From: Bradyrhizobium daqingense
Lineage (GTDB): Bacteria; Pseudomonadota; Alphaproteobacteria; Rhizobiales; Xanthobacteraceae
Reading direction: 5' to 3'
Assembly (NCBI RefSeq): GCF_021044685.1
Contig: NZ_CP088014.1
Location: 2,714,001 to 2,778,000 of the forward strand
Length of the DNA: 64,000 nt
Below are positions 1 to 64,000 of this stretch, piece after piece. The number at the start of each line of letters is the position of its first letter. Position 1 is the stretch's first letter. The translations under genes were made by a program, and so were the position numbers. Below the pieces are notes generated by a model. The model saw only the letters and a program-made list of their open reading frames with translations. It did not search any database and was not told the origin of the DNA.

Positions 1-1234
1 CGCCCAAGGTGGCGACGCGTGCCGCATGCGCGAGGTCCGCTTGCGCGGCGAGCAGCGCATCCTGCGCTTGCCTGCGCTCGGTGATGTCGATGACGAAGGC
101 GAGCACGTTACGATCTCCATCCGGCTCAGCCGGAAAGGTGATCGTGAACAGCACGGGGACCTTTCGTCCGTCCAGCCTGACGATCTCGGTCTCGCCTTCG
201 TAAAATGGCTCGCCTTCGGCGAATGCCAGCAATGCGCCGAGGAAGCTGCGGTCATTCTGGCCGAGGAGTTTGTCGACATTGGCGATGAAGGCCGAAGAGC
301 CATCCGCGCCCGCCATCTTCTGCATGGCCGGATTGACATCGGTGATTCTGGCGAGCCGGCGGGCGGAGCGGACGATATCGGGATGTCGTGCCAGATGATC
401 GCGCAGGCCAGCGCCGCCGGTGTCCAGCGCCTTCAGCGCGGCGCGTACGTCGGTCCAGTCCTCCTCCACGACACCGATCCGGCTTGCGTCGAACATCCGG
501 CGGTATCGCTGCTCGCTCTGCACCAGCGCGCTGTGCGCCGCCACGCGATCCGTGACGTCGGTGTGCGTTTCGAGCACGCCGACCGGCTTGCCGAGATGGT
601 CGTGCTGCACGGCCCAGCGCGCATCGACCGCAAGTGTGGCACCGTCCTTCGTGCGCTGCTCCACTCTGCCTTCCCAGCGGCCGGTCTCGAGCAGAACACG
701 CTCGATTGCCTCTCGCTTGTCGGGATAGCTGGTCCGCAGCAACGCGTCGGCGGACCGCCCCAGCGCATCGTCTGACGGCCAGCCATAGGTCTGCTCCGCA
801 GCCTTGTTCCAGAAGCTGATCATGCCGGCGCGATCGCGGACGAAGATCATGTCATGCGAGAGGTTGAGCAGGCGCGCCTGCGCCGCCAGGCGATTGGTTG
901 CGGCATGATTCTGCAGCGCCAGCAGCGTGGTGATGGCAATGGCCGCAAGGCTCACCACGGCACGAAGGGCCGGCGAGGCGATGTGCTGGAGATCATGCGA
1001 GAGCAGATAGGCCGTGATCGTCAGCACCGCGCAGCCGCTCGCCGCGACCACGATGTCATTGCGCCGGTTCGTCCGCGCAGCGAGCAGGATCGCAACGACG
1101 TAGAGAACGGCGACCGCGCCTTCGAGCGGCGTCAGGACATCGATGAGGAAAACCGCGAGGGCGAGGATTGCGGACCAGAACCGCAGGCCTGCGCGGCTCA
1201 CGGAAGAGCCCGTAACCCGATCAGGAGTCGTCAT
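1..1234 (-). CDS. PAS-domain sensor histidine kinase, 3' end cut by window edge
   Basis: Reading leftward from the ATG at 1234, the frame is open to the window edge, so the C-terminal part is missing. The first ~110 residues hold several hydrophobic segments (a small membrane sensor region). Two PAS domains follow, about residues 115-235 and 240-395; the second closes with the typical VIDITERRQAQDAL linker. The last visible residues (ARVATLGE-like, 'HAARVATLG') are the standard entry into the H-box of rhizobial PAS histidine kinases, so the kinase core should lie just outside. Role: membrane-anchored two-component sensor; the signal is unknown. The upstream ATG at 1259 is out of frame, so 1234 is the best start. 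Not part of an evident operon; it diverges from the AraC-type gene. Kinase identity is inferred from the PAS/linker pattern because the catalytic domain is not visible. Confidence 0.85.
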   Translation of the reverse strand, partial: MTTPDRVTGSSVSRAGLRFWSAILALAVFLIDVLTPLEGAVAVLYVVAILLAARTNRRNDIVVAASGCAVLTITAYLLSHDLQHIASPALRAVVSLAAIAITTLLALQNHAATNRLAAQARLLNLSHDMIFVRDRAGMISFWNKAAEQTYGWPSDDALGRSADALLRTSYPDKREAIERVLLETGRWEGRVEQRTKDGATLAVDARWAVQHDHLGKPVGVLETHTDVTDRVAAHSALVQSEQRYRRMFDASRIGVVEEDWTDVRAALKALDTGGAGLRDHLARHPDIVRSARRLARITDVNPAMQKMAGADGSSAFIANVDKLLGQNDRSFLGALLAFAEGEPFYEGETEIVRLDGRKVPVLFTITFPAEPDGDRNVLAFVIDITERRQAQDALLAAQADLAHAARVATLG

Positions 1235-1662
1235 CGTCGCTGGTCGTCGTTCGCTTCATTCCAGCGGCGTTGATGCCGCGATTTTGTGGCGCCGACAACA
1301 TCTGGCCGCGTGATTTTCGTGCTCTCTTGGAAGACCGCGCGACCAGCCGAAGGCGGCCCGGCCGATGAGAGAGGGTAATCCCTCGAAAAACAGCGGTTCT
1401 CCACGTTTTACCTGGCGATGGCGCGTCAACTTACCGCAGGTGCATCGCGCAGCGCGGCCCGGCCGATTCGTCGATGCGGCCGCGGCCCAATCCAACGGCG
1501 GGCCGCGATCATACCTAGGTATGATGCGATCAACCCGAGAACCTATCAGTCCACCCGCGCGTAGAATGGAGCGCGCGGCCCGTCGAATTACTCTGCTGCC
1601 ATGACGTTCGGACAAGCCGGCCAGGCTTTCGCCGGATCGAAACGGGACAAGGAGCTTCGACG
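1235..1662. other. divergent intergenic region, no gene seen
   Basis: This 428-bp gap separates the leftward sensor kinase from the rightward AraC-type regulator. Short frames on both strands have no recognisable product or ribosome site. The one clear feature is a perfect 18-bp palindrome at 1508-1525, listed separately. Confidence 0.6.
1508..1525. promoter_or_regulatory. perfect 18-bp palindrome, candidate operator
   Basis: ATCATACCTAGGTATGAT is its own reverse complement with no mismatch and no spacer. It lies 138 bp upstream of the AraC-type start codon and 274 bp from the divergent kinase start. A compact continuous dyad with a TACCTAGGTA core is the sort of site bound by dimeric helix-turn-helix regulators. 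Which protein binds it is unknown. Confidence 0.45.
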
Positions 1663-2481
1663 ATGTCGCTACAGCTGTCACAGCCGCTTACCACCAAGGA
1701 TCATGCATTCGGCTCGATCGATGTCTCGGAGATCGACGGCAGCAGGCGCCGGCGCTCGGGATATTCCGGTCAGGCTGGCAAGGAGGGGACGACGCTGTCT
1801 CTGGTTCATCTCGATGTTGCACTCGCCATCGAGGCGCCGGATATGCAGAGGTCCGCTCGCGGGTCCGGCTTCAGGGTGTCCGCCAAGCGCCTCGATCGGA
1901 ACTGCGGTGCGGAGGAGACGACGGATCCCGTGATGCGGCGTCTTTCGGATGCGCTCGTAGCGACGGAAGAAATGCACCATCCGCATTCGGCCATCCTCGC
2001 CGACGCGTTGCGTCTTGCCATCGTGACCCGCCGCGCCAGCGCACAGACGGCGAGCCCGCTCAGAGAGCCCGATGTCGAAGCGCATGAGGGCCGCGCGTGC
2101 CGCATCGTGCGGTCGTTGCAGAAATGGCGCCTCAAGCGCGTGATGCAATATGTCGACGAAAATCTGGGCGCGAAGATCACGCTGGAGCAGCTCGCTGCCG
2201 TTGCCGGGCTCAGCCGGATGCACTTTGCCGCGCAGTTCCGGGCGGCTGTCGGGATGCGGCCTCACGAATATCTGTTGAAGTGCCGGATCGAGCGCGCCCA
2301 GGAGCTGCTCAAGCAAGGCGACGTCTCGCTGGTCGACACCGCCTTGACGGTGGGATTCCAGACCCAGGCGCACTTCACGACGGTGTTCAAGCGGTTCGTC
2401 GGCGATACGCCCTATCAATGGCGCAGCGCCTATCTCGCGCAGTTCATGCCGCTGCCGCGCCCGGAAGCTGTGCCGTCATGA
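1663..2481 (+). CDS. AraC-family transcriptional regulator
   Basis: 272-aa DNA-binding protein. The C-terminal ~100 residues (about 155-258) form the double helix-turn-helix of the AraC/XylS family: the first HTH contains KITLEQLAAVAGLSRMHF, the second is in ALTVGFQTQAHFTTVFKRF, followed by the family's TPYQWR ending. The N-terminal half (~140 aa) is not a recognisable cupin sensor domain and looks poorly ordered, so the ligand cannot be predicted. The start is supported by an AAGGAG site ('gacaaggagcttcgacg') just upstream of the ATG. The stop overlaps the start of a small downstream frame by 4 bp (ATGA). Likely a transcriptional activator; target unknown. Confidence 0.88.
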   Translation: MSLQLSQPLTTKDHAFGSIDVSEIDGSRRRRSGYSGQAGKEGTTLSLVHLDVALAIEAPDMQRSARGSGFRVSAKRLDRNCGAEETTDPVMRRLSDALVATEEMHHPHSAILADALRLAIVTRRASAQTASPLREPDVEAHEGRACRIVRSLQKWRLKRVMQYVDENLGAKITLEQLAAVAGLSRMHFAAQFRAAVGMRPHEYLLKCRIERAQELLKQGDVSLVDTALTVGFQTQAHFTTVFKRFVGDTPYQWRSAYLAQFMPLPRPEAVPS

Positions 2482-2687
2482 GCGAGCTCGGCATTCAGCT
2501 CCTGATGCTGCCGCTGGCCGGCATCCACATGACGCCCGCGCACAACGAGGTCACGGGCTGGATCGAACTTGCCCGGGCTCTCGGCAACTCCTACCGCTTG
2601 GCCTCTTCGGGGTTGGGGCTCGGCGCGCTCTACGGCCGCTTCATCTTCGCCTTCTGCAAGGCCAGTGTCACGGCGGTCGCGCGATAG
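2478..2687 (+). CDS. small hypothetical protein translationally coupled to the AraC-type gene
   Basis: 69-aa frame whose ATG overlaps the preceding stop codon (ATGA), a common sign of translational coupling. The product begins MSELGIQLLMLPLAGIHM and is moderately hydrophobic with no motif I recognise. Coding status rests only on the overlap and on continuous high-GC codon use, so it may be a chance frame. Confidence 0.35.
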   Translation: MSELGIQLLMLPLAGIHMTPAHNEVTGWIELARALGNSYRLASSGLGLGALYGRFIFAFCKASVTAVAR

Positions 2688-2784
2688 CATACAACGGATC
2701 GGCCAAGTAAGCGACATTCGAGAAGCGGCGGCAACGCGAGATGTTCGAGCGATGCCGCGCCGAACGAGAAACACGGGAGTTGCG

Positions 2785-3042
2785 ATGTCCAGGCGCAGAC
2801 GTGTGATGTCCTCGCTGATTTTCGGTGGTGCCCTCGTTGCGATCATCGGCATTTCCGAGGCGACGCTCGAACCTCCGGAGCCATATGGCGATCGCTTCTG
2901 CCTCCGCGATGACGGGCATCAAACCTGCGGCTTTGCCACGCTGGCCCTGTGCATGAAGAGCATGACGGGGGCGGACGCCGAGTGCGTCCGTGAGGTCGCG
3001 AAGGACGGGAACACCGACCGTGCGGGTCGGCACGCGCATTGA
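2785..3042 (+). CDS. DUF3551-like small secreted protein
   Basis: 85-aa protein. After an Arg-rich start (MSRRRRVMS) there is a hydrophobic segment of about 15 residues that looks like a signal peptide or anchor. The mature part carries the Cys pattern of the DUF3551 family, abundant in Bradyrhizobium: FC-x8-C-x8-C-x10-C, here within GDRFCLRDDGHQTCGF, ALCMKSMTGADAEC. The family is of unknown function, with four conserved cysteines suggesting periplasmic disulphides. A GGGAG site precedes the ATG at 2785. It is not obviously co-transcribed with the SDR gene downstream (88-bp gap). Confidence 0.75.
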   Translation: MSRRRRVMSSLIFGGALVAIIGISEATLEPPEPYGDRFCLRDDGHQTCGFATLALCMKSMTGADAECVREVAKDGNTDRAGRHAH

Positions 3043-3130
3043 GGCTGAGTCCGCTGGGGTAGACGTCGGACGTCCGAGGAACGCTTCCCTCCGCTCTCCG
3101 TTAGCGGGACAAGCCCCCGGAGCCCCTCCC

Positions 3131-3988
3131 ATGACCGATTATCCAAAACCGCCTTTTCCTGCTCAGCAGCAACCGATGCCCGGCTCGACGCGGGCGATGA
3201 ATCCCAGGCCCGATCACGGCGAGGAGAGTTACAAGGGCGCCGGACGCCTGGCTGGAAAGAAGGCGATCATCACCGGCGGTGACAGCGGCATCGGCCGCGC
3301 CGTCGCGATCGCCTATGCGAGGGAAGGCGCCGACATCGTCATCTCCTATCTGAACGAGGACGAGGATGCCGGCGAGGTCAAGGCGCTGGTCGAGCGGGAG
3401 GGGCGCAAAGCCGTCCTGATCCCCGGTGACATCCGCAGTCCCGAGCATTGCCGCACCATCGTCCGGCGCACCGTCGAGGAACTCGGCGGCATCGACATCC
3501 TCGTCAACAATGCCGCTCATCAGGCGACGTTCAAGGACATCGCCGACATCAGCGACGACGAATGGCAGCGGACGTTCGAGACCAACATCCACGCCATGTT
3601 CTACCTGACCAAGGCCGCCGTCCCGCATATGCGTCCAGGCGCGGCCATCGTGAACACCGCCTCGGTGAACTCCGACATGCCGAATCCAACCCTGCTCGCC
3701 TATGCCACCACCAAGGGAGCCATTCAGAATTTCACCGGGGGATTGGCCCAGATGCTGGCGGAGAAGGGCATCCGGGTCAACGCTGTCGCCCCCGGTCCGA
3801 TCTGGACGCCGCTGATTCCCTCGACGATGCCGGAGGACAGGGTCAAGAACTTCGGCAAGCAGGTCCCGATGCAGCGCGCCGGCCAGCCGGCCGAGCTCGC
3901 CACCGCCTATGTCATGCTCGCCGATCCGCTCTCGAGCTATACGTCAGGGGCGACGCTCGCCGTCACCGGTGGCAAGCCGTTCATCTGA
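3131..3988 (+). CDS. SDR-family NAD(P)-dependent oxidoreductase (stress-type, YhdF/GSP39-like)
   Basis: 285-aa short-chain dehydrogenase/reductase. Key features: the cofactor motif TGGDSGIGRA near residues 48-57, the NNAA motif near 130, the Ser in the NTASVNS strand, and the active-site YATTK near 195. The ~40-residue N-terminal extension rich in Pro and Gln (MTDYPKPPFPAQQQPMPGS) is typical of the general-stress-protein-39/YhdF group of SDRs, longer than the usual 250 aa. These are cytosolic NAD(P)H-dependent alcohol/sugar-type oxidoreductases whose physiological substrate is generally unknown. The ATG at 3131 gives the family's N-terminus; longer in-frame versions would add sequence overlapping the DUF3551 gene. 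Confidence 0.9.
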   Translation: MTDYPKPPFPAQQQPMPGSTRAMNPRPDHGEESYKGAGRLAGKKAIITGGDSGIGRAVAIAYAREGADIVISYLNEDEDAGEVKALVEREGRKAVLIPGDIRSPEHCRTIVRRTVEELGGIDILVNNAAHQATFKDIADISDDEWQRTFETNIHAMFYLTKAAVPHMRPGAAIVNTASVNSDMPNPTLLAYATTKGAIQNFTGGLAQMLAEKGIRVNAVAPGPIWTPLIPSTMPEDRVKNFGKQVPMQRAGQPAELATAYVMLADPLSSYTSGATLAVTGGKPFI

Positions 3989-4056
3989 CGCATGCGTCCA
4001 TGATCACGTGACCTGTCGTGGAGCAGGGGATTGCAGATGGGAGCGATCTCGCATGT

Positions 4057-4102
4057 GGCCATCCTTCGAGACGCCCGCCGTTGGCGGGCCCTCAGGATGA
4101 GG
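4057..4102 (-). repeat. palindromic intergenic repeat, copy A (inverted)
   Basis: The reverse complement reads CCTCATCCTGAGG...CGTCTCGAAGGATGG, with an internal GC-rich stem (CCCGCC/GGCGGG). It matches copy B at 4147-4193 in the opposite orientation. Such 'CTCATCCTGAGG-CTCGAAGGATGAG' elements are dispersed in Bradyrhizobium genomes (from memory). Confidence 0.65.
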
Positions 4103-4146
4103 ATCGAGTGCGCGGCTGCAGTTTGGACGAGCACCGATGCTGCTGA

Positions 4147-4193
4147 GCCTCATCCTGAGGAGACCGCGAAGCGGTCGTCTCGAAGGACGAGGC
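4147..4193 (+). repeat. palindromic intergenic repeat, copy B
   Basis: GCCTCATCCTGAGGAG, a GACCGC/GCGGTC stem, then GTCTCGAAGGACGAGGC. It forms a long imperfect hairpin and lies 44 bp from inverted copy A. The pair sits between the convergent SDR and solute-binding-protein genes and could act as a bidirectional terminator. Confidence 0.65.
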
Positions 4194-4272
4194 GCGTGCT
4201 CAGGTCGCGCAAAATGCCATATACGGTTGCCCTGCACTTGCGGAGAGAGCGCTCCCCCCGATCGTGCCAGCC

Positions 4273-6063
4273 TCAGCTGCGATACCACGCCGCCAGATTC
4301 CACGTGATGGTGTCCCAGCCCGAAATGTCGATCATGAGATTGTTGACGCTGGCGTTGACGATGTGGCGTGAGAGCAGCGGCAGGAATACGTTGGCCTCGC
4401 AGAAGATCTCGTCCACCTTCATCAGCAGCGCCGCGCGCTTGGCGGGATCGAGCTCGTTCTGTGCGGCTTTGTAGGCCTTGTCGGCTTCGGGATCGGAATA
4501 GCGCGAATTGTTGCGGCCCAGCCATTTGTTGTCCTTGGTGGCGATCTCCCAGGACACGCATTGGTTCAACAACCGCTCCGGGTCGGGCTGCGGCTGCGTG
4601 GTGTTGTACATCTCCATGTCGGCATAGAATTTCGAATAGGTATCGGGATTGCCGACATCAGAGGAGAAGAACACCGACGCGGTGACCGCCTTGACCTCGA
4701 TCTCGATGCCGGCCTTCTGGCAGGCCTGCTTGATGATGGCCTGGGTCTTCTGGCGGGGGGCGTTGGTGGAGGTCTGGAAGACGTATTTGAGCTTCTTGCC
4801 GTCCTTCTCGCGAATGCCGTCTGCGCCTTTGGTCCAGCCGGCCTCGTCGAGGATCTTGCTGGCCTTGTCGATGTCGAACTCGTATTTCAGCTTGGGGGAC
4901 TTGAACTGCTTGGGCGCGTTGACGAAGCTCGCGGTCGCGATGGCTCCGCGTCCGTAGATGAACTTCTGGATCGAATCGCGATCGATCAACAGGTTGATCG
5001 CGCGACGAACGGCCGGATCGGACAGCGTCGGGTGCTTGGTCTTGACGCTCGAACGCTCGCCGTCGACCTCGGTCCAGGGGTCCGTCGTGTTGAGGATGAT
5101 GAATTCGACATTGCCGGAAGGCGTGATGTCGAGCTTGCCTTTGCCGCCTGCCTCCATGCGTTTGAGGACCTCCTCCTCAACCTGCATGTTCCAGGCAAAG
5201 TCGTATTCGCCGGTTTGCAGCACCGCGCGCGCCGCCGACACCGCATCGCCGCCGCCCTTGACTTCGATCGTGTCGAAATGCGGCTGGTTCTTGACGTGAT
5301 AGTCGGGATTGCGTTCGGCACGGATCAGGTCGCCCGGCTTGAACTCGACGAACTTGTATGGCCCGGTGCCGACCGGCTTCAGATTCGCCGGTGCCTCGCG
5401 CGACTTCGCGCCGACAAAGTCGCCGAAATGATGCTTCGGCAGGATCTGGCCGACCGAGCCGCCGACGAAGGGATCGGCCCAGAACGGCGTTGGCGCCTTG
5501 TAGATCACCTTGACGGTGTAGTCGTCGATCTTCTCGACCTTGATGTCCTTGTACGATCCCGTGGTATAGGCCGCGGTCGTGAGGTCCGCGGCGTATTGCC
5601 AGGTGAACACGACGTCGTCGGCGGTGAAGGGCTTGCCGTCATGCCACTTGACGCCCTGCTTGAGCTTCCAGGTCACGCTCATGCCGTCTGCCGCAATGCC
5701 GCCGTTTGCCTTGGTTGGAGCCTCGGCAGCAAGGCAGGGGATGAGGTTGCCGTCCTTGTCCCAGCCGGCGAGCGGCTCGAAGAAGATGCGCGAGGCGATC
5801 TGGTCCTTGGTGCCGATCGCGAAATGCGGATTGAGCAGGGTCGGGGCCTGCCAGAGCAGGATCTTGAGCGGGCCGCCGCCGCCCGCCTTGGTCGGTTTGT
5901 ACGGGAGCCTGGCGTCGGCCATCGCGACGTCGTGCCAGACCAGGATCTGGCTCGCGATCGGCGCGGTGATCCCGATGGCGGCAACGCGCTGGATGAACGA
6001 GCGTCGCGACAGCGTGCCTTGCTTCACCTCCGCGATCAGATTGCGGATTTCGTTCTCGTTCAT
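4273..6063 (-). CDS. peptide/oligopeptide-type ABC transporter substrate-binding protein (SBP_bac_5), Tat-exported
   Basis: 596-aa periplasmic binding protein of family 5 (dipeptide/nickel/oligopeptide). Residues ~15-45 include the twin-arginine motif LSRRSFIQRV followed by a hydrophobic stretch, so export by Tat is likely. The family body is continuous: PLKILLWQAPTLLNPHF, the KQGVKWHDGKPFTADDVVFTWQY signature near residue 135, and the C-terminal LLSRH region. No permease or ATPase genes adjoin it in the window, so it is either an orphan or its partners lie elsewhere. The specific ligand cannot be read from the sequence. Start: ATG at 6063, with GGGGAGCATCCC just upstream on the coding strand. 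Confidence 0.92.
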   Translation of the reverse strand: MNENEIRNLIAEVKQGTLSRRSFIQRVAAIGITAPIASQILVWHDVAMADARLPYKPTKAGGGGPLKILLWQAPTLLNPHFAIGTKDQIASRIFFEPLAGWDKDGNLIPCLAAEAPTKANGGIAADGMSVTWKLKQGVKWHDGKPFTADDVVFTWQYAADLTTAAYTTGSYKDIKVEKIDDYTVKVIYKAPTPFWADPFVGGSVGQILPKHHFGDFVGAKSREAPANLKPVGTGPYKFVEFKPGDLIRAERNPDYHVKNQPHFDTIEVKGGGDAVSAARAVLQTGEYDFAWNMQVEEEVLKRMEAGGKGKLDITPSGNVEFIILNTTDPWTEVDGERSSVKTKHPTLSDPAVRRAINLLIDRDSIQKFIYGRGAIATASFVNAPKQFKSPKLKYEFDIDKASKILDEAGWTKGADGIREKDGKKLKYVFQTSTNAPRQKTQAIIKQACQKAGIEIEVKAVTASVFFSSDVGNPDTYSKFYADMEMYNTTQPQPDPERLLNQCVSWEIATKDNKWLGRNNSRYSDPEADKAYKAAQNELDPAKRAALLMKVDEIFCEANVFLPLLSRHIVNASVNNLMIDISGWDTITWNLAAWYRS

Positions 6064-6185
6064 GGGATGCTCCCCGCTCTTCCTAAGACAAGTCGTCAGC
6101 GTCAGTGACGCACTCTAGCTCAGGAGGGGAGCGCGGGGGGAGTCGAAGATGTCGCAGCGAGACGACGCAACCTCGTCCGTGATCG

Positions 6186-6211
6186 TGGCGGCTCCGCAGG
6201 CGGAGCCGCCA
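6186..6211. terminator. GC-rich hairpin after the DUF892 gene
   Basis: TGGCGGCTCCGC and GCGGAGCCGCCA form an inverted repeat almost without loop, 8 bp past the DUF892 stop codon on the minus strand. There is no T-run on either side, so it may stabilise or attenuate transcripts rather than terminate in the classical way. Confidence 0.4.
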
Positions 6212-6218
6212 TCTGTCG

Positions 6219-6749
6219 TCACGCGGCGTTGGAAGCCTTTGTGTTGGAAGCCTTTGTGTTGACGCCCTTGCGCAGCGCCACCGTGTTGAGCTTGGTGTTC
6301 GCGGCCTTCTCCTCGTTCAGATTGGTGGTGAGGAAGCGCACGATCTCGTCGTGGCCGAGCTCCTCGGCCCATGCGATCAGCGTGCCGTAGCGGCACATCT
6401 CGTAGTGCTCGACGGCCTGCGCGTTCGCGACGATGGCGGCATCCAGCACCGCCTTGTCCTCGATCTCGCCGGCGGTCTCGTCGGCCTCCTTGATGAGACC
6501 GTCGATGGCCGGGCAGTGGGTTCCGCTCGGCTCCTTGCCGAGCTTGGCGAACACCTTCTCGAGCCGCTCGACCTGCTTGCGCGTCTCTTCCAGATGCGCC
6601 TTCAGGCCAGCAACGAGATCCTTGTTAGTGGCCTTCTCGATCATCGTCGGCAGCGATTTCAGGATCTGCTGTTCGGCGTAGTAAATGTCCTGGAGGCCGT
6701 GGATCAGCAAGTCCTCCATCGATTTGATGTCCTTGGTGAAGAAACCCAT
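6219..6749 (-). CDS. DUF892 ferritin-like protein (YciE/YciF family)
   Basis: 176-aa, all-helical ferritin-like protein. The family hallmark begins near residue 10: MEDLLIHGLQDIYYAEQQILKSLP, with EQ and later HYEM and EELGH residues that would line a di-iron site. YciF-type proteins are stress-associated and form ferritin-like dimers; their exact role is unsettled. The ATG at 6749 has a strong AGAGGAGT site. The C-terminus contains an exact 15-bp tandem repeat giving NTKAS-NTKAS, an odd tail not part of the fold. A GC-rich hairpin follows the stop. Confidence 0.9.
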   Translation of the reverse strand: MGFFTKDIKSMEDLLIHGLQDIYYAEQQILKSLPTMIEKATNKDLVAGLKAHLEETRKQVERLEKVFAKLGKEPSGTHCPAIDGLIKEADETAGEIEDKAVLDAAIVANAQAVEHYEMCRYGTLIAWAEELGHDEIVRFLTTNLNEEKAANTKLNTVALRKGVNTKASNTKASNAA

Positions 6750-6990
6750 AAAAGACTCCTCTTCTACAATGATTGCAGTGGAACGCCGTAGGCCGGGCGC
6801 TGTTCCCGTCTGGGCAGCCGGGATGCGAAAATCCGAGACGCCAGGCGGCGGAACGTTTCGTTTCCTGGTTGGCGCCGAATGGAGAAAGTGCGTCCGCTGC
6901 CGCTGGCCAATATGGATTTCCATTTCATTGATTTCGCACTGCAGAGAGGCGAATACGGTTCCATCATTGCCGAAGTCCACGGAGACCAAA

Positions 6991-7773
6991 ATGTCTTTTC
7001 GCTTCCCGCTGATCCTCTCGACCGTGCTCGCTCTCTGGTCCGCCGCGGTGCGCGCCGAGACCATCAAGATCGGCGTCACGCCGGGACCGCACGCGCAGAT
7101 CCTGGAGGCGGTGAAGCCGATCGCGGCCAAGCAGGGCCTCGACCTCCAGCTGATCGAGTTCTCCGACTATGTCGTGCCCAACGCCGCGCTCGATGCCGGC
7201 GAGATCCAGGCGAATTCGTTCCAGAACCAACCTTACCTGGACAATCAGAAGGCCGACCGCGGCTATAAGATCGAGGCCGTCGCGCTCACCGTGAACTTCC
7301 CGATCGGCGTCTATTCGAAGAAGCACAAGGCCTTCGGCGACATCCCCGAGGGCGGCAAGGTTTCGATCCCCAACGATCCGACCAATGGCGGCCGCGTGCT
7401 GCTGCTGCTGCGCGACAAGGGCGTGATCAAGCTGAAGGACGGCACCGGCTTCAAGCCGACGGTGCTCGACATCACCGACAATCCCAAAAAGCTGAAGTTC
7501 ATCGAGGTCGATGCGGCGCAGGCGCCGCGTGCGCTCGACGACGTCGACGCCGCCGCGATCAACACCAATTATGCAACCCAGGCGGGCCTCGACCCCGTCA
7601 AGGACCCGATCCTGCGCGAGGACCCGAAGGGACCCTACGTCAACCTGATCGCCGTTCGCGCCGCCGACAAGGACAAGCCCTGGGTCAAGACCCTCGTCAG
7701 CAGCTACCACACGCCTGAGGTCAAGGAATTCGTCCTGACCAAGTTCAAGGGCGCGGTACTGCCGAGCTGGTAG
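6991..7773 (+). CDS. MetQ/NlpA-family substrate-binding protein
   Basis: 260-aa periplasmic binding protein of the methionine-uptake (NlpA/MetQ) family. A signal peptide covers residues 1-22 (cleavage after AVRA); there is no lipobox cysteine, unlike classical lipoprotein MetQ. Family motifs follow: IKIGVTPGPHAQILE, the NAALDAGEIQANSFQNQPYLD stretch around residues 73-95, SIPNDPTNGGRVL, and INTNYATQAGLDP. Known members deliver D/L-methionine to MetN-MetI. No MetN/MetI genes adjoin it, so it is an orphan here, 136 bp before the monooxygenase cassette and on the same strand. ATG 6991 is chosen because it starts the signal peptide. Confidence 0.9.
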   Translation: MSFRFPLILSTVLALWSAAVRAETIKIGVTPGPHAQILEAVKPIAAKQGLDLQLIEFSDYVVPNAALDAGEIQANSFQNQPYLDNQKADRGYKIEAVALTVNFPIGVYSKKHKAFGDIPEGGKVSIPNDPTNGGRVLLLLRDKGVIKLKDGTGFKPTVLDITDNPKKLKFIEVDAAQAPRALDDVDAAAINTNYATQAGLDPVKDPILREDPKGPYVNLIAVRAADKDKPWVKTLVSSYHTPEVKEFVLTKFKGAVLPSW

Positions 7774-7909
7774 GCAGTCTGCCTAGTCCGGCTTCAGTGC
7801 AGGGACGATCCCGGCGGCAGCCTTGCGTATTAGCCTTGCGCAATGCCCGCTTGTCTGGACCTGCGGCAACCGACATCATCGGGGCCCTTCCTCGGCCGAC
7901 AGGGGTCGT

Positions 7910-8944
7910 ATGAAACGCTTTGCAAACCTGAAACGACTGGGCTTCTTCACGCGCCTGCTGGACGAGGCTTCGCCGGCCGAGCGCTACCGGTTCGCCGCCG
8001 AGCAGATCGTGCGCGCGGAGAAGGCCGGGCTCGATTCCGCCTGGATCGCGCAGCATCATTTCCACGAGCGCGAAGGTGGCCTGCCGTCGCCCTTCGCCTT
8101 CCTCGGTTACGTCGCCGCGCAGACCTCGCGCATCCGCCTCGGCACCGGCATCGTCACGCTGCCGCTGGAAAATGCGGTGCGGGTGGCGGAGGACGCCGCG
8201 GTGCTCGACCTGCTCTGCAACGGCCGCTTCGAGCTCGGCGTCGGCACCGGCGGCAACCCGTCGGCCTTCGCCGCCTTCGGCCTCGACAGCGCCCAGCGCA
8301 ACGAGATCTTTGCCCGCAACCTGGAAGTGGTCCGTGCCGCGCTGGTCGGCAAGGCTCTCGACGGTGGCGACACGCTCTATCCGCAACGGCCGGAATTGGA
8401 CAGGCGCATCTGGCAGGCGACATTCTCCGTCGCCGGTGGTGCTCGCGCCGGCAAGGCGGGCGATGGCCTGTTGTTGTCGCGCACGCAGCCGCGGAGCAAG
8501 GATGCGCCGCGCGCGACACTCGCCGAGATCCAGAACCCGATCATCGACGCCTATCTCGCGGCGCTTCCTGTGGGATGCGAGCCCCGCATCATGGCTTCGC
8601 GCAGCGTTTTCGTCGCCGACGACCATGCCGAAGCGATGCGGCTCGCGGACATCGGGTTGCGGCGTGCGCTGCCGCAGTTCATGAAGGGCGGCCATCTCCC
8701 TCCGGGCGACACGCTGGAGGAGATGATCACGGCATTCGATACCCATGTCGGCGCGGCGGACGCGGTCATCGCCTCGCTCCGCGCCGACGCTACGCTCGAG
8801 CGGGTGACCGATCTGGTGTTCCAGGCACATTCGGTCGACGCGCCGCACCCCTATATTTTGCGTTCGATCGAGCTGGTCGCCGACAAGGTCGCGCCGGCGC
8901 TGGGATGGACCCGGACCGCACCTGGCGTGGCGTTGGCGGGCTAA
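7910..8944 (+). CDS. FMN-dependent luciferase-like monooxygenase (KPN_01858-type LLM)
   Basis: 344-aa protein of the bacterial luciferase/LLM superfamily, which use reduced FMN and O2 to oxidise small organic substrates in the cytosol. It shows the family landmarks: an early GFFTRLLD strand, AEKAGLDSAWIAQHHF near residues 40-52, RIRLGTGIVTLP near 85, and GRFELGVGTGG near 115. It is the first gene of a cassette whose next two members are CMD/AhpD-like proteins, the arrangement described for the KPN_01858 / Avi_7170 / Avi_7169 families. Those families are defined by co-occurrence with ABC importers and have no firmly assigned substrate. The start ATG 7910 follows AGGGGTCGT. Confidence 0.88.
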   Translation: MKRFANLKRLGFFTRLLDEASPAERYRFAAEQIVRAEKAGLDSAWIAQHHFHEREGGLPSPFAFLGYVAAQTSRIRLGTGIVTLPLENAVRVAEDAAVLDLLCNGRFELGVGTGGNPSAFAAFGLDSAQRNEIFARNLEVVRAALVGKALDGGDTLYPQRPELDRRIWQATFSVAGGARAGKAGDGLLLSRTQPRSKDAPRATLAEIQNPIIDAYLAALPVGCEPRIMASRSVFVADDHAEAMRLADIGLRRALPQFMKGGHLPPGDTLEEMITAFDTHVGAADAVIASLRADATLERVTDLVFQAHSVDAPHPYILRSIELVADKVAPALGWTRTAPGVALAG

Positions 8945-8999
8945 AGCATGATCCGGAAAAGTGCGCAGCGGTTTTCCGAAAAGATCATGCGCAAACAAA
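8943..8999. repeat. dispersed palindromic repeat (GCATGATCCGG type), copy 1
   Basis: GCATGATC (8946-8953) and GATCATGC (8983-8990) flank GGAAAA...TTTTCC, giving a long stem. A nearly identical copy lies at 56712-56768. It begins at the monooxygenase stop codon and fills the gap before the CMD gene. This element type is common between genes in Bradyrhizobium (memory). Confidence 0.8.
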
Positions 9000-9039
9000 T
9001 AGCCGCAATGAACGGGATCGCGTTGCACGAGGCTGAAGG

Positions 9040-9657
9040 ATGAGCACCAGGGATATCATCGACACGCTCGCCGGGATCGAGCCGGGATCGGCTCCTGATG
9101 CCATCCGCGCCCGCCGCCTTCAGGCGCGCGAGAACGCGCAGAAGAGCTATCTCGCTTTGTTCGAGCCGGTCGATGCGAACGAATTCGCGCTTGCAGAGCG
9201 CTTCGCGATCGCGACCTTCGTGACCGGACTGCATGGCGAGTCGCCCGTCGCGTCCTTCTATCGGGAGAAGCTTGCCGCGACTACGGATGGCGCGGCGCTC
9301 GTCGAGGCGATCCAGGTCGAGATTCAGCGCGGTCGGACCTCCGGCCCCTACGGCGCCTTTCCGGCCGGCCCGTTGTCGATCGAGAACAAGGCCGGTTTGA
9401 TCTATCGCGTCAGCGCGGAGCGCAAGCCCGAGCTCGGCGCCCGGCTCGTTGCGGCGTTCGAGCATGCGCATCTCCTGGTGTTTCGTCCGCGCGATGCCGC
9501 TTCCGCAGACATGAAGGCGCTGCTGGCCGCCGGCTGGTCGACCACCGGGATCGTCACCTTGTCCCAGCTGATTGCGTTTCTGTCGTTCCAGTTGCGCGTC
9601 GTCAGCGGCTTGCGCACGCTCGCCGCAGCGAACGCACAAAAAGAGGCTGCAAGATGA
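9040..9657 (+). CDS. CMD-domain protein, Avi_7170-like
   Basis: 205-aa helical protein related to the carboxymuconolactone-decarboxylase/AhpD superfamily. It begins with DIIDTLAGIEPGS and continues with the helix LAERFAIATFVTGLHG and the C-terminal helix LSQLIAFLSFQLRVVSGLRTL that define the Avi_7170-type group. It lacks the CxxC pair of true AhpD peroxidases, so it may be structural or bind substrate rather than reduce peroxide. Its stop overlaps the next ATG (ATGA), so the two CMD-like proteins are translationally coupled and probably form a hetero-oligomer (inference). It is separated from the monooxygenase gene by a palindromic repeat. Confidence 0.85.
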   Translation: MSTRDIIDTLAGIEPGSAPDAIRARRLQARENAQKSYLALFEPVDANEFALAERFAIATFVTGLHGESPVASFYREKLAATTDGAALVEAIQVEIQRGRTSGPYGAFPAGPLSIENKAGLIYRVSAERKPELGARLVAAFEHAHLLVFRPRDAASADMKALLAAGWSTTGIVTLSQLIAFLSFQLRVVSGLRTLAAANAQKEAAR

Positions 9658-10232
9658 GCGCTCCCGTCAATCCGCCCGTCGCTTTCACCCAGGACGAACT
9701 CGGCTGGGTGTCGTGGATCGATCCGTTGCCCGAGGCCGAGCTGACCGAACGGCATTTCGCCGGCTTCGTCGATCGGGCCCGCGCCAAGTCGGAGTATTTC
9801 CGCCTGCTGGTGCGTGACCCCGAGGTCCTGGAAGCCCGTACCAAGACCGACAAGGACATCTTCTACAACGTCGCCGACGGCCTGCCGCGCGCGGAGCGTG
9901 AGCTCGCGGCGGCGGCGACCTCGCGCTACAATGGCTGCATCTATTGCGCCTCGGTGCATGCGCGCTTTGCCAGCACCTATTCCAAGCGCCGCGACGACGT
10001 GCAGCGGCTGCTCGATGAAGGCGTCGGTGCCGATCTCGGCGAGCGCTGGAGTGCAATCGTCAAGGCCTCGGTGGCGTTGGCTGCAACGCCGATCGCGTTT
10101 GGCCCTGACAATGTCGAGGAGCTGCGCCAGGCCGGGCTCGACGACGCCGAGATCGTCGACGTCATCAACGGTGCTTCATTCTTCAACTGGGCGAACCGGC
10201 TGATGCTGTCGCTCGGCGAGCCTTCGAAATGA
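9654..10232 (+). CDS. alkylhydroperoxidase-domain protein, Avi_7169-like (CxxC)
   Basis: 192-aa AhpD/CMD-superfamily protein. The redox motif is visible in NGCIYCASVHARFAS around residues 90-104: CxxC followed two residues later by the conserved His, as in AhpD-type peroxidases. Upstream comes the GFVDRARAKSEYFRLL helix and afterwards the DVINGASFFNWANRL helix. It would use the Cys pair for thiol-dependent peroxide or related redox chemistry in the cytosol, perhaps removing peroxide by-products of the flavin monooxygenase encoded two genes upstream (inference). It overlaps the preceding gene by 4 bp and the ABC transporter genes follow directly. Confidence 0.88.
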   Translation: MSAPVNPPVAFTQDELGWVSWIDPLPEAELTERHFAGFVDRARAKSEYFRLLVRDPEVLEARTKTDKDIFYNVADGLPRAERELAAAATSRYNGCIYCASVHARFASTYSKRRDDVQRLLDEGVGADLGERWSAIVKASVALAATPIAFGPDNVEELRQAGLDDAEIVDVINGASFFNWANRLMLSLGEPSK

Positions 10233-10291
10233 GCAATCCGATCGGCACAAGAATTGCTGATCTTATCAACACTGAGTGGATGGAGCGGGAA

Positions 10292-11449
10292 ATGAGCAAC
10301 ATCGATCGTCGGTCCCTGGTCAAAGGCTCCCTCGCCACGATGATGGCGGGCGCGGCTTTCTCGCGCGCCGCCTTCGCGCAATCCTCCGAGCCGATCCTGC
10401 TCGGCGTCAGCGGACCCCTGACCGGACCGAATGCGCAATATGGCACGCAATGGAAGCAGGGCTTTGATCTCGCACTCGACGAGATCCAGGCTGCCGGCGG
10501 CATCAACGGCCGCAAGCTCGCCTACCAGTTCGAGGACAGCCAGAGCGACCCGCGCCAGTCGGTGGCGATCGCGCAGAAATTCGTGTCCGATCCCCGCATC
10601 GTCATGGAGCTCGGCGATTTCTCCAGCCCCGCCTCGATGGCAGCCTCGCCGATCTATCAGCGCGGCGGCCTCGTGCAGTTCGGCTTCACCAATTCGCACC
10701 CTGATTTCACCAAGGGCGGCGACTTCATGTGGAGCACGTCGGTGAGCCAGGCCGACGAGCAGCCGCTGCTGGCGTCCTATGCCGTGAAGCGGCTCGGCCT
10801 GAAGAAGCTCGCGGTGCTGCATCTCAACACCGATTGGGGCCGCACCAGCCGCGACTATTTCGTCAAGGCGGCCAAGGAATATGGCGCCGAGATCGCGGTG
10901 ACCGAGGGCTATATCGCGGAGGAGCGCGACTTCCGCTCCACGCTGGTGCGTGTACGCGATGCCAATCCCGACGGTCTGATCCTGATCTCCTATTATTCCG
11001 ACGGCGCGCTGATCGCGCGTCAGGCGCGCCAGGTCGGCCTGAAGCAGACCATGTGCGCCGCAAGCTCAGTCTATTCGCCAAAATTCCTGGAGCTCGGCGG
11101 AGAGGCGGTCGAGAACGTGCATCTCGGCACGCGCTATTTCCCGGAAGACCCGCGGCCCGAGGTGAAGAAGTTCATTGCCGGCTTCAAGGCGAAGTATGGC
11201 GGGCAGGAGCCCGACGCCTTCAACGCCTATTCCTACGACGCGATGAACATGGCGGCTGCCGTGCTGAAGATCGGCGGCACCGACCGCCGCGCCATCCGCG
11301 ACGCCTTCGCCAAGGTGAAGGACGTTTCCAGCGTCATCTTCGGCCAGGCGACGTTCGACGTCGAGAGCCGTCGCGTCAAGGGCGCCATGAATGCCGAGCT
11401 CGTCGTGCGCAAGGGCCAGTTCGCACTCTGGGACGGCAAGCCGACCTGA
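10292..11449 (+). CDS. branched-chain-amino-acid-type ABC transporter substrate-binding protein
   Basis: 385-aa periplasmic binding protein of the HAAT (Leu/Ile/Val-type, peripla_BP_6) family. N-terminus: MSNIDRRSLVKGS then a hydrophobic stretch ending AFAQ, a Tat-like or Sec signal cleaved near residue 30. The body has ILLGVSGPLTGPNAQYG, LAYQFEDSQSDP and ISYYSDGALIARQARQVGLKQ, all standard for the family. An in-frame ATG at 10229 overlapping the previous stop would add 21 residues before the signal sequence; 10292 is preferred because it places the twin-Arg segment at the N-terminus. HAAT proteins bind amino acids, amides, urea or aromatic compounds; linkage to the monooxygenase/CMD genes argues against simple leucine uptake. 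Confidence 0.92.
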   Translation: MSNIDRRSLVKGSLATMMAGAAFSRAAFAQSSEPILLGVSGPLTGPNAQYGTQWKQGFDLALDEIQAAGGINGRKLAYQFEDSQSDPRQSVAIAQKFVSDPRIVMELGDFSSPASMAASPIYQRGGLVQFGFTNSHPDFTKGGDFMWSTSVSQADEQPLLASYAVKRLGLKKLAVLHLNTDWGRTSRDYFVKAAKEYGAEIAVTEGYIAEERDFRSTLVRVRDANPDGLILISYYSDGALIARQARQVGLKQTMCAASSVYSPKFLELGGEAVENVHLGTRYFPEDPRPEVKKFIAGFKAKYGGQEPDAFNAYSYDAMNMAAAVLKIGGTDRRAIRDAFAKVKDVSSVIFGQATFDVESRRVKGAMNAELVVRKGQFALWDGKPT

Positions 11450-11503
11450 TGTGATGGCCGAAGCGATCGCTCCAGCCGGTTTCTCGTTGATTAGGAATTC
11501 TGC

Positions 11504-13327
11504 GTGTCCTCCTGGCTCGACTACACCATCAACGGGCTGATCGTCGGCAATGTCTACGCGCTCGTTGCGGTCGGGCTCGCGCTGATCTTCGGCGTCAGCC
11601 GGCTGATCAACTTCGCGCAAGGCTCGATCTACCTCGTCGGCGCCTATATCGGCTGGGTCGCGGTGGTGCAGCTGCACACGCCGCTGCCGCTCACCATCAT
11701 CGTGGTCGCCGTGGCCGCCGCCGTGGTCGGCCTAATCATCGAGCGCTTTGGCCTGCGGCCGCTGCAGAACTCCGTGCGCATCGCGCCGTTGCTCGCGACC
11801 ATCGGCATCAGCTTCGTGCTCGACCAGCTGGTGATGCTGACCTTCTCGCCCAATCCGCGCGCGCTGCCGAGCCAGTTGCCCGATATCCGCTTCCAGGTCG
11901 GTGGCGGGACGATCGGACCACTCGACCTGCTCATCGCCGGCGTCGGCCTCACCAGCGCGCTGCTGCTGTTCGTGTTCCTGCGCTACACCAAGCTCGGCTG
12001 GGCCGTGCGTGCCACCGCGCAGGATCGTGACGCCGCCATGCAGATGGGCGTCGACGTCAATCGCGTCAATCAAGCCGTGTTCGGCATTGCGGCGGCGCTC
12101 GGCGGCGTCTCCGGCCTGCTGGTCGGCATGTACTATAACCAGATCGACACCGCGATGAGCCTTCAGGCGACGCTCAAGGGCGTCGTCGCGGAAGTCGTCG
12201 GCGGCGCGGGCAACGTGCCGGGCGCGGTCATCGGCAGTCTGCTGCTGGGATTGGTCGAGAGCTACGGCGTGGCCATGCTCGGCACCAGCTATCGCAATCT
12301 GTTCGCGTTCCTGCTGCTCGTCGTGGTGCTCGTGCTGCGGCCGAACGGCCTGTTCGTCAGCGCGCGGCAGGCGCCGCCCGAGCCGCTCACCGGCACGTTC
12401 ATCGCGCCGAGCCGCCCGGTGCACATTCCGCGCTGGGCGCTATTGGTCGCGGTTGCCGGCTTCGCGATCCTGCCGCTGTTCCCGGTGTCCTTCTACGTGC
12501 TCCAGACCCTGATCAACGCCTGGCTGCTCGGCATGCTTGCGCTGAGTCTGACTTTGGTGGCGGGCACGATGGGGCAGGTGTCACTCGGCCATGCCGCATT
12601 GCTCGCGATCGGCGCCTACACCTCCGCGTTGCTGTCGCTGACATTGGCCGTTCCCGTGGGGCTCGCGGTCATCGGCGGCGGCCTGATGAGTGCCGCGCTC
12701 GGCACGCTCCTGATCTCGCCGTCGTTCCGCCTGCGCGGGCATTACGTCTCGATCGCAACGCTCGCCATCGGCGAGATCGTGGCGCTGGTGATCCTGAACT
12801 GGGAAAGCGTGACGCGCGGGCCGATCGGCATCTCCGGCATCCCGCCGCTGTCGCTGTTCGGCTACGATCTGATCGGCCCGACGTCGATCTACTGGTTCAG
12901 CCTCGCGGTGATGGTCGTGCTCGCGCTGCTCCAGGGGCGCCTGCTGACCTCGCATCTCGGCCGCAGCTTTCGCGCCATCCGCGACGACGACATCGCCGCG
13001 CGCGCCTATGGCCTCGGCCTCAACCGCTATAAATCGCTCGCCTTCATCTTCGGCGGGTTCGCCGCCGGAATCAGCGGCGGCATCGCCGCGCATCTTTATT
13101 CCTACATCAACCACGAGACCTTCAATACGCAGCAATCCATCCTGGCGCTGACGGTCGTGATCCTCGGCGGCCTCGGCAACGTCGTCGGCGCGATCCTCGG
13201 ATCGGTCGCGCTGGTCGGCCTGCCCGAAGTCTTTCGGATCGCGGCGGAGTACCGCATCCTGATCTACGGCATCGTGCTGCTGCTGCTGGTGCGGTTCAGG
13301 CCGCAGGGCCTGCTGGGGACGGTCTGA
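11504..13327 (+). CDS. fused LivH-LivM-type ABC transporter permease
   Basis: 607-aa inner-membrane permease combining both HAAT permease subunits in one chain. Residues ~1-290 are LivH-like ([31 protein letters not shown], and the [12 protein letters not shown] cytoplasmic loop). Residues ~310-607 are LivM-like ([26 protein letters not shown], then [16 protein letters not shown] and the [12 protein letters not shown] loop). A Pro-rich linker ([10 protein letters not shown]) joins the halves near residue 290. Start is a GTG with GGAATT upstream. Its stop overlaps the ATPase start by 1 bp (TGATG). It provides the membrane channel for the binding protein encoded before it. Confidence 0.93.
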
Positions 13328-14169
13328 TGGCGGAGCGGCCCAACTCCATGCTGTCCCTGCGCGGGCTGACCCGCCGCTTCGGCGGTCTCACCGCGGTCGA
13401 CGCCATCGATCTCGACCTCGCCAAAGGTGAGCTCGTCAGCATCATCGGTCCAAACGGCGCGGGCAAGACCACGCTGTTCAATCTCGTGACCGGCCTCGAC
13501 CGGCCCGACGCCGGTACTGTGAGCTTCGAAGGCCAGGACGTGACGGGTCTATCGCCGGAACGGATTGCGACCGAAGGCATCGCGCGCACCTTCCAGCTCG
13601 GCCGCGTCTTCGGCAATCTCAGCGTCATGGACAACGTCCTGATCGGCGCGCATACGCGGCTGCGTGCCGTGAAGCCGGCCGTGCCCGTGATCGGCCCGCT
13701 GCTGGAGCTCGGATTGGCGTTGCTGCGTCCTGCCAGCGTCAAGGCGGAGGAGGAGCGGCTGCGCGAAGAGATGAAGGCCATTCTCGCTCGCTTCGGCGAG
13801 CGGCTGCTGTCGCGGATTGACCAGCCCGCCTACAGCCTGTCCTACGCCAACCGCCGCCGCGTCGAGATCGCGCGTGCGCTCGCGCTGAAGCCGCGCCTCT
13901 TGCTGCTCGACGAGCCGACCGCCGGCATGAACCCGACCGAGACCGCGGAGATGCAGGCGCTGGTCGCCGAATTGAAGGCGGAAGGGCTGACCATCCTCCT
14001 GATCGAGCACAAGCTGGAAATGGTGATGCGCCTGTCCGACCGCGTCATCGTCATGGACGAGGGCAAGAAGATCGCGGAAGGGCCGGGCGAACAGGTGCGG
14101 AGCGATCCCAAGGTGATCGAGGCCTATCTCGGTCATGGCCTCGCGACGAAGCAGGAGAGCGCGGCATGA
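13327..14169 (+). CDS. ABC transporter ATP-binding protein, LivG type
   Basis: 280-aa ATPase subunit. Walker A is GPNGAGKTT near residues 38-46, Walker B LLLDEPTAGMNP near 197, with the H-loop in LLIEHKLEMVM. The LivG-specific insert after the Q-loop (TFQLGRVFGNLSVMDNVLIG and a ~50-residue helical extension) is present. The signature segment is degenerate, SYANRRRVEIARAL instead of LSYGQQRRLEIARAL, a mild oddity. It energises the HAAT-type importer together with the following LivF-like subunit, which starts 4 bp before this stop. Confidence 0.92.
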   Translation: MAERPNSMLSLRGLTRRFGGLTAVDAIDLDLAKGELVSIIGPNGAGKTTLFNLVTGLDRPDAGTVSFEGQDVTGLSPERIATEGIARTFQLGRVFGNLSVMDNVLIGAHTRLRAVKPAVPVIGPLLELGLALLRPASVKAEEERLREEMKAILARFGERLLSRIDQPAYSLSYANRRRVEIARALALKPRLLLLDEPTAGMNPTETAEMQALVAELKAEGLTILLIEHKLEMVMRLSDRVIVMDEGKKIAEGPGEQVRSDPKVIEAYLGHGLATKQESAA

Positions 14170-14906
14170 CCAACGCTTCCGCCGAACCGCTGCTGGCGCT
14201 GTCGAACGTCAATACCTTCTACGGCCAGGCCCAGGTGCATTTCGACCTCTCGATATCGGTCGCGCGCGGCCATATCGTCTGTCTGCTCGGCGGCAATGCC
14301 AGCGGCAAGTCGACGACGATGAAGATCATTCTGGGTCTGGTAAAGCCGCGCTCCGGCGACGTGACGTTCGATGGTGCTTCGTTGCTGGGCCTCTCCACGC
14401 CGCAGATCGTCCGCCGCGGCATCGCCTCGGTGCCGGAGGCGCGACGGCTGTTCGCGGACATGAGCGTCCGCGAGAACATCCTGATGGGCGCCTTCGTGCG
14501 CAACGACCGCGAGGCGGTGGCGCAGGATCTCGACAGGATGCTCACGCTGTTCCCAAAGCTCGGCCAGCGCCTGTCGCAGCGCGCCGGCTCGCTCTCCGGC
14601 GGCGAGCAGCAGATGGTGGCGATGGCGCGCGCGCTGATGAGCCGGCCGCGCATGATCGTGATGGACGAGCCGACCATGGGCCTGTCGCCGCTTTATGTCG
14701 ATCGCGTGCTGGAGCTGATCCGCACCATCAACCAGGAGGGCGTCTCGGTGTTCATGGTCGAGCAGAACGCCAGCCTCGCGCTGGAGATCGCGCATGAAGC
14801 CTATGTGCTTCAGACCGGCAAGATCGTGCTGTCAGGCCCGGCGCGGACACTGAAGGACGATCCCCGCATCCGCGACGCCTATCTCGGCGGTTCCGAGGCG
14901 GCGTAG
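14166..14906 (+). CDS. ABC transporter ATP-binding protein, LivF type
   Basis: 246-aa second ATPase of the HAAT importer. Motifs: NVNTFYGQAQVHFDLS N-terminus typical of LivF, Walker A GGNASGKSTT (Ala-Ser where Gly-Ala is usual), VPEARRLFADMSVRENI, signature LSGGEQQMVAMARAL, Walker B MIVMDEPTMGLSP, and FMVEQNASLALE. Walker A retains the GKST core, so it should bind ATP. It ends the 7.9-14.9 kb cassette; a palindromic repeat follows. Confidence 0.92.
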   Translation: MTNASAEPLLALSNVNTFYGQAQVHFDLSISVARGHIVCLLGGNASGKSTTMKIILGLVKPRSGDVTFDGASLLGLSTPQIVRRGIASVPEARRLFADMSVRENILMGAFVRNDREAVAQDLDRMLTLFPKLGQRLSQRAGSLSGGEQQMVAMARALMSRPRMIVMDEPTMGLSPLYVDRVLELIRTINQEGVSVFMVEQNASLALEIAHEAYVLQTGKIVLSGPARTLKDDPRIRDAYLGGSEAA

Positions 14907-14934
14907 TCCTAAATGCCCCCACAACGTCATGACC

Positions 14935-15010
14935 GGGCTTGACCCGGCCATCCACGGCTTGCCCTGCGGCACGAAGAACGTGGATGCCCGGGACAAGCCC
15001 GGGCATGACG
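14935..15010. repeat. dispersed palindromic repeat (CGTCATGACCGGGCTTG type)
   Basis: CGTCATG at one end and CATGACG at the other, enclosing GGGCTTGACCCGGCCATCCACG and its imperfect complement CGTGGATGCCCGGGACAAGCCC. It folds into a long hairpin just after the LivF-type gene and could terminate that operon. Elements of this kind are dispersed in Bradyrhizobium genomes (memory). Confidence 0.7.
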
Positions 15011-15062
15011 ACCTCCCGCAAACTCGCATAGGCGTTCGGCAGGCCAAAGTCGGCACTGGTCA

Positions 15063-15090
15063 GTATGACCATCCTGTGAAAATATCATAC
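15063..15090. promoter_or_regulatory. NikR operator (GTATGA-N16-TCATAC)
   Basis: GTATGA at 15063-15068 and TCATAC at 15085-15090 are separated by exactly 16 bp, which reproduces the palindromic NikR box of the E. coli nik promoter. It ends 37 bp before the start codon of the nickel permease, where bound nickel-NikR would block transcription. nikR itself is not in the window. Confidence 0.85.
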
Positions 15091-15127
15091 CGGTGGCGAC
15101 GGGGCGTGCAGCGGACGGAATGATATC

Positions 15128-16186
15128 GTGACGAGATGGTCTTTGCGGGCGGTCGAGCCCGGCGTGGTGTTGCTGTTCGGCGGGCTCGTCGCCGCCAATG
15201 TCGCCGCATGGGCCTGGGCCTTCACGGCGTTCGGCGACCGTCCCACGGTGATGGCGACCGCGCTGCTGGCCTGGGTGTTCGGCCTCCGGCATGCCGTCGA
15301 TGCCGATCACATCGCCGCCATCGACAATGTCGTGCGCAAGCTGATGCAGGCGGGCGGCGCGCCGCGCAGCGTCGGGCTCTATTTCGCGCTCGGCCATTCC
15401 ACCGTCGTCGTGGTCGCGACCATGCTGCTGGCGCTCGGCGTCGTCAGCCTCGGCGGCGACAGCCTGCTCGAGCAGATTGGCGGCCTGATCGGCACCTCGG
15501 TCTCGGCGCTGTTCCTGCTGCTGATCGCGGCCATCAATCTCGCCATCTTCGCCGGCCTGTGGCGGACGTTCCGCATGGCGCGCGAGCAGGGCATTCACGA
15601 CGCCGCCGGCCTCGATGCGCTGCTCGCCAAGCGCGGGTTCCTGGCGCGGCTGCTCGGCCCGATGTTCCGCCTGGTGACGAAGCCCTGGCACATGTATCCG
15701 CTCGGCTTCCTGTTCGGGCTCGGCTTCGACACCGCGACCGAGATCGGCCTGCTCAGCATCTCCGCCGGCGAAGCCGCGCGCGGCGCTTCGCTTGTCGACG
15801 TGTTGGTTTTTCCGGCGCTATTCGCAGCCGGTATGGCGCTGGTCGATACCGCCGATTCCGCGCTGATGGTCAGCGCCTATCGCTGGGCCTTCGTCGATCC
15901 CCTGCGCAAGCTCTGGTACAATCTCACGATCACGGGCGCCTCCGTCGCGGTGGCGCTGTTCATCGGCGGCGTCGAGGCGCTCGGCCTGATCGCGGAACGC
16001 CTCGGCTTGTCCGGCGGCTTCTGGGCGGTGGTGGAAGGGCTCAACGAATCGCTGGCGAATGTCGGCTTCGTCGTGGTCGCGCTGTTTGCGGTGGCCTGGC
16101 TCGTCTCGGTCCTGCTCTATCGCCGCATGTTTGCGGATGGGGCGCGCCGTGCGCCAGATGCAGCCCGCGGCTTCGAGGCGGCCTGA
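15128..16186 (+). CDS. high-affinity nickel transporter, NiCoT (HoxN/NixA) family
   Basis: 352-aa inner-membrane permease with about eight hydrophobic segments. The family signature in the second membrane segment, RHAVDADHIAAIDN, is intact near residues 57-70, followed by the LGHSTVV segment and LGFDTATEIGLL near 205-216. NiCoT proteins import Ni2+ and sometimes Co2+ by proton-coupled transport; nickel is favoured here because an exact NikR box lies just upstream. In rhizobia nickel feeds urease and uptake hydrogenase. Start: GTG at 15128 after GGACGGA. It is transcribed alone and converges on the HerA-like gene. Confidence 0.92.
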   Translation: MTRWSLRAVEPGVVLLFGGLVAANVAAWAWAFTAFGDRPTVMATALLAWVFGLRHAVDADHIAAIDNVVRKLMQAGGAPRSVGLYFALGHSTVVVVATMLLALGVVSLGGDSLLEQIGGLIGTSVSALFLLLIAAINLAIFAGLWRTFRMAREQGIHDAAGLDALLAKRGFLARLLGPMFRLVTKPWHMYPLGFLFGLGFDTATEIGLLSISAGEAARGASLVDVLVFPALFAAGMALVDTADSALMVSAYRWAFVDPLRKLWYNLTITGASVAVALFIGGVEALGLIAERLGLSGGFWAVVEGLNESLANVGFVVVALFAVAWLVSVLLYRRMFADGARRAPDAARGFEAA

Positions 16187-16206
16187 GACGATTCTAAATC
16201 GGCGGA

Positions 16207-17733
16207 TCAGAGCGCCGCCGCGCTCCGCGCGGGCTCCGCCGGCACATCGTCGCCATTGGGATCGCCCGGCGCCGTCGCCCAGGCCAGCTCCACCAGCGTC
16301 ACGATCCGGCGGCCGCCGCCGTCGACCTGGACGACGATCAGGCCCTGCTCCTCCATATAGCCGAGCAGCCGCTGCGCGCGGCGCAGCGAATGCGAGCCGT
16401 AGGCGCGGGCGATCGCGGCGTCGCCGGGGCAAGGCCAGCCTTCCCTGGCCGCGCGCGCGAGCATCATGAACACGCCCTGCATGTCGTCGGGCAGGATCGA
16501 GGCGCGCAGCGAGACGTCCTGCCAGGCGTCGTCCTCGGCGAGATCCGTGCCGAGCCCGGCCCGCGCATGCGTCAGCATGCGGCGGAATTCGTTGAGATCG
16601 GGCACCGCCGCGCCAAGCCCCTCGATGCGGCAGCGAACCACGAACTCCTGATAGAGCACGCCGATGGCGCGGAAGCCGGCGTCGGGCTCGGCCAGCACGG
16701 CGCGCAGCGTGCGATCGACGCGCTCGCGCCGCTGCGCGAGCTCCTCGGCGCTGACCGGCGCCTCCACGATTTCGGGCTGGATCTCCGGGATCGCGGCGGC
16801 CTTCGCCGCCCGGAGCTGCTCGAGCAGATCCGGCGCGGGCCGCCGCTGCGGCCGGCTGGCATCGGGCGGCGGCGCCGCCAGGATCACGGCGCGGACATCT
16901 TCCAGCGTCGCTTCCGGCAGCGGCATCAGCCGCGGCGTCGAATTGCGCGGGCTCGTATCGGTCGGGCCGATGTTCAAACGCAGCGGACGGCGCGACAGCG
17001 CAGGCCCCAGCGCCATGAACTGTCCGCGCTCGAGATCGCGAAACGCTTCGGCCTGCCGCCGCTCCATGCCCAGCAGGTCGGCGGCGCGCGCCATGTCGAT
17101 GTCGAGGAAGGTCCGGCCCATCAGGAAGTTGGAGGCTTCCGCCGCGACGTTCTTGGCGAGTTTTGCCAGGCGCTGCGTCGCGATGATGCCGGCGAGGCCG
17201 CGCTTGCGGCCGCGGCACATCAGATTGGTCATCGCGCCGAGCGACAGTTTGCGCGCTTCGTCCGAGACTTCGCCCGCCACCGCCGGCGCGAACAGCTGCG
17301 CCTCGTCGACGACCACGAGCATCGGGTACCAATGGTCGCGGTCGACATCGAACATGCCGCCGAGGAATGCGGCCGCACGGCGCATCTGGTTCTCGGCGTC
17401 GAGGCCTTCGAGATTGAGCACGGTGGAGACGCGATGCAGCCGCGCGCGCTCGCCGGCGACCTGAAGGCCGCGTTCGGTGTGATCCTCGGCCTCGATCACG
17501 AGATGGCCGAAGCGCTCCGCCAGCGTGACGAAATCGCCTTCGGGATCGATGATGGCCTGCTGCACCCAGGGCGCGCTCTGTTCCAGCAGCCGCCGCAACA
17601 GATGCGACTTGCCGGAGCCCGAATTGCCCTGCACCAGGAGACGGGTCGCCAGCAGTTCCTCGAGGTCCATGGCCGCCGCGGCGCCCGCCGTGGTCTGCCC
17701 CATCTCGATCGCAACCGTCATGTCCCGACTCAA
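16207..17733 (-). CDS. HerA/FtsK-like P-loop ATPase
   Basis: 508-aa ATPase. Walker A GNSGSGKS lies near residues 37-44 and the Walker B segment LVVVDEAQLF near 140-150, followed by GLAGIIATQRLAKLAKNV (sensor/arginine region) as in HerA/VirB4-type AAA-like pumps. The region after ~residue 260 is Pro- and Ala-rich, and the end (~400-490) looks like a winged-helix, with GYMEEQGLIVVQVDGGGRR. Family members include DNA-translocating helicases and uncharacterised bacterial 'ATP-binding proteins'; no nuclease (NurA-like) partner is adjacent, so the function is open. M1 or M5 (17721) could be the start. The YkgJ-type gene lies 92 bp upstream on the same strand. Confidence 0.8.
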   Translation of the reverse strand: MSRDMTVAIEMGQTTAGAAAAMDLEELLATRLLVQGNSGSGKSHLLRRLLEQSAPWVQQAIIDPEGDFVTLAERFGHLVIEAEDHTERGLQVAGERARLHRVSTVLNLEGLDAENQMRRAAAFLGGMFDVDRDHWYPMLVVVDEAQLFAPAVAGEVSDEARKLSLGAMTNLMCRGRKRGLAGIIATQRLAKLAKNVAAEASNFLMGRTFLDIDMARAADLLGMERRQAEAFRDLERGQFMALGPALSRRPLRLNIGPTDTSPRNSTPRLMPLPEATLEDVRAVILAAPPPDASRPQRRPAPDLLEQLRAAKAAAIPEIQPEIVEAPVSAEELAQRRERVDRTLRAVLAEPDAGFRAIGVLYQEFVVRCRIEGLGAAVPDLNEFRRMLTHARAGLGTDLAEDDAWQDVSLRASILPDDMQGVFMMLARAAREGWPCPGDAAIARAYGSHSLRRAQRLLGYMEEQGLIVVQVDGGGRRIVTLVELAWATAPGDPNGDDVPAEPARSAAAL

Positions 17734-17825
17734 GTCCCCGTCATTCGCGGACAGCGGCTTATCAACCCGGCCGGCGCGCGTCGAGCGCCAGGGCGCGAAT
17801 CAGGCTGCGTTGCCCACGGCAGAGT

Positions 17826-18644
17826 TCAGGCGTGATGCGACAACCGTAGAAGTGCGGGCCGATACGGCGCGTGCGGATCGTCGTCTTCGTTCTCGGGGAT
17901 GGCGCAGGAGCCGAATTCCTGCCTGATGCGTTCGATCTCGGCAATGCGCTCGTGCAACCGCTGCAGATGCTCCGGCGACGTCGCCCGCCAGAACCGGAAT
18001 GTATCGCTAGTGAGCGGCAGGAACGCAGTTCCGAACAGCGTCGGCTCCGGAACGACGGTGCGTCCGAGCAGCAGGAACCGGTCCGCGCCGGCGACGACCA
18101 GGGTCGCATAGCCGCGGTTGCCGATCCGCCGGATGCCGTTCAGCGACCATTCGACGAGCTTGCTGAAATAGGGCTCCTCGCGCCAGCGATCGGGGCATTC
18201 GTCGTCGACGGTGACGTTCACGGCGTCCTGGCTGAAATGCACCACGAGGCCCGCTTGCGCGGGAAACCAGGACTCGTCGAGATGGCCCTGCAACCAGGCA
18301 CAGACGAACGAGCGGCACATCTGCGGGCGGCGATCGTAGATGGTGCAGCCCGTACCGGTCTGCCAATGCTTGCAGAGCTGGTTCACCGGCTTGTCGACGG
18401 CGGCCACCTCCAGAATATCGCAGCAGGCGTTGCATGAGCCGCACTGCCGAGCGGGCCGCACCGCCTTCGGCAGGCCGGTCGCGCGAAAGCCCTGGCCGTT
18501 GCGGACCAGCAGCTTCTGCTTCTCCAGCAGATTCAACGCACGTTCGATCTTGAGACGGGACAGTCCGGTGGCGTCGATCACGCCCTTCAACGTCGTCGCG
18601 CCCGCCTCCACGGCGCGGACGACGGTCAGCATCGCCTGATCCAT
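17826..18644 (-). CDS. YkgJ-family cysteine-cluster protein with N-terminal winged helix
   Basis: 272-aa protein. Residues ~1-60 resemble a winged-helix domain (ATTLKGVIDATGLSRLKIERALNLLEKQKLL). From ~70 a Cys cluster of the YkgJ/CxxCxxCC family appears: CGSCNACCDI, then LCKHWQTGTGCTIYDRRPQMCRSF, eight Cys in about 55 residues, likely binding Zn or an Fe-S cluster. The rest has no recognised fold. The combination of a DNA-binding-like N-terminus and a metal cluster suggests a regulator, but this is inference; the family has no established role. ATG 18644 begins the wHTH; longer starts add a basic stretch without support. Confidence 0.75.
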   Translation of the reverse strand: MDQAMLTVVRAVEAGATTLKGVIDATGLSRLKIERALNLLEKQKLLVRNGQGFRATGLPKAVRPARQCGSCNACCDILEVAAVDKPVNQLCKHWQTGTGCTIYDRRPQMCRSFVCAWLQGHLDESWFPAQAGLVVHFSQDAVNVTVDDECPDRWREEPYFSKLVEWSLNGIRRIGNRGYATLVVAGADRFLLLGRTVVPEPTLFGTAFLPLTSDTFRFWRATSPEHLQRLHERIAEIERIRQEFGSCAIPENEDDDPHAPYRPALLRLSHHA

Positions 18645-19109
18645 TGTTGTTGTTCTTCTCGGTTTCAGCCGTGCATTGCGATTCCAGCCGGAAAAACAGA
18701 CCGGCAAACAGGTCATAGACACCTGACTTGAAAAGATATGTTGCTCATTTCTCTTGCAGCTGGGCAAGAAGCCGAGCCCGTGCTGCGCGCATGCAACGTT
18801 TGCGCGAACAGAGGGCGTACACGTCGAGGGCGCCGATTTCGTGTGGAAGCGGTTTGCTTTGCTCGCCGGATGCCGGGATGTGACGTGCGCCCTGCGATCG
18901 TCTCACGCAGTCGTGATATCGGCCGGCCACGCATGAGCACGAAGGCGATCCGTCGCGCGACCAGGGGCGATGATGGTCGTTGGGTTTGCGCCACACCGCG
19001 AACAGCGCCGCGCCTGGAAGCAAGCGACGGTGCAGATGAGGGATCCCCATTCGCGGCGGAGAATGATTCAGATCAAGGTCCGTGAGCCCGCAACCTGTTA
19101 GCTGGGCCG
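18645..19109. other. intergenic region, no convincing gene
   Basis: 465 bp between the leftward YkgJ-type gene and the rightward LysE-type gene. Short frames on both strands are Arg/Ala-rich without motifs or ribosome sites. I see no strong palindrome or terminator. Confidence 0.5.
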
Positions 19110-19694
19110 ATGAGTTTTCTGACCTTCTTCACCGCGACCTGCTTCCTGCTGGCATTGCCGGGGCCGACCAACACCTTGCTCGCGACATCGGGGGCGGGGG
19201 GCGGCATCGCGCGCTCGCTGCATCTGCTCGCGGCCGAGCTCGCCGGCTATCTGCTGACGATCACGCTGCTGCGGCTCGCGCTCGGTCCGATCGTCAGCGA
19301 CATCCCGCTCGCGGCCATGGTGCTTCGCGTGGCGGTGACGGTCTACATCCTGTGCCTGGCCGTCATGCTCTGGCGGTTCCGGTCGCGTGAACTGCGGGGT
19401 AGCGCACCGGTGACCTTCAATCACGTGCTGCTCACCACGCTCTTGAACCCCAAGGCGCTGGTGTTCGCCTTCCTGCTCCTGCCGCTCCAGGCGGGGCCGT
19501 TCGAGCTGGTGCCCCGGCTTGCCGTGATCGCGCTCTTGATCGTCACGGCGGGCATTGCGTGGGTGACGTTTGGCGCAACGCTCGGCCGCGGCGCCCGCCG
19601 CCTCGGACATCCCGACCTCATCACGCGCACCGGCGCAGTCACGCTGGTCGCGGTGACCGGCCTGATCTGGGTTCAATCGTTCCTGGGCGCGTGA
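19110..19694 (+). CDS. LysE/RhtB-family amino-acid exporter
   Basis: 194-aa inner-membrane protein with five to six hydrophobic segments. The family motif ALPGPTNTLL lies near residues 14-23, in the first membrane segment, and the second conserved region LLNPKALVFAFLLLP near 113-127. LysE/RhtB proteins export lysine, arginine, threonine, homoserine or related compounds by proton antiport. The substrate cannot be predicted. A monocistronic unit convergent with the ketopantoate-reductase-like gene; only 25 bp separate their stop codons. Confidence 0.88.
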   Translation: MSFLTFFTATCFLLALPGPTNTLLATSGAGGGIARSLHLLAAELAGYLLTITLLRLALGPIVSDIPLAAMVLRVAVTVYILCLAVMLWRFRSRELRGSAPVTFNHVLLTTLLNPKALVFAFLLLPLQAGPFELVPRLAVIALLIVTAGIAWVTFGATLGRGARRLGHPDLITRTGAVTLVAVTGLIWVQSFLGA

Positions 19695-19719
19695 GACCGG
19701 CGTCCGCCGGAACAGCGCG

Positions 19720-20784
19720 CTACTGCGCGCCGGATCCGCCCTGCACGATCTTCTCGTTCAGCTTCAGATCCACGGTCTCGACCGTGCGGTCGATCTCGGG
19801 GTTGGGCGCGCCGAGCTGATGCGAGATCAGCTTCACCAGGAGATCGACGCGCTCGATGAAGGGTGCGCCGCTCGCGACCGCGCGCGCGGCAGATGACGGC
19901 TTGAGCAGGCTTTCCGCGGCCTTGGCATATTTTGCGAACGGCACCTGGTCCTGCGGATCGGCTCCGAGCTTGCGGGCGATCGCGTCGACATGGTCGTAGA
20001 TCGTCTGCGAGCGCTCGAGATCGCCATGCACGGCGTCGCGAATCGATTGCGGCTCGTTGGGCGTGATGCAGCGGTAGTTGCCGGTCAGCAGCATCGACCA
20101 TTTCGCCAACGGCACGAACAGCGAATCGAACACTTTCAGCTTCACCGGCACGTCGAGGCCGTCGAGCGTCACCGCGTCGATGTCGGCCTCCAATTCGCGC
20201 AGCACCTTGTTGTGCTTCTCGTCGGCGAACACCGACGCCTTGAAGTTGGTGGGCAGGCCGACATGAAGCACGTTCGCGGCTTCTTCCGGAGGACGGAACG
20301 CCTGCGGGTCGGGCGAGCAGAGCGTCACCAGACCCGGCTCGAACCGCTCCCACACCTGCGCATTGGTGTAGGCCTCCTCGAGATCCATGTCCGCGAGCGC
20401 CGGAATCCGCTTCAGATAGGGCAGCGGCGGCATGTTCATGATCGACAGGCACGGCAGCTTCGCCGCGGCGATCTTGACCATGAGAACGCGCACCGTGTGG
20501 TTGGTGTACTGCGGCTCCTGCATCGCAAGGCCGACCAGATCGTAGCGGGAGAGGTCGACATCGGCCGGCGTCACCGCATCGAGCTTGCCGGGCAGATTGC
20601 GCGAGAAGATTGCCCGGTGCACCGCCTCGTCGCGCAGTTTGATGCGCACCTCGGTACCGTCGCGGTTGATCAGCGCGGCCGTCTTGGCGCGGCAGACCAG
20701 GGTCACGTTATGACCCGCCATCAGCAGCTTCGTGCCCAGCAGTGAGCCGTAAGAAGCCCCGAGAATCAATATGTTGCGCGCCAT
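19720..20784 (-). CDS. ketopantoate-reductase-like (PanE/ApbA family) dehydrogenase
   Basis: 354-aa protein with an N-terminal Rossmann fold: ILILGASYGSLLGTKLLMAGHNVTLVCR, where the dinucleotide-binding glycines are GASYGSLLG instead of the usual GxGxxG. The C-terminal half is helical with KLKVFDSLFVPLAKWSMLLTGNYRC, corresponding to the PanE C-terminal domain that carries the catalytic Lys. It could reduce a 2-keto acid with NADPH, but length (354 versus ~300 aa) and the altered glycine motif suggest a divergent paralogue rather than the pantothenate-pathway enzyme. ATG 20784 is preceded by AAGGGGACGGAG, a strong ribosome site. Confidence 0.8.
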   Translation of the reverse strand: MARNILILGASYGSLLGTKLLMAGHNVTLVCRAKTAALINRDGTEVRIKLRDEAVHRAIFSRNLPGKLDAVTPADVDLSRYDLVGLAMQEPQYTNHTVRVLMVKIAAAKLPCLSIMNMPPLPYLKRIPALADMDLEEAYTNAQVWERFEPGLVTLCSPDPQAFRPPEEAANVLHVGLPTNFKASVFADEKHNKVLRELEADIDAVTLDGLDVPVKLKVFDSLFVPLAKWSMLLTGNYRCITPNEPQSIRDAVHGDLERSQTIYDHVDAIARKLGADPQDQVPFAKYAKAAESLLKPSSAARAVASGAPFIERVDLLVKLISHQLGAPNPEIDRTVETVDLKLNEKIVQGGSGAQ

Positions 20785-21637
20785 GCTCCGTCCCCTTGAG
20801 AATGTGTGTGATTTTTGAGCCCCGGCCGTCATCCGCGGGCGAGTTGCCAGCATGTAAAGCGAAGTCCGCGGGGATGGCAACTGGGATAATGCATACAAGG
20901 CCGCACCGGAGTCTGGGTCGTCCGGATGGAGGGGTGCGCAATTCGACGACCATTCCGTCCGCTGGCGCGAACGCCGGCCTGCCTCGCGCGATCTGGCCAC
21001 GGACGCTCGTTTGTCGCGCGACGGGTCAAGGCGCTCGCGGCTTCGACGCATGCCGCCCGGTCCGCTTGCTCAATCCCGCAGGCGTCACCGAATTGACTTC
21101 ACCGAATCCGATCTCTCGGATGTCCCGTCCGTTCGGGCGCTCTGTGAAGTGCGATCATACGTCGTCGCACGTCGCGTGCAGAAGATCAGCAAGTTGGCCG
21201 GCTCGCTGTCATCGTCCTGTCATGTCGCCGGTTGGCTTCGATGAAGCGGCAAACCGCCGCATCGCTCACCATATCGTGGTTTCACAATGACGGCACAGAC
21301 AGGCATGTCTGTTCTATCGGCGGTTAAGTTGTCTTCATCGCCGATCGCAACGAGAAACGACGAGGCCCGCATCGCAAGTGTGCGCGGCGAATGACTTGTG
21401 CAACAGCGATGGAGCTGGGACGTGACGATTGAGTTGAGCCGGCCTCGACTTGGTGCCCAAGTTGGCTCGTTTGGGATGCCGGCCGTCTCGCGCAGTGCCC
21501 CCGCCGCGCGACGCCTAGATGAAACGGTGCGCCTGCGATGGCATCGAGCAGTTGCGCAGGGCGCTGTGCAGAACGCGAAATTCGCCGGTCTGGACACAAG
21601 TCCGGGCAATTGTTGACGGCGTCGCTCGGGGGCTGAG
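20785..21637. other. intergenic region, no convincing gene
   Basis: 853 bp between the leftward PanE-like gene and the rightward hydrolase-like gene. The frames present are short and Arg/Ser/Cys-rich with no family resemblance. No clear terminator, repeat or RNA gene was seen. Confidence 0.45.
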
Positions 21638-22717
21638 ATGGAAGGGGATCATTGGCCTTGCGGCGCATGCGACGGTGCCGGGCAAAATCTGGCCCGCTTG
21701 CGGGATCGCGCGTCACAATTTTTCGAAAGCCTGTCCGTCGCCGAGCTCGTGCGTGAGACGCACCGGCGTCTGTGGATTTCGGACTGGCTGAGACTCGCAG
21801 ACGACTACCGCACATTGGCCGAGAGCGCGCGCGACGTTGGGTCCGCCGAGATTGCGCGGGAAGCGTGGCTCTGCTCGTTGACGGCCCTCGAAGTCGTCAG
21901 GACTCTGTCCTGTCCGGGGGATGTCGAAAGTGCCGATCTCGCAGACGAGGTCGGTATCGGCCTGAGAGGCTTCGAGGCCGAGGCTGGTCTGGCGATTGAG
22001 CGCGTCAAGATCGATTTCTTCGATCAAGGGGTGCTGGCCGGCTTCTTCCTGCCGGCGCTCCGTCGCGGACCTACCGCGCCGGCGGTGATCTGCGTCAGCG
22101 ACGGGGACATCACCCTGGGCTCGATGATGAGCAGGCTGTTGCCGGCCTCGCTCTGCGGGAGCATGTCGCTGCTGCTCGTCAATGCCGGCAATTCGACTGT
22201 TCATCGCTCCTTCAAGCCGGAGCACAGGCTTCAGTGCTGGTTGGACTATCTGGAAGCTCGCCCCGATGTCGATTCGCAGCGGATCGCGATCTATGGTGAA
22301 GGGGCGGGCGCCTCCCACGCGTCGCGTCTCGCCCTCTCGGATCGCAGGATCGCGGCGGCGGTGTGCGACGGCGGTGTCTCGACGCCGGTCATGCGGAGAG
22401 CGCTGCGGCGGATGACCAGTTTCGGACCGGCCGTCCCTGACGGAGCCTCGGCGGGTTCGTTGCTGCCATCGCGCCGGCTTCCGTGCCCGCTGCTCATGGT
22501 CGTCGGGACTCGCTCCATGATCTGGGAGCAGGATGCTCTCGACCTGCAAGCCGGCTATCGGGAGAGTGGAGCGGATTGCTCGGTCGTCGTGCCCAACAAC
22601 GTGCCGCACCCGCTCGGCGAGGTCGAGAATTTCATCGCCGTCGACAACTTCGTGCTCGATTGGCTCGACAGCAAGCTCGGGACTGCCCGTCAGCATGAAC
22701 CCGTGACATACCTGTAG
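21638..22717 (+). CDS. alpha/beta-hydrolase-like protein with degenerate nucleophile elbow
   Basis: 359-aa protein. Residues ~1-120 are helical (AREAWLCSLTALEVVRTL), with CGACDGAG near the N-terminus. Residues ~125-350 follow the alpha/beta-hydrolase order of FrsA/DUF1100-type enzymes: PAVICVSDGD strand, RRIAAAVCDGG, PCPLLMVVGTRS and a terminal PHPLGE histidine. The nucleophile elbow, normally G-x-S-x-G after the IAIYG strand, reads GEGAG, so the Ser is replaced by Gly. It may be a non-catalytic member or use another residue. Ribosome site: GGGGGCTGAG before ATG 21638. Neighbours give no clue to substrate. Confidence 0.7.
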   Translation: MEGDHWPCGACDGAGQNLARLRDRASQFFESLSVAELVRETHRRLWISDWLRLADDYRTLAESARDVGSAEIAREAWLCSLTALEVVRTLSCPGDVESADLADEVGIGLRGFEAEAGLAIERVKIDFFDQGVLAGFFLPALRRGPTAPAVICVSDGDITLGSMMSRLLPASLCGSMSLLLVNAGNSTVHRSFKPEHRLQCWLDYLEARPDVDSQRIAIYGEGAGASHASRLALSDRRIAAAVCDGGVSTPVMRRALRRMTSFGPAVPDGASAGSLLPSRRLPCPLLMVVGTRSMIWEQDALDLQAGYRESGADCSVVVPNNVPHPLGEVENFIAVDNFVLDWLDSKLGTARQHEPVTYL

Positions 22718-22795
22718 CGCGGTCAGGCCATGGCGGTGCGCGCTTTGGCCTCGTCGTGAAGAGCTGGAGTGGATGTCGCGAGCCATGAAGGCCGA

Positions 22796-23275
22796 TCACG
22801 AGGCGTCGATAGCCAGCAATCGTGCCGCCAGCCGGGCGTTCCTGGCAATGGTTGCGAGCGCGGCATTCAGTTCACTCAAGGTCTTCTCGTCGAGCTCGTT
22901 GAACATGGTCGAGTTCAAGGCGAGCTTTCTCTTGGACAGTTTCTCGATTTCCGCCGTCGCCTTCGCGGTCAGCGACATCAGAATGAAGCGGGCATCGTCC
23001 GTTGCCGGCTGCCGCGATAGAAAGCCGCCCTTTTCCAGGATCTTGGTCTGGTTGGTCACGAAGGCCGGGTGGACCCGCAACTTGTTCGCGATCTCGATGC
23101 CGGCAACGCCTCGCCCTTCGTCCAGCTCGGTGATCGCCATCAAGATCAGCCATTGCGGCTGGGTAATGCCCAACAGTCCGGCCCAGCTGGTGTGAATGTC
23201 GTCCAGCTGCGCGTGGATTTCGACGATGTTCCAGATGAATTCCCTGATCGTTTTGTCGAGCTTCTTCTCGATCAT
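22796..23275 (-). CDS. MarR-family transcriptional regulator
   Basis: 159-aa winged-helix regulator. The core spans about residues 35-110: ITQPQWLILMAITELDEGRGVAGIEIANKLRVHPAFVTNQTKILEKGGFLSRQPATDDARFILMSLT, with the recognition helix at HPAFVTNQTKILEKGG and the wing D-A-R dipeptide; both ends are dimerisation helices. MarR proteins are dimeric repressors released by small aromatic ligands or oxidants. The start has a GGGGGGCAACGCGGC leader, and a 7-bp dyad lies 24 bp upstream of the ATG, a possible autoregulatory operator. It diverges from the porin. Confidence 0.9.
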   Translation of the reverse strand: MIEKKLDKTIREFIWNIVEIHAQLDDIHTSWAGLLGITQPQWLILMAITELDEGRGVAGIEIANKLRVHPAFVTNQTKILEKGGFLSRQPATDDARFILMSLTAKATAEIEKLSKRKLALNSTMFNELDEKTLSELNAALATIARNARLAARLLAIDAS

Positions 23276-23299
23276 GCCGCGTTGCCCCCCGTAATGACG

Positions 23300-23330
23300 T
23301 TGATCCTTCTTTTTCTTGTTCTTGGATCAA
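23300..23330. promoter_or_regulatory. dyad upstream of marR-type gene
   Basis: TTGATCC (23300-23306) and GGATCAA (23324-23330) are perfect inverted halves with a 17-bp T-rich spacer, 24 bp before the MarR start codon. The position suits an operator for self-repression; the long spacer is unusual for MarR, which normally prefers closer half-sites. Confidence 0.35.
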
Positions 23331-23516
23331 TGTTCTATCGGGATATCGCGGGGACGTCTCCTATGTCGCGCTCCGACAAGGGCCAAAGGCGCGACATTGT
23401 TGAAATGGTCCGACGATTTGATGCTTGCAGAAATCAATTAATTCAATTACGTCTCCGTACACTCATTCCTTGCTGCTCTTGACCCCGTCGATGGACAGCG
23501 ATGTGAGACCTCCAAG

Positions 23517-23548
23517 AAAGCCCTCGGGATGCCCCCTGAGGGCTTTTT
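23517..23548 (+). terminator. orphan intrinsic terminator upstream of porin
   Basis: AAAGCCCTC and GAGGGCTTT form a 9-bp stem closed further by GGG/CCC pairs, followed by TTTTTAC. It is on the rightward strand but no rightward protein gene precedes it within 800 bp, so it probably ends a small RNA or attenuates the porin leader. Confidence 0.75.
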
Positions 23549-23810
23549 ACTTTTTATTCAACGTGTTAGGTGGAATTCCCGCTGCTCTGTTGCTCGCGAG
23601 CAACATCTGTCGCCGAACTTTCAGTTCACCAAATCAATAAATTGAGGCGGTTGTTTTTATAAACTATACGTGAAGCACGACGGAGGGGGGGCACCTCGCT
23701 GTCGTTTCAGACCGGACCTTCAGTGCGGATCTGAATTGAACGGAAATATGAGGGTGAAGCGGTGTCCTCCGAGGAGCCGAGCCCCCTGAATCGACCTGGA
23801 GGTTTACCTA

Positions 23811-25382
23811 ATGAAGTTAACGAAGACGCTTTTGCTCGGCTCGGCTGCCGGCCTGATGGCCGCCTCCGGGGCGTTCGCTGCCGATCTCCCCGTGAAGGCC
23901 AAGGCGGTCGAATACGTGAAGATCTGCTCGCTGTACGGAGCCGGCTTCTATTACATCCCGGGCACCGACACCTGCATCAAGCTGGGTGGTTATCTGCGCG
24001 CTGAAGTCGCGTTCAACACCAACAGCAACTACGGCATCTCGAACGGCTCTCCGGCCGGTGCGCACAACCGCCTGAGCAACTACTACAACATGCGCGCTCG
24101 TCAGGATCTCAACATCGACACGCGCACCGCGACCGAATACGGCGTCGTCCGTACCTTCTTCGACGGCGTGTTCACCTGGACCACCGGCGGCTATCAGGGC
24201 TCCGGCTCTGCGACGGGTGGCACGGTCTATACCGGCAACCTCGGCCTCAACACCTCCGGCGCGACGCCGGCGCTCGTCGGTTCGTCGGTCAACGGCACCG
24301 ACGGCAACACCTCGGCCGGTTCGCTCGGCGTGTACTACGCGTTCATCCAGTTCGCCGGCTTCACCATGGGTAAGGCCGTGTCGCAGTTCGACGCGCCCTG
24401 GACCAACTATCCCGGCAACAACATCGACAGCCTCGTCGGCGGCTCCGGCACGGTCACTGGTGTCAACCAGTTCACCTACACCGCTGACTTCGGTCAGGGC
24501 ATCACGGCGTCGTTCTCGGCGGAAGACGCGACGGCCTACTATCAGGCCGGCAACGTCAACCTGACCGGCGCGACCGCAGGCGGCATGATCGGTGGTACGT
24601 ATGGCACCAACGCCATCGGCGGTTCGCGCTCGCCGAACCTCGTCGGTATGGTCCGTGTCGACCAGGCCTGGGGTATGTTCCAGGCGTCGGTCGCTGCGCA
24701 TGACAACCACGTCGCTTACTACGGCGCGACCGAGCCGACTGGCCACCCCGACGACAAGTGGGGCTGGGCGGTTCAGCTCGCTCTGTCGATCAAGAACATC
24801 CCGACCGGTGCGGGTGACGTGATCAACATTTCGGGCGTCTACACCGACGGTGCGACCCGCTACAACTTCCAGAACCTGGCGGGCAGCTCCTACTCGATGT
24901 TCGGCAACTCGGGCGTTGCCTACCAGAGCGTCGGCTTCGCCTATGCTCCGGACACCGTGTTCATCACGGGCAGCCAGCAGGAGACGGTCAAGACCTGGGG
25001 CTTCCGCGGTGCTTACACCCACAACTGGGATCCCTACTGGAACACCGCGCTGTACGGTGCCTACGCTCAGGCGCAGTACGGCTCGCTCGCCAAGACCGCT
25101 CTTTGCGGCGCTGGCGGTGCAGGCGGCGTGTTCGGCGGTCTCGCCGGTGTCACGAGTTGTAACCCTGACTTCGCCATCGGCCAGGTCGGCCTCATCACCC
25201 GCTGGACCCCGGTCAAGAACCTGACGTTCTCGGGCGACCTGAACTGGACCCGCCTCGACCAGAAGTACTCTGGAACCGTCGGTTACGCCGGTGCCGGTAC
25301 GACGGCCAAGCCGGCCGCCCTGTACCAGCTGAAGGACCAGGACAGCATCACCCTGCTGCTCCGCGCCCAGCGCAACTGGTAA
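23811..25382 (+). CDS. major outer-membrane porin (Bradyrhizobium/Omp2b type)
   Basis: 523-aa beta-barrel porin. A 23-residue signal peptide (MKLTKTLLLGSAAGLMAASGAFA) is followed by ADLPVKAKAVEYVKICSLYGAGFYYIPGTDTCIKLGGYLRAE, the N-terminal signature of alphaproteobacterial porins with two Cys flanking the small loop. The protein ends in QRNW, with the terminal aromatic residue needed for barrel assembly. Gly-, Asn- and Thr-rich strands fill the body. It allows diffusion of small hydrophilic solutes across the outer membrane. Codon choice is strongly biased to C/G-ending codons, as in highly expressed genes. GGAGG lies 8 nt upstream of the ATG, and an intrinsic terminator follows the stop. 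Confidence 0.95.
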   Translation: MKLTKTLLLGSAAGLMAASGAFAADLPVKAKAVEYVKICSLYGAGFYYIPGTDTCIKLGGYLRAEVAFNTNSNYGISNGSPAGAHNRLSNYYNMRARQDLNIDTRTATEYGVVRTFFDGVFTWTTGGYQGSGSATGGTVYTGNLGLNTSGATPALVGSSVNGTDGNTSAGSLGVYYAFIQFAGFTMGKAVSQFDAPWTNYPGNNIDSLVGGSGTVTGVNQFTYTADFGQGITASFSAEDATAYYQAGNVNLTGATAGGMIGGTYGTNAIGGSRSPNLVGMVRVDQAWGMFQASVAAHDNHVAYYGATEPTGHPDDKWGWAVQLALSIKNIPTGAGDVINISGVYTDGATRYNFQNLAGSSYSMFGNSGVAYQSVGFAYAPDTVFITGSQQETVKTWGFRGAYTHNWDPYWNTALYGAYAQAQYGSLAKTALCGAGGAGGVFGGLAGVTSCNPDFAIGQVGLITRWTPVKNLTFSGDLNWTRLDQKYSGTVGYAGAGTTAKPAALYQLKDQDSITLLLRAQRNW

Positions 25383-25406
25383 TATCTTCGCAACGGCTGA
25401 ATGAGC

Positions 25407-25436
25407 ACCCGGCGGGAAACCGCCGGGTGTTTTTTT
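25407..25436 (+). terminator. intrinsic terminator of the porin gene
   Basis: ACCCGGCGG-GAAA-CCGCCGGGT is a perfect 9-bp stem with a stable GAAA tetraloop, followed by GTTTTTTT. It begins 24 bp after the stop codon. Confidence 0.92.
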
Positions 25437-26162
25437 GTGCAGCGATCCGTGGGCTACCGCATTCGCATGTGTCGCCCTCTGTCAACCCAGATTCGGAAAA
25501 ATATTCCACTTTACCGAAATTCGGAATTGGCGTATGTGTCGCCCATCCCGGCTCACCCTTGAGGGGCGGTCATGTTGTCGTGTGGTCGCAGAGCCGGGCT
25601 TGCGGTGGACGCAGCAGCGTCGTGCGCGAAAGCCAAGGGCAGGGCGGATTGCTCTCCGTGAGCCCTGAGGCATCGCGCGGACGAGCGGCGCTGTCAGGTT
25701 CGTCGCGTCATATTCCGGTGGCAACGTGCACAACGCCGCCGAACCCTGTGGCGCCAACGAACCGTGCGTACGGCAAAACCGTGTGGTCCTGGCCGTCGTT
25801 GCTACGGTCAAGCCCTTGCGGAGGCGGCGTCTGCGCCAACCGGCGCAGGGCCGGTGAATTCCGTGAGGGTGAGGGAGGCCAGAAGGAACTCGGCTCCCGG
25901 GAGAGCACGGCATAAGCCGTCCGACCATCGCGCAGGGAAGGCCGTGTGTTGGGCTTCACCTGTATGCTGCTGTGCGGTTCTTCCTGCGTGTGCTTTTGCG
26001 CAGCGGACCGCGGGTGCCGCCGGCACCCGGCCTTCCCTGCACCCTCTTGGCTATGAGGGTGGAGCGATCAAGCAAAGCTCGGGCGAAATGCGCCGCGAGG
26101 CTGCGAAGCCGTGTCCGCGCGTCATATATTTTTTGTTGGAGATGGGATGCTGCTCCAAATTC

Positions 26163-26255
26163 CGTCATTGCGAGGAGCGAAGCGACGAAGCAATCCAGAA
26201 TCCCTCCACGAAAGGACTCTGGATTGCATCGTCGCAGGGGCTCCTCGCAATGACG
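26163..26255. repeat. long palindromic repeat (CGTCATTGCGAGGAGC type)
   Basis: CGTCATTGCGAGGAGC (26163-26178) and GCTCCTCGCAATGACG (26240-26255) are perfect complements. The inner arms CAATCCAGAATCC and GGACTCTGGATTG also pair, giving a ~93-nt cruciform-like hairpin. Elements with these ends are very common in Bradyrhizobium (memory). Confidence 0.85.
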
Positions 26256-26285
26256 TGGAGAGAGTGTGCGCCGCATTCCGCTCTC

Positions 26286-26343
26286 GTGCCCCGGACGCAG
26301 CGCAGCGTCCCTTCGACGATGCGCTGCAGAGCCGGGGCCCATC
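26286..26343. repeat. dispersed intergenic repeat (GTGCCCCGGACGCAGCGCAGC type)
   Basis: GTGCCCCGG-ACGCAGCGCA and TGCGCTGCAGAGCCGGGGCCCAT form an imperfect inverted repeat around CCTTCGACGA. It lies 30 bp after the previous palindrome, and the wording is typical of rhizobial intergenic repeats. Confidence 0.6.
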
Positions 26344-26442
26344 TCTCCGCATGGACCGTGCCGCCCCTGGCTCACCTTGCTCCGTCATTTTGAAGCGGTC
26401 GCGCGAAGGTCGCACGACCGCGGGAACGACTGCGCACGCACC

Positions 26443-27078
26443 TCATCCCTGGCTCGCCACGCGCGCGCGACCGAGATGTTCCTCGATCTTCGGACGGTCC
26501 CGGGTGCGCTCGAAGCTCGTGCACAACAGCTCCGTCTCCTCGAGCGATATCGGAGCGCGATACAACCGGCACATGAACTCGGCCGTTGCGCGTCCCTTGC
26601 CGCTGCCGGGGCCGCGTTCGGCGAGAAACATGCAATCCCGGCAGATGCTCGCATCCAGTCGCTGATGGGCCGCGTCGAGATGATTGAGAACCTCCCGCAG
26701 CGAGTCGCGAAGCCTGATGCATTCCTCGGTTCCGAGCGCGGTGACCGCGTTCATCACGTGATTGATCGGGTCGTGCTGACTCAGGCATTTCTCGCCCTGG
26801 GCGGTGACGTGGAGCACGACGGAACGTTTGTCTTCGTGCGACGGCTTTCGCACCAAATAGGACTTGCTCTCGAGCGTCTTCACGATTTGCGATGCCGTCG
26901 CTCTGGTGGCGCCGATGAAGCCGGCGAGCGCGGAGGGCGTGCGTGAAAATCGGTTGGCACGGCCGAGAAAGCGCAGCGCCATCCATTCGCGATCGCGCAG
27001 TCCATGCTGATGGCCCTCGAAATACCAGGCCCTCGCCGCCTGAATCAGCAGCTCGACGGCCTCTCGTGCCAATGGCAT
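26443..27078 (-). CDS. MarR-family winged-helix regulator with C-terminal Cys extension
   Basis: 211-aa protein. Winged-helix core at about residues 25-110: LRDREWMALRFLGRANRFSRTPSALAGFIGATRATASQIVKTLESKSYLVRKPSHEDKRSVVLHVT, with the D-K-R-S wing typical of MarR. After ~residue 150 there is an extra ~60-residue tail containing ICRDCMFLAERGPGSGKGRATAEFMCRLY, i.e. CxxC plus another Cys, not normal for MarR and possibly metal- or redox-sensing (inference). ATG 27078 follows CGAGGTAG. It stands alone; the targets are unknown. Confidence 0.85.
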   Translation of the reverse strand: MPLAREAVELLIQAARAWYFEGHQHGLRDREWMALRFLGRANRFSRTPSALAGFIGATRATASQIVKTLESKSYLVRKPSHEDKRSVVLHVTAQGEKCLSQHDPINHVMNAVTALGTEECIRLRDSLREVLNHLDAAHQRLDASICRDCMFLAERGPGSGKGRATAEFMCRLYRAPISLEETELLCTSFERTRDRPKIEEHLGRARVASQG

Positions 27079-27963
27079 GAATCTACCTCGTCCCCGGAAC
27101 TTCGTCTGCGGCGTCCCGAAGCCGCTTTGCGTCCTGGCGCGCGACTCCATCGCGAAGCGTCAGAGCGCTGGAGGTGCGCGATGAGAAAACCGCAGCGCGC
27201 TCTCGTTCGAAGGCGCGATTCACGACGCACCCGACCTGGACCGACGGGACCCGCATGGTCCGGAGCGAAAGGTCGGGTCGCTTGTGGCACACCAATGGCG
27301 TCGCCGTCGCACGGGGGCCCGAGTTGCCGTCGCCAGCAGACGATGGATCGGAGTAGCTCAACCGAAGCCCCTAAAGTTCAAGTCACGAGCAGACGTTTCT
27401 TGTATTCAACCGAAACGATGAATGAGCTTCTCAACAAAATCAAGTCAAGACACTCGCGGAGATTGGATGTCGAAGCAGGCGAATGTAACGTTCAAGACAA
27501 TCTCGCGCGTCCGAACACATGAAGGTGAACGCAATACGCTGAGACGCGCAGCATGCACGCAATTCTGCGACGGTTTGATTGCACGGCACGTCATTGTCTG
27601 CCGTTGATGCAAGTTGATCGAAGGTTGTGCATGAAGACGATGCGCATCGCCATGTCATCCACAACTTGTACGATCCGTCGGGAGATTTGAGGGAATTCGC
27701 AGGGATTGCACGCGCCGGTTGTCGTTGCCTCGGGCTTGGAATGGCCCGTCGATCGCGGCCGCTCGCTGCTCTTGCCTGAACGGTGGACACGCAAAAAGCC
27801 GTGAAAGCCAGTGACGGTCATGTCTGTGCATGCGCTGGAAGCGTGGCGGCATGCGCAAACACCTGTCGAAAACGTCGAGCGGCGTGCGCACGCATCGCGC
27901 GCCGGCCCAGGAGTGGGAAAACTATGCAGCAACCTGAAGCGCGATGATGATTCTCGACGCGCT
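27079..27963. other. intergenic region before the flagellar locus
   Basis: 885 bp between the MarR-type gene and the end of fliI. No convincing coding frame, terminator or RNA gene. The stretch 27931-27953 (AACCTGAAGCGCGATGATG..) matches 22 of 23 bases at 56769-56791, so a fragment of the same dispersed repeat lies here, just past the fliI stop codon. Confidence 0.55.
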
Positions 27964-29289
27964 CTAGTCGCCTTTGAGCATGTCGCGGAGCTCGCGGAAC
28001 GGATCGGCGCTCGGCGGCGCCGAAGCGTCCTGCCGCATGGCGTTATAGATTCTCGGAACCATGTCGACCGCTTGATCGAGGCCCGAATCGCGTCCCGACT
28101 GATAGCCGCCCATCAGGCGAAGGTCGCGCGTGTCCTCGTATTTCGCGATCATGGCGCGCAGCTTGCTGACCAATTCGCGCTCCTCGGGATCCCAGACGCT
28201 ATGTGCGAGGCGGGAGACCGAGGCCAGAACGTCGACGGCTGGATAGCGCGCCTGGTCGGCGATGTGCCTGGACAGCACGATGTGACCGTCGAGCGTGCTG
28301 CGGATGGTGTCGGCGATCGGCTCGTTGTGATCGTCGCCGTCGACCAGCACGGAGAAGATTCCGGTGATCGTGCCGGATCCCTCCTCGCCGGGGCCGGCGC
28401 GCTCCAGAAGCCGCGGCAGATCGGTGAAGACCGTCGGCGCGTAACCGCGCGCAACGGCAGGCTCGCCGGCGGCCAGTGCGACCTCGCGGGCGGCGTGAGC
28501 GAAGCGGGTGATCGAATCGACCATCAGCAGCACCGATTCGCCGCGGTCGCGGAAATATTCGGCCACCGCCATCGCCGTCTTTGGCGCCAGCCGCCGCATC
28601 ATCGGGCTTTCGTCGCCCGTCGATACGATTGTGACGGCGCGATGACGGTCAGCCCCCAGCACGTCCTCGATGAACTCGCGCACCTCGCGGCCGCGCTCGC
28701 CGACCAGCGCCAGCACGACCGTGTCAAAACCCTGGCTGCGGGCGAGCATCGCAAGCAGTGTCGATTTGCCGACGCCGGAGCCGGCGAAGATGCCGACGCG
28801 CTGGCCGGCGCAGATCGGCGCGAACAGGTCGATGACGCGCACGCCGGTGCGCAGCGGCTTGTGTACCCGCGAGCGTTTCATGGCCGAAGGCGCCTCGGCT
28901 TCCGCCGAGACCGCGCGCGATCCCGGGGTGAGCGGACCCTGGCCGTCAAGCGGCGCGCCGAGCGCATTGATGACGCGGCCCTTCCAACTCGGATCGGGCG
29001 CAAAGGACAGCGGCGGCATGCGGTAGGCGACGGAGCCGAGGCCCCCGGCGAACTGGCGGTCGAATGGCTTGGCGATGATGCCCTCGCTGTCGATCCGCAT
29101 CACCTCGCCGATCTGGGGCGTGCCGGCCGAATTGACGCCGATCAGTTCGCCGAGCCTGACGAAGCGCGACAGGCCGGAGACGCGGAAATGCGTCGGTGCG
29201 ATCTCGGAGATCGCGCCGCTGACGCTTGCCAGGGGGGTGCTCTGCTGAAGCTCCAGCAGCGCCCATTCGAGTTGCCGAAGAGCGTTCAA
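27964..29289 (-). CDS. fliI: flagellar export ATPase FliI
   Basis: 441-aa ATPase that powers the flagellar type III export apparatus at the cytoplasmic base. Walker A is in FAGSGVGKSTLL near residue 168; the F1-beta-like motifs VLALVGERGREVREFIED, LLMVDSITRFAHAAREV (Walker B region) and DGHIVLSRHIADQARYPAVDVLAS follow. N-terminal ~100 residues are the FliI beta-barrel-like domain. It is the distal gene of the leftward block DUF1217-flgF-fliI, 36 bp after flgF. This flgF-fliI pairing away from fliH is typical of Rhizobiales. Confidence 0.97.
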   Translation of the reverse strand: MNALRQLEWALLELQQSTPLASVSGAISEIAPTHFRVSGLSRFVRLGELIGVNSAGTPQIGEVMRIDSEGIIAKPFDRQFAGGLGSVAYRMPPLSFAPDPSWKGRVINALGAPLDGQGPLTPGSRAVSAEAEAPSAMKRSRVHKPLRTGVRVIDLFAPICAGQRVGIFAGSGVGKSTLLAMLARSQGFDTVVLALVGERGREVREFIEDVLGADRHRAVTIVSTGDESPMMRRLAPKTAMAVAEYFRDRGESVLLMVDSITRFAHAAREVALAAGEPAVARGYAPTVFTDLPRLLERAGPGEEGSGTITGIFSVLVDGDDHNEPIADTIRSTLDGHIVLSRHIADQARYPAVDVLASVSRLAHSVWDPEERELVSKLRAMIAKYEDTRDLRLMGGYQSGRDSGLDQAVDMVPRIYNAMRQDASAPPSADPFRELRDMLKGD

Positions 29290-29325
29290 GGAAACCGTCC
29301 AACCTCATTGCGCGCGGGGCGCAGT

Positions 29326-30054
29326 CTATTTGCCGGGTTCGCCCAGCGTGCGGATTGCGTTCTGGAGCGAGCTCTCGGTGCCCTCGATCATCGAATTGGT
29401 GCCGTCGAAGGCGCGCGAGGCCGCGATCAGCTTGGTCAACTCCATCATCGGGTTGGCACCGGATCCCTCGACATAACCCTGCTTGAAGCCGTCGCGGGAG
29501 AAATCGGCGATGGCGGTCGCGGGACGGTCGGGCGTGACGCCGGAATTGCCGTAGCGCTCGAGATTGGCGTCGGCGGGAATGTTGAACAGGCCGATGGTGC
29601 CGATCTCGTTGTTGTCCTGGGTGATGGCGCCGCTGCGCGCGATCGACACCGGTCCGCCGTTCGGGTCGAGCGTGATCTGCGCGCCGCCGGAATCGACCAC
29701 GGGAAAGCCCGATACGGTCTGAAGGTCGCCGTTGGGGGCGATCTGGAGGCGGCCGTCACGCGTATAGACCGTGCCGTTCGGACCGGCGAAGGCGATCCAG
29801 CCCTGCCCGACCACGGCGACGTCGAGCGGGTTGCCGCTCTCGGTGATGTTGCCCATCTCGCGGGAGATGATGTTGTCGCCCGGCGAGGAGAAGGCGACCG
29901 GACTTGCGCCCGCCTTGGACAGCACGGTCTCGAACTTCACCACGTCGGTGCGAAACGCCGCGGTGTTGACGTTGGCGACGTTGTTGGCGATCGTCTGGAG
30001 GCGCTTTTCGAGGGCGACCTGCGCCGACAATCCCACATAGAGAGCGGATTGCAT
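29326..30054 (-). CDS. flgF: flagellar proximal rod protein FlgF
   Basis: 242-aa member of the rod/hook family. N-terminus MQSALYVGLSAQVALEKRLQTIANNVANVNTAAF has the conserved ANNVANVNT box of flagellar axial proteins; the C-terminus MMELTKLIAASRAFDGTNSMIEGTESS is the matching helical end. FlgF forms part of the proximal rod between MS ring and FlgG. It is separated by 3 bp from the upstream DUF1217 gene, so the two are co-translated. Its length fits FlgF (about 240-250 aa), distinguishing it from the 262-aa FlgG encoded at 36967. Confidence 0.95.
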   Translation of the reverse strand: MQSALYVGLSAQVALEKRLQTIANNVANVNTAAFRTDVVKFETVLSKAGASPVAFSSPGDNIISREMGNITESGNPLDVAVVGQGWIAFAGPNGTVYTRDGRLQIAPNGDLQTVSGFPVVDSGGAQITLDPNGGPVSIARSGAITQDNNEIGTIGLFNIPADANLERYGNSGVTPDRPATAIADFSRDGFKQGYVEGSGANPMMELTKLIAASRAFDGTNSMIEGTESSLQNAIRTLGEPGK

Positions 30055-30057
30055 GAC

Positions 30058-30846
30058 TTACTTTCCGAAGCGGATGGACTGAAGTTTCGAGAGCATGTCG
30101 ATATCCATGCTGGCCATCGACGAGGCACCGCCGATCAGGACCAGCGCGGGGTTGGTCGAGTTGTCGCTCTGGGCCTGGGTCGCATCCCACATCGCGGCGA
30201 AGCGCTGCACGAACTTCATGACCTTGGCCGGGTCCTGGAAGTCGGTGAGCTTGATCCTGTCCGTGATCATCTTGGCCTGGGCGTCGATGTCGGCCGCGCT
30301 GATCGTCGAGGGCAGGCCGAGCGCGGTCTGAACCACCTGCGTCAGCGCCTTGTCGGCGAGGATTTGATAGGAGGTGGTGATGGTGGAAGCCTTGCGGGTG
30401 AAATACAGCGCCAGCCGCAGGCCCTCGTTCTGGTCGCCGGCCTTCTGCTCCATCGTCTGCCTGACATATTGCGTCGCCGTCCCGGTCGTGGCCTGGGCGG
30501 TCTTGGTCGCATTGCTGCCGAGGGCGGCGAAGTTGAAGGCGCTGGCGAATTCGCGGTAGCGGACGTCGGTGAGCTTGTTGGCGAAGGTGTTCTTGTTGCC
30601 GACCCCCTCGGTCAGCACCTTGCGCATGAACGCCTTGGCATAGATCATGTCGCTGAGGCCGTAAGCCTTCATCGCATAAGAGTAGAGGCGGTAGTCCTTC
30701 AGGAAATCGTCGATCGTCTTCACGTCGCCGATGTGGCTGAGGAAATAGTCGGTCTCGCGGCTGACATCCGGCTGCGTCGCGACCTGCGTCAGCGACTTGC
30801 TCATGTCCTTGGTCAGTCTGGTGTAATCCGCGATGGTGGATAGCAT
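30058..30846 (-). CDS. DUF1217-family flagellar-locus protein
   Basis: 262-aa protein, largely helical: YTRLTKDMSKSLTQVATQPDVSRETDYFLSHIG, KTIDDFLKDYRLYSYAMKAYGL, KALTQVVQTALGLPSTI. This is the DUF1217 pattern found almost only in flagellar clusters of alphaproteobacteria, where its role is not established. It is the first gene of the leftward flgF-fliI unit and sits 139 bp from the divergent motA. The ATG at 30846 starts the family homology; longer in-frame starts run into the promoter region. Confidence 0.88.
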   Translation of the reverse strand: MLSTIADYTRLTKDMSKSLTQVATQPDVSRETDYFLSHIGDVKTIDDFLKDYRLYSYAMKAYGLSDMIYAKAFMRKVLTEGVGNKNTFANKLTDVRYREFASAFNFAALGSNATKTAQATTGTATQYVRQTMEQKAGDQNEGLRLALYFTRKASTITTSYQILADKALTQVVQTALGLPSTISAADIDAQAKMITDRIKLTDFQDPAKVMKFVQRFAAMWDATQAQSDNSTNPALVLIGGASSMASMDIDMLSKLQSIRFGK

Positions 30847-30882
30847 GAGACGCGTTCCTCTGGCCGCTCCCGCGACGTCGTC

Positions 30883-30954
30883 GCAAGCTGCCGCGAATTG
30901 CTTGCGCGGGGCTGGCGGCCCGCAAGCCAGCTTCGCGCAAGGCTCGCCGACTAG
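30883..30954. promoter_or_regulatory. bidirectional flagellar promoter region with repeated GCAAGC motifs
   Basis: The 139-bp divergent gap DUF1217/motA contains GCAAGC at 30883 and 30922, GCTTGC at 30900 and GCAAGG at 30937. It ends in TCGCCGACTAG (30944-30954), an 11-mer repeated before the second flagellin (43385-43395). These are candidate sites for the flagellar regulator or for sigma-28-like recognition. Confidence 0.4.
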
Positions 30955-30985
30955 ATATCTCCGGTGGGATCGGTGATGGAGCGGC

Positions 30986-31885
30986 GTGTTGGGCAGTTTC
31001 GTGGGGATTTTCATCACGGTGGCGGCACTGCTCGGCGGCTTTGCCGCCATGGGCGGCCATCTGGCCGTGCTCATGCAGCCGTGGGAGTTCGTGATCATCA
31101 TGGGCACCGCCGTCGGCACCTTCATCGTGGCCAATCCGTGGAAGACGGTCGTGGACACCGGGGTCGCCTGCATGCAGGCCATCACCGGGGCCGTGCCGAG
31201 CGAGCGCTATTATCTCGACCTGCTCGGTGCGCTCCATGCCCTGATGCGCGAGCTGCGCGGCAAGGGCCGCAACGAGGTCGAGGCGCATATCGACGATCCC
31301 TCCTCATCCGAGATCTTCAAGGCGTTTCCGAGCGTGCTCTCCGACCCGGCGCTGCTCCAGTTCATCTGCGACTATGTCCGCCTCATCATCATGGGAAATG
31401 CGCGCACGCATGAGATCGAGGCGCTGATGGATGAGGAGATCCACACCATCGTGAAGAGCAAGCTGTCGCCCTATCATGCGCTGGTGACGGTGTCCGAGGC
31501 GCTGCCGGCGCTCGGCATCGTCGCCGCCGTGCTCGGCGTCATCAAGGCCATGGGGGCGCTGGACCAGTCGCCGAAGCTGCTCGGCGGTTACATCGGCGCG
31601 GCCCTGGTCGGCACCTTCGCCGGCATCTTCCTGTCCTACGGCGTCCTTTCGCCCTTTGCGATCAAGATCAAGATGACGCGCGAGAAGAAGTGCCGGCCCT
31701 ATATCATCGTCAAGCAGACGCTGCTGGCATTCATGAACGGTGCCATGCCGCAGATCGCCGTCGAGCACGGCCGCAAGATGATCGCGAGCACCGAGCGGCC
31801 GTCGATCGACGTCGTCGAGAACGAGACGATCACGGGTCCCAAGGCCGTCCCAGCCGAAGCCGAACCGAAGGCTGCCCGCGCATGA
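30986..31885 (+). CDS. motA: flagellar motor stator protein MotA
   Basis: 299-aa inner-membrane stator subunit with four hydrophobic segments: GSFVGIFITVAALLGGFAAMGGH, PWEFVIIMGTAVGTFIVANP near the N-terminus, and ALGIVAAVLGVIKAMG and YIGAALVGTFAGIFLSYGVLSPF in the second half. The large cytoplasmic loop between them (residues ~60-165) contains the charged residues that contact FliG. With MotB it forms the proton channel. GTG start at 30986; the following TTG is also possible. It leads the rightward unit and its stop overlaps the fliM ATG. Confidence 0.96.
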   Translation: MLGSFVGIFITVAALLGGFAAMGGHLAVLMQPWEFVIIMGTAVGTFIVANPWKTVVDTGVACMQAITGAVPSERYYLDLLGALHALMRELRGKGRNEVEAHIDDPSSSEIFKAFPSVLSDPALLQFICDYVRLIIMGNARTHEIEALMDEEIHTIVKSKLSPYHALVTVSEALPALGIVAAVLGVIKAMGALDQSPKLLGGYIGAALVGTFAGIFLSYGVLSPFAIKIKMTREKKCRPYIIVKQTLLAFMNGAMPQIAVEHGRKMIASTERPSIDVVENETITGPKAVPAEAEPKAARA

Positions 31886-32823
31886 TGATGGAAGACGTCG
31901 AGGTCGATCAGCGCAAGCAGCTGCCGAACTACCTGCTCGACGCGGCGGGTATCTCCATCGAGCGCATGCCGATGCTCAATGTGATCTTCGATCGCATGGC
32001 GGCATCGTGCACCGACAGCCTGCAGCCGATGGCCGGAACGCCCTGCTATTTCTCGGTCAACGGCATCACCAATGACCGCGTCGGCGACATCATCAATCCC
32101 TACGAGGCCAACGCGGTGGCGGCGGTGCTCTATGCCGAGCAATGGGACTCCCGCGTCATCATTATGCTCGACCGCGATTTCGTGTTCACCATGGTCGAGG
32201 CGATGTTCGGGTCCGACGGCGCCGAGCCGCCGCTCGACGTCGAGCGCGCATTCTCGAACATCGAGATTCGTCTGGTGCAGGCGCTGTTCGAGCGGTTCGC
32301 CAAGGCGCTGCAATCCGCCTTTGCCGGAACCTCCAACGTCACGTTCCGCGTGGAGCGGGTCGAGACGGCCATGGCCTCGCTGGCGATCGGACGCAGCGGC
32401 AACATGTCGATCTGCGCCAACATCATGTTGCAGGCGCTCTATCGCGGCGGCCAGATGTTCCTGATCATTCCGCACTCCGCGCTCAACCCGCTCAGGCAGA
32501 AGCTGGCGCATGTCGTCGTCAGCGACGGACGCGCGTCCGATCCGCGCTGGCGCGAGCAGATGGAGAGCGAGGTTCACCGCACCGAGGTGACGCTGAGCGC
32601 GGTGCTCGACGAGAAGATGATAACCCTCGGCGATGTCGTGAAATTCCAGGTCGGGCAGGTGCTCGAGCTCGAAGCCACGCCGCGCACGCTCGCCCGGCTC
32701 GAAAGCAACAACCAGGTGCTGTTCTGGTGCCAGATCGGCCAGCTCGACGGCTATTACGCCATGCAGGTGGCCGATCCGGTCGATCAGAAACGGGAGTTCG
32801 TCGATGATATCCTATCTCGTTGA
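31882..32823 (+). CDS. fliM: flagellar motor switch protein FliM
   Basis: 313-aa C-ring protein. Central CheC-like fold ~residues 40-220 (MLNVIFDRMAASCTDSLQPM, VERAFSNIEIRLVQALFERFAKAL) and C-terminal SpoA domain (EVTLSAVLDEKMITLGDVVKFQVGQVLELEA). It sets rotation direction together with FliN and FliG on binding CheY-P. The usual N-terminal CheY-binding EIDAL-like motif is not evident; the start is MMMEDVEVDQRKQLPNYL. ATG 31882 overlaps the motA stop (ATGA). No che genes occur in the window. Confidence 0.93.
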   Translation: MMMEDVEVDQRKQLPNYLLDAAGISIERMPMLNVIFDRMAASCTDSLQPMAGTPCYFSVNGITNDRVGDIINPYEANAVAAVLYAEQWDSRVIIMLDRDFVFTMVEAMFGSDGAEPPLDVERAFSNIEIRLVQALFERFAKALQSAFAGTSNVTFRVERVETAMASLAIGRSGNMSICANIMLQALYRGGQMFLIIPHSALNPLRQKLAHVVVSDGRASDPRWREQMESEVHRTEVTLSAVLDEKMITLGDVVKFQVGQVLELEATPRTLARLESNNQVLFWCQIGQLDGYYAMQVADPVDQKREFVDDILSR

Positions 32824-33115
32824 TGCCGTGCTGCTGATCGCGCTCGCCTTCACCAGCATGCGGGTGACCAAGATGCACCGCGAACTGGCGCGGCTGCGCA
32901 GCTATCAGGGCGAGTTCTCGACCATCGTCCAGGAGACGGCGGGGGCGTTCGACACGGTCATCCATGCGGCGCACGATTCCACCGCAAATCTCGGACGGCT
33001 CGCCAATGTGCTGAGCACGAAGATCGATCAGGCCCACGAGGCGATCGCGGCACTCGATGCGAGGTCCGGGCTCCGGCCCACCGCGAGCGCCGGTGTCGAA
33101 GTGAACAAGCATTGA
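32804..33115 (+). CDS. DUF6468-type flagellar-locus membrane protein
   Basis: 103-aa protein with one N-terminal membrane helix (SYLVDAVLLIALAFTSMRV) and a helical, coiled-coil-like remainder (MHRELARLRSYQGEFSTIVQETAGAFDTVIHAAHDSTANL). It is the small DUF6468-like protein regularly found between fliM and fliN in alphaproteobacteria. Function unknown; membrane location near the C-ring is inferred from context. It overlaps the 3' end of fliM by 20 bp in another frame. Confidence 0.75.
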   Translation: MISYLVDAVLLIALAFTSMRVTKMHRELARLRSYQGEFSTIVQETAGAFDTVIHAAHDSTANLGRLANVLSTKIDQAHEAIAALDARSGLRPTASAGVEVNKH

Positions 33116-33191
33116 AGCCGAAGCCGGCGAAGGCGATACGGCCGGAACGCCACGGCGCTCCGGCAGCGGAAATACCAAGAGGCGATACCAC

Positions 33192-33581
33192 ATGGCGCAA
33201 TCCTTCGACTATGAGTCTGCCACGCGAGCATCGGCATCCGACGAGGGGCATGCCGACACATCTCCACTGGAGCGGCTGGCGGAGATCGCCGCGCGCACGG
33301 CAGAGGAGACCGGCAAGTTCGCCAATGTCGATGCCATCCTGCGCATTCCCGTCACCATGCAGGTGGTGCTGGGGTCCGCGACCATTCCGGTGGCGAACCT
33401 GATGAAGCTCGGGCGCGGCGCCGTGGTGCCGCTCGATCACCGGGTCGGCGAGCCCGTCGATGTCGTCGTCAACGGCCGCATCGTGGCCCGCGGCGAGGTG
33501 GTCGTGGTCGAAGAGGACAATTCCCGCTTCGGCGTCTCGCTGACGGAGATCGTCGGTCCGCTGGGGCAGGGTGATACCTGA
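33192..33581 (+). CDS. fliN: flagellar motor switch protein FliN
   Basis: 129-aa C-ring protein. The C-terminal SpoA/SURF domain (~residues 45-120) is intact: VDAILRIPVTMQVVLGSATIPVANLMKLGRGAVVPLDHRVGEPVDVVVNGRIVARGEVVVVEEDNSRFGVSLTEIV. The N-terminal 40 residues are variable. FliN tetramers with FliM form the bottom of the C-ring and dock FliH for export. It is followed 2 bp later by fliG. A ribosome site is weak; coupling to upstream translation is possible. Confidence 0.95.
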   Translation: MAQSFDYESATRASASDEGHADTSPLERLAEIAARTAEETGKFANVDAILRIPVTMQVVLGSATIPVANLMKLGRGAVVPLDHRVGEPVDVVVNGRIVARGEVVVVEEDNSRFGVSLTEIVGPLGQGDT

Positions 33582-33583
33582 CC

Positions 33584-34624
33584 ATGGCGGCACAGGTCGG
33601 CATCGCTCCCGTCAAGCCGCGAGGCGTCGCCACGCTGGGCGGCACGGAGAAGGTCGCGGCGCTCCTGCTGGCCATGGGCCGGCAGGCGGCCGCGAGCGTG
33701 CTTCAGCAGTTCGAGCCGCAGGAGATCCGCATCGTCACCAAGGCCGCCGCCGAGCTGCGGCCGATCACGGCGCAGGAGCTGGAAGGGATCGTCGAGGAAT
33801 TCGCCCAGCAGTTCTCGATGGGAGCCAACATCCTCGGCACGCTCGGCGGCCTGGAAGCCGTGCTCGGTGACGTGCTTCCGGCCGACCAGGTCTCGCAGAT
33901 CATGTCCGATCTGCTCGGCAATTCGAGCCGGTCGGTCTGGGATCGGGTCTCGTCGGTGTCCGAGAATTCGCTGGCGAGCTACCTCTCCAAGGAGCATCCG
34001 CAGACGGCGGCGCTGATCCTGTCCAAGGTCAAGCCGGCCTGTGCCGCCAAGGTCATGAGCCAGCTGCCCTCGAGCCTGCGCAACGAACTGATGCGGCGCG
34101 TCCTGAGCCTCAAGCCGATCGTCGACGACGCCATGCGCATCATCGAGAAGACGCTGCATGAGGACCTGACGCTCAACTTCGCCCGCAACCTCGGCGCCGA
34201 CACCTACGCCCGCGTCGCCGACATCATCAACAAGATGGAGCGTGGCCACATCGAGGACATGCTGAAAAGCCTGTCGGAGAAGCGGCCGAAATCGGCCGAA
34301 GTGCTGAAGGAGCTGCTCTTCACCTTCGATGACGTCGTCAACCTGACGCCGAAGGCGCGCACCATGATCTTCGACCAGGTGCCGACCGACCGCATCGTCG
34401 TCGCGCTGAAGGGGACCGACAAGAACTTCCGCGAGCTGATCCTGTCGTCGGTCGCCTCGCGCGTCCGCCGCGTCGTCGAGCACGAGCTCGCGATCGGCGA
34501 GCCGTCGAACCAGCGCGACGTGCTGGAGGCGCGGCGCGTGATCACCGATCTCGCGCTCGACCTCGCGGAAAAGGGTGAAATCGAGCTCAACCCCGAGCAG
34601 GAGGATGAGCTGGTCTTCCGCTGA
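33584..34624 (+). CDS. fliG: flagellar motor switch protein FliG
   Basis: 346-aa rotor protein. The N-terminal domain (~20-110) binds FliF, the middle ARM domain (~125-240, EHPQTAALILSKVKPACAAKVMSQLPSSLRNELMRRVLSL) contacts FliM, and the C-terminal torque domain (~250-340, LLFTFDDVVNLTPKARTMIFDQVPTDRIVVALKG) has the charged ridge that interacts with MotA. Those residues (D, K, D, R pattern around TPKARTM...FDQVPTDR) are preserved. It lies 2 bp after fliN and 13 bp before flhB. Confidence 0.96.
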   Translation: MAAQVGIAPVKPRGVATLGGTEKVAALLLAMGRQAAASVLQQFEPQEIRIVTKAAAELRPITAQELEGIVEEFAQQFSMGANILGTLGGLEAVLGDVLPADQVSQIMSDLLGNSSRSVWDRVSSVSENSLASYLSKEHPQTAALILSKVKPACAAKVMSQLPSSLRNELMRRVLSLKPIVDDAMRIIEKTLHEDLTLNFARNLGADTYARVADIINKMERGHIEDMLKSLSEKRPKSAEVLKELLFTFDDVVNLTPKARTMIFDQVPTDRIVVALKGTDKNFRELILSSVASRVRRVVEHELAIGEPSNQRDVLEARRVITDLALDLAEKGEIELNPEQEDELVFR

Positions 34625-34637
34625 CCGCTGAACGGGC

Positions 34638-35723
34638 ATGGCAGAAACATCCGATAAGGAGAGCAAAACAGAAGAGCCGACCGAGAAGAAAGTCCGTGAC
34701 GCGCTCGAACAGGGCAAAATCCCGGTCTCTCGGGAGGCTTCCATCCTCGCCTCGATGGCGGCGTTGATGGTGATCCTGTCTTTTCTGATCGGCCAGGGCG
34801 TGCAGCAACTAACGCCGACGCTGAGGAGCTTCCTCGACGATCCCGAAGGCTTCCCCCTCACGACCGGGGCGGATGCGCAGAACCTGCTCATCGTGGTGGG
34901 GCTGCAGGCGCTGCGATTCCTGGTGCCGTTGGTCGTCATCTTGATGGCGTTCGGCCTTGCATCCTCGCTGCTGCAGAATGCGCCGCGCCTCGTGCTCGAC
35001 CGCATCAAGCCGGACTTGTCGCGCATCTCCCCCGTCAGCGGCTGGAGCCGGCTGTTCGGATCGCAGGGCCTGGTCGAGTTCGCCAAGTCGCTGTTCAAGC
35101 TCGCCTCGGTATCCGCCGTCGTCGCCTTCGTGCTGCGGTCGTCGGAAGCGAAGGCATTCGAGGCGATGTACACCGATCCGGTGGCGCTGCCGGAGATGAT
35201 CCTCAACATCGCGATGCGGATCGTCTCGGCAATCTGTATCGCGACCATCGTCCTGGTCGCGATCGATCTCGCCTGGTCGCGCTTCCACTGGCGGCGCGAG
35301 CTGCGCATGACCAAGCAGGAGATCAAGGACGAGCACAAGCAGGCGGAAGGCGATCCGCTGATCAAGGCGCGCCTGCGCTCGCTCGCGCGTGACCGCTCGC
35401 GCCAGCGCATGATCGCCTCCGCCGCGCGCGCAACACTGGTGATCGCGAACCCGACGCACTTCGCGATCGCGCTGCGCTACAAGCGCGAGGAGAACGCCGC
35501 GCCGCTCGTCGTCGCCAAGGGCATGGACGTGATCGCGCTGAAGATCCGCGAAGTCGCCGAGCAGAACCGGATTCCCGTCATCGAGAACAAGGCGCTGGCA
35601 CGCGCTCTCTACGAGGCGGTTCAGGTCGATCAGGTGATTCCGGCCGAATTCTTTCGCCCCGTCGCCGAAATCATCTACTTCCTGCAGTCCAAGCAGGCGG
35701 CGCGGTCCGAGAAGGTTCCATAG
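34638..35723 (+). CDS. flhB: flagellar export gate protein FlhB
   Basis: 361-aa membrane protein. Four hydrophobic segments occupy residues ~30-220; the cytoplasmic C-domain holds the self-cleavage motif NPTH (N at residue 271) in IANPTHFAIALRYKREE. Autocleavage between N and P switches export from rod/hook to filament substrates, together with the hook-length protein FliK encoded at 49483. The N-terminus MAETSDKESKTEEPTEKKVRDALEQGKIPVSRE is the standard FlhB start. It is the last gene of the motA-to-flhB unit. Confidence 0.97.
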   Translation: MAETSDKESKTEEPTEKKVRDALEQGKIPVSREASILASMAALMVILSFLIGQGVQQLTPTLRSFLDDPEGFPLTTGADAQNLLIVVGLQALRFLVPLVVILMAFGLASSLLQNAPRLVLDRIKPDLSRISPVSGWSRLFGSQGLVEFAKSLFKLASVSAVVAFVLRSSEAKAFEAMYTDPVALPEMILNIAMRIVSAICIATIVLVAIDLAWSRFHWRRELRMTKQEIKDEHKQAEGDPLIKARLRSLARDRSRQRMIASAARATLVIANPTHFAIALRYKREENAAPLVVAKGMDVIALKIREVAEQNRIPVIENKALARALYEAVQVDQVIPAEFFRPVAEIIYFLQSKQAARSEKVP

Positions 35724-35761
35724 ATTTCCGAGGACGGCGCGGGCTGCATCAGCCTGACGAA

Positions 35762-35783
35762 AGCTTGCGACCCTAAGCTTGCC
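35762..35783. promoter_or_regulatory. direct repeat AAGCTTGC upstream of flgB
   Basis: AAGCTTGC occurs at 35762-35769 and 35776-35783, spaced 14 bp start to start, ending 24 bp before the flgB GTG. The complementary GCAAGCTT or GCAAGC core appears before motA, motE (39387-39394) and flgE (51363-51368), suggesting a shared regulator site. Confidence 0.4.
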
Positions 35784-35807
35784 CCAACAGAACATAACGG
35801 GGTTGTC

Positions 35808-36188
35808 GTGGGACCGCTTTATCTTTTCGGACTGGCATCGTCGCAGGCGCGCTATCTCGAACTCCGCCAGTCGACCATCGCCACCAACGTCGCCAACGCC
35901 AACACGCCTGGCTTCAAGGCGCGCGACGTCGAGCCCTTCAACAAGGTGCTCGATGGCATGCCGGTCAGGCTCGCGATGACGTCGCCCTCGCACATGCAGC
36001 TGTCCGCAGCCGAGACCGACACACGCAAGATCGACAAGAAGGACAGCTGGGAAGTCGTGCACTCCGGCAACTCCGTCAGCCTCGAGCAGGAGATGATCAA
36101 GGGCAGCGATGTCAGTCGCGACTATTCGATGAACTCGGCAATCGTGCGGTCGTTTCACCGCATGGTCCTGTCGAGCGCAAAGGCCTGA
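35808..36188 (+). CDS. flgB: flagellar proximal rod protein FlgB
   Basis: 126-aa rod protein. N-terminal box QSTIATNVANANTPGFKARDVEPF is the diagnostic rod sequence; the C-terminus ends in YSMNSAIVRSFHRMVLSSAKA. FlgB is the rod subunit attached via FliE to the MS ring/export gate. GTG start. First gene of the block flgB-flgC-fliE-flgG-flgA-flgI-motE-flgH-fliL-fliP, and preceded by the AAGCTTGC direct repeat. Confidence 0.94.
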   Translation: MGPLYLFGLASSQARYLELRQSTIATNVANANTPGFKARDVEPFNKVLDGMPVRLAMTSPSHMQLSAAETDTRKIDKKDSWEVVHSGNSVSLEQEMIKGSDVSRDYSMNSAIVRSFHRMVLSSAKA

Positions 36189-36199
36189 GGTGAATTGAC

Positions 36200-36616
36200 A
36201 TGCTGGACTCTCTTCAATCGTCATTGACGGTCGCGAGCTCCGGGCTCGAAGCGCAATCGACCCGCATGCGCATCGTGTCGGAAAACCTGGCGAACGCGAC
36301 ATCGACCGGGCGCACCGCCGGCGCCGATCCGTATCAGCGCAAGACCATCACCTTCGATGCCGCCATGGATCGCGCTTCGGGCGCGCAGCTGGCGAAGGTC
36401 AAGGAGATCGGGGCCGACACCACGCCGTATCGCGTCGAGTACGATCCGGGGCATCCCGCTGCCGACAAGGCCGGCTACGTCAAGCTGCCGAACGTCAACA
36501 TGATGATCGAGATGGCCGACATGCGCGAGGTCAGCCGGTCCTATGAAGCCAATCTCCAGGTCGTGAAGCAGGTGAGATCGATGCTGGGCATGACCATCGA
36601 TCTCCTGAGGAGCTGA
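36200..36616 (+). CDS. flgC: flagellar proximal rod protein FlgC
   Basis: 138-aa rod protein with the conserved N-terminal helix [21 protein letters not shown] and the C-terminal [37 protein letters not shown], both typical of FlgC. It polymerises after FlgB in the proximal rod. The internal segment [24 protein letters not shown] is the family's signature loop. 11 bp after flgB, 2 bp before fliE. Confidence 0.95.
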
Positions 36617-36618
36617 CA

Positions 36619-36948
36619 ATGCTCGAGGCAATTTCATCCACGGCGGTCTCCGCAGGCCAAGCGGCAAGCCGGGCGACCGAGACGCAGGCCATCTCGTCGG
36701 CGGCAACCTCCGCGATCCAGTCCGGTGACGAGGTCGGCTTCGAATCGGTGATGAAGCAGGTGACGACGGACGCGATCGGAACGCTGAAGGCGGGCGAGGC
36801 GGCGTCGATCTCGGCGATACAGGGCAAGGAATCGACGCGGCGCGTCGTGGAGGCGCTGATGTCGGCCGAGCAGGCCTTGCAGACCGCGGTCGCCGTTCGC
36901 GACAAGGTCGTGCAGGCCTACCAGGAAGTCGTTCGGATGTCGATTTGA
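36619..36948 (+). CDS. fliE: flagellar hook-basal body complex protein FliE
   Basis: 109-aa, all-helical protein that links the MS ring/export gate to the rod. The C-terminal half is diagnostic: STRRVVEALMSAEQALQTAVAVRDKVVQAYQEVVRMSI. The N-terminal 40 residues are Ala/Ser-rich and variable. Its place between flgC and flgG is the standard Rhizobiales order. Confidence 0.93.
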   Translation: MLEAISSTAVSAGQAASRATETQAISSAATSAIQSGDEVGFESVMKQVTTDAIGTLKAGEAASISAIQGKESTRRVVEALMSAEQALQTAVAVRDKVVQAYQEVVRMSI

Positions 36949-36966
36949 TCTGAGGGAGTGACGATC

Positions 36967-37755
36967 GTGAAATCGCTCGCCATTGCGGCCACCGGCATGA
37001 ACGCCCAGCAGACCAACGTCGAGGTCATCGCCAACAACATCGCCAACATCAACTCGACCTCCTACAAGCGCGCGCGTGCGGAGTTCACCGATCTGTTCTA
37101 TCAGATGGACCGTATGCAGGGCGTCGCCAACGTCAACGGCTCCTCGCCGATCCCGGAAGGCAGCAATCTCGGCCTCGGCGTCAAGTCGGCGGCGATCCGC
37201 AAGCTGCACATCCAGGGCGCGCTGACGCAGACCGGTAATCCCTACGACCTCGCGATCAACGGCCGCGGCTGGTTTCAGGTGCTTGGCCCGAACAACGAGG
37301 TGCAATACACCCGCGCGGGCTCGTTCAACACCAATGCCAACGGCCAGCTCGTCACGATCGACGGCTATCTGCTGGATCCCGCGATCACGGTGCCGCAGGG
37401 CACGGTTGAGGTCACGGTCAACCAGACCGGTCAGATGTTCGCCAAGCTGGACACCGAAATCAATCCGCGGCAGATCGGCCAGCTCAATCTCGCCAATTTC
37501 GCCAACGAAGCAGGTCTCGAGCCACTCGGCAGCAATCTCTACCGCGAGACCACGGCCTCCGGCACGCCGGTGGTCGGGTTGCCCGGCGATGCCGGCTACG
37601 GCAAGATCAACCAGCGCTATCTCGAGGCCTCCAACGTCGATCCGGTCAAGGAAATCACCGAGCTGATTTCGGCCCAGCGCGCCTACGAAATGAACGCCAA
37701 GGTCATCCAGGCCTCGGATGAAATGGCCTCGACCGTGTCGAAGGGCATGCGCTAG
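36967..37755 (+). CDS. flgG: flagellar distal rod protein FlgG
   Basis: 262-aa distal rod protein. N-terminus [45 protein letters not shown] matches FlgG, including the FTDLFYQ extension; the C-terminus is [32 protein letters not shown]. The GTG at 36967 is preferred over an in-frame GTG at 36958 because it leaves a workable gap to the GAGGGA ribosome site and yields the standard N-terminus. Length fits FlgG (about 260 aa). Confidence 0.96.
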
Positions 37756-37768
37756 TTCCGGTGTCTGG

Positions 37769-38245
37769 ATGTTGAACAGGGTGGGCCTGATCATGCGCGG
37801 GTTGGCCGCCGTGCTGCTGGTGCTCGTCTCGGCGCGCCTCGCCGCGGCCGAGGAGAAGCGGCTGCCGGTGCCGGCCGTCTCGATCCGGGCGGGCGAATTG
37901 ATCCGGGACGACATGATCATCGAGCGCGGCTTCGCGCCGAATCTGCTCGGCGTCGCCATGTTCATCGAAGGACGCCAGGTCCTGGTCGGTCGAATGGCCC
38001 GGCGCACGCTATTGCCGGGCCAGCCGATCCCGACCAATGCGGTGGAGGATCCCTGGACGGTCGCCCGCGGCGCCATGGTCAAGGTCGTGGTGGAAGACAG
38101 CGGGCTGTCCATCGTCACCTACGGCTCGGCGATGCAGTCGGGCGCGGCCGGCGCGCTCATTCCGGTGCGCAATACCGACACCGGCGTGATCATCAGGGGT
38201 GTCGTACAGCCGGACGGCACGGTCAAGGTCGTGGACGGGTCATGA
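37769..38245 (+). CDS. flgA: flagellar P-ring chaperone FlgA
   Basis: 158-aa exported protein with a hydrophobic signal sequence ending near AAAEE and an SAF-like core: PAVSIRAGELIRDDMIIERGF (residues ~35-55) and the second half VARGAMVKVVVEDSGLSIVTYGSAMQSGAAGALIPVRNTDTGVIIRGVV. FlgA assists P-ring (FlgI) assembly in the periplasm, and flgI follows with a 4-bp overlap. An alternative ATG at 37793 (150 aa) has the better ribosome site, so the start is uncertain. It is the short rhizobial form, lacking part of the N-terminal domain of enteric FlgA. Confidence 0.85.
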   Translation: MLNRVGLIMRGLAAVLLVLVSARLAAAEEKRLPVPAVSIRAGELIRDDMIIERGFAPNLLGVAMFIEGRQVLVGRMARRTLLPGQPIPTNAVEDPWTVARGAMVKVVVEDSGLSIVTYGSAMQSGAAGALIPVRNTDTGVIIRGVVQPDGTVKVVDGS

Positions 38246-39372
38246 CCAGAATCCTGCTCGCGCTCGTCCTTCTCTTCGCCGCCGCCAGCGCCCAGGCCGC
38301 CGTCCGCATCAAGGACATCGCGGACATCAAGGGACTGCGCGAGAACCAGATCGTCGGCTATGGTCTCGTCATCGGCCTGAACGGCACCGGAGACACGCTG
38401 CGCAATGCGCCGTTCACGGAGCAGTCCCTGCAATCGATGCTCGAGAACATGGGCATCAATGTCAGGAACGAGGCCACGAGCATCAACAACCCGGCCCGGC
38501 CGACCACGCTGCGCACGCGCAACGTCGCGGCCGTGATGGTGACCGCGGACCTGCCACCCTCGATCGGAGCCGGCGAGCGGATGGACGTGACGGTGTCGTC
38601 GCTCGGCGATGCGACCTCGCTGCTCGGCGGCACGCTGGTCATGACCTCGCTGCGGGCGGCGGACGGCGCGGTCTATGCCGTCGCGCAGGGCGCGATCACG
38701 GTCGCCGGTTACAGTGTCGGCGGCCAGGCACAGAACGTCAGCCAGGGCACGCCGACCGCGGGGCGAATTCCGAACGGCGCGCTGGTCGAGCGCGAGGTGC
38801 AGGGGAGTCTCCATGAAATGGAGTTCCTGGTGCTGGAGCTCAAGAACCCCGACTTCGTCACCGCAACGCGCATCCTCGACGCCATCAACCGCTATGCCGG
38901 CGGCCGCTATCGCGCGCAGATCGCCTTTGAGCGCGACTATCGCACCATTGTGCTGTCGAAGCCGCGCCACATCGGCCCGGTGCGATTCCTGGCTGAAATC
39001 GGCGAGCTGACGGTCGAGCCGGATACGCCGGCGCGGGTGGTGATCAACGAGCGCACCGGCACGGTGGTGATCGGACGCGACGTGCGGATATCGACCGTTG
39101 CCGTGACGCACGGCAATTTGACGGTTCGCGTCACGGAGATGCCGGTGGTTTCGCAGCCGGCGCCGTTCTCGCGTGGGCAGACGGTGGTCGTTCCGCAGAC
39201 GGTGGTCGAGGCCAACGAGGCTGGATCTCAGGTGGCGATCCTCAGCGGTGTCGATCTGCAGCGCCTGGTCCGCGGGCTGAACCAGATCGGCCTGAAACCG
39301 TCAGGCATCATCGCCATCCTCCAGGCGATCAAGACGGCAGGCGCACTGCAGGCTGACGTCATCGTGCAATGA
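38242..39372 (+). CDS. flgI: flagellar P-ring protein FlgI
   Basis: 376-aa periplasmic P-ring protein. Signal peptide MTRILLALVLLFAAASAQAA, then the family start VRIKDIADIKGLRENQIVGYGLVIGLNGTGD. The rest, including RMDVTVSSLGDATSLLGGTL, and the C-terminal GLKPSGIIAILQAIKTAGALQADVIVQ, matches FlgI at full length. It forms the peptidoglycan-level bushing around the rod. ATG 38242 overlaps the flgA stop. Confidence 0.97.
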   Translation: MTRILLALVLLFAAASAQAAVRIKDIADIKGLRENQIVGYGLVIGLNGTGDTLRNAPFTEQSLQSMLENMGINVRNEATSINNPARPTTLRTRNVAAVMVTADLPPSIGAGERMDVTVSSLGDATSLLGGTLVMTSLRAADGAVYAVAQGAITVAGYSVGGQAQNVSQGTPTAGRIPNGALVEREVQGSLHEMEFLVLELKNPDFVTATRILDAINRYAGGRYRAQIAFERDYRTIVLSKPRHIGPVRFLAEIGELTVEPDTPARVVINERTGTVVIGRDVRISTVAVTHGNLTVRVTEMPVVSQPAPFSRGQTVVVPQTVVEANEAGSQVAILSGVDLQRLVRGLNQIGLKPSGIIAILQAIKTAGALQADVIVQ

Positions 39373-39439
39373 TGCATAAGCGTCGTGCAAGCTTGGTCGC
39401 GCAATGCTCTGGTCTCGACCGAGAATCGCGCGCGGCCCG

Positions 39440-40177
39440 ATGCTGAAACTGGATCACCAAGCCAAACTCCTCCTCGTCGCGGTATGGACGCTTGCGGGCG
39501 CTTCGCCCGTGCTGGCGCTGGACGAGGCGAAAGCGTCGAAGCCGCTCAATTTGCTGTCCTTCGCGCGTGCCCGCGCATCCGGATCGCAGAAGCTGGCCTC
39601 TCCGATTCCAGGCGCAGACGCTATCCGTGCCACCGCATGGGCGGCCGAGGACTCCGGACCTGCCATCACCGGCGCAGTGCCGGCTGCGGAGACGCCGGCG
39701 CCTGTCCGTGCAGCCAAGCCCGGCAGCGTCACGGCGCCACCGAAGCCCGCCGCGCCACAGGCCACTGTCCCCGCCGACAACGAGGTCGCGTTGTTCTGTA
39801 GCAATGTCGCCGACCCTGCCGTCGATGCAAGGCTGGCCTGGCAGCTCAAGGAACTGGAGAAGGCCGAGAGCCTGCTGCGCGAGCGCATCGCCGAGGTCGA
39901 AACCAAGCGTGCCGAATACGAGAAGTGGATGGCGCTACGCGACGAGTTCCTGAAGAAGGCCGAAGCCAGCGTGGTCGAGATCTATTCGCGCATGAAGCCC
40001 GAGGCTGCGGCGACCCAGATCGCCGGAATGTCCGACGAGACCGCCGCCGCGGTGCTGGCCAAGCTGAGCCCGCGGAGCTCGAGCGCTATCTTCAACGAGA
40101 TGGATACGGCGCGCGCGGCGCACCTTGCGGACCTGCTGGGCGGGATGCGCCGCGTGGACGACGGAAAGACCAGATAG
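39440..40177 (+). CDS. motE: MotE-family motility protein (MgtE_N-like)
   Basis: 245-aa secreted protein. A short N-terminal hydrophobic segment acts as signal peptide (LLLVAVWTLAGASPVLA). Residues ~45-115 are Ala/Pro-rich and low in complexity; from ~125 a coiled coil (WQLKELEKAESLLRERIAEVETKRAEYEKW) leads into MKPEAAATQIAGMSDETAAAVLAKLSPRSSSAIFNEM, the MgtE N-domain-like repeat. In Sinorhizobium meliloti MotE is a periplasmic chaperone for MotC; motC occurs in this locus at 48305. A GCAAGCTT element lies upstream at 39387. It abuts flgH. Confidence 0.88.
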   Translation: MLKLDHQAKLLLVAVWTLAGASPVLALDEAKASKPLNLLSFARARASGSQKLASPIPGADAIRATAWAAEDSGPAITGAVPAAETPAPVRAAKPGSVTAPPKPAAPQATVPADNEVALFCSNVADPAVDARLAWQLKELEKAESLLRERIAEVETKRAEYEKWMALRDEFLKKAEASVVEIYSRMKPEAAATQIAGMSDETAAAVLAKLSPRSSSAIFNEMDTARAAHLADLLGGMRRVDDGKTR

Positions 40178-40885
40178 ATGAAGAAGCCGATCCTCATCCT
40201 CATCCTCGCGCTCGCATCGGCGCCCCTGGCCGGATGCTACCACGACCCGGCCGAAGTCCTGACCGGCCCACGACTGTCGCCGGTCGGCAGCGGCCTGCGG
40301 ACGCAGGCCTATCCGATTCCCGTGACGCCGCGCATGCGCACGCCCGTCAGCTATCGCTCGACCTGGGACGATGGCACCGATCTCTACCGCGATCCCCGGG
40401 CACGGCGCACCGGCGACGTCGTCACGGTGATCATCTCGATGCAGGACAAGGCCAAGCTCGACAACAAGACCGATCGCTCGCGCGATTCGCAGATCAAGTT
40501 CGGGCTCGACTGGCTGATGGACGTTGCCGGATGGAACGATACGGGTTCGGCCAACGCCAATCTCAGCACCAACACCCAGATCAAGGGCAACGGCCAGATC
40601 GATCGCACCGAGGACATCAAGCTGTCCATCGCGGCCATCGTCACCGACGTCTTGCCGAACGGCAACATGATGATCAGCGGTTCGCAGGAGTTTCGCGTCA
40701 ACACTGAGATGCGCGTGCTCAATGTCGGCGGCATCGTGCGTCCGCGCGACATCTCGCGGGCCAACACGATCTCCTACGACAAGATCGCCGAGGCACGCGT
40801 GTCCTATGGCGGTCGCGGAAATCTGTCGGACGTGCAACAGCCTGGATGGGGACACCGGATCTATGACGCCGTGGCACCATTCTGA
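40178..40885 (+). CDS. flgH: flagellar L-ring lipoprotein FlgH
   Basis: 235-aa outer-membrane L-ring protein. Lipobox LAGC at residues 17-20, so the mature N-terminus is a lipidated Cys. FlgH motifs follow: SYRSTWDDGTDLYRDPRARRTGDVVTVIISMQDKAKLDNKT and the C-terminal RPRDISRANTISYDKIAEARVSYGGRG. It forms the L-ring bushing in the outer membrane. The start is directly adjacent to the motE stop codon. Confidence 0.96.
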   Translation: MKKPILILILALASAPLAGCYHDPAEVLTGPRLSPVGSGLRTQAYPIPVTPRMRTPVSYRSTWDDGTDLYRDPRARRTGDVVTVIISMQDKAKLDNKTDRSRDSQIKFGLDWLMDVAGWNDTGSANANLSTNTQIKGNGQIDRTEDIKLSIAAIVTDVLPNGNMMISGSQEFRVNTEMRVLNVGGIVRPRDISRANTISYDKIAEARVSYGGRGNLSDVQQPGWGHRIYDAVAPF

Positions 40886-40927
40886 GATCTGCGCCGGCCG
40901 GGCCGCATCGCGGGAGCAGGGGACGTG

Positions 40928-41371
40928 ATGCGCCTGATTGCGGCCGTCGTCGTGCTGACCCTCGTCGCGATCGGTGCGGGCGCGCTGGCCGGCCTGCATC
41001 TGTTCGCGGCGGCCGAGCGCGTCGCCGACGCGAAGAAGAGCGCCACGCCGCCGCCCCTTGCGTCGAGCTACGCCGGCAGCGCCCGGCTTCGAAAGCTGTC
41101 GCCGATCGTGACCAATCTTGCCGCCCCCGCCAACAACTGGGCCCGCGTCGAAGCCTCCATGGTGACCGAGAGCATGAGCGACGAGGACGCCGGAATTCTG
41201 GCCGCCCACATCAGCGAGGACATCGTCACTTACCTGCGCTCCGCTTCGGTTGCGCAGTTCGAAGGATCGCGCGGCCTCCAGCATCTGCGCGAGGACCTCA
41301 CCGAGCGCGCCAATGTCCGCTCTTCCGGAAAGGTGCGCGAATTGATCATTGAGACGTTGGTGATCCAGTGA
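40928..41371 (+). CDS. fliL: flagellar basal-body-associated protein FliL
   Basis: 147-aa single-pass membrane protein: an N-terminal hydrophobic segment (RLIAAVVVLTLVAIGAGALAGL), a short linker, then a periplasmic domain ending GKVRELIIETLVIQ, the usual FliL terminus. FliL supports stator function and torque. ATG 40928 sits behind AGGGGA; the GTG just before it is too close to that site. Its stop overlaps the fliP GTG by 4 bp, the common fliL-fliP coupling of Rhizobiales. Confidence 0.85.
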   Translation: MRLIAAVVVLTLVAIGAGALAGLHLFAAAERVADAKKSATPPPLASSYAGSARLRKLSPIVTNLAAPANNWARVEASMVTESMSDEDAGILAAHISEDIVTYLRSASVAQFEGSRGLQHLREDLTERANVRSSGKVRELIIETLVIQ

Positions 41372-42108
41372 GAGTGAAAGTCCTGCTGCTTGCCTTGGTC
41401 CTGGCCGTGCTGCCCGAAGTGGCGCTCGCCCAGATTCCCGACCTCAACTCGCTGCTGCCGCCCGGCAATGGCTCCACCAGCGGCCGCATCATCCAGCTGA
41501 TGGCGCTGATCACCGTGCTGTCGGTGGCGCCCGGTCTGCTCATCATGGTGACGAGCTTCACGCGGTTCGCGGTGGCGCTGTCGTTCCTGCGCGCCGGTCT
41601 CGGCCTCCAGACCACGCCCGCCAATCTGGTGCTGATCAGCCTCGCGCTGTTCATGACCTTCTACGTGATGGCGCCGACCTTCGACCGCGCGTGGGAGAGC
41701 GGCGTGCAGCCGCTGATGAAGAACGAGATCTCGGAGGAGGAGGCCTATCTGAAGATCACCGATCCGTTCCGCGAGTTCATGCTGGCCCATGTCCGCGACA
41801 AGGATCTGCAGACCTTCGAAGCGCTCGCCGCCGAGAGCTTCCGCAAGAAGTTCGACGACAAGCGCATCGACATGCGCGTCATCATTCCAGCCTTCATGAT
41901 CTCCGAGCTCCGGCGCTCGTTCGAGATCGGATTCCTTATCATCCTGCCGTTCCTCGTCATCGACATGATCGTGGCGACGCTGACCATGTCGATGGGCATG
42001 ATGATGATGCCGCCGACCATCCTCGCGCTGCCGTTCAAGATGCTGTTCTTCGTGCTGATCGACGGCTGGAATCTGCTGGCGTCCGGACTGGTGCGCTCAT
42101 TCTCGTGA
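41368..42108 (+). CDS. fliP: flagellar export gate protein FliP
   Basis: 246-aa membrane protein of the type III export gate. A cleavable signal sequence (LLLALVLAVLPEVALA) precedes IIQLMALITVLSVAPGLLIMVTSFTRFAVALSFLRAGLGLQTTP, and the C-terminal signature FLIILPFLVIDMIVATLTMSMGMMMMPPTILALPFKMLFFVLIDGW is complete. FliP forms the gate with FliQ (56440) and FliR (58957), here encoded apart. Last gene of the flgB-to-fliP unit. Confidence 0.97.
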   Translation: MRVKVLLLALVLAVLPEVALAQIPDLNSLLPPGNGSTSGRIIQLMALITVLSVAPGLLIMVTSFTRFAVALSFLRAGLGLQTTPANLVLISLALFMTFYVMAPTFDRAWESGVQPLMKNEISEEEAYLKITDPFREFMLAHVRDKDLQTFEALAAESFRKKFDDKRIDMRVIIPAFMISELRRSFEIGFLIILPFLVIDMIVATLTMSMGMMMMPPTILALPFKMLFFVLIDGWNLLASGLVRSFS

Positions 42109-42148
42109 CGGAGCGAGGCTCGAACCGCGCGATCATGGTTAGCGGATG

Positions 42149-42170
42149 GTAACCGCGAGACCCCGGTTAC
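42149..42170. promoter_or_regulatory. inverted repeat between fliP and first flagellin
   Basis: GTAACCG (42149-42155) and CGGTTAC (42164-42170), a perfect 7-bp dyad with an 8-bp spacer, 40 bp after the fliP stop and about 180 bp before the flagellin start. No T-run follows, so it could be an operator rather than a terminator. Confidence 0.35.
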
Positions 42171-42261
42171 AGCCATGAAATTCAAGGCCATTTTAATCCG
42201 GCGGCAAGATTCGGCGTGGTAGCAAGGCGTCACGGCGGGTTGGACCTCACCCACATCGGTC

Positions 42262-42349
42262 CAAAGGCATGATGCCGCCCCTCCGTACCGGTGAAAGCCC
42301 GGTATGTCCCCAAGTGAAAATGTAACGCGTACATAAAGGGACATTCGCA
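42262..42349 (+). promoter_or_regulatory. structured 5' leader of flagellin 1, possible FlbT-responsive element
   Basis: CAAAGGCATGATGCCGCCC is followed by a hairpin, stem 42284-42291 with 42299-42306 (CCGTACCGG/CCGGTATG type pairing, loop of 7). ATGTCCC (42304-42310) is also fully complementary to GGGACAT (42338-42344), which contains the ribosome site 6 nt from the ATG. The two pairings are mutually exclusive because they share bases 42304-42306. The same block precedes flagellin 2. Confidence 0.6.
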
Positions 42350-43255
42350 ATGTCAAGCCTGCTCACGAACTCGTCCGCCATGACCGCGCTCCAGACCCTG
42401 CGGTCTGTCAGCTCGCAACTCTCCACCACGCAGACCCGGATCTCCACCGGCCAGCGCGTGGCCACCGCTTCCGACAACGCCGCCTATTGGTCGATCGCGA
42501 CCTCGATGCGCGCCGACAACGCCGCGCTCTCCGCCGTGTCCGACTCGCTCGGTCTGTCGGCCGCGACCGTCGACACCGAGTACACCGCTCTCAACAAGGT
42601 TCTCGGCGACAGCAACTCCGGCCTGACCAAGCTCCAGTCGCTGCTGGTCCAAGCCAAGACCGCCGGTGTCGACCGCAGCAAGATTCAGTCGGAAATCACC
42701 CAGATCCAGCAGGACATGAAGAACGTGGCCAGCGCGGCGACGTTCAACGGCGTCAACTGGCTCAGCACCAACGCCACCACGCCGGCGACGGTCAACCTGG
42801 TGTCGTCGTTCTCGCGCGTCGGCGCCACGCCGACCACCGGCTCGATCACCGTCACCGTCGCCAACTACTCGCTCTATACCTCGACCACGAGCGGCATCCT
42901 GGACACGGTGAGCGGCAGCGCATCGGTCGACACCATCAACATCGGCGCGCTGACCGACTCCGCGGCGGACCAGACCACGCTCGATGGCTACATCGCGCAG
43001 GTCACCGCGGCGATCGGCACGGTCTCCTCCGGTGCCGCCAACCTCGGCGCCATCAAGAACCGCATCTCGAACAACTCGGAGTTCGTGAAGTCGCTGATGG
43101 ACTCGGTGGATCGCGGTATCGGCCAGCTCGTCGACGCCGACATGAACCAGGAGTCCACCCGTCTGGCGGCCCTCCAGGTCCAGCAGCAGCTCGGCGTTCA
43201 GGCGCTCTCGATCGCCAACAACAACAGCCAGAGCATCCTGTCGCTGTTCCGCTAA
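42350..43255 (+). CDS. flagellin (copy 1), lateral-type
   Basis: 301-aa filament subunit. N-terminal D0/D1 helix: TNSSAMTALQTLRSVSSQLSTTQTRISTGQRVATASDNAAYWSIATSM; C-terminal helix: LQVQQQLGVQALSIANNNSQSILSLFR. The central D2/D3 region is short, typical of rhizobial lateral-type flagellins. It is very similar to the 303-aa copy 2, differing mainly in a few residues of the variable segment. Exported through the type III apparatus and assembled distally; no fliD/fliS partner is present, as in rhizobia. The leader and a strong terminator define it as its own transcript. Confidence 0.96.
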   Translation: MSSLLTNSSAMTALQTLRSVSSQLSTTQTRISTGQRVATASDNAAYWSIATSMRADNAALSAVSDSLGLSAATVDTEYTALNKVLGDSNSGLTKLQSLLVQAKTAGVDRSKIQSEITQIQQDMKNVASAATFNGVNWLSTNATTPATVNLVSSFSRVGATPTTGSITVTVANYSLYTSTTSGILDTVSGSASVDTINIGALTDSAADQTTLDGYIAQVTAAIGTVSSGAANLGAIKNRISNNSEFVKSLMDSVDRGIGQLVDADMNQESTRLAALQVQQQLGVQALSIANNNSQSILSLFR

Positions 43256-43275
43256 GCCTCGAGTCAGTCCCGGGA

Positions 43276-43308
43276 GGGCCGCGCTTCTCGCGAAGCGCGG
43301 CCCTTTCG
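43276..43308 (+). terminator. intrinsic terminator of flagellin 1
   Basis: GGGCCGCGCTT (43276-43286) and AAGCGCGGCCC (43293-43303) form an 11-bp stem with a 6-nt loop, followed by TTTCGTTT. It lies 21 bp past the stop. Confidence 0.85.
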
Positions 43309-43384
43309 TTTGGCGTGATGCTGCGCCATGATTCTGGCTGCCCTGTTGTAGCCGGATCACAACGCCACAAGCCCCGCACAAGCT

Positions 43385-43395
43385 TCGCCGACTAG
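43385..43395 (+). promoter_or_regulatory. TCGCCGACTAG element before flagellin 2
   Basis: The 11-mer recurs exactly upstream of motA (30944-30954). With the preceding CACAAGCT/CGCAAGGC the match is 16 of 19 bases. GCCGACTA resembles the -10 element of sigma-28-type promoters (GCCGATAA), but no clear -35 is seen, so the assignment is tentative. Confidence 0.35.
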
Positions 43396-43440
43396 TCTCC
43401 CCGCTACGACGAATTGGGCTCACGCGCGCATTTGCCCAGC

Positions 43441-43523
43441 CCAAAGGCATGATGCCGCCCCGTCGTACCGGTGCAAGCCCGGTATGTCCCCAAATCCAAT
43501 CTGCTTTCAAAGGGACATCAAAG
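43441..43523 (+). promoter_or_regulatory. structured 5' leader of flagellin 2, possible FlbT-responsive element
   Basis: Almost the same sequence as before flagellin 1: CCAAAGGCATGATGCCGCCC, the TACCGG/CCGGTA hairpin, and ATGTCCC (43484-43490) complementary to GGGACAT (43512-43518), which overlaps the ribosome site. The intervening spacer differs, so pairing potential rather than length is conserved. Confidence 0.6.
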
Positions 43524-44435
43524 ATGGCTTCCAGCCTGCTTACCAACTCCGCTGCAATGACTGCGCTCCAGACCCTCCGGAATGTCAGCGCCAGCCTGCA
43601 GACGACCGAAAATCGCATTTCGACCGGCCAGCGCGTCGCGACCGCTTCGGACAACTCGGCCTATTGGTCGATCGCGACCTCGATGCGCGCCGACAACGCC
43701 GCCCTCTCCGCGGTGTCCGACTCGCTCGGCCTGTCGGCTGCGACCGTCGATACCGAATACACCGCTCTGAACAAGGTCATCGGCGACAGCAATTCCGGCC
43801 TCACCAAGCTCCAGGCGCTGCTGGTCGAAGCCAAGACCGCCGGCATCGACCGCACCAAGATCCAGGCCGAAATCACCCAGATCCAGCAGGACATGAAGAA
43901 CGTGGCCAACGCGGCGACGTTCAATGGCGTCAACTGGCTGAGCACCAACGCCACCACCCCGGCGACGGTCAACCTGGTGTCGTCGTTCTCGCGCGTCGGC
44001 GGCACGCCGACGATCAACACCATCACGGTGACGGTCGCCAACTACTCGCTCTACACCTCGACCACGGGCGGCATCCTGGACACGGTGAGCGGCAGCGCCT
44101 CGGTCGACACGATCAACATCGGCGCGCTGACCGATTCGGCGGCCGACCAGACCACGATCGATGGCTACATCGCGCAGGTCACTGCCGCGATCAACACGGT
44201 GAGCCAGTCCGCTGCCAACCTCGGCGCCATCAAGAACCGCATCTCGAACAACACGGAGTTCGTGAAGTCGCTGATGGACTCGGTGGATCGCGGTATCGGC
44301 CAGCTGGTCGACGCCGACATGAACGCGGAATCGACCCGCCTCCAGGCGCTCCAGACCCAGCAGCAGCTCGGCGTTCAGGCGCTCTCGATCGCCAACCAGA
44401 ACAGCCAGAGCATCCTGTCGCTGTTCCGCGGCTAA
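43524..44435 (+). CDS. flagellin (copy 2), lateral-type
   Basis: 303-aa second flagellin. N-terminus ASSLLTNSAAMTALQTLRNVSASLQTTENRISTGQRVATASDNSAYWS, C-terminus LQTQQQLGVQALSIANQNSQSILSLFRG. Alignment by eye shows long identical runs with copy 1 (for example NVASAATFNGVNWLSTNATTPATVNLVSSFSRVG apart from one residue), consistent with a tandem duplication kept similar by selection or conversion. The true ATG is 43524; a longer in-frame frame starts inside the leader and would translate the regulatory element. Confidence 0.96.
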   Translation: MASSLLTNSAAMTALQTLRNVSASLQTTENRISTGQRVATASDNSAYWSIATSMRADNAALSAVSDSLGLSAATVDTEYTALNKVIGDSNSGLTKLQALLVEAKTAGIDRTKIQAEITQIQQDMKNVANAATFNGVNWLSTNATTPATVNLVSSFSRVGGTPTINTITVTVANYSLYTSTTGGILDTVSGSASVDTINIGALTDSAADQTTIDGYIAQVTAAINTVSQSAANLGAIKNRISNNTEFVKSLMDSVDRGIGQLVDADMNAESTRLQALQTQQQLGVQALSIANQNSQSILSLFRG

Positions 44436-44452
44436 GCGGCGGTTTCGAACAC

Positions 44453-44479
44453 GACCGTGCTCCCCAGGGGAGCACGGTC
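44453..44479 (+). terminator. hairpin after flagellin 2
   Basis: GACCGTGCTCCCC and GGGGAGCACGGTC, 13 bp on each side of a single base, form a nearly perfect palindrome 17 bp after the stop. There is no T-run, so it may be a processing or stabilising hairpin rather than an efficient terminator. Confidence 0.5.
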
Positions 44480-44727
44480 ACCGCCGTGAACGGCGGACAT
44501 GAGCGCGCGATGTGTGCCCTGACATCGACTTCCTGAAGCTAATGCGACATGGCGCGACCGTTCGAGCCGCCATCGTCCGGCCCGCGGTTGCCGACATCGA
44601 TCGCGTCACCAAACCCTTGTAAAATTGCAACGCCTCGTCCGCGAACCGGCATGCTCGCGTCTTCGCGCAACCTTCAGACAAGGTTGGCAGCGGAGTGTCG
44701 CACACGTTCGCATTGCCACGAGGTCAT

Positions 44728-46353
44728 ATGCTCAGTCGCGCGCAGATACAGCAACTGCTCAACAATCTGCTGGAGCTCGGGCCGCGACGCCTGATGGCCC
44801 TTGGCCTGATCGGCTTCGCCGTTCTCGTCACCGTCGTCGGCGGCGCCTATTATCTGAGCCGGCCCGAATTCGAGACGCTCTATACCGGCCTCACTCGCGA
44901 GGACGTGACGCGCATGGGCGCGGCGCTGCGCGAGCAGAACGTCACCTTCGACGTCAACACGGCCGGCGACGCGATCTCGGTGCGGCCGAGCCAGACCATG
45001 CAGGCACGGATGCTGCTCGCCGAGAAGGGGCTGCCGACCAGCGCCAATTCCGGCTACGAGCTGTTCGACAAGATCGGCTCGCTCGGCCTGACCTCGTTCA
45101 TGCAGGAAGTCACCAAGCTGCGGGCGCTGGAAGGCGAGATCGCGCGCACGGTGCAGCTGATGAAGGGCGTCAAGGCGGCGCGGGTGCACATCGTGCTGCC
45201 GGTGCGCGGCTCGTTCCGCGCGACCCAGCAGCCGCCATCCGCTTCCGTCGTGCTGCGCACCGATGGCGCGATCGAGGCGCGCACTGCACAATCGATCCGC
45301 CATCTCGTCGCGGCCGCCGTCCCCGGCATGAACCGCGACAAGGTGACGGTGCTGGACGCCGACGGCTCGATGCTGCTCGCCGAAGAGGACGAGGCCAGCG
45401 CTGCACCGACCAAGATGGCGAGCCTGCAGAAGACCGTGGGCGGCATGGTGCAGGAGAACATCCGCAAGGCGCTGACCCCGTATCTGGGCCTGGATAATTT
45501 TGAGGTGAGCGTCGCGCCGCAGCTCTCCACCGACAAGAGGCAGATCAACGAGACCGTCTACGATCCCGAGAGCCGCGCCGAACGTTCGGTGCGGAACGTG
45601 CGCGAGAAGGAGTCCTCGCAGAACGCGGACCGTTCGACGCCGACCACGGTGCAGCAGAACCTTCCGGATCAGCAGGTGAACGCGGGCGGCGGCAAGAATT
45701 CCAGCGAGGACAAGACCCGCCGCGAGGACGTCACCAATTTCGAGGTCTCGTCCAAGACGACGACGACGGTGAGCGACGGCTATTCGGTCAAGAAGCTGTT
45801 CATCGCCGTCCTGGTCAACCGCGCCCGTCTCGTCGCCGATCTCGGCGACAAGAGCAACCAGGCCATCGTCGACAGCAAGCTCGCCGAGATCAGCCAGCTC
45901 GCGGCGACGGCGGGTGGGTTGGACAAGACGCGTGGCGACCAGATTCAGGTGACGGCCGTCGACTTCATCGAGGGCTCGCGCGAGCTGGCGCCGGTGCCGC
46001 CGATCACCTTCGTCGAGATGATCAACAAGCAGCTCGGCAGCGTCATCAACGCGGTGACCATTCTCGCCGTTGCCTCGATGCTGGTCTGGTTCGGACTTAG
46101 GCCCGCAGTCAACGGCATTCTGACCCATCGCGCCGAGCAGGAGCAGGCCGAAGCGGCCGAGGTAGCCGAGCTCGAAGCCGCGGCCGCACTTGCGCTGCCG
46201 GACAGCGACGAGGCCGAACTCAACCTCGTCGAGGATCTCGAGGGCAAGCTGCAGCGAACGCCACAGAAGCGGCTGGAGCAGATCGTCCGGCTCGATCAAG
46301 CACAGGCGGCGGCGATCCTTAAAGACTGGATGCGGCGCGAGGAGGCGGCATGA
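44728..46353 (+). CDS. fliF: flagellar MS-ring protein FliF
   Basis: 541-aa membrane protein that forms the MS ring, the first structure assembled. Membrane helix 1 near residue 25-45 (LMALGLIGFAVLVTVVGGAYYL), then ring-building motifs YELFDKIGSLGLTSFMQEVTKLRALEGEIARTVQLMKGVKAARVHIVLP, and helix 2 near 445-465 (AVTILAVASMLVWFGL). The C-terminus binds FliG (RLDQAQAAAILKDWMRREEAA). ATG 44728 behind GAGGT. Immediately followed, with 4-bp overlap, by the FliH-like gene. It sits after the flagellins instead of next to fliG. Confidence 0.97.
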   Translation: MLSRAQIQQLLNNLLELGPRRLMALGLIGFAVLVTVVGGAYYLSRPEFETLYTGLTREDVTRMGAALREQNVTFDVNTAGDAISVRPSQTMQARMLLAEKGLPTSANSGYELFDKIGSLGLTSFMQEVTKLRALEGEIARTVQLMKGVKAARVHIVLPVRGSFRATQQPPSASVVLRTDGAIEARTAQSIRHLVAAAVPGMNRDKVTVLDADGSMLLAEEDEASAAPTKMASLQKTVGGMVQENIRKALTPYLGLDNFEVSVAPQLSTDKRQINETVYDPESRAERSVRNVREKESSQNADRSTPTTVQQNLPDQQVNAGGGKNSSEDKTRREDVTNFEVSSKTTTTVSDGYSVKKLFIAVLVNRARLVADLGDKSNQAIVDSKLAEISQLAATAGGLDKTRGDQIQVTAVDFIEGSRELAPVPPITFVEMINKQLGSVINAVTILAVASMLVWFGLRPAVNGILTHRAEQEQAEAAEVAELEAAAALALPDSDEAELNLVEDLEGKLQRTPQKRLEQIVRLDQAQAAAILKDWMRREEAA

Positions 46354-47042
46354 ACGCGGCAATCGGAAAATTCCTGACGCAGTTCGACGCGAACGGCCGC
46401 GCCAAGTCGCCGACGCCTCCGCCGCCCAAGATCCAGGACGTGCTGACAAGGCCGAAGGAAGTCCGGCGCGAGCCGCAAGCTCAGTCGCAGCCGCAGCCGC
46501 ACGCCCAGCCGCAGCTTCAGCCGCCTTCGCCCGCGCCGGAAGCTCCGCCGGTCAATCTCCTCGACGATGCCTATCGGCGCGGCCATGCGGCCGGCGTTGC
46601 GGAAGGCGACGCCAGGCTTGCGGAGGAACGCGTCCGTAGCGCCATCCGGCTCGGCGAGGAGCGCGCGAAATGGTCCGATCAGCAGGCGGCCACGATCGTC
46701 AACGGTTTCGAGGCGGCTTGCCGCGAGATCGAGAGCAATATCGCGAGCTCCGTTGCGCGGATCTTGCTGCCGTTCCTCAACGAGGCGGTTCGCGACAAGG
46801 CGATCGGATCGCTGGTCGAACAGATCGCGGCCTTGACCGGGAATTCGCCGATGCCGGTGTTCAAGGTCACCGGCCCGAGCGAGCTATTGGACCTCGTGCG
46901 GGTGCAGCTCGAGAAGTCCCGGCGGACGGGCATCGCCTATGAGGCCGCCGACAGCTTCGAGGTTCGCGCCGTGGCCGACCAGACCGTGATCGAGACGCAG
47001 ATCTCGGCCTGGAGCGAACGCCTCAAGGAGGCGCGCCGGTAG
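46350..47042 (+). CDS. FliH-like flagellar assembly protein
   Basis: 230-aa cytosolic protein. Residues ~1-70 are rich in Pro, Gln and Ala (PQAQSQPQPHAQPQLQPPSPAPEAPPVN). From ~75 the organisation is that of FliH: a helix rich in Ala/Glu (RGHAAGVAEGDARLAEERVRSAIRLGEERAKW), then a C-terminal domain FEAACREIESNIASSVARILLPFLNEAVRDKAIGSLVEQIAAL. FliH regulates the ATPase FliI and docks to FliN. In rhizobia fliH is often not annotated, so this is the likely counterpart. ATG overlaps the fliF stop. Confidence 0.7.
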   Translation: MNAAIGKFLTQFDANGRAKSPTPPPPKIQDVLTRPKEVRREPQAQSQPQPHAQPQLQPPSPAPEAPPVNLLDDAYRRGHAAGVAEGDARLAEERVRSAIRLGEERAKWSDQQAATIVNGFEAACREIESNIASSVARILLPFLNEAVRDKAIGSLVEQIAALTGNSPMPVFKVTGPSELLDLVRVQLEKSRRTGIAYEAADSFEVRAVADQTVIETQISAWSERLKEARR

Positions 47043-47048
47043 TTCGCC

Positions 47049-48308
47049 ATGAATGAGGTCAAACCAGAGCTCGTGATCATCCGTCGGCGGAGCGCCTTCG
47101 ACGACGAGAAACCGCATGGGGGCGTCTGGAAGATCGCCTATGCGGATTTCATGACCGCGATGATGGCGTTCTTCCTGGTGATGTGGCTGTTGAACGCGCT
47201 CAACCAGGACCAGAAGCAGGTGGTCGCGAGCTACTTCAATCCGATCAAGCTCGCGGAGAACGCACCTGCCCCGAAGGGCCTGAAGGATCTCTCCAAGAAG
47301 GAGCCCTCGTCGTTCGAGGGGCAGGACGGCAGGCGCAAGCCGGCCGGGCCGAACGAGGAACGGCGCGGCGACTCGCCGACGGCGGAGAAGCCGGCCTCCT
47401 ACGAAGAGAAGGTCCTGTTCCGCGATCCCTATGCGACTCTCGCCGAGATCGCCAATAGCGCGAACCAGGCTTCCGGCCAGCGGCGCGCCGGCGCGTTGAC
47501 GTCTGCCGAGGAGGACGGTCTCAAGGGCGGCGACGCCTACCGTGATCCCTTCGATCCCGGTTACTGGAAGCTGGCGCCGCAGGCGTCCAAGGACGCGGAT
47601 CGCATCATCGAGAGCGAGCCGCAGGCGCGCCGTGCCAAGGCGGATGAGGCCGGCGGAAGCGTGGCGCCGAACGCAGACAGCGCGTCCGCAAGCCTGTCGC
47701 CGTTGTTGCCGCCGGGGCCGGCGCCGTCGCAGGCCTCACGCGAGGGCAATGCCCAGGCCGGCGCTCAGGCCAATGCCGCCGCGCAGGCGCGTCCCGGCGA
47801 TATGACGAAGCAGTCCGAACCGCGCGATGCCGCGCAGACGCAGCAGCCGACCGTCAAGCAGCTTCAGTCCGCCATCGCGGATGCGCTGTCGGACATCAAG
47901 GCCGGCGCGGGCCCGGCGGCGGAGGTGCGTCAGGTCGAGGAGGGGCTTCTGATCAGCCTGACCGACGATGCGAGCTTCGGCATGTTCGCGGTCGGCTCGG
48001 CCGAGCCGCGGCCTGAGCTCATTCGCGTGATCGACAAGATCGGCCCGCTGCTGACGAAGCGGCAAGGCTTGATCATCGTCCGTGGCCACACCGATAACCG
48101 GCCGTACCGGTCGGAGGCCTACGACAATTGGCGGCTGTCGACCGCGCGTGCGCAGATGGCTTATTACATGCTCGTCCGCGCCGGCGTCGATGCGCAGCGG
48201 ATCGAGCACATCGAAGGCTACGCCGACCGGCGGCCGAAACTGCCGAACGATCCGGCGGCCGCGCAGAACCGCCGGATCGAGATCCTGATCCGGGAGAAGC
48301 GCTCTTGA
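47049..48308 (+). CDS. motB: flagellar motor stator protein MotB
   Basis: 419-aa stator subunit. The single membrane helix near residues 29-50 contains the proton-binding Asp (D33 in IAYADFMTAMMAFFLVMWLL). A plug-like region follows, then a long low-complexity linker (residues ~75-270) far larger than in enteric MotB, as usual in rhizobia where MotC binds. The C-terminal OmpA-like peptidoglycan-binding domain (~300-415) has IIVRGHTDNRPYRSEAYDNWRLSTARAQMAYYMLVRAGV. Partner of MotA encoded 16 kb upstream. Its stop overlaps the TTG start of motC. Confidence 0.95.
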   Translation: MNEVKPELVIIRRRSAFDDEKPHGGVWKIAYADFMTAMMAFFLVMWLLNALNQDQKQVVASYFNPIKLAENAPAPKGLKDLSKKEPSSFEGQDGRRKPAGPNEERRGDSPTAEKPASYEEKVLFRDPYATLAEIANSANQASGQRRAGALTSAEEDGLKGGDAYRDPFDPGYWKLAPQASKDADRIIESEPQARRAKADEAGGSVAPNADSASASLSPLLPPGPAPSQASREGNAQAGAQANAAAQARPGDMTKQSEPRDAAQTQQPTVKQLQSAIADALSDIKAGAGPAAEVRQVEEGLLISLTDDASFGMFAVGSAEPRPELIRVIDKIGPLLTKRQGLIIVRGHTDNRPYRSEAYDNWRLSTARAQMAYYMLVRAGVDAQRIEHIEGYADRRPKLPNDPAAAQNRRIEILIREKRS

Positions 48309-49486
48309 TCAGGCCGTTCCTCCGCGCCGTGCTGTTGCTGCTGCCGCTCGCGGGGGCAAGTGCGTTTGCCGAGCCGTCGCCACCGTCAGCCGAACAGCCG
48401 TATGAGCTGGTGCGCGCGTTGCAGGCCGTGCAGGACGGCATTGCCAACGGCGACACTGCGGCGCATGGCAGCCACATCGCGCTGATCCGGCAGATCGGCG
48501 AGAAATTTCTCGCCGCTGATGCCGGCGTGTGGAGCAGTGCGCAGAATGGTCAGGCCGTCGTTATCTACCTGCTCAGCGGCGGCGCGCCGCAGATCGTCCG
48601 CAAGCTGCCGCGCGACAGGATGACCATCGACGAGCGGCTGTTCAATGGTGCGCTCGCCTATGTCGAGGGCCGCCAGGACGAGGCACGCGAGCTGCTCAAG
48701 GACGTCAAGCCGCGGACGCTTCCTTCAGGCCTCGGCGGACAGGTCGCGCTGGTCCAGGGTGCGCTGTTCGCGCGCAGCGAGGCCTCGTTCGCGATCGAGC
48801 GCCTGGACGATGCGCGCCTGCTCCTGCCCGGTACGCTGGTGGAGGAGGCGGCGCTGCGGCGCGAGATCCTGCTGGTCGGGCAAGCCGAGGATTTCGACAA
48901 ATTCGAGTTCCTGACGCTGGCCTATATCCGCCATTACCGCAACTCGATCTATGCCGGCGATTTCTGGCAGCGCTTCTCCACGGGCCTGACGCAATCGAGC
49001 CTCGCGCTTGACGAGCGGCGATTTGTGCGGATCGCGACGCTGCTGGAGCAGATCGATCGCGCCGACCGTCTCAAGCTCTATCTCGTGATCGCGCGCGCGG
49101 CGATGCTGCGCGGACGGATGGCTGTCACCCGGCTAGCCAGCGAGCGCGCCCTGATGCTCAGCGCCGATGCGTCGATGGACCGCGAGCGTGCGCATCTCTT
49201 CCGTGGCGCCTCGCGGACGCTCACCGACGAGTATGACGGCGGTCTCGCCGAGCTGAAGGCGCTCGATCGATCGAAGCTGCCCGAGCGCGACGTTCCCCTT
49301 CTGAATGCGGCGGTGCAGCTCGCGATCGACATCCGAAAACCGTTCGCCGCAGGATCTGCAGCTGCAGCCGACAAGCCTCCTGCAACGCCGGCGCGGCTCG
49401 ACCTCGCATCGTCGACCGCGACCGTCGCGCGTGCGCAGAAGCAGCTCGGCGAGCTCGAACGTCTCACCAGGGATCGCCGTCCATGA
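48305..49486 (+). CDS. motC: motility protein MotC
   Basis: 393-aa exported protein with signal sequence (IRPFLRAVLLLLPLAGASAFA). The remainder is helical: QAVQDGIANGDTAAHGSHIALIRQIGEKFLA, LAYIRHYRNSIYAGDFWQRFSTGL, matching the periplasmic MotC family of Rhizobiales, which binds MotB and is needed for torque. It depends on the chaperone MotE (39440). The start is a TTG overlapping the motB stop (TTGA), not an ATG. Short downstream overlap with fliK. Confidence 0.88.
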   Translation: MIRPFLRAVLLLLPLAGASAFAEPSPPSAEQPYELVRALQAVQDGIANGDTAAHGSHIALIRQIGEKFLAADAGVWSSAQNGQAVVIYLLSGGAPQIVRKLPRDRMTIDERLFNGALAYVEGRQDEARELLKDVKPRTLPSGLGGQVALVQGALFARSEASFAIERLDDARLLLPGTLVEEAALRREILLVGQAEDFDKFEFLTLAYIRHYRNSIYAGDFWQRFSTGLTQSSLALDERRFVRIATLLEQIDRADRLKLYLVIARAAMLRGRMAVTRLASERALMLSADASMDRERAHLFRGASRTLTDEYDGGLAELKALDRSKLPERDVPLLNAAVQLAIDIRKPFAAGSAAAADKPPATPARLDLASSTATVARAQKQLGELERLTRDRRP

Positions 49487-50790
49487 CCAAGCTCAACGGA
49501 ACCTCCGGACAGGCTTTCTCGGGCCTCGCCGAAACTCTCAACATGCGCGGCACGTCGCGCTCGACGAAGGGCGCCGGGGCAAAATCACAGGCGGACTCGT
49601 CGTTCAACGATCTGCTCCGCAACGTCTCCAATCTGGCGAAGAAGGCGCTCAACGACGCGAACGCAGACACGAGCGTGAAGGCCGCATCGTTGCGGTCGCA
49701 TCTGGCCCCGCCCGCCGAGGGCAAGACGAGCGACGAGACGGTTCACGAGCGCACGGACCCAGTCGACGAAGCCAGGTCAAGCCGCAAGTCTTCCGACTTG
49801 CCGTCGGAAGGCCCAGCCGACCCCACCGCAAAGGTGGACGTCACGGATCGCTCCAGCGTTGTTGCGATGGCCGGCCAGGAGCTCGCTGCTGCGCCGGCGG
49901 CGAAATCGCAGATTCCATCGGCAATGGACGACAGGAAAGATGCTGCGCGTGAGGAGCGTCCGTCCACGACCAGGCGCGAGACTCGGGGTGCGGACACGGC
50001 CAAAAACGGCGCAGTCGATTCAGCGCCGTCCGTGGCCGCTCCGACAGGCGCACGCTCGGCTTCCCAGGCGGCCGCGGCCACGCCGCAAGGCAGCGATGTC
50101 ACCGCCAAACCAATGCCGGCAGCATCTGGCTTCGAGGCCGTCACGGCCAATGTGGAGCGCGCGGTGAAGGCTTCGGCGCGGGAGGCGTTGCCCGAGGCGA
50201 CCAAGGTCACCGTGCTCCAGCAGGAAACCCATCTGCCGCCGGCGCAGTTCAATGCGCCGCAACAGGTTGCAAGCGCTGTCGTCGCCGAGCTGAAGGAATC
50301 CGCCGCGGCCTCCGCTCTCCCCGATCCCACGGCGTCGCAGGCCAATGCGCCGGACCAACCGCTCAAGATCCTGACCATTAATCTCGAACCGCCGGCGCTC
50401 GGCAACGTCACCGTGCGCCTGCGTCTCGTCGGCACCGAAGTGTCCGTCCACCTTGCGGCCGAACGCAAGGATACCAGCCAGTTGCTGGACCAGCAGCGCG
50501 ATTCGATCCGCGATCTCATGCAGTCGGCGGGCTATGTCGCTGACGTCGCGCCGGTCCAGCACGGCACGCTGGATGGATTCCAGAGCGGCTCCGGCCAATC
50601 ACAGTCGCAGCTTTCGAGCCAGCAGCAGCCGCCGTCGCAGTCGCAAGGCTCGTTCGGCGGCGCCAGCTCGTCGTCGGGGCAGTCGGACGGCGAGGCGAGG
50701 CAGGCCCGGCAAGAGCGCCAGCCCAACCAGGAGACGCGTCATGACCAGGACGTGGCGCCGCAGATTCGTCGTGGCCCTGTTTATCTGTAA
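49483..50790 (+). CDS. fliK: flagellar hook-length control protein FliK (formerly MotD)
   Basis: 435-aa cytosolic and secreted protein. The N-terminal ~270 residues are Ala/Ser/Thr-rich and of low complexity, as expected for a molecular ruler. The C-terminal FliK domain (~285-365) has LKILTINLEPPALGNVTVRLRLVGTEVSVHLAAERKDTSQLLDQQRDSIRDLMQSAGYV, then a Gln/Ser-rich tail. FliK measures hook length and switches FlhB specificity. The homologue in S. meliloti was first named MotD. ATG 49483 overlaps the motC stop; the last 50 bp overlap the transglycosylase gene. Confidence 0.9.
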   Translation: MTKLNGTSGQAFSGLAETLNMRGTSRSTKGAGAKSQADSSFNDLLRNVSNLAKKALNDANADTSVKAASLRSHLAPPAEGKTSDETVHERTDPVDEARSSRKSSDLPSEGPADPTAKVDVTDRSSVVAMAGQELAAAPAAKSQIPSAMDDRKDAAREERPSTTRRETRGADTAKNGAVDSAPSVAAPTGARSASQAAAATPQGSDVTAKPMPAASGFEAVTANVERAVKASAREALPEATKVTVLQQETHLPPAQFNAPQQVASAVVAELKESAAASALPDPTASQANAPDQPLKILTINLEPPALGNVTVRLRLVGTEVSVHLAAERKDTSQLLDQQRDSIRDLMQSAGYVADVAPVQHGTLDGFQSGSGQSQSQLSSQQQPPSQSQGSFGGASSSSGQSDGEARQARQERQPNQETRHDQDVAPQIRRGPVYL

Positions 50791-51322
50791 CGCGGGAGCT
50801 GCGCAGGCGGCTGCCGACAGCGCGCGGCCCTGCGAGCGCGAGATGGCGCGTGCGGCCCAGCAGCACGGGATTCCGCTGGGCATTCTCTATGCGGTCGGTC
50901 TCACCGAGACCGGGCGCCGTGGCGCGCTGCATCCTTACGCGCTCGGCGCCGATGGGCAGACCGTGTTCGCCAAGGACATCAATGACGCGATTGCGAATTT
51001 CGAGACGATGCGAAGCAAGGGCATCAAGCTGGTCGACCTCGGCTGCATGCAGATCAACCATTACTATCACGGCGACAAGTTCGCCTCGGTGCGCGCGATG
51101 TTCGATCCGGCCCGAAACGTCGAATACGCCGCGCGCTTCTTGAAGGAGCTGAAGCAGCGCGAGGGCAGCTGGACCATGGCGGTCGCCCGCTACAATGCAG
51201 GTCCGAACAATCAGCCGGCGCAGAAGCGCTACGTCTGTCACATCGTCGCCCATCTCGTCTCGAGCGGCTTCGGCGCGTGGACCGACAAGGCCCGCTCGTT
51301 CTGTCAGCCGAAGACAACCTGA
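50741..51322 (+). CDS. lytic transglycosylase (SLT family), flagellar locus
   Basis: 193-aa exported muramidase-like enzyme. The signal sequence (RRFVVALFICNAGAAQA) is followed by an SLT fold: REMARAAQQHGIPLGILYAVGLTETGRRGALHPYALG, with the catalytic Glu in LTETG near residue 60, then LVDLGCMQINHYYHGDKFASVRAMFDPARNVEYAARFLKEL and WTMAVARYNAGPNN. It probably opens peptidoglycan for rod passage, the role FlgJ's muramidase domain has in enterics (the FlgJ here lacks it). The ATG at 50741 lies inside fliK, behind AGGAGA, in another frame. Confidence 0.88.
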   Translation: MTRTWRRRFVVALFICNAGAAQAAADSARPCEREMARAAQQHGIPLGILYAVGLTETGRRGALHPYALGADGQTVFAKDINDAIANFETMRSKGIKLVDLGCMQINHYYHGDKFASVRAMFDPARNVEYAARFLKELKQREGSWTMAVARYNAGPNNQPAQKRYVCHIVAHLVSSGFGAWTDKARSFCQPKTT

Positions 51323-51412
51323 CGACGTGAAGTTGTGCATGGTTCCTCTCCATCAGCCCCGCGCAAGCAAGAACCCTCATTGTAACTGCACCCTACCACA
51401 GGAGCCCAATCG

Positions 51413-52645
51413 ATGAGCCTCTACGGCATTATGCGCACCGGCGTTTCCGGGATGTCTGCGCAGTCCAACAAGCTGTCGACGGTCTCGGACAACATCGCGA
51501 ACGTCAACACCACGGGTTACAAGCGGGCTTCCACCGAATTCTCCTCGCTGATCCTGAAGAGCGGCTCGGGCAATTACGATTCCGGCGCCGTCGAGACGAC
51601 CGTTCGCTACGCCATCAGCGACGCCGGACACACTCAGTTCACCACGTCGACGACGGATCTCGCCGTCCAGGGCAACGGCTTCTTCGTGGTGTCGAATGCC
51701 GACAACACGCAGCAATATCTGACGCGCGCCGGATCGTTCGTGCCGGACAGCCAGGGCAACCTGGTCAACGCGGCCGGCTACTATCTGCTTGGCCAGCCCG
51801 GGCTCGTGACCAATTTCTCACAGAACAGCCTGGCGGGCATGCAGATCGTGAACATCGCGCAGGTCTCGCAGGTGCCGGTGCCGACGACGGCCGGAACGCT
51901 CACGACCGGCAATCTGGATCCGAAGGCGGCCGTCATCGCCGGTCCGCCCGGCCCGGCGTCCTACTCGTCGAAGAGCTCGATCGTCGCCTACAACAATATC
52001 GGCCAGGCGGTCACGCTCGACGTCTACATGTCCCACACTGCGACCGCTGCGGGTTCGGACACCTGGCAGGTCCAGGTCTATAATTCCGCGACGGGCACCT
52101 CGCTCGGCGCCGCCACCACCTTCACCTTCGACACCACCGCGGCCGGCAGGGGCGCGCTGGCTGGAGCGAGTCCGACGAGCCTCGCCTTCACCGTCCCGGG
52201 CGGCGCGGCGATGACCTTGGACCTGTCGAACATGACGCAGGTCGGAGCAGATTTCAGCTTCAAGGCCACCGTCAACGGCAGCGTTCCCGCGGCCATCGAC
52301 AAGGTCGACGTCGACGAGGCCGGCCACGTGACGGCGATCCTCAAGAACGGGCAGCAGCTGACGCTGTACACGATCATGCTTGCCGACGTCGCGAGCCCCG
52401 ACAATCTGACACCCGAGCCCGGCAACGTCTACTCGACCAACATGAATTCCGGCAACGCCCAGGCCGGCAACGCCGGCACCGGTGGGCTCGGCACGATCCA
52501 GTCCGGTGCGCTGGAAGATTCCAACGTCGATCTCGCGGACGAGCTGACCGGGATGATCGAGGCGCAGCGCGGCTTCACCGCGAACTCGAAATCGTTCCAG
52601 ACCGGCGCCGACCTGCTCGACGTCGTCGTCAACCTGAAGCGCTGA
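51413..52645 (+). CDS. flgE: flagellar hook protein FlgE
   Basis: 410-aa hook subunit. N-terminal helix GIMRTGVSGMSAQSNKLSTVSDNIANVNTTGYKRASTEFSS and C-terminal VDLADELTGMIEAQRGFTANSKSFQTGADLLDVVVNLKR are the standard FlgE ends, with a large beta-rich middle (hook D1/D2, including AVTLDVYMSHTATA). It polymerises on the rod under FlgD scaffolding. GCAAGC occurs 45 bp upstream, and CAGGAG gives a good ribosome site. It heads the flgE-flgK-flgL-flaF-flbT-flgD-fliQ unit. Confidence 0.96.
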   Translation: MSLYGIMRTGVSGMSAQSNKLSTVSDNIANVNTTGYKRASTEFSSLILKSGSGNYDSGAVETTVRYAISDAGHTQFTTSTTDLAVQGNGFFVVSNADNTQQYLTRAGSFVPDSQGNLVNAAGYYLLGQPGLVTNFSQNSLAGMQIVNIAQVSQVPVPTTAGTLTTGNLDPKAAVIAGPPGPASYSSKSSIVAYNNIGQAVTLDVYMSHTATAAGSDTWQVQVYNSATGTSLGAATTFTFDTTAAGRGALAGASPTSLAFTVPGGAAMTLDLSNMTQVGADFSFKATVNGSVPAAIDKVDVDEAGHVTAILKNGQQLTLYTIMLADVASPDNLTPEPGNVYSTNMNSGNAQAGNAGTGGLGTIQSGALEDSNVDLADELTGMIEAQRGFTANSKSFQTGADLLDVVVNLKR

Positions 52646-52679
52646 ATCCTGAAGCGCCCGTCCCGGGCAAGAGCACATC

Positions 52680-54158
52680 ATGTCCCTTACCGCCGCTCTC
52701 GACTCCGCCCGCGCCTCGCTCATGGCGTCAGGCATCCAGTCCTCGACGATCTCGCGCAACATCGCCGGCGCCAGCGCAACCGGCTATTCGCGCAAGATCG
52801 CCGTGCTGGACAATCTCCCCGGCACCGGCGTCTATGTCGCGGCGATCCAGCGTGCCGCGAGCGGCGGCCTGTTCACCAACGTCCTCACCGCGACGTCTGC
52901 CTCCGCCAAGCAGGGCGTGATCTATGACGGTCTCCAGAAGATCGCGGCCGCAACGGTGGACGATCCCGAGCTGGAGCAGTCCCCGACCGCGCAGCTCACC
53001 AAGCTGAAGCAGGCGCTCCAGCAATACGCGAACTCGACCGACAATGCGACCCTGGCGCAGGCCGCGGTGACGTCAGCCAAGGACATGGCGACCACGCTCA
53101 ACCAGGCGACCAAGACCGTGCAGTCCGTGCGCGAGGGTGCGGATGCCGACATGGCGACGTCGGTCGCCAACATCAACCAGCTGCTCGCCCAATTCGACAA
53201 GGTCAACACCGCGATCGTGAAGGGGACAATCTCCGGGGACGACGTTACCGACTATCTCGACCAGCGCGACGACATCGTCTCGAGGCTGTCGCAGGAGGTT
53301 GGTGTCTCGATGTCGCTCCGGGCCAATGGCGACGCGGCGCTCTACACCGACAGCGGCGTCGTGCTGTTCGACAAGACGGCGCGAACGGTGAGCTTTGCGG
53401 CGACCAATGTCTATACGCCCGGCACCACCGGCAATGCGGTCTATATCGATGGCGTCCCGGTCACCGGCGCCAATTCCGTGATGCCGCTCAAGACGGGCAA
53501 GCTCGCCGGCCTCGCCGAGCTGCGCGACAAGGCCACGGTCACGTATCAGAGCCAGCTCGACGAAATCGCGCGCGGCCTGATCGACGCTTTCAAGGAGAGC
53601 GATCAGTCGGCAATCCCGACGCTAGCCGACAGGCCCGGCCTCTTTACCTATCCCGGCGCACCGGCGATGCCCGCGAGCGCCACGATCTCAGTCGGCCTTG
53701 CCGGGATGATCAGCGTGGCCGCGTCGGTCGATCCGGCCGCGGGCGGCAACCCGAACCTGCTGCGCGATGGGGCCATCAGCGGCAACGCGGCCTTCAACTA
53801 CAACACGACCGGCAATGCCGGCTTCTCGGCACGGCTCCAGCAGCTCATCAACGAGATGGACGCGCCGCAGCCATTCGCCGCCGCGGCGCAGGCCAAGCCA
53901 AGCGGCAGCGTGATCGAGTTCGCCTCGTCCTCGGCAAGCTGGATCGAAAGTCAGCGCAAGACCGCGGACGACAGCGTCCAGTACCAGAACACGCTGCTCG
54001 ACCGCAGCACCGCGGCATTGTCCAACTTCAACGGCGTCAACATGGACGACGAGATGGCGTTGATGCTCCAGGTCGAGCGCACTTATTCCGCATCATCGAA
54101 GATCATTTCCACCGTCGACGAGATGTTGCAGAGCCTGCTGGCTGCCGTGGGGAACTAA
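52680..54158 (+). CDS. flgK: flagellar hook-associated protein FlgK
   Basis: 492-aa hook-filament junction protein. N-terminus LDSARASLMASGIQSSTISRNIAGASATGYSRKIAVL; C-terminus FNGVNMDDEMALMLQVERTYSASSKIISTVDEMLQSLLAAVGN, both with the axial-protein heptads. The middle is variable. Exported by the flagellar type III system and placed between FlgE and FlgL. 34 bp after flgE and 3 bp before flgL. Confidence 0.94.
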   Translation: MSLTAALDSARASLMASGIQSSTISRNIAGASATGYSRKIAVLDNLPGTGVYVAAIQRAASGGLFTNVLTATSASAKQGVIYDGLQKIAAATVDDPELEQSPTAQLTKLKQALQQYANSTDNATLAQAAVTSAKDMATTLNQATKTVQSVREGADADMATSVANINQLLAQFDKVNTAIVKGTISGDDVTDYLDQRDDIVSRLSQEVGVSMSLRANGDAALYTDSGVVLFDKTARTVSFAATNVYTPGTTGNAVYIDGVPVTGANSVMPLKTGKLAGLAELRDKATVTYQSQLDEIARGLIDAFKESDQSAIPTLADRPGLFTYPGAPAMPASATISVGLAGMISVAASVDPAAGGNPNLLRDGAISGNAAFNYNTTGNAGFSARLQQLINEMDAPQPFAAAAQAKPSGSVIEFASSSASWIESQRKTADDSVQYQNTLLDRSTAALSNFNGVNMDDEMALMLQVERTYSASSKIISTVDEMLQSLLAAVGN

Positions 54159-54161
54159 GTC

Positions 54162-55208
54162 ATGATGAGCGCGAACTACATCTCGACCCTGATGCTGTCC
54201 TCGGCCTTGAGGTCCTCGATCACGAACAATCAGGCGGCGCTGAGCAAAGCCACGAAGGAGGCGACCACCGGCCGTTTCGCCGATGTCGGCCTCGAACTCG
54301 GCACCGGCACGGGCCGCGACGTCAGCCTGCGCGCCGAGTTCAATTTCGCCGACCAGCTCGTGGACACCAACGAGCTGGTCGCCGGCCGGCTCGACGTGAC
54401 CCAGAATCGGATCACGCAACTCGGCAAGACCGCATCGGACTTCCTCAAGAACCTGATCGCAGCGCGCGACGCCGACAGCGGAGCGCGGATCATCCTGCCG
54501 AGCGCATCCGCCAATCTCCAGGATCTCGTCGGCGCGCTCAACGTCTCCTACAACGGCTCGTACCTGTTCGGCGGCATCAATACGCAGACCCAGCCGATCA
54601 CGAACTACGTCGCCGGCTCGGCCAGCAAGAACCAGCTCGATGCCGACTTCCTGGCGAGCTTCGGCTTTGCGCAATCGTCGGCCAGCGTGAGCACCATCAC
54701 GCCGGCGCAGATGCAGAATTTCCTCGACAACACCCTCGACCCCGAGTTCGCGAGCCCGGCCTGGGACACCAACTGGTCGTCGGCCACCGATCAGACGCTG
54801 TCGAGCCGCATCTCCACGACCGAGGTCGTCGACAGCTCGGTCAGCGCCAACCAGCCCGGCTTCCGCAAGCTGGCCGAGGCCTACACCATGCTGACCGACC
54901 TCGGTAACACGAGCCTGAGCAAGGATACGTTCCAGGTCGTCGTCGACAAGGCCATCAGCCTCGTCAGCGGTGCGATCAACGACCTCGCCGTGCTCGGCGG
55001 CACGGTCGGCTCGATCCAGCAACGCGTCACTGGCGCGACCGAGAAGCTGAAGATCCAGAAAGACATCCTCAACGACCAGATCGTGAAGCTGGAGGCGGTC
55101 GATCCGACCGAGGCCTCGGTCCGGGTCAACACCTTGCAGACCCAGATCAAGACGGCGCTCGCGCTGACCTCGCAGCTCCAGCAGATCAGTCTCATCAACT
55201 ATCTCTGA
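54162..55208 (+). CDS. flgL: flagellar hook-associated protein FlgL
   Basis: 348-aa flagellin-like junction protein. N-terminus YISTLMLSSALRSSITNNQAALSKATKEATTGRFADVGLELGTGTG; C-terminus VNTLQTQIKTALALTSQLQQISLINYL, resembling a shortened flagellin helix pair. FlgL joins FlgK to the filament. The distance of 3 bp to flgK supports co-translation. Followed after 51 bp by flaF. Confidence 0.93.
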   Translation: MMSANYISTLMLSSALRSSITNNQAALSKATKEATTGRFADVGLELGTGTGRDVSLRAEFNFADQLVDTNELVAGRLDVTQNRITQLGKTASDFLKNLIAARDADSGARIILPSASANLQDLVGALNVSYNGSYLFGGINTQTQPITNYVAGSASKNQLDADFLASFGFAQSSASVSTITPAQMQNFLDNTLDPEFASPAWDTNWSSATDQTLSSRISTTEVVDSSVSANQPGFRKLAEAYTMLTDLGNTSLSKDTFQVVVDKAISLVSGAINDLAVLGGTVGSIQQRVTGATEKLKIQKDILNDQIVKLEAVDPTEASVRVNTLQTQIKTALALTSQLQQISLINYL

Positions 55209-55259
55209 GACATTCGCGATCCTGTCCTGTTGATTGGTTTCCCGTGCAGAGTGGTTCAG

Positions 55260-55604
55260 ATGACGTTTGAAGCCTATGAAGCGGTTGTCGACGAGAGCGG
55301 CCATGAGGCGCGGGGCCGCGAGCGGCAGGCGCTCAGCCTCGGCATCGACCGGCTCGAACGGATTCAGCGAGGCCCATTCCACATCGAGGAGCAGGTCGAG
55401 AGCCTGCTCTATGTCCGGCGGCTGTGGACCATCTTCATCGAGGATCTCTCGCATCCTGAGAACGGGCTTCCGGACCAGCTGCGGGCCGACATCATCTCGA
55501 TCGGCCTGTGGGTGGTCAGGGAAGCCGACCGCGTTCGCGACGAGAAGTCGAGCGACGTGATGCAGCTCATCGAAATCAACCGCCTGATCCGAGACGCACT
55601 TTGA
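55260..55604 (+). CDS. flaF: flagellar biosynthesis regulator FlaF
   Basis: 114-aa cytosolic protein: MTFEAYEAVVDESGHEARGRERQALSLGIDRLERIQ, VRRLWTIFIEDLSHPENGLPDQLRADIISIGLWVVREADRV. These are the FlaF landmarks (the helix around LWTIFIEDL and LP..LRA). FlaF is needed for flagellin production in alphaproteobacteria and works with or against FlbT on flagellin mRNA or protein. Its stop overlaps the flbT start (TGATG). ATG 55260 gives the family's MTFEAY-like N-terminus; upstream frames add no homology. Confidence 0.92.
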   Translation: MTFEAYEAVVDESGHEARGRERQALSLGIDRLERIQRGPFHIEEQVESLLYVRRLWTIFIEDLSHPENGLPDQLRADIISIGLWVVREADRVRDEKSSDVMQLIEINRLIRDAL

Positions 55605-56014
55605 TGAAGATCTCCTTGCGCGCCGGCGAACGGATCTACGTCAACGGCGCGGTGCTGCGCGTGGACCGCAAGGTCTCCGTCGAACTCGTCAACGACGTGA
55701 TGTTCCTGCTCGAAGGGCAGGTCATGCAGGCGTCCGACGCCACCACGGCGATGCGGCAGCTCTATTTCATCGTCCAGCTGATGCTGATGAACCCGACCGA
55801 CGTCCGGGACGCGTCCGTGCTCTACGCGCAGCACCACGCCGCCCTGCTTGCCGTGTGCGAGAACCGCGAGATGCTCGACGGGCTCGCCGCGGTCGACGAG
55901 CTGGTCGGCACGACACGCTATTTCGAGGCGCTCAAGCGCATTCGGGCGCTGTTCCCGGTGGAGCAGGCCATCCTGGCCGGCGCCGCGACCCATTCCCCAT
56001 TCCAGGCTGCCTGA
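55604..56014 (+). CDS. flbT: flagellin post-transcriptional regulator FlbT
   Basis: 136-aa protein: KISLRAGERIYVNGAVLRVDRKVSVELVNDVMFLLEGQVMQASDATTAMRQLYFIVQLMLMNPTDV, the full FlbT pattern. In Caulobacter FlbT binds the 5' leader of flagellin mRNA and promotes its decay; in Bradyrhizobium and Brucella FlbT acts positively on flagellin production. In this locus it is the prime candidate to act on the conserved leaders at 42262 and 43441. ATG 55604 overlaps the flaF stop. Confidence 0.93.
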   Translation: MKISLRAGERIYVNGAVLRVDRKVSVELVNDVMFLLEGQVMQASDATTAMRQLYFIVQLMLMNPTDVRDASVLYAQHHAALLAVCENREMLDGLAAVDELVGTTRYFEALKRIRALFPVEQAILAGAATHSPFQAA

Positions 56015-56029
56015 CAGCGGAGAGGCCAG

Positions 56030-56443
56030 ATGAACGTCACCAGTGCGACCGACACGACCAGCAAGTCGTCCAACTTGACGACGACCACGTCGAGCAACAG
56101 CGTCGACTACAACACGTTTCTTCAGCTCCTCGTTGCCGAGATGAAGTACCAGGATCCGACCAATCCGATGGACACCGCGCAATATATGAGCCAGTTCGCG
56201 CAGCTCTCGACGGTCGAACAGGCCATGCAGACCAATTCGAAGCTGGACGCGCTGCTGTCCTCGCAGTCGCTGTCGCAGGCCAACGGGCTGATCGGAAAGA
56301 CCGTCAGCTTCACCGATGCGACCGGCGCCAGCTTCACCGGCAAGGTCGTATCGGTCTCCATCAACAGCGACGGCTCCATCGCGACCCTCGAGAACGGTAC
56401 CAAGGTCGCGGTCGGCCCCGGGCTCACGATCAGCCAGTCATGA
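56030..56443 (+). CDS. flgD: flagellar hook assembly scaffold FlgD
   Basis: 137-aa hook-cap protein. N-terminal half SSNSVDYNTFLQLLVAEMKYQDPTNPMDTAQYMSQFAQLSTVEQAMQTNSKLDALLSSQSLSQANGLIGK is the FlgD scaffold motif; only the short rhizobial form of the C-terminal domain follows (GKVVSVSINSDGSIATLENGTKVAVGPG). It caps the growing hook and is discarded after completion. ATG 56030 with GAGAGG site; its stop overlaps fliQ. Confidence 0.93.
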   Translation: MNVTSATDTTSKSSNLTTTTSSNSVDYNTFLQLLVAEMKYQDPTNPMDTAQYMSQFAQLSTVEQAMQTNSKLDALLSSQSLSQANGLIGKTVSFTDATGASFTGKVVSVSINSDGSIATLENGTKVAVGPGLTISQS

Positions 56444-56706
56444 ACGAGCGGGACGCCCTCGACATCGTCCAGGCTGCGATCTGGACCATCATCGTCGCCT
56501 CCGGGCCCGCGGTCGGCGCGGCAATGCTGGTCGGCACCGTGATTGCGCTGATCCAGGCGCTGACCCAGATCCAGGAGGTGACGCTGACCTTCGTCCCGAA
56601 GATCATCGTCATTCTCCTCGTCGTCGCCGTCTCCGGCTCGTTCATCGGCGCACATCTGTCCACCTTCACCGAGATGGTCTATTCGCGGATCGAGCACGGC
56701 TTCTGA
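56440..56706 (+). CDS. fliQ: flagellar export gate protein FliQ
   Basis: 88-aa membrane protein with two hydrophobic segments (AAIWTIIVASGPAVGAAMLVGTVIALIQALTQIQEVTLTFVPKIIVILLVVAVSGSFI). The central QALTQIQEVTLTFVPK is diagnostic. FliQ lines the export gate with FliP and FliR. The start overlaps the flgD stop (ATGA). A dispersed repeat copy separates it from flhA, so the gate genes fliQ and fliR are split by 2.2 kb. Confidence 0.95.
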   Translation: MNERDALDIVQAAIWTIIVASGPAVGAAMLVGTVIALIQALTQIQEVTLTFVPKIIVILLVVAVSGSFIGAHLSTFTEMVYSRIEHGF

Positions 56707-56711
56707 TCGCC

Positions 56712-56768
56712 AAAGCATGATCCGGAAAAGTGCGAAGCGGTTTTCCGGAAAGATCATGCGTAAACAAC
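56712..56768. repeat. dispersed palindromic repeat (GCATGATCCGG type), copy 2
   Basis: Arms GCATGATC (56715-56722) and GATCATGC (56752-56759) enclose CGGAAAA...TTTTCCG. It matches 8943-8999 at all but about five positions. Its tail AACCTGAAGCGCGATTATGATTC (to 56791) has a match near 27931. It lies inside the flagellar locus between fliQ and flhA, where it may separate transcripts. Confidence 0.8.
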
Positions 56769-56878
56769 AACCTGAAGCGCGATTATGATTCATCCAAATC
56801 TGATCGCGCTTCGGGGGCCACCACCCTCGCGTAAGCTTTGCGCGGCAGATTGCGAGCCGGATCCTCTGCCGGTGACCC

Positions 56879-58960
56879 ATGGCCGATACGTTAGCTGCTA
56901 GCCTGCCCAGCCCGCGACGCCTTGGGGCGGACGCCTTCTTCGCGGCCGGTATCGTGACCATGCTCACGATCCTGTTCCTGCCGATCCCGCCGATCCTGAT
57001 CGATCTCGGCCTTGCCTTCTCCATCGCGCTGTCGGCGCTGATCCTGATGGTGGCGCTGTGGATCCAGCGGCCGCTCGATTTCTCGGCTTTTCCGACCGTG
57101 CTGCTGATCGCGACGATCCTGCGCCTGGCGCTGAACGTCGCGACCACGCGCCTGATCCTGTCGCGCGGCGGGGAGGGCGAGCACGCCGCCGGCTACGTCG
57201 TGGCCGGCTTCTCCAAATTCGTCATGGGCGGCGACTTCGTCATCGGCCTGATCATCTTCGCGATCCTGGTCACGGTGAACTTCGTCGTGATCACCAAGGG
57301 CGCGACGCGTATCGCCGAGGTCGGCGCCCGCTTCACCCTGGACGCCATTCCCGGCAAGCAGATGGCGATCGACGCGGATCTGTCGGCCGGCCTGATCGAC
57401 GACAAGGAAGCCCAGCGCCGGCGCCGCGAGCTCGAGGAGGAGAGCGCGTTCTTCGGTGCCATGGACGGTGCCTCGAAATTCGTCCGGGGCGATGCCATCG
57501 CCGGCCTGCTCATCACCGCGATCAACATCTTCGGCGGCATCATCATCGGCGTCACCCATCACGGCCTGACGCTGTCGCGCGCGGCCGACGTCTACACCAA
57601 GCTTTCCGTCGGCGACGGCCTGGTGTCGCAGATGCCGGCCCTGATCGTGTCGCTGTCGGCGGGCCTGCTGGTCTCCAAGGGCGGCACCAGGGGCTCGGCC
57701 GAGCAGGCGGTGCTGCGGCAGCTCGGCGGCTATCCGCGTGCGGTGTCGGCCGCCGCGCTGATGATGTTCGTGCTCGCCTTGATGCCTGGGCTACCGATGG
57801 CGCCGTTCCTGCTGCTCGGCGGCGTCATGGCCTTCGTCGGCTACTCCCTGCCGAAGCGGCAGGCGGCGCTGAAGCAGAAGGAGGATGCGCGCAAGGCCGA
57901 CGAGCGCGCCCAGGCCGACGCCAAGGAATCCGTCAAGGAGCAGCTCAGGACCGCGGAGATCGAGCTGGCGCTCGGCGGCCATCTGTCGGTCCATCTGCTC
58001 GGCTCGCGCACCGAGCTTGCGCACCGCGTCGCCAAGATCCGCAAGAAATTCGCCAAGCAGTACGGCTTCGTCATTCCCGAGATTAAGCTCAGCGACAATC
58101 TCTCGATCGACCCCAAGGGCTACCAGATCCGGATCCACGATACCCGCGTCGCCCATGGCGAGCTCAGGCTCGGCGAGGTGCTGGTGCTGGTCGACAAGGA
58201 CGGCAAGCCCGACGTGCCCGGCGAGGAGGTGATCGAGCCCGCCTTCGGCATGAAGGCGCTGTGGGTGACGGAAGCCTTCACCGACGAGGTCAAGCGTCAG
58301 GGCTGCAAGCCGGTCGACAATCTGTCGGTGCTGCTCACGCATCTCAGCGAGGTGATCCGGGCCAACCTCGCCCAGCTGTTGTCCTACAAGGACATGCGCG
58401 CGCTGCTCGACCGGCTCGATCCCGAATACAAGCGCCTGGTCGAGGATCTCTGTCCGTCGCAGATCTCCTATTCGGGCCTGCTGGCGATCCTGAAGATCCT
58501 GCTGGCGGAGCGGGTCTCCATTCGCAATCTTCACCTCATCCTCGAGGCGATCGCCGAGATCGCGCCGCATGTGCGGCGTTCCGAGCAGGTCGCAGAGCAC
58601 GTGCGTACCCGTCTCGCCCAGCAGATCTGCGGCGACCTCTCCGACAACGGCGTGTTGAACGTGGTCCGCCTCGGCAATCGCTGGGACCTCGCGTTCCACC
58701 AGAGCCTGAAGCGCGATGCCAAAGGCGACGTCGTCGAGTTCGACGCCGATCCGCGCCTGATCGAGCAGTTCGCGACCGAAGCCAGCACAGCGATCCGCAA
58801 GTTCACCGAGAACGGCACCAGCGTGGTGCTGGCGGTGACGCCGGAAGCGCGGCCCTATGTCCGGATGATCCTGGAGCGGGTGTTCCCGACCTTGCCCATC
58901 CTGTCGCACGTCGAAGTCGCGCGCAGCGCCGAGATCAGGGCGCTCGGAGCCGTGTCGTGA
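56879..58960 (+). CDS. flhA: flagellar export gate protein FlhA
   Basis: 693-aa membrane protein of the type III export gate. About eight hydrophobic segments occupy the first ~320 residues, with the FHIPEP-family motifs [19 protein letters not shown] and [29 protein letters not shown]. The cytosolic C-domain (~360-690) includes [22 protein letters not shown] and the substrate-docking regions. ATG 56879 is 9 bp after a weak GGTGACCC site. Its stop overlaps the fliR GTG by 4 bp. The repeat upstream suggests its own promoter. Confidence 0.97.
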
Positions 58961-59709
58961 TCTCCGGCCTTACCGACAGCGTGCTGGTGACGTTCATCGT
59001 GTTTTGCCGCATCGGCGCCTGCCTGATGCTGGTGCCCGGCTATTCCAGCATCAACGTGCCGGCCCAGGTTCGCCTGTTCGTCGCGCTGGTCACGACGTTC
59101 GCGCTGACGCCGATTCTGATCGCCATCCTCAAACCTCTCACCGACAATGCCGCGCCCCTGACGCTGGCGCTGCTGATCTGCTCGGAGCTCGTGGTCGGCA
59201 GCGTGATCGGGCTCGGCGGCCGCGTGTTCTTCCTCGCGCTCCAGACCATGGCAACCGTGATGGCGAGCGCGATCGGGCTGAGCAACATCCCCGGCACGCC
59301 GGTCGGCGACACCGATCCGGCGCCGGCCCTGGTGCCGCTGATCATGGCGGCCGTCACCACGCTGTTCTTCATGACCGACCAGCACTGGCAGGTTCTGCGC
59401 GGACTGATGAACTCCTACGACGTCTGGCATCCCGGCAACAGGCTCGGCGGCAGCATGGCGCTCGACCAGCTCGTCGGGCGCCTGTCGGAAGCGTTCGTGT
59501 TGACGCTGCGGATCACCAGCCCCTTCATCGTCTATTCGGTCATCGTCAATCTCGCGGTCGGCTTGATCAACAAGCTGACGCCGGCAATTCCGGTCTATTT
59601 CATCTCGGTACCCTTCGTGCTGTTCGGCGGCTTTCTGCTGCTCTATCTCACCAGCGACGAGCTCCTGACGCAGTTCATGCTCGGCGTCTCCTCGTGGCTG
59701 GCGGAGTGA
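58957..59709 (+). CDS. fliR: flagellar export gate protein FliR
   Basis: 250-aa membrane protein with about six hydrophobic segments: [76 protein letters not shown], and the C-terminal [18 protein letters not shown]. FliR completes the FliP-FliQ-FliR gate. GTG start overlapping the flhA stop (GTGA). Confidence 0.95.
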
Positions 59710-59715
59710 TGGGTC

Positions 59716-60135
59716 ATGACGTCGCGCGCTGACAAGCTCGGCCGGATGGTCTCGCTGGTGAAGCTCCAGCTGCGGCTGTCCGAATGGCAGCTCGCGCATC
59801 TGCGGCAGCAGGAGCGCAGTCTTGACGATGAGCAGGAATGGCTGGTCAGGGCCTTGAACGACGGCAAGCCGCCGGTGGGATCGTCGAGCGACTCGATCGC
59901 GCGGCGTCTCAACAGGACGAGCGTGGGCGCCCGCGCCGTGAAGGAGCACGCCTCGCTGCAGCTTGACCAGGTTCGCCGCGAAAGTCGCCGCGTGAGGCAG
60001 CTCGAAGAGGTCGCGAAGGCGGCTCTCGCCGACAAGCTTCGCGAGGCAGAGAAGCGATCGCTCGAGGAAATGACGGGCGCAAGCCCAGCCGTGCGCGAGT
60101 GGACGCCGCGGCCAGCCAGCCGGAACAAGACATGA
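59716..60135 (+). CDS. coiled-coil protein, FliJ-like
   Basis: 139-aa protein, nearly all helix with long charged heptads: LVKLQLRLSEWQLAHLRQQERSLDDEQEWLVRAL and QLDQVRRESRRVRQLEEVAKAALADKLREAEKRSLEE. Size, coiled-coil character and position match FliJ, the export chaperone/stalk that contacts FliI and FlhA. Sequence similarity to enteric FliJ is not evident by eye, so the call is by context and structure. Its stop overlaps the next start (ATGA). Confidence 0.6.
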   Translation: MTSRADKLGRMVSLVKLQLRLSEWQLAHLRQQERSLDDEQEWLVRALNDGKPPVGSSSDSIARRLNRTSVGARAVKEHASLQLDQVRRESRRVRQLEEVAKAALADKLREAEKRSLEEMTGASPAVREWTPRPASRNKT

Positions 60136-60608
60136 TCGTGACAGCGACACAAGACCTCCTCTTCGACGTGCTCGAAGCCGCCGACCCCCTGGCGCAACGC
60201 GCGGCAACCGCCAAGCTCGACGCCCTCAAATCAACGGATGCCGATTTTGCCGCCACGATGGAGGCGGAGGCCGGCAAGGCCAAGGCGGCTGCCGAACAAT
60301 CCGCAACGAAGTTGTCCGAGGCGCAGCCGGGCGCCGTCAACGGCGCGCCGGTGCAAGTGATCAAGGCGCCTGCCTCAGGCGAGGTGTACCGGAAGTTCGA
60401 AGCCTACATCCTCCAGACCTTCGTCGAGGCGATGTTGCCGAAGGAGTCGGAGGAGGTCTTTGGCAAGGGCACGGCCGGCGGCATCTGGAAGTCGATGCTG
60501 GCGGAACAGCTCGGCAGCCAGCTGGCTAAGGGCAAGGGCATCGGCATTGCTACGCGGCTCGCCGCCGGGCAGCCGGCAGGACCGGGCGTGACGGGGAAAG
60601 CCGGGTGA
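60132..60608 (+). CDS. flgJ: rod-binding protein (FlgJ N-terminal domain)
   Basis: 158-aa protein. The C-terminal half carries the rod-capping domain: YRKFEAYILQTFVEAMLPKESEEVFGKGTAGGIWKSMLAEQLGSQLAKGKGIGIATRL, as in the FlgJ N-domain. The muramidase domain of enteric FlgJ is absent; a separate lytic transglycosylase is encoded at 50741, so the two functions appear split between genes here. The ATG overlaps the FliJ-like stop by 4 bp. Confidence 0.85.
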   Translation: MIVTATQDLLFDVLEAADPLAQRAATAKLDALKSTDADFAATMEAEAGKAKAAAEQSATKLSEAQPGAVNGAPVQVIKAPASGEVYRKFEAYILQTFVEAMLPKESEEVFGKGTAGGIWKSMLAEQLGSQLAKGKGIGIATRLAAGQPAGPGVTGKAG

Positions 60609-60647
60609 TCCGGCAATTGGTGACAAAAGTTGAAGGGTGAATTCGTG

Positions 60648-61157
60648 ATGCAGGCACAAGAAAACGCGGCGACCCCGATGATGGAGCAGCCGGTCGTGGA
60701 CATCGAGGCGACGACGGAAGCGGAAGCAAGGGATGCGTTGTTGCCCGCGCTGTTGCCGAATCCCGGCGGCGAGGTGATCGTCGATGCCACCGACACCGCG
60801 AAATCTGACGAGATGCGCGGCCTGCTGGCGGCGATCCGCCGGCTCGAAAGCATCGTCGAGGAGGAGACGGTCGCGCTTACGACCGGAAAGAAGGTCGATT
60901 TCGACGATTTCAGCGCCCGGAAGAGCCGGAGCATGCTCGAATTCGTCCGCCTGATGCGGGCAAGGATGCACCTCGGCGCCGAAATCGAGATCACCGAAGA
61001 GATCCAGCGGTTGCGCGAGAGACTGGAACGGAATCGCTCCGTGCTCGAAATGCATTACGACGCGGTGCGCGAGGTCGCGACCATCATCGTCAAGGCGGTC
61101 AAGGACGCCGAATCGGACGGCACCTATACCGGCCGCGCAACACAGGGCGGAAAATGA
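60648..61157 (+). CDS. FlgN-like export chaperone candidate
   Basis: 169-aa helical protein. After a ~55-residue acidic N-terminus comes a helix pair: MRGLLAAIRRLESIVEEETVALTTGKKVDFDDFSARKSRSMLEFVRLMRARM and LERNRSVLEMHYDAVREVATIIVKAVKDAESDGTYTG, a pattern like the FlgN chaperone of FlgK/FlgL (E-E-T-x-AL and later SDGTY). Cytosolic. ATG 60648 is preferred over an upstream TTG because GAAGGG sits at the right distance. Its stop overlaps the next gene by 4 bp. Confidence 0.65.
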   Translation: MQAQENAATPMMEQPVVDIEATTEAEARDALLPALLPNPGGEVIVDATDTAKSDEMRGLLAAIRRLESIVEEETVALTTGKKVDFDDFSARKSRSMLEFVRLMRARMHLGAEIEITEEIQRLRERLERNRSVLEMHYDAVREVATIIVKAVKDAESDGTYTGRATQGGK

Positions 61158-61612
61158 TCAGACTGGTGCTGGCCGGGCTCTGGGTATGCATCCTGACGGC
61201 AGGGACGAGCTATGCCGTGGCCTATTGGAAGGAGAACGGCAGCCTGCTGGCCGCGAAGGACGAATATCTCGAGGGGCTGCAATACCAGAAGACGCGGGCG
61301 CTGAGCGTACCCATGGTCGAGAACGGCAACGTGCAGGGCTACATCGTCGCGCGCTTCGTCTACACCGTGGAAGGACGGACCCTGCATCAGCTCAACGTTC
61401 CGCCGGAGCCGTTCGTCGTCGACGAGGCCTTCCGCAGGATCTACGCCGACGACCGGCTCGATTTCAGGAAGCTTGCGCGTTACGACCTCTCCATCCTCAC
61501 GACGGCCATCAAGCAGCGCGTCAACGAACGGATGCAGGCCGACGTGGTCCAGGACGTCCTGGTCGAGGACTTCAACTACGTCTCGAAGGAAGAATTCCAG
61601 CAGAAGCCGTAG
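61154..61612 (+). CDS. FliL-like membrane protein of unknown role
   Basis: 152-aa protein with an N-terminal membrane helix or signal anchor (RLVLAGLWVCILTAGTSYAVAYW). The periplasmic part contains VQGYIVARFVYTVEGRTLHQL and ends with LTTAIKQRVNERMQADVVQDVLVEDFNYV, a layout like FliL's (beta strand, helices, terminal strand ending in a basal-body-facing motif). It differs from FliL encoded at 40928, so it would be a second FliL-like protein in the same locus. No firm family assignment; function unknown. Last gene of the rightward flagellar unit, before a terminator. Confidence 0.6.
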   Translation: MIRLVLAGLWVCILTAGTSYAVAYWKENGSLLAAKDEYLEGLQYQKTRALSVPMVENGNVQGYIVARFVYTVEGRTLHQLNVPPEPFVVDEAFRRIYADDRLDFRKLARYDLSILTTAIKQRVNERMQADVVQDVLVEDFNYVSKEEFQQKP

Positions 61613-61680
61613 GACTGCCCTGACGCGATGCTTCCGTTCGGGCGGGTCTGGATTCCGTGATCTCCGCGGCTGAACGTCAA

Positions 61681-61712
61681 CGGCCTCTGCGAAGGGGACT
61701 CCGCAGAGGCCG
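61681..61712. terminator. bidirectional hairpin between flagellar operon and ftcR
   Basis: CGGCCTCTGCG (61681-61691) and CGCAGAGGCCG (61702-61712) form a perfect 11-bp stem with a 10-nt loop. It lies 69 bp after the rightward stop and 28 bp after the leftward ftcR stop. On the rightward strand a TCGTCGATTTT tail follows, giving a weak T-run. Confidence 0.75.
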
Positions 61713-61739
61713 TCGTCGATTTTGCAGCGCTGTGCCGCG

Positions 61740-62510
61740 CTAGTTGCCCGCCGGATACGCAGTCGGAACGGCATGCGCCCTGTTCAGGAGCATTCCGACC
61801 TCGTCGAGCTCCTGCATCGGGACGTCGAGGGTCTCGCCGGCCGGAATGTTGAGTCGATAGCCGACGTAGCGCCGGGCCACGATCGCGTCGAAGCCGAGGC
61901 GGTCGCGGAGTTTCTTGCGCAGCTTGCTGACGTGGCTCTCGATCACGCTCTCGTCGAAGGTCGATTCGAATATGCCGTAGACCGCGTTGAAGATCTGCGT
62001 CTTGGTGATCCACTTGCCGTGATTGCTCACCATATATTCGAGAATGCGCAGTTCGCGGCGGGGCAGGGTGAGGGCGTGGCCCGCGATCTCGGGGTCACGC
62101 CCGTTGAAGAAGACCCGGATCCTGCTCTCGCAGGGCCTCGGCAACTCGCCCACCCGACGGCGCGCGATCGCGGCTGTCCGGGCTAGGATCTCGCGCAGGT
62201 GAATCGGCACGTGCACGACGTCGTCCACGCCCGCTTCGAACATCTCCAGCGTGTTCTTGAGCATCTTCTGGCCGCTCATGGCGATGATGGGAGCCGAGGA
62301 GCGCTTGCGCATCGCCCGCGGCAGGCTTCCGCGGCCATCGCAGTCCCCGAGCAGGAAGGCGTCCACCGCCGCGAGGTCCGATTCACTCGCAGATTGCAGC
62401 CAGTCCCAGAATTCTCCGGAGGAGAAGCCGATCGACGAGACACCTTCGCGAACGAGCCCTCCGACGTAGCTGTTCGCGACACTCTCGCGATCATCAACGA
62501 TAATATACAT
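61740..62510 (-). CDS. ftcR: flagellar two-component-type regulator FtcR/Rem/LafR
   Basis: 256-aa OmpR-type response regulator. Receiver ~1-120: MYIIVDDRESVANSYVGGLVREGVSSIGF with the Asp pair, phospho-acceptor candidate in AVDAFLLG, then MFEAGVDDVVHVPIHLREILAR where the usual Lys before Pro is Val. DNA-binding domain ~130-235: LPRRELRILEYMVSNHGKWITKTQIFNAVYGIFESTFDESVIESHVSKLRKKLRDRLG and RRYVGYRL. FtcR (Brucella), Rem (Sinorhizobium) and LafR (Bradyrhizobium lateral flagella) are orphan activators of flagellar genes with this layout. It faces the flagellar operon, and no cognate kinase is adjacent. Confidence 0.9.
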   Translation of the reverse strand: MYIIVDDRESVANSYVGGLVREGVSSIGFSSGEFWDWLQSASESDLAAVDAFLLGDCDGRGSLPRAMRKRSSAPIIAMSGQKMLKNTLEMFEAGVDDVVHVPIHLREILARTAAIARRRVGELPRPCESRIRVFFNGRDPEIAGHALTLPRRELRILEYMVSNHGKWITKTQIFNAVYGIFESTFDESVIESHVSKLRKKLRDRLGFDAIVARRYVGYRLNIPAGETLDVPMQELDEVGMLLNRAHAVPTAYPAGN

Positions 62511-63334
62511 CAGTCTTTCGCCCCTGTTTCGCACTTGTTGCGGCCGGTTGGTTGTTTGTGATGCCCCGGCTCGGCAACGATGCTGTTTGACGACATTCCA
62601 TCCCGCGAACCGTTATTGTGGTTTCGATATTCGCGGGCAGCCCTACGCATTCAGTGCCTGCGTCTCGCAGGCCTGCTACTTCGACTCGATACTGAAACGC
62701 TTACTGTGTGAGGTCCGGCGGGTGTCTTACGGATCACCTCGCGGAGCGGATCGAGAAACGACCTAGATCAGTTGCGCCAAGTTGCTCATCGCGTCCGAAC
62801 GCAACTGAAACCGTGTCGTTCTCCTCGCCAACTGGCGAGAATCACTTGTCTAGGACCGTAACGATTGCCGTTTTCCGATCAAGCGTGCGCCACAAAGCGA
62901 TTGCTATTTGTGCTTGATGCTGTTGGTTCGCTTCGAGTTGTTTCTTGGTATATCCAATCGCATCAGTTGATTTGGAAACTAAACCAGTTCTGCAACGTAG
63001 GCGGTCTACAGTTCCGCATCCCCGTACAATTTCAGCTCTTTTGGGTGGTGCGGTTCGTCATGTAAATCGAGGGGTTTTCAACCCGGGATTGACGGTCAAA
63101 GTCCTGTTTCCACATGCGACAATTCGACTCATGTATTGCGACTGGACTCGAGCTTGGCGAAATCTTGGCGAGTGTGTGGCTTTCGAGTCGCACTCGCGCT
63201 ACGTGCGCGATGCGTTTCTGCTCATGTGACGTCGCTTCGCGCGCGACGAAAGTGTTTTCGATCCGCACGTTTCAGGCAAGCTTCGGCACGTAACGTTGCC
63301 GTTCGACAGATCGAACCGAACGGAGCATTGCCAC
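62511..63334. other. AT-richer intergenic region upstream of ftcR
   Basis: 824 bp with visibly lower GC than the flanks, holding the leftward ftcR promoter and, at the far end, the start of a rightward gene. A 16-bp inverted repeat lies at 62824-62839. Short frames on both strands lack ribosome sites or families. The composition contrast may mark a transferred or promoter-dense segment. Confidence 0.5.
62824..62839. promoter_or_regulatory. short inverted repeat in the region upstream of ftcR
   Basis: CTCGCCA-AC-TGGCGAG, perfect 7-bp halves with a 2-bp centre, about 315 bp upstream of the ftcR start. Could be an operator; no protein can be named. Confidence 0.3.
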
Positions 63335-64000
63335 ATGTTGTCCGATGGACAAGCTCGCCCCAACGTGACCGTTGATGCTGCCGCAGCGGCGAGGCCGGCT
63401 CCGGAGGCGCGCGATACAAAGGACGATGCTGCACGAACCGCGAAGCCCGCCACGAGCGCAAAGCGTGTTGCGGCGAGTGACGAAGCTCTGGCGAAAGAGG
63501 CGCTCGAGGGCTTGAAGCGTATTCGCGCCAAGGCGCGCCTCGACAAGATGGCGATACCGAAACCTGCGCCGGCTGTGATCAAGCCAGCCGTGATCGTGGC
63601 CAAGCCGCCGCCGCCGCGCCCGACATGGGTCGTGCCGCTCGCCACGCTGGCGGTTGCCGCCATCCTAGTGGTCTGTGCCTGCACCGGCGTGATCGCCTAT
63701 CTCACCACGACCCAGCCCGCCCAGAGCAGCGTTGCGGCCAACGCCGAGATCAGGAATCTGCGCGAGACGGTGGCGCAGCTGCGCAAACAGGTGTCGGGCG
63801 TGTCCGAAAATCTGGACGGCCTGCGCACCGCGGTCGATCAGTCGAGCAAGGCCACCAACGACCGCTTCGGCAGGTTTGCCGAGAACCTGGACCGCATCGA
63901 GCGGGTGAGCTCGTCCTCCACGGCGAAGCTCGACAAGCTCGCCCAAGCACAGGTTCAGGCCCCGGTACCTGCAACCGTTGCATCGCAGCCATCGCCGGCA
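63335..64000 (+). CDS. single-pass membrane protein with coiled coil, 3' end cut by window edge
   Basis: Open from ATG 63335 to the window end (222 codons, no stop). Residues ~1-80 are charged and Ala/Lys-rich (RPAPEARDTKDDAARTAKPATS), followed by a Pro-rich stretch (AKPPPPRPTW) and one membrane helix near 93-118 (VVPLATLAVAAILVVCACTGVIAYL). The visible rest is a coiled coil (IRNLRETVAQLRKQVSGVSENLDGLRTAVDQ). No family recognised; topology suggests a cytosolic N-terminus and an extracytoplasmic coiled coil. GGAG lies 9 nt upstream of the ATG. Confidence 0.65.
   Translation, partial: MLSDGQARPNVTVDAAAAARPAPEARDTKDDAARTAKPATSAKRVAASDEALAKEALEGLKRIRAKARLDKMAIPKPAPAVIKPAVIVAKPPPPRPTWVVPLATLAVAAILVVCACTGVIAYLTTTQPAQSSVAANAEIRNLRETVAQLRKQVSGVSENLDGLRTAVDQSSKATNDRFGRFAENLDRIERVSSSSTAKLDKLAQAQVQAPVPATVASQPSPA

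Follow-up and report, generated by a model that had tools for sequence, protein, structure and literature searches.

A gene for a nickel/cobalt permease of the NiCoT family in Bradyrhizobium daqingense is preceded by an exact copy of the palindrome GTATGA-N16-TCATAC, and the best explanation is that this box is a NikR operator, that the permease would be a NikR-repressed nickel importer and that it belongs with a TonB-dependent receptor to a small regulon serving a nickel route across two membranes. This reading is built on comparisons of sequence and is given a probability of about 0.93.

The window, by which is meant the whole 64,000-nucleotide stretch that was analysed, carries the putative operator GTATGACCATCCTGTGAAAATATCATAC at positions 15063-15090, where a pattern scan found 0 mismatches. 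The palindrome, which is assigned to neither strand, is one of two exact copies in the genome and is kept ahead of close NiCoT genes; its half-sites, read directly from the forward strand, are GTATGA at 15063-15068 and TCATAC at 15085-15090. The permease gene follows on the forward strand at 15128-16186 and encodes 352 amino acids from a GTG start, this GTG at 15128 being the first possible in-frame start after a stop at 15077. Between the end of the box at 15090 and the start codon lies a gap of 37 bp (15091-15127, forward strand), which is presumed from its position to hold the transcription start and leader and is without a sigma-70 consensus match. The perfect half-sites, the exact spacing and the distance of 37 bp to the GTG had all been described in an initial annotation of this DNA and were found to be correct. 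The same annotation called the permease "lone", which is fair, as its upstream neighbour is a Liv-type ABC operon and the next gene downstream runs on the opposite strand.

A scan for sigma-70 promoter and terminator consensus sequences around the box gave no match, and an overlap of box and promoter is thus proposed from position only. When 25 upstream regions were aligned on the box there were a few conserved letters just 5' of it, an A-rich spacer and no clear -35/-10 pair, so that no promoter is claimed. Two other features of the neighbourhood may be recorded. The Liv-type ABC permease (window 11504-13327) is one frame of 607 amino acids with two BPD_transp_2 stretches, apparently combining two permease subunits in a single fused protein. 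Downstream of the ABC operon and upstream of the box, at window 14927-15012, is a GC-rich, inverted-repeat-like stretch, tgaccgggcttgacccgg ... gcccgggacaagcccgggca, which looks like a dispersed intergenic repeat.

The initial annotation had predicted that a NikR would be encoded elsewhere, and the genome indeed holds one full-length nikR. It was detected as the single NikR_C match in a profile search (C1:886015-886242, 95.9 bits against a cut-off of 22), 1.84 Mb from the permease box. The protein of 148 amino acids scored 189 bits against TIGR02793 (cut-off 175), 205.7 against NF002815 (cut-off 83) and 134.2 against NF003381 (cut-off 105). The solved structures nearest to it are 1q5v and 2hzv, which we take to be those of E. 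coli NikR, and 71 of 131 aligned residue pairs are identical between the E. coli protein and this one. All seven residues aligned with R3, T5, T7, H76, H87, H89 and C95 of the E. coli protein are identical, positions 3, 5 and 7 presumably being its DNA base contacts and 76, 87, 89 and 95 its nickel ligands. The nikR gene adjoins a gene whose translated product looks like a heavy-metal P-type ATPase, and no box was found beside it in this genome, the best candidate within 3.2 kb having 5 mismatches.

Scanning the genome for more copies of the palindrome, a check proposed in the initial annotation, turned up one further exact copy, ahead of a gene for a TonB-dependent receptor. This second box (C1:2652913-2652940) lies 66 bp upstream of the first start in a frame of 739 amino acids; box and receptor together occupy C1:2652913-2655226 (L034:4914-7227), outside the window. 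The second box lies 61 kb before the first base of the window, and the receptor locus is 76 kb from the permease box. Both domains of such receptors were recognised, the plug (PF07715, 55.1 bits) and the barrel (PF00593, 70.9 bits). Against named models for siderophore, haem, B12 and PQQ receptors all five NCBIfam matches were far under cut-off, and the solved relatives of the receptor, PQQ and B12 receptors, are only distant. Permease and receptor, each standing behind an exact box, would probably both be shut off at sufficient nickel.

A survey of the genus found NikR_C in 43 of 60 genomes and the exact box in 42 of 60, with 52 boxes in all and none in any of the 60 for a control pattern. 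The two go together: exact boxes occur in 40 of 43 NikR-positive genomes and in 2 of 17 NikR-negative ones (Fisher p 1.8e-9), a value that ignores phylogeny, the genomes of the genus being related and so not independent samples. In G008, G013 and G026, the three NikR-positive genomes that have no exact box, there is a one-mismatch box at a NiCoT gene. Part of the scarcity of boxes in NikR-negative genomes comes from most of them being without a close NiCoT, which is present in only 3 of the 17, and not from the loss of operators ahead of genes that were kept.

Of the 52 boxes, 51 flank NiCoT, nikR or TonB receptor genes. Nineteen precede NiCoT genes, 12 lie in the interval separating nikR from a TonB receptor, 7 precede nikR, 13 precede a TonB receptor and one is at none of these; for 7 of the 19 boxes linked to nikR the placement is by coordinates alone, the gene on their other side not being read, and 2 of the 13 receptor-linked boxes (L103 and L121) precede receptors that are only 26-27% like that of B. 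daqingense. Thirty nikR loci were read (L003 and L067-L095), and 24 of these have nikR next to a P-type ATPase gene and no box in the locus closer than 3 mismatches. In the other six, nikR and a TonB receptor gene are divergently arranged and an exact box occupies the gap between them; L094 and L095 also show an ATPase match on the opposite side. Several genomes have the two transport genes in tandem, the receptor directly after the NiCoT. One of the 31 box loci read, L100 of genome G042, has its exact box (L100:1501-1528) beside no NiCoT, nikR or TonB receptor; its neighbours would, to judge from their translations, encode a GST-like protein and a LysR-type regulator.

Extending the search to the family, own genus included, gave exact boxes in 99 of 295 genomes, with the control in 2 of 295. 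Ten box loci from this search were read, of which eight have a TonB receptor like the B. daqingense one, four of these with nikR as well, and two (L222 and L229) have none of NiCoT, nikR or TonB receptor. A separate observation concerns G134, a genome assigned to a different genus within the family: positions 5940-25939 of the window are 100% identical, over the 20,000 bp compared and without mismatch or gap, to a contig of 91,410 bp in that genome (L234). A match of this kind between genera points either to contamination in the G134 assembly or to doubt over how that genome is classified.

Conservation of the box ahead of the permease was followed through 30 NiCoT loci, 27 of them close to the B. 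daqingense gene (76-100% identity) and 3 distant (52-56%). Every one of the 24 close NiCoTs examined from NikR-positive genomes is preceded by the box, with 0 (n=15) or 1 (n=9) mismatch. Measured to aligned codon 1, the box lies 20-40 bp upstream in 23 of these 24 loci; the 24th, L063, represents one piece of a match that was split, and its distance carries no meaning. Close NiCoTs in NikR-negative genomes have sites with 0 (G018), 2 (G009) and 4 (G029) mismatches, and the three distant NiCoTs examined have 3-5 mismatches. Further distant matches (G047:C12, G052, G041 and G048), along with weak matches, fall outside the 30-locus set. Among second NiCoT copies, those at G014:C434, G058:C65 and G035:C2 have exact boxes, by coordinates, and those in G055 and G002 have none in an exact-pattern search.

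Loci from named records point the same way. This set comprised 80 loci, 17 of them from Bradyrhizobium, and leaving out L153, which is cut off at a contig edge, all 16 with upstream sequence have the box with 0 (n=12) or 1 (n=4) mismatch; these 16 overlap with the 24 loci of the genus set. Outside Bradyrhizobium only 1 of 63 loci, L151 from Candidatus Phyllobacterium onerii, has a box of no more than one mismatch ahead of the permease, and there nikR stands beside it. L181 and L189 have a one-mismatch box at a different place in the locus, where its neighbour is nikR or a TonB receptor.

How much weight a single palindrome can bear depends on what would be expected by chance. With as many as 3 mismatches allowed, the window yields 4 matches against 7.29 expected, so loose matches carry no meaning and it is the exactness of the match that counts. 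The whole genome similarly has 534 sites at this tolerance against 596 for the reversed control, again no excess. Were the box a chance or structural match, with the permease controlled by other means, this lack of excess is what would be seen, and yet such an account is extremely improbable when the exact sites are considered. There are 2 of these in the 8.0 Mb of the single contig and none of the reversed control pattern, against 0.086 expected from a base composition computed on 48 kb of the B. daqingense genome. The recurrence of the exact box in 42/60 genomes of the genus and 99/295 of the family, set against controls of 0/60 and 2/295, speaks equally against chance, as does its nearly fixed place 20-40 bp ahead of aligned codon 1 in 23 of 24 NikR-positive loci, the remaining one being a fragmented match. 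Thirteen two-mismatch sites occur in the genome among the matches listed, and it is possible that there are further NikR targets among such weaker sites.

Even as a true regulatory site, the box might be read by a different metal regulator that shares the half-site, and boxes in genomes that have no nikR would then be accounted for. Two such exact boxes are known from the genus, at the NiCoT of G018 (L232) and at the TonB receptor of G022 (L233). A separate NikR search in G018, G022, G009 and G029 found no match in any of them; it included no positive control, and the search of 60 genomes with NikR_C (43 positive) is the better evidence. The boxes of G018 and G022 are possible orphan operators, and could reflect recent losses of nikR, gaps in the assemblies or indeed another regulator. 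Reading the loss of nikR from a single locus was tried and rejected: the downstream neighbour of nikR was present in 6 of 6 genomes searched, yet it is apart from nikR in NikR-positive G035, so that this locus says nothing on loss in G018 or G022. As a general account a different regulator is scarcely credible, since the exact box is kept in only 2 of 17 NikR-negative genomes, the sites of the close NiCoTs in G009 and G029, with their 2 and 4 mismatches, look like decay after nikR loss, and the B. daqingense genome itself has nikR.

The metal carried is a question apart from the identity of the regulator. The permease is a clear member of its family, matching PF03824 with 362.5 bits and TIGR00802, the HoxN-HupN-NixA subfamily, with 428 bits against a cut-off of 333 in profile searches. 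Against the NicT equivalog NF052500 it scored 348.4 bits, under the cut-off of 450, and it is therefore not filed as NicT. The signature motif of NiCoTs is RHAxDADHI, and the B. daqingense permease has RHAVDADHI at residue 54, the V being the HoxN-like, nickel-selective form. This V is found in all 25 of the 27 close genus loci in which the motif was found; it is also in 60 of the 80 named-record loci, and as it is common to most of the family it was rejected as a nickel marker because it does not discriminate. A cobalamin riboswitch ahead of the permease was likewise rejected, as no Rfam family reached gathering score anywhere in the window.

Cobalt in this genome appears to be wired otherwise. 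An Rfam search found 7 cobalamin riboswitches above gathering score, and the genes behind six of them encode two TonB receptors, a cobalamin-independent methionine synthase, a DUF1636-CobW protein, CbiM and a ribonucleotide reductase. Cobalt appears to be linked to B12 riboswitches and CbiM, and nickel to NikR, the NiCoT and the TonB receptor. Genes for nickel enzymes are also present, with 2 matches to urease alpha and 1 to NiFe-hydrogenase above cut-off; urease and hydrogenase require nickel. It could nonetheless be argued that the NikR site is real and that the permease serves chiefly for cobalt, or for both metals, repression by nickel serving only to prevent mismetallation. That the family spans strict nickel to cobalt preference, as stated by Zhang et al. 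2009 (PMC2667541), lends this some plausibility, and so does the score of 348 against 450 for the NicT equivalog. It is nevertheless unlikely, because CbiM and other B12 or cobalt genes are behind cobalamin riboswitches and the permease gene is not, because the urease and hydrogenase need nickel, and because the permease and the TonB receptor share a type of box that in relatives is also found at nikR. The V of RHAVDADHI also favours nickel, and is a weak point in that it recurs in 60/80 named-record loci. The proposal of the initial annotation that nickel rather than cobalt is the cargo thus stands as a strong inference, not a demonstration, with CbiM under the cobalamin riboswitch instead.

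On the preferred reading, that of a NikR operator governing a nickel importer, Ni-NikR would occupy the 28-bp palindrome when cytoplasmic nickel is sufficient and would block transcription of the permease, the palindrome lying, to judge from its position, at the expected site of the core promoter. Under nickel scarcity apo-NikR would release the box and the permease would be made. The TonB-dependent receptor 76 kb away would be switched in the same manner by NikR through its own exact box, and receptor and then permease would provide a route for nickel across both membranes, the metal being probably in chelated form at the outer membrane and, once imported, feeding urease and NiFe hydrogenase.

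With this assignment nickel becomes the likely metal of a permease for which family membership does not decide the matter, its probable repressor is named and a link is made to an outer-membrane receptor, so that nikR, permease and receptor become direct targets for work on how nickel crosses both membranes in Bradyrhizobium. The pattern of nikR and boxes across the genus may also be regarded as a small natural experiment on the fate of operators after the regulator is lost. A broader interpretation, to which slightly less than even odds are given, is that NikR of Bradyrhizobium runs a complete two-membrane route, a chelate TonB receptor plus NiCoT, as loose modules that may be separate loci, a tandem pair or a receptor divergent from nikR; that loss of nikR is followed by loss of the operators; and that G018 and G022 have been caught en route to constitutive nickel import.

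The switch proposed here has close parallels. The initial annotation equated the box with the operator of E. coli NikR, and this agrees with PMC7055735, where the operator at nikABCDE is GTATGA-N16-TCATAC. Half-sites and spacing are identical in the two organisms, and the NikR proteins are identical at the contact positions. They differ in what is controlled, the B. daqingense boxes preceding a secondary permease and a TonB receptor instead of nikABCDE, and nikR standing apart. In Zhang et al. 2009 (PMC2667541), NikR control of nickel-type NiCoTs is predicted by comparative genomics, with earlier work cited; the same NikR-dependent control is proposed here, with no difference in kind, and the box is followed across Bradyrhizobium. 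A literature search, with most subscription journals outside its coverage and its sources available in part, met with no experimental test of NikR in Bradyrhizobium.

For the outer membrane, a table in PMC7142613 gives Bll6948, a TonB receptor of B. diazoefficiens, as a predicted nickel receptor, citing Rodionov et al. 2006, and PMC11247825 names it among nickel receptors. Bll6948 and the B. daqingense receptor, both TonB-dependent receptors of Bradyrhizobium assigned to nickel, are probably of the same kind. The NikR box of H. pylori differs in type from that of B. daqingense. FrpB4 of H. pylori is described in PMC3856676 as a NikR-repressed TonB receptor for nickel, and is in that respect like the NikR-repressed outer-membrane nickel receptor proposed for B. 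daqingense. Predicted nickel and cobalt TonB receptors form a cluster of their own, according to PMC2771747. The B. daqingense case is therefore a further, well-supported instance of a switch already known, in a genus for which a nickel TonB receptor had already been predicted.
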